Positions 1 through 32,637 of a stretch of 32,637 nt of DNA are shown piece by piece. A program made the translations under genes and the position numbers. The stretch's first letter is position 1. Every line of letters begins with the position of its first letter. The notes under the pieces are model-generated. The model made no database searches and was not told the DNA's origin. It worked only from the letters and a program-made list of their open reading frames with translations. Source of the DNA: Candidatus Stoquefichus massiliensis AP9 (lineage in GTDB: Bacteria; Bacillota_I; Bacilli_A; Erysipelotrichales; Coprobacillaceae); assembly GCF_000455285.1 (NCBI RefSeq), contig NZ_HG005285.1, positions 1 to 32,637 on the forward strand. The letters run 5' to 3'.

Positions 1-719
1 AGATTTGCAAATTTATCTTTCTTTCTCCCACTTTTATCCTTTGAATTGTAACCTATTAGGATAATTTCAGCTAAAGTCACAAGATTCTTGTATGCATCGT
101 CATATCTAGAAGCATTATACCCTCTTCCAAATCGCTCCATAACATCCTCCAATTCGTCTTTTAACACTTCTGGCAGCCCGACCATATTTTTAAAGCAGGT
201 CAAATTATCGTTGTTCCATTCATATAGATCACCATATACACTGACAGAATTATCTTGAGAAGATACACGTCTTCTCTTAATATTGTTACACTTATAATTT
301 GCTTCCATTTTATAAATTTTATCAGCAACTTCTATATTTCCCTCTTGGGTTAATCTTAATATAGACAATATGTAAAAAATTTCTTTATTCCATTTATTGG
401 TAATTGTATCGAAATACTCCCCTGCCTTCTCAGTTCCTCCTAGTATCTCCCCAATTGAAAAGTATTCTAATGGCATCGAATTATTTTCGGTTTTATGTAA
501 AAAAATAAATTCTGGGGTTTCCTCATCTGCAAGATTACTTGCTATATACTTAATATCCAAGTTACCCCTTTTATTTACCATTTCATTATATAAAGGAGTA
601 TCCTTGAGTTTTAAATGCTTCAATACATAACCATATGGCATTTCCAAATTTAGCAATGCATCTGTAGCGCCTAACACAACTGCCCATAATTCTATATTCA
701 CAATTCCAACTATATCCAT
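1..719 (-). CDS. Hypothetical protein, 3' end beyond left edge
   Basis: An open reading frame of 239 codons reads leftward off the window edge, so the C-terminus is missing. The start (MDIVGIVNIELWAVV) follows an AGGGGG ribosome binding site about six bases upstream. I do not recognise the first 150 residues, which contain no obvious membrane segment. The last visible part has the pattern YKNLVTLAEIILIGYN followed by a lysine-rich stretch. That is reminiscent of the 'dLv.alE.L.lg' helix of Apea-like HEPN domains, which occur in RNase-type defence proteins. The resemblance is weak and is inference only. The gene lies in the same direction as the GIY-YIG fragment and the KilA-N gene, consistent with accessory DNA. 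Confidence 0.7.
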   Translation of the reverse strand, partial: MDIVGIVNIELWAVVLGATDALLNLEMPYGYVLKHLKLKDTPLYNEMVNKRGNLDIKYIASNLADEETPEFIFLHKTENNSMPLEYFSIGEILGGTEKAGEYFDTITNKWNKEIFYILSILRLTQEGNIEVADKIYKMEANYKCNNIKRRRVSSQDNSVSVYGDLYEWNNDNLTCFKNMVGLPEVLKDELEDVMERFGRGYNASRYDDAYKNLVTLAEIILIGYNSKDKSGRKKDKFAN

Positions 720-838
720 AAATATCCCCCTTGTATCATCTTTCATTCTCATTTAATATACCCTTTCCACATAAAAAGAAAACGGCATTATGAACCAAAG
801 CCAACTATATCCTAATTTTCTATAATTACCCTATCATT

Positions 839-1018
839 TTACAACTTTTTCTGAGATAAAAATACACCCGGATTATTCATATTCCCATACGAGCATTGAT
901 TAATATATGTACGAGGTATCTTATATGCCTTACCAATCCAATTAGAAAGTTCACTAATCCACCTTTCATCCATCTGTCCGTCAATTAAAAATTGTCGAAT
1001 CGTCCTTCCTCTCATCAT
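839..1018 (-). pseudogene. Truncated GIY-YIG nuclease family N-terminal fragment (59 aa)
   Basis: A short reading frame starts MMRGRTIRQFLIDGQ, five bases after GAGG. It contains ISELSNWIGKAYKIPR and ends NNPGVFLSQKKL before a TAA. From memory of the family, the RTI..FL.DG...........ELSNW.GKA...PR block is the N-terminal region found before the GIY-YIG catalytic core in a group of bacterial GIY-YIG proteins. In those proteins the text continues as 'GVYFLFG' and on into the nuclease. Here it diverges right after GVF and stops, so the catalytic domain is absent. It could be a decayed gene or a very small expressed protein. It sits between the KilA-N gene and the partial left-edge gene in what looks like an element remnant. 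Confidence 0.6.
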
Positions 1019-1065
1019 TATTGCCTCAATTATAATTATCTAAATTTTTCTAACATTATTTATTT

Positions 1066-1911
1066 CTATGTATCTACTCTTAATCTCGGCAAATTATTTA
1101 AACTCACATTATCCAACGTCTGCAATTGCTGTACCGCTAACAGCCGAAGCAATTCCATTCTCTCTTTCTGTTTTTTCCCCTGATTAATCAATACTGCATT
1201 ATAGCTTTCCAAATTCGCAAGCACAAGCAACTGATTTAAAGTTGCCACATCCCGCATATTTCCTTTTATAGCCAGATTTTCATCTTTCCATTGTTTCGCT
1301 GTTTTTCCAAACAGGACTACATTTAACATATCCGCTTCATTAGCATAGGTATATGCTATTTGTGCTGGTGTCAATTCCGGTGGAATCAAATTATCCTTAA
1401 TCGCATCTGTATGTATCCTATAATTCAGCTTAGAAATCTCTCTATTCAAATTCCAGTTTAAAGATAAACGACTGTTTTCATCGGCCTTTAATCTTCTGTA
1501 ATCCTTCATAATATACAACTGAAACTCAGGAGAAATCCAAGTTGCAAATGACATAGCAATATCACTGTGAGCGTATGTTCCACCATAACGTCCTGCTTTT
1601 GATACAATACCAATTGCATCTGTAGCATCAATCCACTTCTTTGGCGACATTGTAAATGAATTTGCCCCTGCCTGCTTTTTAAACCCCTCGAATTCGAGGG
1701 GTTTAAAATCTGGATTATGAAGTCTTTCCCATAATCCCAAAAATTCTATCACATCTCGATTTCTCATCCAATTTTGAATAACCGCTGTTGGGTCATCACT
1801 TTTATACCGTGCGATATCTGTTAATGAAATAAATTCATTTTCAAAATCCTGTGTATAAATTCCAATATCTATCCCATTGGCATGAATCATTTCTTTAATT
1901 ACCTTTCCCAT
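1066..1911 (-). CDS. KilA-N domain protein
   Basis: A 281-aa soluble protein. Residues about 10-120 form a KilA-N domain: FISLTDIARYKSDDPTAVIQ, then NWMRNRDVIEFLGLWE, then NPDF....EFEGF...AGANSF, then KKWIDATDAIGI and a GRYGGTYAHSDIAMSFATWI block. KilA-N is a DNA-binding module common in phages, integrative elements and their remnants. Residues about 125-160 (YIMKDYRRLKADENSRLSLN) look helical and probably mediate oligomerisation, and the C-terminus is rich in Leu and Gln. The start follows GGGAGGT by three to four bases. A perfect 32-bp palindrome lies inside the gene at 1677-1708, within the conserved EFEGF region. The role is unknown; regulation of the host element is the usual guess. Confidence 0.88.
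   Translation of the reverse strand: MGKVIKEMIHANGIDIGIYTQDFENEFISLTDIARYKSDDPTAVIQNWMRNRDVIEFLGLWERLHNPDFKPLEFEGFKKQAGANSFTMSPKKWIDATDAIGIVSKAGRYGGTYAHSDIAMSFATWISPEFQLYIMKDYRRLKADENSRLSLNWNLNREISKLNYRIHTDAIKDNLIPPELTPAQIAYTYANEADMLNVVLFGKTAKQWKDENLAIKGNMRDVATLNQLLVLANLESYNAVLINQGKKQKERMELLRLLAVQQLQTLDNVSLNNLPRLRVDT
1677..1708. repeat. 32-bp perfect palindrome inside KilA-N gene
   Basis: Two 16-base arms meet at a GAATTC centre (between 1692 and 1693) and pair without mismatch: TTTTAAACCCCTCGAA and its exact complement. It is coding on the minus strand, for FKPLEFEGFK. As RNA it would form a strong hairpin inside the message. Whether it is an operator for the encoded DNA-binding protein or a coincidence of codon choice cannot be decided here. 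Confidence 0.9.
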
Positions 1912-1994
1912 TGTACCTCCCGCAACTATATCCAGTATTTTCTTATTGTTAATGATGTCTTACTTAAAATTATTTACCTCTTTACTTTCATCCA

Positions 1995-2174
1995 CTAGAT
2001 TATCTCAAAATATTTAAGTGCACCCTTTATCGCTTCTACTTTTTCTTTTGGAGGATGTTTTCTCGACTGTTTCACTTCCTCCACTGCATTAATTGTCAAT
2101 CCCAAAGATCGCCTTATCTCTGCAATATAAGCAGTATGTACCTTAAATCCATATTTCTTCTCTACATAATCCTA
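1995..2174 (-). pseudogene. Cut-off C-terminal tail of the RNA methyltransferase gene
   Basis: Directly after the TAG stop of the methyltransferase gene (2172-2174) the same frame stays open for 58 more codons to a TAG at 1995-1997. It reads DYVEKKYGFKVHTAYIAEIR, then RSLGLTINAVEEVKQSRKHP, then PKEKVEAIKGALKYFEII. From memory, a tail of this kind (KEYIEAKYGFKVHTAYIAEVK ... KHPTPEKVEAIKDALKHF) follows 'YKMI' without interruption in many Firmicute RumA proteins and in some unrelated proteins from mobile elements. The simplest reading is a nonsense change, for example AAG to TAG, in a recently intact tail. Suppression of the TAG or translation re-initiation cannot be excluded. Confidence 0.75.
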
Positions 2175-3419
2175 TATCATTTTATAAGTAATTTTCGGTT
2201 TCGGCTGATATTTCTTTGCTCGTTCCGCAATCAAATCCAAAGGTACTTTACCTTCGCCTTCACCAAATTCCTCTTTCACATTTATAGTGCTTTCTGGTGA
2301 TTTGTGAGACAAAAGTACGATGGTTTCCACATGTTCTGTATGAGGGAACATATCATAAAGATAAACATCTTTTGTAACATATCCAATCTGTTGAAACCAC
2401 TTTAAATCTCTTGCTTGTGTTGAAGGATCACAAGAAACATAAACAACTGATTGTGGTTTTAATATACCTATTGCCTCTACAAATTCTTTTGTACTTCCCG
2501 CTCTTGGTGGATCCATAATAACACTATCTATATGCATATGTGATTGAGCCATTTTCTGCATAAAAATGGTTGCATCTTCATTATAAAATGAAATATTTCT
2601 AATGTCATTCATTTTTGCATTATTTAAAGCATCTTTATATGCATCTTTATTCAATTCAACACCAATCACTTTTTTTACATTTTTTGCAATACTCATACCA
2701 ATTGTTCCAATACCGCAATATGTATCTAAAACAACCTGATCTTTTTGACCATTCAATAATTCAGCAACTTTTGCATAAAGTTTCTCACATTGTGAATGAT
2801 TAATTTGATAAAAAGATTGAGCAGATATCTTAAATGATAAAGCACAAAGTTTATCAACAATAAACCCTTTACCATAAAGAACCTTTTCTATTGAAGATAA
2901 AACAACACTTGTTTGTCTTTTATTAACATTTAAAACAACAGATTGTACTGATGGACAGGCTTTGACTAACTCCTGACAAAAATTCTTAGAACCTTTAAAC
3001 ATGCCATCAGTCGCAACTAATACAACCAATGTTTGATTTGTTTCAATAGCCCTTCTTATCAAGACATGCTTTAAGAAACCTCTATTTTTATGTTCATCAT
3101 AAATAGACATACGATATTTTCTAAATAATGATTGTATTTTTGCTAAAACTTTATGTGTTTCTTCATCATGAAGAAGACATTTTTGCATAGGTACTATTTT
3201 ATGTGATGATTCTTCATATAAACCATATTCATATTTTTGATTAAATGCAACAATAACCTTATTACGATATTCATAAGGATTCTCCATTCCTACAACTGAA
3301 TGAACATTCAGTTGAGGAAAGAGTTTCTGACAATAATCTTGTTTTTTAATTAATTGTTGTGGGTAGTCCATATGAATATATTGACAGCTACCACAACGTT
3401 TACTAATAGGACAATTCAT
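2172..3419 (-). CDS. rlmD: 23S rRNA (uracil-5-)-methyltransferase, RumA/RlmD type
   Basis: This enzyme transfers a methyl group from S-adenosylmethionine to C5 of a uridine in 23S rRNA. The 415-aa protein starts MNCPISKRCG; this ATG is preferred over the GTG five codons upstream because AAAGGAG precedes it directly. Cys3, Cys9, Cys12 and Cys81 fit the family's iron-sulfur ligands. LDTYCGIGT (231-239) binds SAM, DPPRAG is at 303-308, SCDPST holds the nucleophile Cys330, and HVE (363-365) holds the general base. An N-terminal TRAM domain is lacking. The segment after about residue 371 (EFGEGEGKVPLD...) is not part of the core fold and looks like a tail supplied by an integrated element. It now stops early at YKMI, but all catalytic residues remain, so the enzyme should be active. 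Confidence 0.9.
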   Translation of the reverse strand: MNCPISKRCGSCQYIHMDYPQQLIKKQDYCQKLFPQLNVHSVVGMENPYEYRNKVIVAFNQKYEYGLYEESSHKIVPMQKCLLHDEETHKVLAKIQSLFRKYRMSIYDEHKNRGFLKHVLIRRAIETNQTLVVLVATDGMFKGSKNFCQELVKACPSVQSVVLNVNKRQTSVVLSSIEKVLYGKGFIVDKLCALSFKISAQSFYQINHSQCEKLYAKVAELLNGQKDQVVLDTYCGIGTIGMSIAKNVKKVIGVELNKDAYKDALNNAKMNDIRNISFYNEDATIFMQKMAQSHMHIDSVIMDPPRAGSTKEFVEAIGILKPQSVVYVSCDPSTQARDLKWFQQIGYVTKDVYLYDMFPHTEHVETIVLLSHKSPESTINVKEEFGEGEGKVPLDLIAERAKKYQPKPKITYKMI

Positions 3420-3443
3420 AAAATCTCCTTTCACTAAAGAAAA

Positions 3444-3465
3444 GAGTAAAAGTCATCTTTTACTC
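3444..3465 (-). terminator. Hairpin terminator between pepD and methyltransferase gene
   Basis: A 9-bp stem (GAGTAAAAG / CTTTTACTC, loop of four) lies just after the pepD stop. On the minus strand it is followed by TTTTCTTT. Only about 18 bases separate it from the AAAGGAG of the next gene, so that gene depends on readthrough or on a promoter inside pepD. Confidence 0.7.
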
Positions 3466-3467
3466 AA

Positions 3468-4901
3468 TTACAATGTTTCAATAAATGCTACCAATAACTG
3501 ATAAGTCTTTACAAATGATTCAATATCTAATCTTTCATCAGGTGTGTGAATGTCAGCCATATTTGGTCCCATTGTAATAATGTCCAAATCAGGAATTTTT
3601 CCTTTAAAAGCACCTGTTTCTAATCCACCATGAGTTGCGACTTCTCTTAATGTTTCACCTGTATGAGTTTGATAAAACTCTTTAAATTGTTTACGCAACA
3701 AAGAATCAGAATCATAATCCCATCCTGGATAGTCATTAGAGACTTCTACATAAGCATTATATATTGATGCGATTAATTCTAACTGTAATGATAATTCTTC
3801 ACGTATGCTCTGTAATGGTGAACGAATAGAGTAATTAATTGTAACACAATCATCTTCTGTTTGAACAACACCCATATTTAAAGATACTGTTGTTAAACCT
3901 TCAATGGCTTGAGATTTTTCAATCATACCATTTAATGCTAAATACATAATAGAAATAATAGCTTCACTATCTTGTGAACATATACAGACATCACATTCTT
4001 CTTCATGAATTGTAATAGATACATTTGGATCACTGATTTCTAATTCTTTTTTAATATCTGTTTCATATGTTTGAACCATTTGATATAAATCTTCAAAAGA
4101 ACTTGAACTTGCAAAAGCCACAGTACATTCACGAGGAATGGCATTGTTTTTAAGACCCCCAGTGATTTCTACTAAACGAATATCTTTACCTGCCTTTAAG
4201 AAATGATATAAAATACGTGCTGCAATCTTATTTGCATTCCCTCTTCCTTTATCAATACATTCACCAGAATGTCCACCAAGTAATCCTTTCACTTCTAATA
4301 CATATACAGGTGAATCATTATCTTCACCACGAATTGGTTTTGTAATTAATAAATCATTTCCTCCAGCTGAAGATGTACATGTTTCCCCTTCTGTTTCACT
4401 ATCTAAACCAATCATTCTTTTAGATTGAAGATGTGTTGCATCAAAAGCTAACGCACCGCATAAGCCAACTTCTTCCTGAACTGTAAAAACACATTCTAAT
4501 GGTGGATGTTTCACTGTTTGATCTGTTAGCAAAGCTAACATATAACAAACACCATAACCATCATCTGCTCCTAATGTTGTTCCTCTAGCATGTAAGAAAC
4601 CATCTTCGACATATAAATCTAAAGGATCATTTTCAAAATCATGATCACTATCATTATTCTTTTCATTCACCATATCCATATGTGCTTCTAACATTAATGG
4701 TTCATGATCTTCATAACCTTTTGTTGCCTCTTTATAAACAACAATATTATGCATATCATCACGATAATATTTTAACTGATACTGATTTGCAATGCTTTCA
4801 ATATAATCAGCAATTCCTTCCTCCAAATATGAACCATGGGGAATTTTTGCGATCTCTTCAAAATAATAATTCACTAAAATACTTGTATCTAAAATAGCCA
4901 T
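3468..4901 (-). CDS. pepD: Beta-Ala-His / Xaa-His dipeptidase (M20 family, PepD)
   Basis: A cytoplasmic di-zinc aminoacyl-histidine dipeptidase that hydrolyses dipeptides such as Xaa-His. The 477-aa length is normal for PepD. Metal-binding and catalytic motifs are in order: HMDM (His74, Asp76), GADDGYG (Asp113 bridging), the EE pair at 143-144 in VQEEVGLCGA (general base and metal ligand), GLDSE (Asp167) and a C-terminal ADIHTPDE His. The lid or dimerisation domain lies between, with GGHSGECIDKGRGNA. The start follows AGGAGGAAGAAT. It lies 10 bases after the Smr gene on the same strand and is followed by its own hairpin terminator. It probably supplies amino acids from peptide scavenging. Confidence 0.93.
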   Translation of the reverse strand: MAILDTSILVNYYFEEIAKIPHGSYLEEGIADYIESIANQYQLKYYRDDMHNIVVYKEATKGYEDHEPLMLEAHMDMVNEKNNDSDHDFENDPLDLYVEDGFLHARGTTLGADDGYGVCYMLALLTDQTVKHPPLECVFTVQEEVGLCGALAFDATHLQSKRMIGLDSETEGETCTSSAGGNDLLITKPIRGEDNDSPVYVLEVKGLLGGHSGECIDKGRGNANKIAARILYHFLKAGKDIRLVEITGGLKNNAIPRECTVAFASSSSFEDLYQMVQTYETDIKKELEISDPNVSITIHEEECDVCICSQDSEAIISIMYLALNGMIEKSQAIEGLTTVSLNMGVVQTEDDCVTINYSIRSPLQSIREELSLQLELIASIYNAYVEVSNDYPGWDYDSDSLLRKQFKEFYQTHTGETLREVATHGGLETGAFKGKIPDLDIITMGPNMADIHTPDERLDIESFVKTYQLLVAFIETL

Positions 4902-4911
4902 ATTCTTCCTC

Positions 4912-5160
4912 CTATACCAATGTTCTTAATATGAATTCAGTGATTCCCTGATTCATACCAATCTCAATCCTTAATATTTTTGGATGAGAACGATACGTCT
5001 TACGAATCATATCACGCAACGTTGTGCCACTGTGATACCCATGAATAATCCGAATCATATATGTTCCCTGATTAGCTCTTTTCAAAACAGCATCAATTCT
5101 TGTTTTCGCTTGAAACTGATTCATACCATGAACATCAATCTCTATAATACCTGAACCCAT
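4912..5160 (-). CDS. Small Smr-domain protein
   Basis: An 82-aa protein that is essentially a lone Smr (small MutS-related) domain. It carries the IDVHGMNQFQAK motif near the N-terminus and RIIHGYHSGTTLRDMIRK in the middle, the DxHG and HGxxxGxLR signatures of the family. Smr domains bind or nick nucleic acids; stand-alone short ones are of unknown role, and recent work on other Smr proteins links some to cleavage of mRNA on stalled ribosomes. The start MGSGIIEI is chosen over a frame start five codons upstream because AAGGAGAA lies just before it. It sits between the MATE gene and pepD in a tight leftward run. Confidence 0.85.
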   Translation of the reverse strand: MGSGIIEIDVHGMNQFQAKTRIDAVLKRANQGTYMIRIIHGYHSGTTLRDMIRKTYRSHPKILRIEIGMNQGITEFILRTLV

Positions 5161-5186
5161 ATTTTCTCCTTCCATTATAACAATTC

Positions 5187-6524
5187 CTAAACCAGTTGTC
5201 TATTCATCCATTTCCCACTTAAATAGCGCCACATAAAAAATACACAACGCACAGCCCAATCAATAAACATTGCAATCCATACTCCTAACAACCCTAAATT
5301 CATATACTGACCTAAAACATAACTCAAACAAAAACGAAATGTCCACATTGATACAGCTGAAACAATCATTGTATATTTTGCATCATTAGCAGCTCTTAAG
5401 GCATTAGGAAAAGTAAAAGATAAAGGCCAAATCAACATTCCTATAATACCATGTAAAAAGATACATTGATAGGCTAAATCAGTTGTTTGGGAAGATAATG
5501 AATACATTGGCAAAATAAATGGTGTTGCAAGTAAAATCACAACAATCACAGCAGCCATTGATAAATATGTTAATTTCATAATCTTCTTAATATAATATTT
5601 AGCCTGCTGATAATCATTGGCTCCAACACATTGCCCAACGACTGTCACCATAGCAAGCCCCATTGCAGTTCCTGGAATAATCTGCATTTGAGCTATATTA
5701 TTAGAAACTGCATTAGCAGCAATTGAATAAGTTCCAAAAGTTGCGATTAAACTTTGGACAAGAATCTTTCCAAACTGGAACATACCGTTTTCTAAACCAG
5801 ATGGTACACCAATGGTTAAAATTTTACGTATATAAACACCTTGAAATGACCAATGCTTTAAATCATCAATACGTAAATCATTTTCACTATGTGTTAACAT
5901 ATACAATATCACAATACAAGCAACGGCTCTTGCTATTAATGTTGCAAAAACAGCACCAAAAACACCCCATTGGAAACCAAATATAAAGACTGCATTTAAA
6001 ATAATATTAATAGCATTCATAATCGCACTATTAATCATTGATATCTTAGAATTCCCAATAGCCCTAAAAAGTGCTGCTCCAGAATTATATAAAGCAATAA
6101 AAGGATAAGACATTGCTGAAAACAAGAAATAAATTTCAGCATTTTTCATGACATCAACTTCAACATTACCAAAAATCAAATGTAATAAAGATGCATTAAA
6201 TATAATCACAACAATCATGATCACTAAAGATAAAAGAGCAGTCACCAAAATCAATTGTTTTGCTGAAAGTTTAGCTTTTTCCTTAACTCCCTGACCTATA
6301 AATTGAGCAGCGACAACAGCTCCACCAGTCCCTAGAGCAGCAAAAATATTAATCAATAAAATATTAATCCCATCAACTAAAGAAACAGCTGATACAGCAG
6401 CTTCACCAACACTTGCAACCATAATCGTATCAGCAAAACCAACAGTAACAGCAAGTAACTGTTCAATAATTAATGGAATAATTAATTTCTTTAAATCACG
6501 ATGAGAAAACATCATTCTTATCAT
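5187..6524 (-). CDS. MATE family efflux transporter
   Basis: A 445-aa polytopic membrane protein with about 12 predicted hydrophobic segments. It has the MATE pattern near the N-terminus (LIIEQLLAVTVGFADTIMVA) and an internal repeat starting near ILTIGVPSGLENGMFQFGK. MATE proteins export drugs, metabolites or toxins in exchange for Na+ or H+; the substrate cannot be read from sequence. Two in-frame starts compete. The first ATG is only one base from AGAGGGG, and the ATG three codons later has a spacing of about ten. It follows the pseudouridine synthase gene and precedes the Smr gene. It is a different paralogue from the MATE gene near 28 kb. Confidence 0.9.
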   Translation of the reverse strand: MIRMMFSHRDLKKLIIPLIIEQLLAVTVGFADTIMVASVGEAAVSAVSLVDGINILLINIFAALGTGGAVVAAQFIGQGVKEKAKLSAKQLILVTALLSLVIMIVVIIFNASLLHLIFGNVEVDVMKNAEIYFLFSAMSYPFIALYNSGAALFRAIGNSKISMINSAIMNAINIILNAVFIFGFQWGVFGAVFATLIARAVACIVILYMLTHSENDLRIDDLKHWSFQGVYIRKILTIGVPSGLENGMFQFGKILVQSLIATFGTYSIAANAVSNNIAQMQIIPGTAMGLAMVTVVGQCVGANDYQQAKYYIKKIMKLTYLSMAAVIVVILLATPFILPMYSLSSQTTDLAYQCIFLHGIIGMLIWPLSFTFPNALRAANDAKYTMIVSAVSMWTFRFCLSYVLGQYMNLGLLGVWIAMFIDWAVRCVFFMWRYLSGKWMNRQLV

Positions 6525-6553
6525 TCCCCTCTCATGATTCCATTATAACGCGC

Positions 6554-7255
6554 TTATCTATAAAACATAAATTCTTTCAATTTTTGAAATTCATCTTTTG
6601 TTAGGGGACGATAGTCCCCTAATGATAACTTTGAATCTAATAGAATATTAGCAAATTCAATCCTTTTTAAAGAAACGACCTGATTATGACAAGATAAAAA
6701 CATCTTTTTAATCTGATGATATTTTCCTTCACTTATAGTTACATAACAATGATAATGATCAATAATTTCTAACTGAGCAGGTAAACACTTTATATCTTTA
6801 TCAATCAGAATTCCATCTTTAAATATTTCTACGAATGATTGATCTAATGGTTTCATGCATTCAACAAAGTATGTCTTTGTCACATGATGTTGTGGTAATA
6901 AGAGTTGTTTTGATAAAGAGGCATCATTTGTTAATAATAATAAACCCGTCGTATCACGATCCAATCTTCCCAAACAATAACAATCTTCACGATCTATAAG
7001 ATCCACCACACAAGGATATTTTTCATCATAATTTGCACAAATATATCCAGCTGGTTTATTCATCATATAATAAACAAAAGGCTGTGAATCTATTCTTTTT
7101 CCATTGACTTCAATAATATCATCTGTTTTGACAATATAATTACAATCAGTTATTAATTGACCATTTACGATAACAGCATGATGTTTCAACAATGTTAAAC
7201 ATTGTTTTCTATTCCCACAATGATTTTTCATCATGACTAAATAAAGCTTTTTAAT
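6554..7255 (-). CDS. RsuA/RluB-type rRNA pseudouridine synthase
   Basis: This protein converts a specific rRNA uridine to pseudouridine. A short S4 RNA-binding domain (about KKLYLVMMKNHCGNRKQCLT to VIVNG) precedes the catalytic domain. YYMMNKPAG opens that domain, GRLDRDTTGLLLLTND carries the catalytic Asp, and GKYHQIKKMF closes it. No well-placed ATG, GTG or TTG lies before the S4 domain. The best start by position is ATT at 7255-7253, seven bases after AGGAAGG, sharing its last T with the TAA of the ParB-like gene (ATTAA). An upstream in-frame ATG at 7300 would add 15 unrelated residues, and the internal ATG pair would remove part of S4. The start is therefore uncertain; the family call is firm. 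Confidence 0.87.
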   Translation of the reverse strand: MKKLYLVMMKNHCGNRKQCLTLLKHHAVIVNGQLITDCNYIVKTDDIIEVNGKRIDSQPFVYYMMNKPAGYICANYDEKYPCVVDLIDREDCYCLGRLDRDTTGLLLLTNDASLSKQLLLPQHHVTKTYFVECMKPLDQSFVEIFKDGILIDKDIKCLPAQLEIIDHYHCYVTISEGKYHQIKKMFLSCHNQVVSLKRIEFANILLDSKLSLGDYRPLTKDEFQKLKEFMFYR

Positions 7256-7535
7256 GAGTATTCCTTCCTCTCCAACAATCATTAGAACGTTCATCACCAT
7301 TATTTTTTATAACAACATGAACATAACTCCCCCTTTTATAATCAGGATCTTTTTTTAATATATCAGATAATACTGATAAACGTTTATGACCATCAATACA
7401 TTGATAATGCTGATTCAATTGAATCACATGAATAGGAAAAGAAAAACCAATTCGAAGAATAGAATCATATAACTCTGTTGTATAACTCTGATATTCAAAA
7501 TCAATATCTTTTATATTTAACTTCACCAAACGCAT
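7251..7535 (-). CDS. Small ParB/sulfiredoxin-fold protein
   Basis: A 94-aa protein. LVKLNIKDIDFEYQSYTTEL is followed by LYDSILRIGFSFPIHVIQLN and YQCIDGHKRLSVL, which matches the ParB N-terminal nucleotide-binding fold; the 'IDGHKRL' box corresponds to the 'GxxRxxA' element. It has no DNA-binding helix-turn-helix and no CTPase C-terminus, so it is not a chromosome-partition ParB. The start follows GAGGTGAT. It is the first gene of the leftward run that continues with the pseudouridine synthase, and their ends overlap. Its function is unknown. Confidence 0.8.
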   Translation of the reverse strand: MRLVKLNIKDIDFEYQSYTTELYDSILRIGFSFPIHVIQLNQHYQCIDGHKRLSVLSDILKKDPDYKRGSYVHVVIKNNGDERSNDCWRGRNTH

Positions 7536-7558
7536 TTATTATCACCTCAAACACCGAT

Positions 7559-7567
7559 ATTATAACA
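7559..7567 (-). promoter_or_regulatory. Extended -10 promoter of leftward run
   Basis: The minus strand reads TGTTATAAT, an extended -10 element, about 24 bases before the ATG of the ParB-like gene. The matching -35 (TTTTCA at 17 bases) is poor, as is usual for extended -10 promoters. Confidence 0.55.
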
Positions 7568-7652
7568 TTAAATAATAGATATGAAAATCCAAATCAAAGA
7601 ATAATATATTTTTCAAGATAGAAAAAGTTTATGATTTTATAATAATTCATGA

Positions 7653-7658
7653 TATAAT
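7653..7658 (+). promoter_or_regulatory. -10 element of RpiR-family gene
   Basis: A perfect TATAAT lies 22 bases before the ATG at 7680 and is followed by AAGGAGGT. The -35 region (TATGAT at 7630-7635, spacer 17) is weak, which suggests the gene may need activation or be expressed at a low level. Confidence 0.5.
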
Positions 7659-7679
7659 ATCAGTTAAGGAGGTCATTAT

Positions 7680-8429
7680 ATGAATATCTTATTAAGTCGT
7701 ATATTAACATATTTAAATGGAACATTATTTCATGATTATAATTATAAGATCTGTACATTTATTATCTTTCATTATTTAGAAATGGAGGATATGAGCGTGG
7801 AAGAATTTTTAAAAAAGGGATGTTTTAAAAAAGAAGAACTTTATGCTTTTATTGCACTTTTAGGATTCAATCAATATGATGAATTTAAAGAAACATTAGT
7901 GAATCATCATCAAACACGTTTAAATCAAATAAGAGTGAGAATGCTTGGTGCTGATAGTCGTGATTTTATTGAAAAAATGGACAAAGACTGTACTGATGAA
8001 GAAATGGAAAAAATCATTAGTGATATTTGTCAGAAATTATATAAAGCCAAAAGAATTGTTGTTTTTGGTGCATTATATCCTATCTCAATAGCAATTGAAT
8101 TACAGACTGATATGATTACTTTTGGTAAACCTTTTATTCAATATCATAGTTATGACCCTATTGTTATGGATGAAAAAGATGTTGCTATTGTGATTAGTGC
8201 AACAGGACGTTATCTTGAAGGATTCAAGAAATCTAAAGAAGATGTTCATATAGAAAAAGCACAACAAATACTCATTACTCAAAACAAGAAATATTTAAAG
8301 ACTGAAACAACTCCAAATTGCAAAGTGATTTATGTTCCAGGCAAATTTGATAGTATTAACTTTAATTATCAGATTATGACAATCTGTGATTTAATTCGTT
8401 TACATTATTTTCAACAATATTATTTATAG
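7680..8429 (+). CDS. MurR/RpiR family regulator with SIS domain
   Basis: A 249-aa putative transcriptional regulator. The N-terminal 75 residues are helical (YKICTFIIFHYLEMEDMSVE, EFLKKGCFKKEELYAFIALL, GFNQYDEF) and fit the RpiR helix-turn-helix layout, in which the last helix is the 'LGFxxYxEF' recognition segment. Residues about 105-235 form a SIS sugar-phosphate-binding domain: KRIVVFGALYPISIAIELQT, then DVAIVISATGRYLE, the usual 'isxSG' position. Such proteins sense a phosphosugar and control nearby sugar genes, yet no sugar gene lies in this window. The start follows AAGGAGGT. It is convergent with the transporter operon and shares its terminator. Confidence 0.8.
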   Translation: MNILLSRILTYLNGTLFHDYNYKICTFIIFHYLEMEDMSVEEFLKKGCFKKEELYAFIALLGFNQYDEFKETLVNHHQTRLNQIRVRMLGADSRDFIEKMDKDCTDEEMEKIISDICQKLYKAKRIVVFGALYPISIAIELQTDMITFGKPFIQYHSYDPIVMDEKDVAIVISATGRYLEGFKKSKEDVHIEKAQQILITQNKKYLKTETTPNCKVIYVPGKFDSINFNYQIMTICDLIRLHYFQQYYL

Positions 8430-8431
8430 AA

Positions 8432-8456
8432 AAAAGTACGCATTTTGCGTACTTTT
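8432..8456. terminator. Bidirectional terminator
   Basis: An 11-bp stem (AAAAGTACGCA / TGCGTACTTTT, loop of three T) has A-rich and T-rich flanks on both sides. It lies between the convergent ends of the RpiR-family gene and the ABC ATPase gene and can serve both. Confidence 0.88.
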
Positions 8457-9243
8457 ATTGTTTTAAAAACAAACGGTCGTTATAGTCATGAGTAGATGTT
8501 GAATAAAGATGAATAAGTTCATCAACAGTCATTTTCTTTCTTTCTTCACCTTCTACCATCGCAATGATTTGTCCATCTTTCATTATCATTGTTTTATTTC
8601 CATATTTTAAAGCATCTTCCATATTATGCGTAATCATTAAAGTTGTAATATGATGTTCCTCAACAATTTTAGAAGTCATTTCTAAAACTTTTTGAGATGT
8701 TTTAGGATCTAATGCTGCAGTATGTTCATCCAACAATAGAAGTTCAGGAGTCACATAGGTAGCCATTAAAAGCGTAAGAGCTTGTCTTTGTCCTCCAGAC
8801 AATGTTCCTACCTTGGTATTTAAACGCTCTTCTAAACCTAAATCTAATTCTTTTAATGCTTGTTTCATCTCGTTTTTTTGTTTATGAGAAAATAAAGAAA
8901 GTCGAAAATGCTGACCTCTTTGAGAAGCAAGAGATAAATTCTCTTCAATTGTCATTGAAGGAGCAGTTCCTTTTAGTGGATCTTGAAAAAGTCTACCAAT
9001 AAAACGTGAACGTTTATATTCAGGAATACCTGTTAAATTTTGTCCATTTAAAATTACTTGTCCTTGAGTTGGTTGAATCGCTCCTGATATCGTTTGAAAT
9101 AAAGTAGATTTACCTGCTCCATTACTTCCAATAATCGTCACAAAATCGCCCTTATCTAATTTAAGATCAATATGTGAAAGAGCAATCTTTTCATTAACTG
9201 TTCCTTCATGAAAAATAACAGAAATATCTTGAAGTTCTAGCAT
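8455..9243 (-). CDS. trpZ: ABC transporter ATP-binding protein (TrpZ-like)
   Basis: The cytoplasmic ATPase that powers the importer encoded by this three-gene operon. The 262-aa protein has Walker A GSNGAGKST (39-47), Q-loop Gln87, signature LSGGQ (148-152), Walker B LLLLDE (168-173) and H-loop His206. Its nearest families are ATPases of the ABC_sub_bind/BMP-like importers. The ATG overlaps the stop of the permease gene (ATGCTAG), a sign of translational coupling. The gene ends in the bidirectional terminator. The gene name rests on operon make-up plus the Trp-type T-box and is less sure than the family. Confidence 0.88.
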   Translation of the reverse strand: MLELQDISVIFHEGTVNEKIALSHIDLKLDKGDFVTIIGSNGAGKSTLFQTISGAIQPTQGQVILNGQNLTGIPEYKRSRFIGRLFQDPLKGTAPSMTIEENLSLASQRGQHFRLSLFSHKQKNEMKQALKELDLGLEERLNTKVGTLSGGQRQALTLLMATYVTPELLLLDEHTAALDPKTSQKVLEMTSKIVEEHHITTLMITHNMEDALKYGNKTMIMKDGQIIAMVEGEERKKMTVDELIHLYSTSTHDYNDRLFLKQ

Positions 9244-10106
9244 TTTGATCGTCTCCTTTTTCTTTTCATATTTGTAGAAGCAATAGCAATAACAACTAAT
9301 ATAGCAGATAATAATTTTAAGTCACCTGAAGGTAAACCTAATTGCAAAGCAATTGTTAAAATAGCACGATAGAAAACCGCTCCAAAAACGACAGCCATTA
9401 ATTGAAAACCAATTTTATCTTTCTTAATAATTGTCATCCCAACAATAATACTAGCTAAACCAATAACCATCATACCTGTTCCACTTGCAATATCAGAAAA
9501 AGCCTGATGCTGAGCAAAGACCGCTCCACCCAATGAAACAAAACCATTAGCTAATGCAAGACCTAAGATTTTCATTTTATCAGTATCAATAGAACTTGCT
9601 CTTACCATATCCTCATTATCACCACATGCTCTTAAAGCCAAACCTAATTGTGTTCTTAAAAAATAATGAAGGAAGAAACATACAATAAGAATAATCACTA
9701 TAATCACAATCAGCTTATCATAAGGAGCAAGAAATACCAATGGTGAAAAAACTGTTGGAAATTCAAATAAAGAAATATTAGGAGAATCTCCCATAATTCT
9801 TAAATTAATAGAATATAATGCTGTCATTGTTAAAATACCAGAAAGTAATGGCATAATATTCAACTTTGTAATTAAAACACCTGTTACAACCCCAGCAAGA
9901 CATCCAATCACAAATGCTAAAAACAATCCAAGATACGGCATCGAATGAACTGTGAACATAGCACTAACTGCACATCCAAGCGTAAAACTTCCATCAACTG
10001 TTAAATCAGGAAGATTCAATACCTTATAACTTATATAGAGTCCTAGGGACATAATTGCAAATATGCCCCCTAACTCCAACGCACCTAAAACAACCGTTAA
10101 ATTCAT
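9237..10106 (-). CDS. trpY: ABC transporter permease (TrpY-like)
   Basis: The integral membrane channel of the importer, 289 aa, with about eight or nine hydrophobic segments. It starts MNLTVVLGALELGGIFAIMS and has LNLPDLTVDGSFTLGCAV, the conserved 'pDltvdGsf.lGaa' motif of permeases paired with ABC_sub_bind lipoproteins. It ends in a basic tail (NMKRKRRRSKC). The start follows AGGAGTTGTTATT. It is 11 bases downstream of the substrate-binding gene stop and overlaps the ATPase start by seven bases, so the three proteins are made together. Confidence 0.88.
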   Translation of the reverse strand: MNLTVVLGALELGGIFAIMSLGLYISYKVLNLPDLTVDGSFTLGCAVSAMFTVHSMPYLGLFLAFVIGCLAGVVTGVLITKLNIMPLLSGILTMTALYSINLRIMGDSPNISLFEFPTVFSPLVFLAPYDKLIVIIVIILIVCFFLHYFLRTQLGLALRACGDNEDMVRASSIDTDKMKILGLALANGFVSLGGAVFAQHQAFSDIASGTGMMVIGLASIIVGMTIIKKDKIGFQLMAVVFGAVFYRAILTIALQLGLPSGDLKLLSAILVVIAIASTNMKRKRRRSKC

Positions 10107-10117
10107 AATAACAACTC

Positions 10118-11113
10118 CTATTTCATCATTGATAACGCTTTATCATTTTGAATACTCTCTGGTAACTTTATACCTAATTGACTTAAAACACTTTCATTCA
10201 CATAAATATTTAAATTTTCCTTAAAAACTTTTACAGGAATATCTTCTACTTTTGTTCCCTTTAAAACCTTATCAACCATCTGTGCAGTTTCCTTACCTAA
10301 ATCCTCATAATTAATACCAACACTTAAGAAACCACCATCCTGAACCATAGAATCAGCTCCAACATATAAAGGGACTTTTGCTTTAGCACAAGCAGGTCCA
10401 ACAACATTCATAGCACTTGCTACAGTGTTATCATTAGGAGCAAATACAGCATCACATTTACTTGTCAAAACATTAATAGCACTCTGAACTTCATTAATAC
10501 CAGTAACAGTTGCCTCAACAATTTCAATACCCTTTTCCTTAGCAAATTCTTTTGCTTTATTAATATTCGTTACTGAATTTGCTTCACCCTTATTATAAAT
10601 CACACCCAATTTCTTTAAATCGGGATTCACCTCAAGAGCTCTCTGTAAAATCAATTCAACTTGAATCTCATCACTTGTCCCTGTAATATTCTTATCAGGT
10701 TTCTCCAAATTCGTCATTAACTTCGCTCCTACAGGATCACTAACAGCTGCAAAAACAACTGGTGTTGTACTTGCTAAATTTGCTGCTGCTTGAGCAACAG
10801 GCGTTGCTATAGCCATAACAACATCAGGATTTTGACCTTTAAAATCCTGAATAATACTTGCTGCTGTATTCGTATCACCTTGAGCATTCTTAAATGTATA
10901 TTCAACATTCTTACCCTCTTCATACCCTAAAGACTTCATCTCAGCATCAAACGCACTCTTAATTGTATTCAACGAAGTATGTTCAACTAACTGAATAATC
11001 GCAACTTTCTTCATGGCATCACCAGATTCCTGATTACTACTACCACACCCTACTAATAAACTTCCAACTAATCCAACTGCTAATAAACCTTTTAATAATT
11101 TTAAATTCTTCAT
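10118..11113 (-). CDS. trpX: ABC substrate-binding lipoprotein (TrpX-like)
   Basis: An extracytoplasmic, membrane-anchored receptor that captures the substrate for the permease. The 331-aa protein begins MKNLKLLKGLLAVGLVGSLL with lipobox LVGC and lipidated Cys23. An upstream in-frame start is rejected because AAGGAGAG lies just before this ATG and because it gives a clean signal peptide. The body (KKVAIIQLVEHTSLNTIKSA, then GYEEGKNVEY, NPDVVMAIATPVAQAAAN, VVFAAVSDPVGAKL) matches the ABC_sub_bind (PF04392-type) family that includes TrpX of streptococci. Tryptophan is the most likely substrate given the T-box leader with a TGG reading; other aromatic compounds remain possible. Confidence 0.88.
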   Translation of the reverse strand: MKNLKLLKGLLAVGLVGSLLVGCGSSNQESGDAMKKVAIIQLVEHTSLNTIKSAFDAEMKSLGYEEGKNVEYTFKNAQGDTNTAASIIQDFKGQNPDVVMAIATPVAQAAANLASTTPVVFAAVSDPVGAKLMTNLEKPDKNITGTSDEIQVELILQRALEVNPDLKKLGVIYNKGEANSVTNINKAKEFAKEKGIEIVEATVTGINEVQSAINVLTSKCDAVFAPNDNTVASAMNVVGPACAKAKVPLYVGADSMVQDGGFLSVGINYEDLGKETAQMVDKVLKGTKVEDIPVKVFKENLNIYVNESVLSQLGIKLPESIQNDKALSMMK

Positions 11114-11215
11114 TTTCTTTCTCTCCTTATATTTGATTTGTTTTTTATTCAATACATAAGAAGCTACACCATCGTCTCATTTTCATCTTTGTTTCCCCCT
11201 CTTGTTAGCATATAA

Positions 11216-11470
11216 ACAAAAAACACCTGTCCTAGAAAAGGACAGATGTATATATCTGCGGTGCCACCTTTATTGGTTACAAAATAACCCACTCATCAAA
11301 ATGCTAACACATTTCTGCTTTATAACGTAAGCTCACGTCGCCGGATACTCGTTACCTTTCCCCATTGCCCTCGTAGGTCCATTTACTTAACTGCCACTAT
11401 CTAGCTTCCACCATCCTAGACTCTCTTGAAGTACATCTTTAAGCTTTATCTCCCACTCATTGGTTTCGTT
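11216..11470 (-). promoter_or_regulatory. T-box riboswitch, likely tryptophan-responsive
   Basis: The leader of the ABC operon binds uncharged tRNA to allow transcription. On the minus strand, GGTGGCACCGCA at 11268-11257 is the T-box sequence that pairs with the tRNA acceptor end. It forms an antiterminator with CCTTT downstream, or else gives way to the terminator ACATCTGTCC / GGACAGGTGT (11249-11223) followed by six T. Stem I is recognisable: AGAGAG, then TCTAGGATGGTGGAAGCTAG (GGTGGAAG distal element), then a TACTT/AAGTA stem. The specifier-loop side is AAATGGACC, best read as TGG (Trp) followed by a purine. ATG (Met) is the alternative. Confidence 0.9.
11223..11249 (-). terminator. T-box intrinsic terminator
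   Basis: A 10-bp stem with one G-U pair and a seven-base loop is followed on the minus strand by TTTTTTG. Part of its left arm (ATCTGTCC) is also needed for the antiterminator, which is the expected mutually exclusive arrangement. Confidence 0.85.
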
Positions 11471-11476
11471 GTATAC

Positions 11477-11503
11477 AATTTAACACATCACATATTCTGT
11501 CAA
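11477..11503 (-). promoter_or_regulatory. Promoter of the T-box operon
   Basis: A perfect TTGACA (-35) lies at 11503-11498 on the minus strand. The -10 is less clear: TAAATT at 11482-11477 leaves a spacer of only 15. Transcription would begin just before stem I of the T-box. Confidence 0.5.
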
Positions 11504-11615
11504 TGCATTTTTTAAATATTTTTATTTTTTTACCTTTTCAACAATATTTAATAAATCATTTTGTATTTTCACTAAAATATTGAAACATATTTGAGAAAAA
11601 CAACATATATTTCTA

Positions 11616-11624
11616 TGTTATAAT
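11616..11624 (+). promoter_or_regulatory. Promoter of toxin mRNA (RNA I)
   Basis: TGTTATAAT is an extended -10 element. The expected start of transcription is near 11631, at the first base of a hairpin that holds the ribosome binding site. No good -35 is visible. Confidence 0.65.
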
Positions 11625-11630
11625 ATATCT

Positions 11631-11655
11631 ATTACCTCTCATAAAAGGAAGTAAT
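11631..11655 (+). promoter_or_regulatory. 5' hairpin masking the toxin ribosome binding site
   Basis: ATTAC (11631-11635) pairs with GTAAT (11651-11655). TCT (11637-11639) pairs with GGA (11647-11649) of the AAAGGAAG ribosome binding site, with one mismatch between the two helices. Fst toxin mRNAs are known to hide their ribosome binding site in a 5' stem-loop, so the layout fits that family. Confidence 0.6.
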
Positions 11656-11659
11656 ATAG

Positions 11660-11749
11660 ATGATCACAAGCATTGTTGTATCAATCTTGCCTCCTATTGT
11701 TGCAGGTATAATCCTGTATTATATTACACGATGGTTAGACAAGAAATGA
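11660..11749 (+). CDS. Fst/par-like type I toxin (29 aa)
   Basis: A very small protein that starts MITSIVVSILPPIVAGIILY and ends YITRWLDKK. It is a short polar N-terminus, one membrane helix with the PPIVAG motif, and a WLDKK tail. This matches the Fst family pattern (API.VG..L.....WL followed by a charged tail), whose members insert in the membrane and damage the cell. The ATG is eight bases after AAAGGAAG. The surroundings support the call: an own promoter, a 5' hairpin over the ribosome binding site, a bidirectional terminator, a convergent promoter for an antisense RNA, and direct repeats on both sides of the terminator. It lies between the T-box operon and the pilus operon. The gene family is seen; toxicity is inferred. 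Confidence 0.82.
   Translation: MITSIVVSILPPIVAGIILYYITRWLDKK
11664..11688 (+). repeat. Direct repeat copy 1 (toxin side)
   Basis: TCACAAGCATTGTTGTATC (11664-11682) recurs at 11802-11820 with 17 of 19 bases the same. TCAATCTT (11681-11688) recurs exactly at 11795-11802. Copy 1 covers the first codons of the toxin. Because the antisense RNA is read from the other strand through copy 2, the repeats give it complementarity to the toxin start region. Confidence 0.85.
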
Positions 11750-11760
11750 ACATACAAACG

Positions 11761-11789
11761 AAAAACAGAGAGCGCCCCTCTCTGTTTTT
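11761..11789. terminator. Bidirectional terminator shared by toxin mRNA and antisense RNA
   Basis: CAGAGAG (11766-11772) pairs with CTCTCTG (11778-11784) around a five-base loop. It is flanked by AAAAA and TTTTT, so it ends transcripts from both directions. In the Fst/par family the two convergent RNAs share such a terminator, which also gives them their first contact site. Confidence 0.88.
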
Positions 11790-11794
11790 CTGTT

Positions 11795-11820
11795 TCAATC
11801 TTCACAAGTATTGTTGTGTC
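11795..11820 (+). repeat. Direct repeat copy 2 (antisense side)
   Basis: It contains TCAATCTT (11795-11802) and TCACAAGTATTGTTGTGTC (11802-11820), matching copy 1 but in the opposite order of the two units. It lies beyond the terminator, inside the antisense RNA. Confidence 0.85.
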
Positions 11821-11837
11821 ATTTTCATGACACCTAT

Positions 11838-11866
11838 ATATTAACATTACTTTGAGCAAAAATCAA
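11838..11866 (-). promoter_or_regulatory. Promoter of antisense RNA II
   Basis: On the minus strand, TTGATT (11866-11861) is separated by exactly 17 bases from TAATAT (11843-11838). This is a stronger promoter by consensus than that of the toxin, as expected for an antitoxin RNA in excess. Confidence 0.75.
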
Positions 11867-11886
11867 TAATGAATTTAATACACTAA

Positions 11887-12732
11887 TTATTTTTTCAAAA
11901 TAGGGTATGTTACATTCTTCTCTGTATGCATTTCTATAGAACATTTGACTTGTGCACCATAATTATCTTCATTTCCAAATTTATTTTCATCTTTTGTATT
12001 ATCAGCATAGTATATATATTTCATCGCATCAACAGATTGTCCAGCCATTTCTGATGTAATCTTAACATCAGAAATTAAAAACTGATATCTTGTTACTCCA
12101 GACTTATCACCAGATGTATTAGGATTCAATATTTTAATTTGCCAAGAAGCATTGGACAAATCAAAGCCTAAATTTTCAAGCGCTTTATTTATTTGACTAC
12201 CCACACCATTCACATTTTTTTCACCAGCTTCAGAATCAATGTGAAGTCCCACAACATTGTGTCTATCAGACATAAATTTATCCATAAGTGATCTTATTTT
12301 AGTATCGAGCATAATCGCTTCTGCAATATTTTCATATACAGTATCTTTAATAATGAACTGTTTATTATAACCCAAAAATACTACATATTTATCATTAACA
12401 TAATACGTAAATGTTTGAATGACACCATCTTTATAATATAGTGATGTCAGAGTTCCATTTCCATTAACATCATTAACAATATCTGTTTTTTCATCTTGCG
12501 TTAAATATCCAGTAAATGATGGATTTTCCAATCTTTTACTTGCATATTGATGTGTTAAATATTTTTCACTTCCTGTTAAAATAGACTTTGCTTCCGCTAT
12601 ACATTTCGCATTATCAGCTTCTTCAAGATAATTAAGAACACTAGGTACAGCAATTGCCAATAAAACAGCTAATATAACAACTACAACGATTATTTCAATG
12701 AGAGTAAACCCCTTTTTTGATAGTTTATTCAT
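11887..12732 (-). CDS. Type IV pilin-like protein, last gene of pilus operon
   Basis: A 281-aa prepilin. The leader MNKLSKKG is followed by FTLIEIIVVVVILAVLLAIA, with cleavage expected after Gly8 and Glu at +5. The first 45 residues are nearly the same as in the two pilins at the other end of the cluster, while the remaining 235 residues are much longer and unrelated, so this is a larger, specialised pilin. The C-terminal region is soluble, with no recognised adhesin fold. It begins one base after the PilT stop. No convincing terminator follows before the antisense RNA promoter of the toxin module. Confidence 0.88.
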   Translation of the reverse strand: MNKLSKKGFTLIEIIVVVVILAVLLAIAVPSVLNYLEEADNAKCIAEAKSILTGSEKYLTHQYASKRLENPSFTGYLTQDEKTDIVNDVNGNGTLTSLYYKDGVIQTFTYYVNDKYVVFLGYNKQFIIKDTVYENIAEAIMLDTKIRSLMDKFMSDRHNVVGLHIDSEAGEKNVNGVGSQINKALENLGFDLSNASWQIKILNPNTSGDKSGVTRYQFLISDVKITSEMAGQSVDAMKYIYYADNTKDENKFGNEDNYGAQVKCSIEMHTEKNVTYPILKK

Positions 12733-12733
12733 A

Positions 12734-13780
12734 TCAAATCATTGTTTTTAGCTCTGAAAGACTATCAGAGTATTGCAATGCACTTTCTCTAGAAATTCTA
12801 CCTTGTCTAACCAATCCAGCCAAGCTCATATTTAAGGACTGCATTCCTAGAGCAGACCCAGTCTGAATAACACTATTGATTTGATGCCCCTTATTTTCTC
12901 TAATTAAATTTTCAATAGCAGGTGTCGCCATCATAACTTCCAAGGCAGCAACACGTGATTGCCCATCCATTGTAGGTATAAGTTGTTGTGTAACAACTGC
13001 ATTGAGTACACCAGACAATTGTGTTCTAATTTGATCTTGCTTATGTGGTGGAAAAACATCTATAATACGATCTATCGTTTTAGCAGCTCCTATTGTATGC
13101 AATGTTGAAAAAACCAAATGACCTGTTTCTGCTAGAGTCATAACAGCTTGTATTGTTTCATAATCACGCATTTCTCCTACTAAAATAACATCAGGATCTT
13201 CACGCATCGCACTTCTTAATGCAGTATCAAATGAATCAACATCAAAATTAATTTCTCTCTGATGAATTAATGCTAAATTTTGTTTATAAACATACTCGAT
13301 TGGATCTTCAATTGTTAAAATATGACATTTTCGATTGTTATTGATTTCACTAATCATGGCTGCTAATGTTGTCGATTTACCCGAACCAGTTGGTCCTGTT
13401 AACAAAACCAAACCTCTAGGATCTTCAGTAAGTTTTTTAAGAATTGAAGGTAGCCCTAGTTCAGTTAATGAACGAATACGTTCATAGATAACCCTAAGCG
13501 CAGCACATAGATGTCCTCTTTCTTTATATACATTAACTCTGTAACGATTTTCTCCTTCTACATATACCAGATCAATATCATGTCCATTTTTTAAATCATT
13601 CAGTTGATTTTCATTAAGCATTGATTCAATCATAATAACAATATCCTCTTCATTATAATTATGTTCATATGGTATTAAAACGCCATTATTTCTAACCATA
13701 ATATTTGTCAAACCACCTAAATGCACATCAGAAAAACCTCTCTCTCTTGCAAAATGCAAGATATTATCCAAAGCTAGCAT
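12734..13780 (-). CDS. pilT: Pilus retraction ATPase PilT
   Basis: A hexameric ATPase that powers pilus disassembly at the inner face of the membrane. The 348-aa length is typical. Walker A GPTGSGKST is at 129-137, the Asp box is around 158-161 (IEDP), Walker B DPDVILVGE at 196-204 and the His box GHLVFSTLHT at 220-229. The PilT-specific AIENLIRE element is at 288-295 and separates it from PilB. The start follows AGGAGGGG, and the gene begins 12 bases after pilB. Its presence argues for a true retractable pilus rather than only a competence or secretion pseudopilus. Confidence 0.95.
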   Translation of the reverse strand: MLALDNILHFARERGFSDVHLGGLTNIMVRNNGVLIPYEHNYNEEDIVIMIESMLNENQLNDLKNGHDIDLVYVEGENRYRVNVYKERGHLCAALRVIYERIRSLTELGLPSILKKLTEDPRGLVLLTGPTGSGKSTTLAAMISEINNNRKCHILTIEDPIEYVYKQNLALIHQREINFDVDSFDTALRSAMREDPDVILVGEMRDYETIQAVMTLAETGHLVFSTLHTIGAAKTIDRIIDVFPPHKQDQIRTQLSGVLNAVVTQQLIPTMDGQSRVAALEVMMATPAIENLIRENKGHQINSVIQTGSALGMQSLNMSLAGLVRQGRISRESALQYSDSLSELKTMI

Positions 13781-13792
13781 AGAATTCCCCTC

Positions 13793-15466
13793 CTATCTTT
13801 CATAATATGATATCTTTAATAACTCTTCAATTGTTGTCTTACCTTCCTCAACTAACCTCAATGTTTCTTGAAACAAAGAACTATATTCTTGATTTAATTT
13901 CACATATTCGTATATATCATCAATATCTGCTCTGTCAGTAATCATTTTCTTTATTTTTTTATCAATCAATACCATCTCATGAACTGCAATACGTCCTTTA
14001 TATCCAGTATTGTGACAAGCTGGACAGCCAACACTTCTATAAACATAAGGTAAATTCTTTCCAGCAATTCTCTTATCCTCATCAGTCGCTTCAACCTTAT
14101 TAGCACAATGTGGACAAACTTTTTTTACTAAACGCTGAGCAACAATACCCACAACACTATTTGCAACCATATATGGTTCAATGCCCATATCAATTAATCT
14201 CACAATTGTACTTACAGCATCATTTGTATGGAGTGTAGATACAACCAAATGTCCTGTAATAGCAGCTCTAACAGAAATAGAAGCTGTTTCAGCATCACGT
14301 GTTTCACCAACCATAATAATATCTGGATCCTGTCTTAAAATAGCTCGTAATCCACTTTCAAAAGTTAAACCTGCAATATTATTAACCTGCATCTGATTAA
14401 TACGTTCAAGATTCTTTTCTACTGGATCCTCAATAGTCAAAATATTAACATTACGTCTTGCAAGTTTCTCCATAATCATATATAAAGTCGTTGTTTTACC
14501 AGAACCAGTTGGGCCAGTCACATAGATAATTCCATTGGGATTTTCCATCATTTGATTCATTTTCGTAAAATTAATATCAGTCATCCCAAAATGATTAGCA
14601 TAATCGATTGGTGTATTAGAATTTAAAAATCTCATAACAATTTTTTCACCATATACAGTAGGAACAATAGAAACACGTAAATTCATACGTTCTCCATTAA
14701 TTGTAACAACGAAATGTCCATCCTGAGGTATTCTACGTTCAGAAATATCAAGATTTGCTAAAATCTTTGTCCTTACAACCAAAGGGCTATGAATACTTTT
14801 TTGCAGTTTCATAGATTCAATTAACATTCCATCAATTCTCATTCTTACTAAAGTTTCTTTTTCAAAAGGTTCAATATGAATATCTGAAGCATTGCTACTA
14901 AAACCTTTAGTCAATAAAGAATTTAATAATTTAACAATTGGAGAATCATCAGATTCACTATCAAATATCTCCTCATCAATAGCCTCAAACTGAGTCGTAT
15001 CTCTATTAGCAATCTCAGCAGCAGACTTTGCCTTGATTTCAGAATAATTATAATCAATAGCATTCTCTATAGCATCATGCACTGCAAGACCAATAGAAAT
15101 ATTCATTCCAGTTACTAATCTAATATCCTCTAATGCATAGAAATCCATAGGATCACTAGAAACAACAGTCAACGTATTACCATCGATTTTAATCCCAATA
15201 ACATTATATTTTTCAGCTAATTGTTGTGGTATCTTACTTACAGCATCTATTGATATAGATACTGTAGATAAATCTATCATAGGATAATCTAGTTTAGCAC
15301 TCAGTGCACGTAAAGTTTGTTCCTCATTTACAAATCCTAAATCAATTAAATGCTGTCCTAATCTCTTAGATTTATCTTTTTTTTGTACATCTAATGCTTC
15401 TTGTAACTGCTCCTCTGTTATATATCCATATTCTTTTAACACTTCACCAATTGGTACACGTTTCAT
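13793..15466 (-). CDS. pilB: Pilus extension ATPase PilB/GspE
   Basis: The cytoplasmic ATPase that drives pilin assembly. The 557-aa protein starts MKRVPIGEVLKEYGYITEEQ, chosen over an upstream frame start because TAAGGAGGTATC precedes it. An N-terminal MshEN/GspE-type domain spans 1-140; such domains bind cyclic-di-GMP in some relatives, so this is worth noting beside the cyclic-di-GMP enzyme gene. Walker A GPTGSGKTT is at 318-326, Walker B DPDIIMVGE at 380-388 and the His box GHLVVSTLHT at 405-414. A zinc site is formed by Cys451, Cys454, Cys481 and Cys484. It lies 16 bases downstream of the repeat-bearing minor pilin gene. Confidence 0.95.
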   Translation of the reverse strand: MKRVPIGEVLKEYGYITEEQLQEALDVQKKDKSKRLGQHLIDLGFVNEEQTLRALSAKLDYPMIDLSTVSISIDAVSKIPQQLAEKYNVIGIKIDGNTLTVVSSDPMDFYALEDIRLVTGMNISIGLAVHDAIENAIDYNYSEIKAKSAAEIANRDTTQFEAIDEEIFDSESDDSPIVKLLNSLLTKGFSSNASDIHIEPFEKETLVRMRIDGMLIESMKLQKSIHSPLVVRTKILANLDISERRIPQDGHFVVTINGERMNLRVSIVPTVYGEKIVMRFLNSNTPIDYANHFGMTDINFTKMNQMMENPNGIIYVTGPTGSGKTTTLYMIMEKLARRNVNILTIEDPVEKNLERINQMQVNNIAGLTFESGLRAILRQDPDIIMVGETRDAETASISVRAAITGHLVVSTLHTNDAVSTIVRLIDMGIEPYMVANSVVGIVAQRLVKKVCPHCANKVEATDEDKRIAGKNLPYVYRSVGCPACHNTGYKGRIAVHEMVLIDKKIKKMITDRADIDDIYEYVKLNQEYSSLFQETLRLVEEGKTTIEELLKISYYER

Positions 15467-15482
15467 ATGATACCTCCTTATA

Positions 15483-17027
15483 TTAATCTGATAGATCAAA
15501 AAAATATTTATTATTTCCACCCCATGAATTTGCCAATGGATTACTAATCATAGAATTAACTATTGCTTCTTTCCGCCATCCATCGATATCTGTATATGAA
15601 GATTGTGATTGTTTATAATTAATATATTCTTGTATAGTTTCCTCAGTTAAAATATTATGCAAAAAATGAAAATAAACAAATCTCTCTTTATTTTGGATGC
15701 CTTTATTTCCTATTACATAATCATTCATTTCATAAGAACTATTAGAATCATAGTCGTTTTCTAGCAATTTCCACCCACTAAATCTAGATGATCCAGGTGC
15801 ATTGCCATCCCCATCAAAGACTTTCAGGTAAACCTCATAATAATTAGTTCCTACAAGTATAGCATTTCCATTATCATCTTTAAGTTCCTCTCCATAAGCA
15901 TCCTTTTTTACAATTCTCTTCTCTATTTTAATATAATTACCAACTTGATATTTTTTCGTACTATCATAACCATTTAGTATAACAGAAGAATTTTTTTGAG
16001 GATCTGATGCTACAACATCATTTGGTAATTTAACCATAACAGTGTCTTTTGTACCAGAATATGCATTTTCATACTTTTTATCAATAGAATCAAGATATTC
16101 TTTTGTAGTTTTTTTCCATCCATTTGATTCATATTGCCCAAGATTAGGGTTTGGTGTACATTCTTTAGAATTACGATTATACCACGAATATTTATATTCA
16201 TAGTATTCATTTTCATAAATAATTACATCACCTTCAGTATAAAACGAATCAGTTTGAAATTCTTTTGATAACTTTATCCAATTCCCTTTATCAGGATATG
16301 CATTACCATCATTGTTTGCAGCAGAATACCACCAACTATTATTATAAAAAACATAATCACCAGGAGAATAATGCCTTCCATATGTAAAATAACCTCTGTT
16401 ATTTCTCATATTTATTTTTTTTATTCTATCAGCAACAGTTCTATCACCGCTAAGTTCAGAATTTCCAACAGTTATTTTATCTTTTTTATAATATATTTTT
16501 AAATCATCTTTACCAACAAGCAAAGCCTCAGCGAAACTTTTAGACTGCACTGCACTAACATTTAATAATTCAAGTGTATCATGAGTCGTATATAAGTCCT
16601 CTTTATCATCATACATTATAAAAGTTAAGTCTAATCTATTTTTATCTTCATATGCTTTTGAAGTCATTTTAAAAGAGTGGTTATTATAAAACGAATCATT
16701 AGAAAATAAATTCAAATCAGTAGAAGCCAAATCAGTTTCTTCATACTGATGTAGTTTTCCATCAACAACACTAAAACTACGCCAAGTTCCATCTGGTTTT
16801 GTTTCTTGCACTCTCACTTCAGTAGCATATAACAATTCACTACGAACATAACTAGCAATTTCATCAATAGTTCTTTTATCTAAATCCGTACTTGATGTCT
16901 CATAAAAATATTTAAATCCAGAAATCATTATACTTCCAAGAACGGCTAAAAGTGCGGAAAAAATAGCAATTGAAACAATAATTTCAACTAATGTAAAACC
17001 ATTTTTTTTATTTTTATCTTTGTGCAT
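15483..17027 (-). CDS. Large minor pilin with chitin-binding-like repeats
   Basis: A 514-aa prepilin. MHKDKNKKNG precedes FTLVEIIVSIAIFSALLAVL, with cleavage after Gly10 and Glu at +5. The N-terminal part resembles PilW/GspJ-type minor pilins. Residues about 215-486 hold four diverged copies of a pattern Y..GdyV......Y......P......W. Copy 1 is near 218-253 (YSPGDYVFYNNSWWY ... NWIKL), copy 2 near 262-307 (FYTEGDVIIYENEYYE ... NGWKK), copy 3 near 354-422 (YQVGNYIKI ... YYEVYLKVFDG ... SGWKLL), and copy 4 near 426-486 (YEMNDYVI ... DGWRKE). This spacing of aromatic residues is like CBM5/12 (ChtBD3) carbohydrate-binding modules. A glycan-binding role at the pilus tip is inferred. Confidence 0.85.
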   Translation of the reverse strand: MHKDKNKKNGFTLVEIIVSIAIFSALLAVLGSIMISGFKYFYETSSTDLDKRTIDEIASYVRSELLYATEVRVQETKPDGTWRSFSVVDGKLHQYEETDLASTDLNLFSNDSFYNNHSFKMTSKAYEDKNRLDLTFIMYDDKEDLYTTHDTLELLNVSAVQSKSFAEALLVGKDDLKIYYKKDKITVGNSELSGDRTVADRIKKINMRNNRGYFTYGRHYSPGDYVFYNNSWWYSAANNDGNAYPDKGNWIKLSKEFQTDSFYTEGDVIIYENEYYEYKYSWYNRNSKECTPNPNLGQYESNGWKKTTKEYLDSIDKKYENAYSGTKDTVMVKLPNDVVASDPQKNSSVILNGYDSTKKYQVGNYIKIEKRIVKKDAYGEELKDDNGNAILVGTNYYEVYLKVFDGDGNAPGSSRFSGWKLLENDYDSNSSYEMNDYVIGNKGIQNKERFVYFHFLHNILTEETIQEYINYKQSQSSYTDIDGWRKEAIVNSMISNPLANSWGGNNKYFFDLSD

Positions 17028-17047
17028 ATTTTTTCACCTCTTATTAG

Positions 17048-18031
17048 TTAATTGGTTTTTTTTGGTATAATATTAATTACAATCTCATCACCATCATTTA
17101 AATAGTTAAAAATACTATAACCTTTTAATCTACCAAATTCAAATGGTTCACCATTAAAAAGTTTATTGCATTGAAGATAATACTCCCCTGATAAATCATT
17201 CCCTGTAGCATAAAAACCAAAGTGATTCTTTATATAATATAATATCTCATCAGTAAATCCATTTGGTAAATTAAAGTTATACAAAACCAACTCAGGTTCT
17301 ATATGCCCAAGACTTCCATTTTTCTTAAATATAATTTCAACATTTTTCACAGTACCATCATTTATATCATATGGCTCAATATATCCATAAATATTATAAG
17401 GTGCCCCGTCTATCTTATCTATCCTATACCAGTTTATTGTAGCATCCTCAAATGTAACACCTCCATAGTGATTTCCACCTAGTATTGAATCAATATTAAT
17501 GCTAACATTAGTACTATTCTTACTAGGTAATTTAACATGTGATTGGATATAATCAATTTGTCGAGAAGACTGTGTTCCTGACAAAACAGCATTTTTATGA
17601 GGTGATAGTTTGTCTGGCTCATTAATGCATAATGTATCAGAATTAACATCAATATTATTGTTATTTTTTTTGGTAGGATCTTTTAGCAAATAAAAATTTG
17701 CATCTTCATTATAAGTACGCTGAACTTCACCTATACTAAATAATGATAATGACAATTCATCTTTATCATTATATTTTTTAGTAACTATCTTCATTTTTCC
17801 TTGTACAGATAGTCCATCTTTAAATGTCATTGTTGATTCCTTTTCTATTGTTGATTCATCGTTTTGAATCTTTGCAAAGATTTCATTACTTGTATTTTTT
17901 ATTAAAGCAGATTCACTCATATAATGAATAATTGATGTAAATGCTAATCCAACCATACTCAATAATATTGCAATAATAGCAACAGTCACAATAGATTCAA
18001 TTAATGCAAAACCTTTATTATTCGATTTCAT
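17048..18031 (-). CDS. Minor pilin-like protein
   Basis: A 327-aa prepilin: MKSNNKG then FALIESIVTVAIIAILLSMV, with cleavage after Gly7 and Glu at +5. The remaining 290 residues are soluble and show no recognised domain; they contain NHYGGVTFEDATINWYRIDK and a region naming a possible beta-rich fold. The start overlaps the end of the preceding gene by 14 bases (stop TAA within ATGAAATCGAATAA), so the two are co-translated. Likely one of the GspI/GspJ-like minor pilins that prime the pilus. Confidence 0.85.
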   Translation of the reverse strand: MKSNNKGFALIESIVTVAIIAILLSMVGLAFTSIIHYMSESALIKNTSNEIFAKIQNDESTIEKESTMTFKDGLSVQGKMKIVTKKYNDKDELSLSLFSIGEVQRTYNEDANFYLLKDPTKKNNNNIDVNSDTLCINEPDKLSPHKNAVLSGTQSSRQIDYIQSHVKLPSKNSTNVSINIDSILGGNHYGGVTFEDATINWYRIDKIDGAPYNIYGYIEPYDINDGTVKNVEIIFKKNGSLGHIEPELVLYNFNLPNGFTDEILYYIKNHFGFYATGNDLSGEYYLQCNKLFNGEPFEFGRLKGYSIFNYLNDGDEIVINIIPKKTN

Positions 18032-18467
18032 AGACTGTCTCTCCTTTATGAGAATATTGAAGATTTTGCCACTGACCTGTTGTAGAGTCTTGATTCATAG
18101 TTAATTGAATTTCTTGTGTTCTTCCATAATTAGTTGCTGTTGCAACAATAACAATTACTTTATCTGTTTCATTTAATGTAATTGTTGCTTTTCTCTCTTC
18201 ACATGTATCATCTGTTAGTTGAATATCATTAAATGCAATAGTGGGTTTTGTTTCAACTGGAATAAATTCTGAATTTCCAGCAGTTATTTGAAGTGAAATT
18301 GTATCAACTATAGACTTGGCAGTCAAATATGCCTGTCTTTCCTGATTATTTCTAATTGAACGATTATGATATGAACTTGCGATAGCAAAACAAGCACCTA
18401 GTAAGACTGTCAGAACCATCCCAACAACAACTGCCATCACAATACTAGACCCCTTTTCATTATTCAT
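18018..18467 (-). CDS. PilX/GspK-like minor pilin
   Basis: A 149-aa protein: MNNEKG then SSIVMAVVVGMVLTVLLGAC. The prepilin-type leader ends at Gly6, but position +5 is Met, not Glu. Lack of Glu5 is a known trait of GspK-type pilins at the tip, and the PilX family starts in a similar way. The rest (HNRSIRNNQERQAYLTAKSI, then about 90 residues) matches the usual helix-then-sheet shape and is far shorter than GspK. It is placed directly before two minor pilins with Glu5, the usual cluster of minor pilin genes. Confidence 0.75.
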   Translation of the reverse strand: MNNEKGSSIVMAVVVGMVLTVLLGACFAIASSYHNRSIRNNQERQAYLTAKSIVDTISLQITAGNSEFIPVETKPTIAFNDIQLTDDTCEERKATITLNETDKVIVIVATATNYGRTQEIQLTMNQDSTTGQWQNLQYSHKGETVYEIE

Positions 18468-18487
18468 ACCAATTCACCTCTCTTAAA

Positions 18488-19093
18488 CTACTGTTTTTCA
18501 ATCATATAAATGACAAAAGAAATTGTCACTGTATTCGATTGAGCATTTGATAACTGATAAGAAAGATTTCCTATTTCTAATCCTTCTTGTTCATTTATTG
18601 AACCCATGAGTTTTTTTAATTTAGTAAGATCCCCATTAAGTGTCATATTAATTGTCGATTGTTTAATAACTGAGCTTGTTGCTGAATTATCTGTTGATGG
18701 GTTTGCTGTTCCATCAGTAGCAGTTGTATCAGTAGATTGTAACGATGCACCAGGCACTTCACCAATGGATAAATTCTTAGGTCGAAAGCCACTTGCCAAA
18801 ACTTTTGTTGTAATAAGTTTATCTATATCATCATTACTTAAAACTTGACTATACTGACCTGCTATTTCATTATAACTATCTTCTAATATTTTGTATTGAC
18901 TTGGTGCATCCTCATAGTCTTTAAGTTGTTGTTTTATAGTTGTAAGCTGTGTTTGTTTTTCTTCATATTCAGCATGAACTTGAGAATTTTTTTCCAATGC
19001 CGGATTTAATAATAAAAACCAACCTGCAACTAATATAAGGAAACAAATTAAGACATATATTAAAGTTTTTTCTCTTTTTGTTAATGACTCCAT
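18488..19093 (-). CDS. pilO: PilO-like pilus assembly protein
   Basis: A 201-aa bitopic membrane protein. A short cytoplasmic N-terminus and one membrane helix (LIYVLICFLILVAGWFLLLN, about 11-30) are followed by a coiled coil (about 35-85) and a ferredoxin-like domain interrupted by a low-complexity Thr/Ser/Asp stretch (120-140). This is the standard PilO/GspM plan. It sits next to the PilM-PilN fusion, its normal partner; together they form the inner-membrane alignment complex that links pilin entry to the ATPases. Sequence similarity is weak, so the call rests mostly on layout and position. Confidence 0.8.
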   Translation of the reverse strand: MESLTKREKTLIYVLICFLILVAGWFLLLNPALEKNSQVHAEYEEKQTQLTTIKQQLKDYEDAPSQYKILEDSYNEIAGQYSQVLSNDDIDKLITTKVLASGFRPKNLSIGEVPGASLQSTDTTATDGTANPSTDNSATSSVIKQSTINMTLNGDLTKLKKLMGSINEQEGLEIGNLSYQLSNAQSNTVTISFVIYMIEKQ

Positions 19094-19108
19094 CTTTATT
19101 TATCTCCT

Positions 19109-20644
19109 TTACTTAAGAATTATTGTTATTGTTGATTTATATGAACTTGTTTCTACTGTGTTGGTAGCAGGCAATCCTGTTAATGGATCTATTTCTCCTG
19201 TTTGAGTTGTAGAAGATGTTGTTGATTCGTTATATCCAGAGTAATTAACTGACATAAAATCTTCTTGTTTTTTTAAGTTTTTAACACATTTTTCAATGAG
19301 TTGAACATTTGAAGAAGATATTGACAATGAAATTGTATGTGTTTCACGAGTATAACTAATTAAATCTAAAGTCATACCACTTAATAATGATTTTTGTATA
19401 TTTGTTATATGTTCTGCTTTTATTGATGGTGTTCCTTGAATTTGATCATTTAATTGTTTAATTGAATTTAATACATTTTGAAATGATGATAATTTATCAT
19501 ATGCTGATGTATCCGTTGCAGATATTGCTAAATTATATTTTTCTATTTCTGCTTTAATATCACTTATTTTATTCTGTGTAGACATTGTATTCCATGATAA
19601 GAATCCAAAAGGTATCAAAAACAACAAAAGAATAACAACTGGTGGAATACACAATTTAATGACACTCTCATATTTAGGTGGTTCATCATTACGATTATAC
19701 GCTTGTAACAGATCCAATTCCTTATTTTTTAAACCAGAACCTACCTTTTTATAAAACATTGCTATTGGATAAACATAGTGAGAAAGTTTAAAAGGCTCAT
19801 TATCTAAATCCTTGACAGTATAAATTGCCTTTGATCCAGGTAAACCTCTAGCATCAACACGTAACTGATCATGAATATTTTGACACAAAGAAACTTCCTC
19901 TTTATCATCTAAACCAAACACAAAAACATCACTTATTTTATATGAACTATCGCTTCTGTTACTTGATTGGATCATATGAGAAATACTATTAATGACTTCG
20001 TTTTCAAATTCAGGTGTTCCCTTATTAGCCATAATACGAGTTCTATATGTTAATGCATATTCATCATTATCAAATAAAGTAGAAATCAAGTTATTGCCAT
20101 CTAATTGAGATAATATATATGTTTTATCTATAAATCCTGGTAAGAAATGAATAAAACGAATTAAAGCATTCGTTGCAAAATCAATACTTAAAACAGCAAT
20201 ACCACAATCATTGAACAATTGTAAGTACATATCAATAAGTTTTCTTTCAACACCTAAAGCAAGTATTTTACTTGCTCCTTTTGATTGACCATCTTCATCT
20301 AAATATGCAAAATCATAAATCATATCCTCTGTATTTTGTGCCAATGGAGATAATTCATCTTTTACAAATTGATAAATTTCTTTCATTTTCATTCTAGGAA
20401 TCACAACATTTTTAGCGAGAATCTGTCCACTATCAATAACCAAATGAACTTCAAGAATACCCTCTTCTTTTAATATTTTAATCTGCTCTTTAACAGCCTC
20501 ATCATTAATAATAACCCCATTAATCATAGCTCCCATAGGGAATGGAAGGCGTTGATATTGTTCAACACGCAAAACATCTCTACGTGCTTCTGCAGTTACC
20601 ATAACTAATTGTTCACTAGATAAATAAACAACTGTACCTTTCAT
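19109..20644 (-). CDS. pilM: PilM-PilN fusion protein
   Basis: A 511-aa protein with two parts. Residues 1-300 form an actin-like PilM domain (HLVIDSGQILAKNVVIPRMK, then LALGVERKLIDMYLQLFNDC and GIAVLSIDFATNALI). ELDLLQAY at 309-316 resembles the 'inLLP' peptide that in other species lies at the N-terminus of PilN and docks into PilM. A membrane helix (330-351), a coiled coil and a periplasm-type domain follow, as in PilN. Thus two proteins that normally bind each other are here one chain. It starts after GGAGGAGATT and is followed directly by the PilO-like gene. Confidence 0.85.
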   Translation of the reverse strand: MKGTVVYLSSEQLVMVTAEARRDVLRVEQYQRLPFPMGAMINGVIINDEAVKEQIKILKEEGILEVHLVIDSGQILAKNVVIPRMKMKEIYQFVKDELSPLAQNTEDMIYDFAYLDEDGQSKGASKILALGVERKLIDMYLQLFNDCGIAVLSIDFATNALIRFIHFLPGFIDKTYILSQLDGNNLISTLFDNDEYALTYRTRIMANKGTPEFENEVINSISHMIQSSNRSDSSYKISDVFVFGLDDKEEVSLCQNIHDQLRVDARGLPGSKAIYTVKDLDNEPFKLSHYVYPIAMFYKKVGSGLKNKELDLLQAYNRNDEPPKYESVIKLCIPPVVILLLFLIPFGFLSWNTMSTQNKISDIKAEIEKYNLAISATDTSAYDKLSSFQNVLNSIKQLNDQIQGTPSIKAEHITNIQKSLLSGMTLDLISYTRETHTISLSISSSNVQLIEKCVKNLKKQEDFMSVNYSGYNESTTSSTTQTGEIDPLTGLPATNTVETSSYKSTITIILK

Positions 20645-20655
20645 ATAATCTCCTC

Positions 20656-21849
20656 CTATCCTTTCCCACTAACATTACCATACATACTATAAATAGGTAA
20701 AATAACAGAAACAACAACCATACAAATAAGAATACCTAAAATAATAATCATAACTGGTTGTAATAAAGTTACTAATTTCTCAATAGCCATCTCAGATTCA
20801 AAATCAAAATCATCCGCTATTCTCTGTAACATATCATCTAATTTACCACTTTCCTCACCAACATAAATCGCATTTGGTAATTTTGAATCAAAGCCATCAA
20901 CTTCACTAATTGCCGTTGATAAATTCGTCCCATCCCTCACAGAATGAACAACACTATCAAATTGACTCTCAATATATGCATTATTAATCGTTGTCTTTGC
21001 TAAATTCAAAGAATTAATCATTGCAACACCACTAGAATATAAAGATGACATACTTCTTGCAAACCTAGCAGTATATATAATTTTCAATAAACTTCCAACT
21101 TTAGGAATGCTCAATTTAAATTCATCAAATCTTAATCTTACTTTCTCAACTCGTAATAAATAAGATATTCCAGCTATCATTATTAAAATAGCAATTAATA
21201 TCCAATGTCCAGAATTGATAATCGCATCACTAATCGCAAACATAATCTGTGTAATCAAAGGCATATCCATACCTTCAAACATTGTCAAGAAATTTGGTAA
21301 TATCATTGTAAACACAAGCATAACAACACCAACCGTTACAACAATTAAAATAATTGGATAAAACATAGCACTCTTTACTTTTGCATTAATTTTACTTTCT
21401 TTATCATATTGGTCTGCTAATTTTAAAAGTGTTCTATCCATCATCCCTGTTGATTCACTAGAACGAATCATATTAATCATTAAATTAGGAAATGCCCCAC
21501 CTTGAGAAGCTAAAGCATGAGATAAAGTAAACCCCTGTTGAAGTTTAATATAAATATCCTTATAAATCTTTTCAATCTTAGGATTATTTTCTCTCTTTGT
21601 CATAATATTCATTGCCATGATTAAACTAATACCAGAAGAAACCATCGTTCCTACTTGTCTACACAACTCAGACAATTCTTTTAATTTAATTTTATAATGA
21701 TTTCCCTCTTCTTCAATCTCTTTACACTTCAAAAGATATAAATTATCAGAACGCAACAAAGCAACAAGTTCATCTCGTGAATTCGCCTCTACCTTGCCAT
21801 GTGTTTTCTTAGAATTTATATCTTTTGCAGTATATCTAAACGTTGCCAT
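20656..21849 (-). CDS. pilC: Pilus platform protein PilC/GspF
   Basis: A polytopic inner-membrane platform that transmits ATPase motion to the growing pilus. The 397-aa length is normal. Two homologous T2SSF domains are visible: LCRQVGTMVSSGISLIMAMN near 62-81 and ARFARSMSSLYSSGVAMINS near 262-281. Each is followed by hydrophobic segments, and the C-terminal one reads PVMIIILGILICMVVVSVIL. The N-terminus (FRYTAKDINSKKTHGKVEAN) is the standard GspF start. It lies between pilD and the PilM-PilN fusion with short gaps. Confidence 0.95.
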   Translation of the reverse strand: MATFRYTAKDINSKKTHGKVEANSRDELVALLRSDNLYLLKCKEIEEEGNHYKIKLKELSELCRQVGTMVSSGISLIMAMNIMTKRENNPKIEKIYKDIYIKLQQGFTLSHALASQGGAFPNLMINMIRSSESTGMMDRTLLKLADQYDKESKINAKVKSAMFYPIILIVVTVGVVMLVFTMILPNFLTMFEGMDMPLITQIMFAISDAIINSGHWILIAILIMIAGISYLLRVEKVRLRFDEFKLSIPKVGSLLKIIYTARFARSMSSLYSSGVAMINSLNLAKTTINNAYIESQFDSVVHSVRDGTNLSTAISEVDGFDSKLPNAIYVGEESGKLDDMLQRIADDFDFESEMAIEKLVTLLQPVMIIILGILICMVVVSVILPIYSMYGNVSGKG

Positions 21850-21868
21850 AAACGTTCAACTCCTCTTT

Positions 21869-22636
21869 TTAAGGTCCAAATATTCCTAAATACAATTGTA
21901 ACAGATTTTCTCCATATAATAAAGCAACAAACATACCAAAACAAATATAAGGTCCAAAAGCAATATGATCTTTTCTATCTACCTTATGACTTAACATTAA
22001 ATATCCAGCATAACATCCAGCAATCACAACCGCAATAAACATACCAACCAATAAATGAGCCCATCCAAGCATCAAACCACATACAGCTATCAACTTAATA
22101 TCGCCACCACCAAAACAATCAGGTATAACATAATTCATTATGTACAAAGGTAAACTTACTGCAAAAAAACCAATCAATCTGTCAATAACACTTATATCAA
22201 TAAAAGGATAAGAAATAACAGTCACAATCAATACTGTAATCACTAAAGAATTAGGAATCGTCATCGTGTCTAAATCAATCATACTAATCGCGACTAATAT
22301 CATTACAAAAGCAAAAGATATCAATGTCATCCAATCTATTCCATAACGATAAAAACATAACATTCCTAATAATCCACCTAATACTTCCAATAAAGTATCT
22401 CTGACAGGAATCTTTGTTTTACAATAACGACATTTTCCACCAAGAGTTATATAACTTAATATAGGTATTAAATCAATAGCATGTAACTGATGCTCACATG
22501 TAGGACAAAAACTTCTCCCCTTTGCAACACTTATACCCAAAGGCAAACGATAGATCACAACATTTACAAAACTCGCAATACAAGCACCAACCACAAACAT
22601 ATATACATATAAAAATATAAATATTGGTTCCATCAT
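21869..22636 (-). CDS. pilD: Prepilin peptidase/N-methyltransferase PilD
   Basis: A polytopic aspartic protease that removes the leader of all the prepilins here and methylates the new N-terminus. The 255-aa protein has an N-terminal methyltransferase domain with two CxxC pairs (Cys44/Cys47 and Cys69/Cys72). The catalytic aspartates are Asp121 in SMIDLDTMTIPN and Asp179 in FGGGDIK. The start MMEPIFIF follows a GAGAGG-type site. It is separated from the main pilin gene by a hairpin that should lower its expression relative to pilin. Confidence 0.94.
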   Translation of the reverse strand: MMEPIFIFLYVYMFVVGACIASFVNVVIYRLPLGISVAKGRSFCPTCEHQLHAIDLIPILSYITLGGKCRYCKTKIPVRDTLLEVLGGLLGMLCFYRYGIDWMTLISFAFVMILVAISMIDLDTMTIPNSLVITVLIVTVISYPFIDISVIDRLIGFFAVSLPLYIMNYVIPDCFGGGDIKLIAVCGLMLGWAHLLVGMFIAVVIAGCYAGYLMLSHKVDRKDHIAFGPYICFGMFVALLYGENLLQLYLGIFGP

Positions 22637-22664
22637 TTTCTCCTCTCATTATTTTAAAGAATGA

Positions 22665-22691
22665 AACCCTCTCTCAAAAAGAGAGAGGGTT
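22665..22691 (-). terminator. Hairpin between main pilin gene and pilD
   Basis: An 11-bp perfect stem (AACCCTCTCTC / GAGAGAGGGTT) surrounds a five-base loop. On the minus strand only TTTCATTCTTT follows, so termination should be partial. Alternatively it protects the pilin message from 3' decay. Either way it favours more pilin than machinery. Confidence 0.7.
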
Positions 22692-22708
22692 GTAAAAAAA
22701 ACAAGAAA

Positions 22709-23131
22709 CTAACTGCTTTTATTATTTGTTATAGTCATTTTTTCATTAGGATCTATTTTAACTGTCTTATCAGCGAATTCAACAATAATTTCTTTAATAT
22801 TTCCTTTAGAATCTAGTGTAGCTTTGATACCTGTTACTGCTGGTTTCCCTCCAACACTATTTATTGCAGCCTCAGGAGCAGTCCAAACACCACTTACAAT
22901 ATTAGTAGTATCTTTATTAATAAATGCTGTACTTGCCTCTTTCTGAGCAACAATCATTGCACCTCTTGCCTGAGCTTGATATTTTGCATCATCAGCTTCA
23001 TTTAAATAATTTAAAACAGAAGGTACAGCTACAGCTAATAGTACAGCCAAAATAACAACAACTACAATAATTTCAATTAAAGTAAAACCTTTTTTATTTT
23101 TCTTTAATTCTCTTAATTTTTTGATATTCAT
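22709..23131 (-). CDS. pilA: Major type IV pilin candidate
   Basis: A 140-aa prepilin. The leader MNIKKLRELKKNKKG is followed by FTLIEIIVVVVILAVLLAVA, with cleavage after Gly15 and Glu at +5. The mature protein is about 125 residues, typical of a main pilin. There is a helix to about residue 70 and then a small beta domain (TGIKATLDSKGNIKEIIVEF), with no Cys pair. The start follows GGGAGGATATT. It has its own strong promoter and a downstream hairpin, which fits high expression. Which of the two promoter-end pilins is the main subunit is inferred. Confidence 0.88.
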   Translation of the reverse strand: MNIKKLRELKKNKKGFTLIEIIVVVVILAVLLAVAVPSVLNYLNEADDAKYQAQARGAMIVAQKEASTAFINKDTTNIVSGVWTAPEAAINSVGGKPAVTGIKATLDSKGNIKEIIVEFADKTVKIDPNEKMTITNNKSS

Positions 23132-23157
23132 TTCAATATCCTCCCTTTCATAGATAC

Positions 23158-23186
23158 ATTATATCTTAAAAGAATCAGTTACGCAA
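23158..23186 (-). promoter_or_regulatory. Promoter of the main pilin/pilus operon
   Basis: On the minus strand TTGCGT (23186-23181) and a perfect TATAAT (23163-23158) are separated by 17 bases. The start codon is about 27 bases further on. It lies downstream of the terminator of the preceding pilin gene, so the operon has its own start. Confidence 0.8.
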
Positions 23187-23193
23187 GAAAATG

Positions 23194-23224
23194 AAAAAAA
23201 GTCTAATTTAATTTATGACTTTTT
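23194..23224 (-). terminator. Terminator of the first pilin gene
   Basis: AAAAAGTC pairs with GACTTTTT around a 13-base AT-rich loop and is followed by more T on the minus strand. It separates the pilin gene at 23.3-23.8 kb from the pilus operon promoter. Confidence 0.7.
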
Positions 23225-23277
23225 CTATAAAAATTAATAACCTGTGACAACGTTGTGATGTTTAAAAAAATAAATTT

Positions 23278-23781
23278 TTATTGATTCACAAAAATGAATG
23301 GATAAAATTTAGCATCATATTGTTTTGAAACATCAACAATCTCATTTTCTTTATAAGTAATATATCGACCATCACCAAATTGATTAGTATCTTCATCATA
23401 GACACCAAAAATAAAATAATAATTTTCTGGTATTTTGTTTATAGTTATTAACGAGTCACTACTTGATAAATTATTACCATCAATTGTCATACCAGTAATA
23501 CAAATTGCTGACAAATTTGCAATCTCTGAAAAATCAGTTCTTTCTATGATATTTTCTACATCTGCACTACTCAATGACTTATCTTCATCTAATGCTAATG
23601 CTTTTGTTATTTCTGTTTTCATAATTGTATATGCACTTCTTGCTTGTGCCATATACTTAGCATCATCTGCTTCATCAAGATATTTCAGTACTGATGGGAC
23701 TGCAACTGCCATAAGTACTGCTAAGATGACTACAACAACTATAATTTCTATTAAAGTAAATCCTTTTTTATTCTTTATCAT
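23278..23781 (-). CDS. Type IV pilin, upstream single gene
   Basis: A 167-aa prepilin: MIKNKKG then FTLIEIIVVVVILAVLMAVA, with cleavage after Gly7 and Glu at +5. Its N-terminal 45 residues match those of the main pilin and of the last pilin of the operon, while the C-terminal domain differs. The start follows GGGGGATT. An imperfect promoter with TATAAT lies about 40 bases upstream, and a terminator follows, so it is probably a separate one-gene unit. It could be an alternative major pilin. Confidence 0.87.
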   Translation of the reverse strand: MIKNKKGFTLIEIIVVVVILAVLMAVAVPSVLKYLDEADDAKYMAQARSAYTIMKTEITKALALDEDKSLSSADVENIIERTDFSEIANLSAICITGMTIDGNNLSSSDSLITINKIPENYYFIFGVYDEDTNQFGDGRYITYKENEIVDVSKQYDAKFYPFIFVNQ

Positions 23782-23824
23782 ATGATGAATCCCCCATATG
23801 TACTATTATAATTCAATAGAGTGT

Positions 23825-24679
23825 TTATCTCAATGCTTTTTGATGAGATAAACACATAAAAAATGTAATACCAAAGATAATAAGATATCCTATAATACTA
23901 AAGATATCTGGCACTTGCTGAAATACTATAAATCCAAGTATTGCTGCAAAGACAACCTGTGAATAATCATATAAAGAAATATCTCTACCTGCGGAGTGAG
24001 AATATGCTGCTGTTACAGCAAATTGTCCTCCTGCGGCACTGATTCCTGCTAACAATAGAAATGCCATTTGTTGGTATGTCATAGGTGTAAATTGATAGAT
24101 GAGATATGGTACAACACTTAAACAAGAAAATAATGAGAAATAAAAGACAATCTGTGGTCCTTTCACATTTCTTTGTGATAACATTCTCACAACTGTATAA
24201 GCTGCCCCTGCTCCCATTGCACCTATTAATGCAATAAAACTTGCTGTTAATTCTGTATTTTGAAAACTTGGCTTAACGACAAACAAGGTTCCAATAAAGG
24301 CAATCATAATAGAAACAACTTGTCTCTTTGTCACATGTTCTTTTAATAAAAAGAATGAAAAGATAATCACAAAAAATGGACTCAACTTTTGAATAATAGA
24401 TGCATCTGATAACAAGAGATGATCAACAGCATAGAAATTGGCTATAATGCCAATTGTTCCACAAATTGATCTCACTAACAATAATCCAATATTCTTCTTT
24501 TCAATATAAAAACCTACTCCACTTTTCCTTAATATCGAAAAAGCAATAAAAACAGCAACTAAATTTCTAAAGAAACTCTTTTGAATAGATGGTAAATCAC
24601 CCGATAACTTCACAAACATATTCATAACAGCAAAACATAATGCTGCAATAATAATCATTATCATTCCTTTGTTTTTCAT
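23825..24679 (-). CDS. EamA/DMT family transporter
   Basis: A 284-aa membrane protein with about ten hydrophobic segments in two EamA repeats, the plan of drug/metabolite transporters. The first repeat has FFRNLVAVFIAF and LLLVRSICGTIGIIANFYAV; the second has YTVVRMLSQRN and YDYSQVVFAAILGFIVF. The substrate cannot be read from sequence. The start MKNKGMIMIIIAAL is preferred over a frame start 17 codons upstream because TTGGAGTG precedes it. It ends about 44 bases before the first pilin gene and is probably not functionally linked to the pili. Confidence 0.87.
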   Translation of the reverse strand: MKNKGMIMIIIAALCFAVMNMFVKLSGDLPSIQKSFFRNLVAVFIAFSILRKSGVGFYIEKKNIGLLLVRSICGTIGIIANFYAVDHLLLSDASIIQKLSPFFVIIFSFFLLKEHVTKRQVVSIMIAFIGTLFVVKPSFQNTELTASFIALIGAMGAGAAYTVVRMLSQRNVKGPQIVFYFSLFSCLSVVPYLIYQFTPMTYQQMAFLLLAGISAAGGQFAVTAAYSHSAGRDISLYDYSQVVFAAILGFIVFQQVPDIFSIIGYLIIFGITFFMCLSHQKALR

Positions 24680-24810
24680 ATATATCACTCCAATGTTCCT
24701 TAATATACTATAATTTTTATCTTTTGTCATGTGAAAGACTTTTTTATTATCATTAATTTCATAGCATTCTTTTTAAAAAGGCTTTATAATTAAACATGAG
24801 GTGAAAATAC

Positions 24811-27777
24811 ATGAATAATCATATGGGAAAGTATTTATTAATGATGTATCAGCATTGTAAAGACTTTCATCAATTCTTTTTAAAAAATCAGTATAATGAT
24901 ATTTTTGATTCTCTTTTTCATACATTGAATCAAATAATGGATATTGATAATATTTGTAGTTTTTTTATTGTAGATCATCATAATCATTTTTATAGTGTCA
25001 AAAAAAATATTTTATTTCATGATCAGTTACTTAATAGTCAAGATATTGATTCTATTAATGAAAGTTTCTATGATCATCTTTCAAATCATTATCATGTTTG
25101 TCTTATTCCTATTCAATATACAAATAAAAAACATGGTTATTTAATATTTAGTAAAAATCGTGAAAAAGTTGATTTTGATAATGATGAGAAAGAGTTATTA
25201 AAAAATATAGGAAGTATTTATGGTGATTTTTTGGATAATCAAATGAATTATCAAAGTGAATTATTTAATCAATCATTTATAGAAAAAGTATTAAATCATA
25301 TAGATGCTAATGCTTATATTACTAATCCTTATACAGACGAAATTCTATATATTAATGATAAGATGATAAAAGATTTCCATTTAAAAAATCCTTTAGGAAA
25401 AAAATGCTGGCAAGTTTTTCAAAGAAATATGGGTGGAAGATGTCCTCAATGCCCAATTCATCAATTAATCAAAGATCCTCAAAAATGTATTTCATGGGAA
25501 GAAAAAAGTACTCATAATCAAAGAATCTATCAAAATTATGATTCTATGATTGAATGGTTTGATCATTCCTTAGTTCATTTTCAATATTCACTTGATATTA
25601 CAACTTTTAAAAAAATTGAGAGTGATGCACATTATGATGATTTAACAGGAATTTATAATAGACGTAATGGTAAATATGAGTTATCTTTATTAATGAATAA
25701 GGCACAAAAAGAAAATAAAAATATCATTATTTGTTTATATGATTTAGATCATTTAAAAACAATTAATGATCTATATGGTCATCAATCAGGTGATGAATTT
25801 ATTCAGATGATTACCCAAACTGTTTCTTCCATTATTCATCATAATAATTTGTTCTTTAGATTAAGTGGTGATGAATTTATTATTGCTTTTTATGATTATC
25901 AGCAATATGAAGTTAATCAGCAAATGTTAAAGATTTTAAAAGAATTAGAAAAAATTCAAGTTCAAGATAAAATTCCTTATACCTTAAGTTTTTGTTTTGG
26001 ACTTTATGAAGTATTACCTCAATCTCAGCTATCATTAAATGATGTGATTACTCATGCTGATGAAAAAATGTATAGTTATAAGAAAAAAAATCATTTAAGA
26101 AAAGCTTTATTGGATTTAAAAACACATTCACCTATTGCAGCTAATTTTGACTACAATAAGAATTTATTATATGATGCTTTAGTCAAAAGTACTGATGACT
26201 ATATATTTGTCTGTAATATGAAAACAGGTGTATTTAAATATCCTCCTGCTATGGTTGATGAATTTGAATTTCCTAGTGATGTTCTAACAAATGCTGCTGC
26301 AGTCTTTGGTGCTAAGATTCATCCTGATGATAAATATGAATTTCTTAACAGCAATCAACAAATCACTGATGGTCGTACTGATAGTCATATTGTTGAATAT
26401 CGTGCTCTTAATAAACATAATGAATATGTTTGGTTACGTTGTTGTGGTCATGTGGAATATGATGAAAATAATGAACCAACTCTTTTTGCTGGTTTTATTT
26501 CCAATCTAGGTCGTAAGAATTATCGTGATAATCTGACTGGTCTTTATAATCAATTTGAATTTGAAAAAAGAATTCAAGAATGTCATACACCTTTTACAAT
26601 GATGATTATCAATATTAGTCATTTTAAAATTATCAATCAGTTATATAATCGTGAATTTGGTGATCATGTCTTACGAATTATTTCTCACAGTCTGCAGACA
26701 ATCTTACATAAACAGGCAATTTTATATAAATTAGATGGTGATGAATTTGGTATTCTTTATAAAGAAACCAATCATCATGAAATTCAACAGATCATTCATC
26801 AAATTCAAAATTTTGCTGATGAGAAACATATTTATGAAGGTCATCCTTTTACAATTCGTTTCCATGGTGGTATTACGATATCTCCACAGGATGGTACTGA
26901 TTACTTAGAATTACGTCGTAATTGTGAAATTGCTTTACAGCATAGTAAACATAATACACATTCTCCTTTTACTTTCTTTAATACGCATTTATTAAAAGAA
27001 GAAACATATGTCTTAAGGTTACAAAATACTTTAAAGCAATCTATGATTAATCATTTTGAGGGATTTTCTTTGGTTTATCAACCAAAGGTAGAATCTGTTA
27101 CTCATCAGTTAATGGGTTTTGAAGTATTAATCAGATGGTATCATTCTGATTTTCCTCAGATTGGTCCTGGACGTTTTATCCCTATTTTAGAAGATATGGG
27201 TGGTATTGTGGAATTAGGGAATTGGATATTTGAACAATCATTAATCAAGTTTAAGACTTTCTTGAATTATCAAGAAAATCTGATGATCAGTATTAATGTC
27301 TCTTATGTTCAGTTATTTCATGAAGGTTTTATTGATTTTGTTAAGAAGATGATATCTCTTCATGATGTTCCTATTTATCAGATTATCTTAGAATTAACAG
27401 AAACGTCTGTTGTTAATGATAATCAACATGCCGTTGATATTATTAATCAGTTGCGTTCTTTAGGTTTCCTGATTGCTATGGATGATTTTGGTAAGGGTTC
27501 TTCTTCTCTTTCTTTATTAAAAGATGAACCATTAGATATTATTAAGATAGATCAATCTTTTGTGAGAAATATTAAAAATGATTCATTTAATTATGGATTT
27601 ACAAAATTCATGATAAATTTTTGTCATCAACTCCACCTTCTCGTTGTTGTTGAAGGTGTTGAAACAGAAGAAGAACTTCATATCATTGATGAATTCCATC
27701 CTGATTATATTCAAGGATATTATATCAGTTATCCTTTGTCCTATGAAAAGACAATCTCCTATTTAAAAAATCATTGA
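24811..27777 (+). CDS. GAF-PAS-GGDEF-PAS-GGDEF-EAL cyclic-di-GMP signalling protein
   Basis: A 988-aa soluble protein that should break down and possibly make cyclic-di-GMP. A GAF-like domain spans 25-145. A PAS domain (155-265) has a Cys cluster at 199, 211, 214 and 226. GGDEF 1 (272-425) has the metal Asp (YDLDH, Asp311/313) and SGDEF at 352-356. A second PAS (460-568) precedes GGDEF 2 (570-722), with DGDEF at 642-646 but NISHF (Asn601) in place of the metal Asp, so it is probably inactive. The EAL domain (745-985) has EVL at 771-773, ELTET, DDFGKG, IIKID, EGVET and QGYYIS, so all catalytic residues remain. There is no RxxD inhibition site. It has no membrane segment and is a likely cytosolic phosphodiesterase with a sensory input. 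Confidence 0.93.
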   Translation: MNNHMGKYLLMMYQHCKDFHQFFLKNQYNDIFDSLFHTLNQIMDIDNICSFFIVDHHNHFYSVKKNILFHDQLLNSQDIDSINESFYDHLSNHYHVCLIPIQYTNKKHGYLIFSKNREKVDFDNDEKELLKNIGSIYGDFLDNQMNYQSELFNQSFIEKVLNHIDANAYITNPYTDEILYINDKMIKDFHLKNPLGKKCWQVFQRNMGGRCPQCPIHQLIKDPQKCISWEEKSTHNQRIYQNYDSMIEWFDHSLVHFQYSLDITTFKKIESDAHYDDLTGIYNRRNGKYELSLLMNKAQKENKNIIICLYDLDHLKTINDLYGHQSGDEFIQMITQTVSSIIHHNNLFFRLSGDEFIIAFYDYQQYEVNQQMLKILKELEKIQVQDKIPYTLSFCFGLYEVLPQSQLSLNDVITHADEKMYSYKKKNHLRKALLDLKTHSPIAANFDYNKNLLYDALVKSTDDYIFVCNMKTGVFKYPPAMVDEFEFPSDVLTNAAAVFGAKIHPDDKYEFLNSNQQITDGRTDSHIVEYRALNKHNEYVWLRCCGHVEYDENNEPTLFAGFISNLGRKNYRDNLTGLYNQFEFEKRIQECHTPFTMMIINISHFKIINQLYNREFGDHVLRIISHSLQTILHKQAILYKLDGDEFGILYKETNHHEIQQIIHQIQNFADEKHIYEGHPFTIRFHGGITISPQDGTDYLELRRNCEIALQHSKHNTHSPFTFFNTHLLKEETYVLRLQNTLKQSMINHFEGFSLVYQPKVESVTHQLMGFEVLIRWYHSDFPQIGPGRFIPILEDMGGIVELGNWIFEQSLIKFKTFLNYQENLMISINVSYVQLFHEGFIDFVKKMISLHDVPIYQIILELTETSVVNDNQHAVDIINQLRSLGFLIAMDDFGKGSSSLSLLKDEPLDIIKIDQSFVRNIKNDSFNYGFTKFMINFCHQLHLLVVVEGVETEEELHIIDEFHPDYIQGYYISYPLSYEKTISYLKNH

Positions 27778-27802
27778 CAATTTCTATTGAACCCTATAGA
27801 AT
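27774..27802 (+). promoter_or_regulatory. Promoter of second MATE gene
   Basis: A perfect TTGACA and TAGAAT are spaced by 17 bases. The -35 overlaps the stop codon of the cyclic-di-GMP gene. The transcript would have a leader of nearly 90 bases. Confidence 0.8.
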
Positions 27803-27829
27803 AATCAATGCAATTCAATATTTGCTATT

Positions 27830-27880
27830 AAGCTATAGATTTCTCTATTTCTGATTATAAATAGACATCTGTAGCTTTTT
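27830..27880 (+). terminator. Long hairpin with T-run in the MATE gene leader
   Basis: AAGCTATAGAT (27830-27840) pairs with ATCTGTAGCTT (27867-27877) with one G-U pair. Inside, CTATTT (27845-27850) pairs with AAATAG (27859-27864). TTTTT ends at 27880, 17 bases before the start codon. It lies after the MATE promoter, so it can act as an attenuator. It may also end transcripts of the upstream gene. Confidence 0.65.
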
Positions 27881-27897
27881 ATATGAAAGGAGTTATT

Positions 27898-29244
27898 ATG
27901 GACAAAAAAAATCCAATGGGATATAAACCTATTTTCCCTTTATTGATGTCAATGGCTTTTCCTCCTATGATATCAATGCTCATTCAATCTCTTTACAATA
28001 TTATTGATAGTATCTTTGTAGCACAATTAGGAGAATCAGCATTAACTGCTGTTTCATTAATTTATCCACTTCAAAATTTATCACTTGCATTTTCTTGTGG
28101 TATTGGTATTGCAATGAATGCATTAATTGCTAGACATCTTGGCGCAAATGATGATCAGCAAGCATCATTTGCTGCAAGTCAAGGAATGGTTATGTCTGTT
28201 TTACATTCTTTGTTATTTGTGGTGATTGGTATCTTTTTGATACATCCCTTTTTAAATATGTTTACAAATAGCCCTGATGTTATTGAATATGGTATGCAAT
28301 ATGGAACAATTGTCATTACATTCACTTTTGGTTCTTTTATTCATATTGCTGTTGAAAAGATGTTTCAGGCTTGTGGTAATATGATGGTTCCAATGATTAT
28401 GCAGATTGTTGGTGCACTTGTGAATATTGTTTTAGACCCTATTTTGATTTTTGGATATTTTGGGTTCCCTGCTTTAGGTGTATCTGGCGCTGCTATAGCA
28501 ACAATTATTGGTCAAATGGTCGCTTGTTTTCTTTCTATTTATTTGTTTTATAAATATAATGAACATATTCATTTATCGTTTCATCATTTTCATATTGACA
28601 AAGAAACATTCAAGAAACTTTATAGTATTGCAGTCCCTTCAGGTGTTATGATGTGTATGCCATCTATTCTTGTCTCTGTTTTAAATGGGATTCTCGCTTC
28701 TATATCACAAACAGCAGTTGCATTCTTTGGTGTTTATTTTAAACTTCAATCATTTGTTTATATGCCTTCTAATGGTGTTGTTCAAGGAATGCGTCCAATT
28801 ATGAGTTATAACTATGGTTCTCAAGAAAAAAATCGTATGGATCAAACTTTAAAAATGTCTTGTTTAACAATTGGAACTATCTTATTAGTCGGAACTGCTT
28901 TGTTTTTTATTTTTCCAGAATTCATACTATCAATGTTTAACGCAAATCAAGCAATGTTAGATATTGGTGTATCTGGTTTACGCATTCTCTCTTTAAGTTT
29001 TGTTTTATCAACTCTAGGAATTGTGATGGCTGGTGTTTTTGAATCCTTGGGCAAAGGAACATTATCATTAATGATTTCATTAATCAGACAATTTATTATC
29101 ATTATTCCTTTATCTCTTTTACTCATTCCGCTTATTGGAATAAAAGGTGTATGGCTAACTTTCCCATTATCAGAACTTATTGCAAGTATTATTGCTTTTA
29201 TCCTCTTTATACGTGTATACAAAAGGATTAATCTCAATGATTAA
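27898..29244 (+). CDS. MATE family efflux transporter (second paralogue)
   Basis: A 448-aa polytopic membrane protein with about 12 segments. The N-terminal MATE pattern is LMSMAFPPMISMLIQSLYNI then IDSIFVAQLGESALTAVSL, and the second half starts near LYSIAVPSGVMMCMPSILVS. It has the NorM/MepA-like 'PLQNLSLAFSCGIGIAMNAL' segment. It exports unknown compounds with Na+ or H+ coupling. The ATG is preferred over one five codons upstream because GAAAGGAG lies just before it. It has a strong promoter but a hairpin with T-run in the leader, which suggests control by attenuation. Its stop lies inside a bidirectional terminator. Confidence 0.9.
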   Translation: MDKKNPMGYKPIFPLLMSMAFPPMISMLIQSLYNIIDSIFVAQLGESALTAVSLIYPLQNLSLAFSCGIGIAMNALIARHLGANDDQQASFAASQGMVMSVLHSLLFVVIGIFLIHPFLNMFTNSPDVIEYGMQYGTIVITFTFGSFIHIAVEKMFQACGNMMVPMIMQIVGALVNIVLDPILIFGYFGFPALGVSGAAIATIIGQMVACFLSIYLFYKYNEHIHLSFHHFHIDKETFKKLYSIAVPSGVMMCMPSILVSVLNGILASISQTAVAFFGVYFKLQSFVYMPSNGVVQGMRPIMSYNYGSQEKNRMDQTLKMSCLTIGTILLVGTALFFIFPEFILSMFNANQAMLDIGVSGLRILSLSFVLSTLGIVMAGVFESLGKGTLSLMISLIRQFIIIIPLSLLLIPLIGIKGVWLTFPLSELIASIIAFILFIRVYKRINLND

Positions 29245-29251
29245 TCCTTTT
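29221..29251. terminator. Bidirectional terminator with overlapping stop codons
   Basis: A 13-bp stem (AAAAGGATTAATC / GATTAATCCTTTT) surrounds a five-base loop and is followed by T on both strands. The stops of the MATE gene (29242-29244) and of the acetyltransferase gene (29243-29241) both fall in it, a very compact convergent end. Confidence 0.88.
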
Positions 29252-29690
29252 TCTTTACCATGATTGTTTCCTGATTCATATCTTTTTCACCTGTTATAAT
29301 AAATCCAAATTTTTGATAAAGATGCATTGCCCTATGATTATCATCATAGAGACTTAAATAGATTTCTTGACATTGATATTCTGCATAGATATGTTCAAGC
29401 AATTGAGCCAATATTTTCTTTCCTAATCCTTGACCTTGATATCTTTTATCAATAAGATAACGATCTAGCCAAACTCTATCTTGATTCTGCTCATGCCATA
29501 ATCCATACATTGCAAAACCAACCAGTTGTTCATTATAATAAAGTTCTACTGGTCGCCATAAAACAAGTTCTCTGGCTTCTTCTAGACATTCAGCAATACT
29601 TTCAATAAAGTTTTGCTGATTAGCTTCAATTTCCAATTTTAAGACATCTGAACAATGATTTAAATCAACTTGACGTATTGTTATACTCAT
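29241..29690 (-). CDS. GNAT family N-acetyltransferase
   Basis: A 149-aa acetyl-CoA-dependent transferase. The core motif DRYLIDKRYQGQGLGKKILA gives the pyrophosphate-binding R/Q-x-x-G-x-G/A element (QGQGLGK), and IYLSLYDDNHRAMHLYQKFG is the usual end of the fold. The substrate is unknown; the layout is close to small polyamine or amino-acid side-chain acetyltransferases of the SpeG/BltD kind. It follows the DUF308 gene by three bases, so the two are co-transcribed. Confidence 0.88.
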   Translation of the reverse strand: MSITIRQVDLNHCSDVLKLEIEANQQNFIESIAECLEEARELVLWRPVELYYNEQLVGFAMYGLWHEQNQDRVWLDRYLIDKRYQGQGLGKKILAQLLEHIYAEYQCQEIYLSLYDDNHRAMHLYQKFGFIITGEKDMNQETIMVKKKD

Positions 29691-29693
29691 AAT

Positions 29694-30251
29694 CTAATCC
29701 AAATAATGTTTGATTTCTTTAGCAAATTGACTACTTCTATGCAAAATAATCAAATTCAATAAACCATCATAAATCAAACAAATACCAATAAATATAATGG
29801 AAACTATCGCTGCATCAAATGGATTCAATACAATAACTACACCTAAAATCAATAATAAAATAGATAATAATAAATCATAAGACCATCTCTCAAATCCCCA
29901 TCTCTTTAATTCAAAAGATCTTGTTATATTCATAATCCCTTCAATAACAATAAATAATCCAATCACAAAAGGAATCATCATAATAACAATATCACTTCTT
30001 ATAATCATAAAAACTCCTATCGCACATAACAAAAATCCACTGATTAAATCATACTGAAAACGATAAGAAAAATCATTAGAAAAATATCTCATAAAATCCA
30101 TTACTCCACAAATCAAAACAATACTTGCCACTCCATAACAAATCAACTGACTTGTTGCATTAGGAAAAACAATAAGAATAATTCCCATGACAATGGCTAT
30201 AATAGAATAAATCACAACACCTTTCTTTAACCCTGACAATAATTCATACAT
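29694..30251 (-). CDS. DUF308/HdeD-like membrane protein
   Basis: A 185-aa protein with six hydrophobic segments arranged as three helix pairs, each with a 'G..ili..P' type motif (MGIILIVFPN, CAIGVFMIIRSD, LILGVVIVLNPF). This is the DUF308 plan also seen in HdeD of enteric bacteria, linked there to acid resistance; function here is unknown. The start MYELLSGLKK is preferred over a frame start 15 codons upstream because GAAGGTGACG precedes it. Confidence 0.82.
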   Translation of the reverse strand: MYELLSGLKKGVVIYSIIAIVMGIILIVFPNATSQLICYGVASIVLICGVMDFMRYFSNDFSYRFQYDLISGFLLCAIGVFMIIRSDIVIMMIPFVIGLFIVIEGIMNITRSFELKRWGFERWSYDLLLSILLLILGVVIVLNPFDAAIVSIIFIGICLIYDGLLNLIILHRSSQFAKEIKHYLD

Positions 30252-30312
30252 TTTCGTCACCTTCTTTCTTTTATTATTTCTCTTTCTTATTAACAATATA
30301 TGAACACATTGA

Positions 30313-30340
30313 TTGATTTTTTTCTTTTTTGTACTAAAAT
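30313..30340 (+). promoter_or_regulatory. Promoter of putative metal exporter gene
   Basis: TTGATT and TAAAAT are spaced by 16 bases, about 21 bases upstream of the ATG. There is little room for a leader, so a metal riboswitch such as yybP-ykoY is not present. Confidence 0.55.
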
Positions 30341-30361
30341 AGGTAAAAAGCAGGTGAATAT

Positions 30362-31180
30362 ATGGATATTATTATTGATACAATTAAAGATACTTTTCTT
30401 ATTATTCCTATTCTATTCATTATGTATCTATGTTTAGAATATTTTGAACATAAAAACATTTCACAAAGTATGACCAAGTATTTAACTCGATATGGACCTC
30501 TTATTGGTGCTATATTAGGCATTATTCCTCAATGTGGTTTTGGTGTTTTAGCAAGTTTACTGTTCATTAATAAGCGTATCTCTTTAGGTACACTTATTAG
30601 TGTATTTATTGCAACAAGTGATGAAGCAATTCCTATTCTTTTAACAAACCCTCAACTCTATACATCTCTTCTGGGTATCATTCTAACAAAATTTATCTTA
30701 GCAATCATTGTTGGTTATCTCGTTGATATTTTATTAAAACCACAAACCGTTACCCATCAGCAGTTAAGTCATGAGCATTGTCATGAGCATTCTATTGCTA
30801 TTGAAGCAATGATAAGAACATTCAAAATTTATACATTTATCTTTCTTGTCAACATCGTTTTATCAACCGCGATTGAAATAATAGGGCCAAAAACTTTATC
30901 TTATATACTCTTAGATAAAAGCATTATACAACCTATTGTCAGTGCCATCTTTGGCTTTATCCCTAACTGTGCAGCTAGTGTGATTTTGACCCAATTACAT
31001 GTCAACGGAATCCTCAGTTTTGCTTCTTTGCTTGCTGGATTGATTACAAATGCTGGTTTAGGCATACTGGTATTGTTACAAAATCGTATAGACATAAAAA
31101 CACTTATTAGAATTTGTACAATTCTTTTATTAAGTGCTCTTATCGTTGGTCTTCCTTTACAATGGTTCTTTCTTTATTAG
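30362..31180 (+). CDS. Putative heavy-metal/manganese exporter (ArsP_2 family)
   Basis: A 272-aa membrane protein with about eight to ten segments in two repeats. Each repeat has a Pro-x-Cys motif: IIPQCGFGVLASLLFINKRI near 55-73 and FIPNCAASVILTQLHVNGIL near 199-218. A soluble loop between them is rich in His (THQQLSHEHCHEH, 131-143), a likely metal-binding site. These traits match the family called 'putative 10TM heavy-metal exporter' or 'putative manganese transporter' (PF11449 as I recall it). The start follows GCAGGTGA. The substrate is inferred from the family only. Confidence 0.82.
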   Translation: MDIIIDTIKDTFLIIPILFIMYLCLEYFEHKNISQSMTKYLTRYGPLIGAILGIIPQCGFGVLASLLFINKRISLGTLISVFIATSDEAIPILLTNPQLYTSLLGIILTKFILAIIVGYLVDILLKPQTVTHQQLSHEHCHEHSIAIEAMIRTFKIYTFIFLVNIVLSTAIEIIGPKTLSYILLDKSIIQPIVSAIFGFIPNCAASVILTQLHVNGILSFASLLAGLITNAGLGILVLLQNRIDIKTLIRICTILLLSALIVGLPLQWFFLY

Positions 31181-31670
31181 AAAGAACCATTTTTGTATAC
31201 CAAACTTGGGATGGCAAATAAAACCACCAGATATAAGGGATATTCATCTGTATCAGAAATTGTATAACAATACATAAATCACACATTGCTAAAAGAACTA
31301 ATGTTATCAATAACCAATGTTGTTTAGAAAATGCCAAAATAATATTCAACAATGTCATCACAGCATAAACAATCCCTAAAAAATATAAATGAGGATAAAC
31401 TATAGCAAACATAAACAAATAAAAATAGCTACTTCCATTTAATTTCATATGATAAAAACATTGTACAACCATAAACAAATAAATCCCTATCTCATACATC
31501 TCACTCCACAACAAAAGATAATCAGCAACTAAAATAAAACAAAAAATACCATACTCCTTTCTTTTAGAAACCAACCATCCAAAGCATACAATAATACTCA
31601 AATATTTTATCCAAGATAAATCATAAATCATAATAAAACCATAAAGTATACATTCCCATAATAAGAACAT
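31140..31670 (-). CDS. YhhN/TMEM86-like membrane protein
   Basis: A 176-aa protein with about seven hydrophobic segments. LSWIKYLSIIVCFGWLVSKR, then CFILVADYLLLW....EIGIYLFMVVQCFYHMKL, and later LLAMCDLCIVIQFL follow the YhhN plan (K-P-l, gDv.L....F..G...F...H..Y, SD). Some YhhN proteins are lysoplasmalogenases that cut the vinyl-ether bond of plasmalogens. The match is loose and the function is unsure. Its last 14 codons overlap the convergent metal exporter gene and carry that gene's terminator hairpin. No clear ribosome binding site is visible before the chosen ATG, and an inner Met (MIYDLSW) could be the start. Confidence 0.6.
   Translation of the reverse strand: MFLLWECILYGFIMIYDLSWIKYLSIIVCFGWLVSKRKEYGIFCFILVADYLLLWSEMYEIGIYLFMVVQCFYHMKLNGSSYFYLFMFAIVYPHLYFLGIVYAVMTLLNIILAFSKQHWLLITLVLLAMCDLCIVIQFLIQMNIPYIWWFYLPSQVWYTKMVLSNKERTIVKEDQR
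31161..31195 (+). terminator. Terminator of metal exporter gene
   Basis: A 13-bp stem (AATGGTTCTTTCT / AGAAAGAACCATT) with a five-base loop is followed by TTTT on the plus strand. It lies partly inside the coding ends of both convergent genes. Confidence 0.85.
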
Positions 31671-31691
31671 AACTCTATGGTTCCCATAAAA

Positions 31692-32477
31692 CTACAATTT
31701 ATGATAAATAGGTTGCATTTTTTCAAATGTACAAAACTCATCAAAACCAATTTTTAAAAGTTCATCTTTAACATATTGAATACGACATCCCACATGATCT
31801 TCTTCATGCGTATCAGAACCAATAGTCAAGACACGACCACCTAATTCTTTATACCACTTTAAAATAGTCCTTGAAGGCGTTAAATCACTTAACCCATAAC
31901 GAAAACAAGAAGTATTCACTTCAATTCCTTTGCCTTTAGAAATAACATGTTTTAAAATCTTTTCAATCAGATCTCTTACCTCTTCATCAGGATACACTCC
32001 TGCTTGATCATAACGCTTAATCATATCCAAATGTCCCAATACACTATAATCATCAAATTTCTCAATCACATCTAAAATTGCTTGATAATAACCTCTATTA
32101 TAATCTCTTTGTGTTTTTCCTTGTTGATATTTATACGTCCAAAATTCAATATCATCAATCTGATGATTAGAAAGAATAATAAAATCAAATGGATACTTTA
32201 AGAAATCTTTCTGATAATTTATGATTGTATGCATCTGAACACCAAACTCACATCCAAACTTGATCACAATATCGTCTCTATATTTTTCTTTCATCTTTAA
32301 ATATTCCTGATAATAAGCATCATAATTGACAACGTAATCTCCCATTGTTCCATAATCACTATGCTCTGTAAAACAAATCTCATCCAACCCCATTGAAATA
32401 GCTTTTAAAACTGCTTTTTCCATATCATAAGTTGAATCATTACTATAATTGGTATGCATATGATAATCTGCTAACAT
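31692..32477 (-). CDS. PHP-domain phosphatase, HisJ-type histidinol-phosphatase family
   Basis: A 261-aa metal-dependent phosphoesterase of the PHP fold. Metal ligands are visible in order: HMH in ADYHMHTNYSND (His6, His8), FTEHSD, GCEFGV, LSNHQIDD, LGHLDMI, and GSDTHEEDHVG at the C-terminal end. The family includes HisJ, which removes phosphate from histidinol phosphate in histidine synthesis. No other his gene is nearby, so a different phosphoester substrate is quite possible. The start follows AAGGAGGATATAT. Confidence 0.87.
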   Translation of the reverse strand: MLADYHMHTNYSNDSTYDMEKAVLKAISMGLDEICFTEHSDYGTMGDYVVNYDAYYQEYLKMKEKYRDDIVIKFGCEFGVQMHTIINYQKDFLKYPFDFIILSNHQIDDIEFWTYKYQQGKTQRDYNRGYYQAILDVIEKFDDYSVLGHLDMIKRYDQAGVYPDEEVRDLIEKILKHVISKGKGIEVNTSCFRYGLSDLTPSRTILKWYKELGGRVLTIGSDTHEEDHVGCRIQYVKDELLKIGFDEFCTFEKMQPIYHKL

Positions 32478-32631
32478 ATATATCCTCCTTGTTCTTTAGT
32501 TAGTATATAACATTTTATTCAAAAAATCTTATATTCTCAAATTTAGAAAAAAAATTATCAAATTCTGAAAAAATGAATGATTATTTTTAAAAATATTTAT
32601 AATATTATTATAAAAATAAAGGAGGAACTAT

Positions 32632-32637
32632 ATGCTT
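32632..32637 (+). CDS. Start of a rightward gene cut by the window edge
   Basis: ATG CTT at the last six bases follows AAAGGAGGAACTAT, a very strong ribosome binding site. A TATAAT-like -10 lies in the AT-rich stretch before it (TTATAAT near 32598-32604, or the TATTATAAAAAT further on). Nothing can be said about the product. Confidence 0.6.

Follow-up and report, generated by a model that had tools for sequence, protein, structure and literature searches.

How the type IV pili of gut Firmicutes select what they bind is largely open. We analysed a 32,637-nt stretch of DNA from Candidatus Stoquefichus massiliensis AP9 (GCF_000455285.1, contig NZ_HG005285.1, positions 1-32,637; the window), in which a pilus operon encodes a minor prepilin ending in four repeated modules. 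This protein is a concrete candidate adhesin: it accompanies the PilB-PilT locus wherever that was found in the family, and it varies much more than the other parts of the pilus machinery. What, then, are its modules, and what might they do on a pilus? We think it rather probable that the protein is a fast-evolving modular minor pilin, placed at the tip of a complete type IV pilus able to retract, and that it binds a ligand, likely a glycan.

The modular prepilin and its operon

The modular pilin gene belongs to a minus-strand operon that encodes a complete type IV pilus with both PilB and PilT. The order is two major-type prepilins, PilD, PilC, PilM(N)-like and PilO-like proteins, a PilX/GspK-like small pilin and an I-like minor prepilin, followed by the modular pilin, PilB, PilT and one further prepilin. 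A prepilin peptidase, platform protein and assembly ATPase are therein co-encoded with the modular pilin (PilD, PilC and PilB, together with PilT). An identical order was found in Faecalibacillus intestinalis (L070, family Coprobacillaceae) and in genome G006 (L109). The features of the operon are as follows.

22709..23781, minus strand: two major-type prepilins (22709-23131, PF07963 E 7e-10; 23278-23781, from sequence)
18488..22636, minus strand: PilO-like protein, PilM(N)-like protein, PilC platform and PilD prepilin peptidase (PF04612, TIGR01175, PF00482, PF01478/PF06750)
18018..18467, minus strand: pilin-like protein of 149 residues, PilX/GspK-like at the N-terminus by eye, assigned from position and sequence only, with no family match found
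17048..18031, minus strand: minor prepilin of 327 residues, I-like by position (PF07963 E 4.7e-6)
15486..17027, minus strand: CBM5/12-like modular minor prepilin, 514 residues (open reading frame, translation, PF07963, orthologues)
16908..17027, minus strand: its residues 1-40, class III signal peptide and hydrophobic alpha-1N (PF07963 E 2e-7)
16482..16907, minus strand: residues 41-182, globular pilin core (VIA-align matches)
16401..16481, minus strand: residues 183-209, linker (low pLDDT at 184-194, orthologue alignment)
16266..16400, minus strand: residues 210-254, module 1 (Y220, G223-D224, W232-W233, W250)
16104..16265, minus strand: residues 255-308, module 2 (Y263, G266-D267, Y275-Y276, W304)
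15756..15977, minus strand: residues 351-424, module 3 (orthologues, model pLDDT about 90, VIA-align Z 5.2)
15486..15755, minus strand: residues 425-514, module 4 (orthologue profile)
13793..15466, minus strand: PilB assembly ATPase with MshEN domain (PF00437, PF05157; start taken at MKRVPIGEVL)
12734..13780, minus strand: PilT retraction ATPase (TIGR01420, 428 bits against a cut-off of 319)

The open reading frame of the modular pilin runs from 17027 down to 15483 on the minus strand, including the stop codon at 15483-15485. The N-terminus carries the signal peptide with GFxxxE and the hydrophobic helix of a type IV prepilin, recognised by PF07963 (E 2e-7, 30.7 bits against a cut-off of 21.2) and by TIGR02532 (24.0 bits against 16.3), and cleavage is expected after G10. 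In an AlphaFold2 model built from a 12-row alignment, with a mean pLDDT of 64.8 and about 75 in modules 1 and 2, residues 13-66 form a helix. The core was matched best by the Streptococcus sanguinis pilin PilB (7ba2; VIA-align Z 12.4 over 130 residues), and second by GspJ-type pseudopilins (EpsJ/XcpJ-type chains) at Z 5.6-6.1; the neighbouring pilins are I-like and K-like by position alone. Minor pilins of the H, I, J and K types are located at the tip, and we infer that the modular pilin most likely belongs to a tip complex of such proteins.

In the window protein a full pilin core takes up residues 1-182 of the prepilin and the four modules make up its C-terminal part; the linker between the two keeps a TVADxI motif across the aligned orthologues. 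The preliminary description had the repeats directly after a normal prepilin N-terminus and ended them at residue 486. The N-terminus is present, but the repeats start past a complete core of about 182 residues, and the last module reaches the C-terminus at 514.

Modular pilins with adhesive modules have been described in S. sanguinis, among them the adhesins PilB and PilC, and hundreds of architectures have been counted (PMC8179133, PMC9934059). These two are the nearest characterised proteins to the modular pilin. PilB (7b7p/7ba2; PMC8179133) likewise belongs to a monoderm type IV pilus and has a bulky C-terminal part after a complete core; unlike the window protein with its four CBM5/12-like modules, it bears a single protein-binding vWA module. 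PilC (PMC9934059) is also a minor pilin and likewise bears a module of a carbohydrate-binding kind, but there the modules are Ig-like and ConA-like lectin (beta-sandwich), and CBM5/12 is not described. With a core of the S. sanguinis PilB pilin fold in residues 1-182 and CBM5/12-like modules behind it, the layout is modular, and by that predicted layout the window protein would count as a "modular pilin" in the sense of PMC8179133. No pilin with a set of CBM5/12-like modules was found in the literature searched; the earlier remark that no Firmicute pilin of this layout had been described holds to that extent, but modular adhesive pilins as such are known from S. sanguinis. The modular-pilin idea is thereby extended to gut commensals.

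PilB matches a c-di-GMP motif (NF053729, 63.1 bits against a cut-off of 38), and a divergent gene for a GGDEF-PAS-GGDEF-EAL protein (24811-27777, plus strand; Pfam) lies just upstream of the operon. Given the c-di-GMP-binding MshEN domain and this neighbour, c-di-GMP control of the pilus is possible. A c-di-GMP riboswitch was sought ahead of the operon and none was found; such control may thus operate without one.

The four modules and their relation to CBM5/12

The motif Y..[G/N][D/N].[V/I] begins at residues 220, 263, 360 and 432, and Y..[GN][DN] occurs five times in residues 183-514, against 1.1 expected from shuffles (P = 0.003). A pilin-module profile gave 40.4 and 37.9 bits for window modules 1 and 2, which are themselves included in that profile; shuffled proteins reached 12.7 bits at best. 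Modules 3 and 4 scored only 10.0 and 8.4 bits, and both hold long insertions. In module 3 a hairpin is inserted at about residues 372-392; module 4, also with a long insertion, is the weakest of the four in the window protein. Where modules 3 and 4 are compact, as in the L003 orthologue, the same profile gave 26.7 and 31.8 bits; those of the sister-family orthologue L032, compact and canonical, reached 48.0 and 41.5 bits as members of the scoring profile. A profile of modules 1 and 2 that contains no module 3 or 4 sequence detects modules 3-4 of the G013 orthologue at E 1.3e-8.

When 12 homologues are aligned, the columns past the pilin part that vary little or not at all are mostly repeat anchors (G223, D224, W232, P245, W250, Y263, D267, Y275, Y276 and W304 in modules 1-2; Y354, P411, G412, W419, Y432 and D436 in modules 3-4), and the repeats are therefore real and conserved. 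Motif, profiles and orthologues together bear out the four repeats first noticed after the prepilin start, including their conservation, on which the preliminary description had staked them.

Are the modules related to CBM5/12, as their aromatic spacing had suggested? The window protein has no match to Pfam CBM_5_12 (PF02839) at E <= 10, nor at E <= 0.001, and falls below the Pfam cut-off. Searched singly against Pfam, NCBIfam, PHROGs and PDB it yielded no CBM call, and such calls came from orthologue profiles alone. By E-value, CBM_5_12 matches occur in 7 of 12 orthologues (best E 1.1e-4; the Pfam cut-off is 26.2 bits). Against PDB, the orthologue profile found the tandem CBM12s of chitin-oligosaccharide deacetylases at E 1e-4; it also matched All3316 and, more weakly, 2rts and 1ed7 from chitinases. 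A CBM5/12-only profile built from other genomes of the class gave most orthologues 12-27 bits for module 1 or 2 (maximum 27.3), with at most 6.2 bits from 2200 shuffled sequences. In the reverse search with a profile of pilin modules only, 13 of 14 CBM sequences exceeded 10 bits, the best shuffle reaching 12.7 and the chitin-binding domain of ChiA1 20.5.

The predicted structure points the same way. Model residues 211-307 align with the tandem CBM12s of the chitin-oligosaccharide deacetylase 3wx7 (VIA-align Z 7.0, 87 residues, 2.9 Å), which Foldseek also ranked first (E 2.2e-4), and module 1 aligns with a chitinase CBM5 (4mb3; Z 5.5, 1.7 Å, 41 residues). Modelled separately, module 3 has a pLDDT of about 90, and the last 39 residues of the modules 3-4 model are of low confidence; VIA-align placed the 3wx7 domains at the top for this model (Z 5.2, 73 residues), and Foldseek alone gave nothing significant. 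In these models the small, L-shaped, three-stranded CBM5/12 fold with its core Tyr and Trp is present. The Vibrio deacetylases (3wx7, 4ny2) share with the pilin a tandem arrangement and a common fold at 18% identity over the 87 residues (Z 7.0), but there the CBM12 pair is joined to an enzyme and not to a pilin.

We conclude that all four modules are CBM5/12-like, the last two being elaborated by insertions in the window protein. The assignment is firm for modules 1 and 2, where sequence family, profile comparisons and the predicted fold agree; for modules 3 and 4 it is good in orthologues and is backed, less strongly, by fold. The resemblance first read from aromatic spacing is upheld by the Pfam matches in orthologues, by the orthologue profile against PDB and by the predicted fold of modules 1 and 2, and the structure prediction and fold search then suggested did return CBM12 and CBM5 folds (Z 7.0 and Z 5.5).

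Distribution and divergence

Homologues occur in 12 of 43 genomes of the family. An adjacent PilB-PilT pair was found in 11 family genomes, and the modular pilin in all 11, counting G005, where it is split across two contigs; in the twelfth it lies at the edge of a contig. Across the wider order, matches at E <= 1e-10 were found in 20 of 315 genomes, some through the pilin part only, and in the class-wide sample the sole match outside the order covers just the N-terminal 66 positions. A search for related loci with the window protein alone found none; the alignment as query found one true orthologue, in Faecalibacillus intestinalis, and the other pilins that it retrieved were set aside as unrelated, matching mainly at the N-terminus.

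Modules also vary in number and place. In G028 the full-length gene has beside it a module-less copy of the core, 195 residues long, and G027 has an additional, weak module-like stretch (5.9 bits). Neighbouring minor pilins bear one module in G032 (L014, 277-residue ORF; 25.1 bits) and part of a module in G027 (L031, 295-residue ORF; 16.5 bits). Short core-like paralogues without modules lie near PilB in G027 (L108, 6502-7023, minus strand), in G020 (L043) and in G032 (L046), with the modular pilin located elsewhere in these genomes; the G027 paralogue has lost the GFxxxE motif.

The module-profile matches inspected outside the order have the look of secreted surface proteins, and no pilin was among them. 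In other families of the class, loci L085, L087, L088, L093 and L098 encode secreted-looking proteins that have an N-terminal signal without prepilin motif and 3-5 CBM5/12-type repeats.

Divergence was measured against G033, the only congener. Identity is 88-94% for PilB, PilT, PilC, PilD and PilMN and 85% for the K-like pilin. Within the modular pilin it is 87.5% in alpha-1N and 63% in the core, falls at about residue 200 and is 22-34% in the modules. Such fast divergence is what an exposed surface that makes contacts would be expected to show. The heads of the I-like pilin (17048-18031) and of the two major pilins (22709-23131 and 23278-23781) also diverge strongly from G033, their first 40 residues being 75-100% identical. 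Fast variation is general among the exposed surfaces of the pilus.

Window modules 1 and 3 are closer to those of other genera than to the congener's, which raised the idea of a module swap by recombination. The core tree unites the two congeners (support 100/100) and the module tree separates them; a forced pairing of the congeners was not rejected (p-AU 0.138), so fast divergence accounts for the module tree equally well and a swap is not demonstrated. From these trees, module exchange is possible. Only tentatively, and with doubt prevailing, do we suggest that Coprobacillaceae-type gut bacteria carry at the pilus tip an exchangeable, fast-diversifying set of CBM5/12-like modules that acts as a variable ligand-specificity cassette; if so, the surface that each species grips, whether host, dietary or microbial, would depend on its module set.

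Possible ligands and roles of the modules

Chitin binding by CBM5 domains relies on two consecutive aromatics, Y-W or W-W, together with a third (PMC8449059). We scored the pair positions 4 and 5 residues past the core aromatic, with three module 1 rows read by eye. Among 11 orthologues, none has an aromatic there in module 1 and two have one in module 2, the window protein (Y280) being one of the two; the exposed pair that follows the core Tyr in chitin-binding CBM5 is thus not conserved in modules 1-2. The chitin-binding CBM5 and CBM12 domains of chitinases (4mb3, 2rts, 1ed7) share the fold and the core Tyr/Trp with the pilin modules, but the modules mostly lack the exposed chitin-binding pair, and chitin specificity is therefore unsupported. 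Since the ChiA1 CBM12 likewise has no such pair, its absence does not exclude binding by the modules. An extra aromatic directly precedes the core aromatic, giving WW/WY or YY, in 22 of 22 module 1-2 sequences against 4 of 14 compared CBMs, a contrast whose Fisher value overstates its significance because the sequences are related. Judged from sequence, this extra aromatic is a candidate binding or packing face.

On our preferred reading, the pilin core would be assembled into the filament, most likely within the tip complex of minor pilins, and the four modules would project outward from it and hold a ligand on some surface, which is probably a glycan. Retraction driven by PilT would then draw the cell toward whatever the modules hold. 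A row of several weak sites would supply avidity, as is usual for CBMs. The ligand is possibly a glycan other than chitin, or a protein. A gut Firmicute pilus that holds a polysaccharide, cellulose, is known from Ruminococcus albus (PMC6916266), but adhesion there is ascribed to pili of the GP25 pilin and no CBM5/12-type pilin is described in that work.

The best-surviving alternative, although unlikely, is that the modules are structural, a CBM5/12-like stack that binds no sugar and serves as a stalk or as a surface on which another tip protein docks. By fold search, CBM5/12-like domains occur also in phage tail fibres and baseplates (8kec, 8fqc, 9rkv) and in a contractile-injection baseplate protein, All3316 of Anabaena, where the fold may be a connector only. 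The missing chitin-binding pair agrees with such a role, and the second conserved aromatic beside the core one could form a packing surface; that aromatic fits a binding platform equally, however, and stalks usually diverge less, whereas here the modules vary far more than the pilin core does.

An adhesin for true chitin or chito-oligosaccharides, such as fungal or dietary chitin in the gut, seems improbable. Its nearest solved relatives are indeed chitin-binding domains of chitin-oligosaccharide deacetylases and chitinases, but the fold does not require chitin binding and the binding-site aromatics (sites from PMC8449059) are not conserved. A search of the genome found no GH18 chitinase and no other CBM_5_12 domain, so that nothing else there indicates chitin use. 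The preliminary suggestion of chitin or mucin as ligand accordingly loses ground, with the CBM5 pair missing from 11 of 11 module 1 and 9 of 11 module 2 sequences and no GH18 chitinase. Binding to the cell's own wall or to other bacteria (peptidoglycan, teichoic or capsular glycans), for wall passage or aggregation, is very improbable: GlcNAc is present in peptidoglycan and monoderm type IV pili do cause aggregation (PMC6916266), but the modules vary strongly between close species whose walls are presumably similar.

Two further observations concern other genes of the contig. A second locus (L107, G000:C2:60000-79000; 7001-10588, minus strand) is an odd competence-like pilus locus with PilT: a ComGB-like platform protein and four small membrane proteins without GFxxxE are followed by a PilT-type ATPase and, further downstream, by a long surface-type protein whose ORF of 1862 residues is truncated by the edge of the L107 stretch. 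In the window, a T-box leader (11235-11469, minus strand; 101.9 bits) precedes an ABC substrate-binding, permease and ATPase set at 8455-11152, and this transporter is probably under tRNA control.
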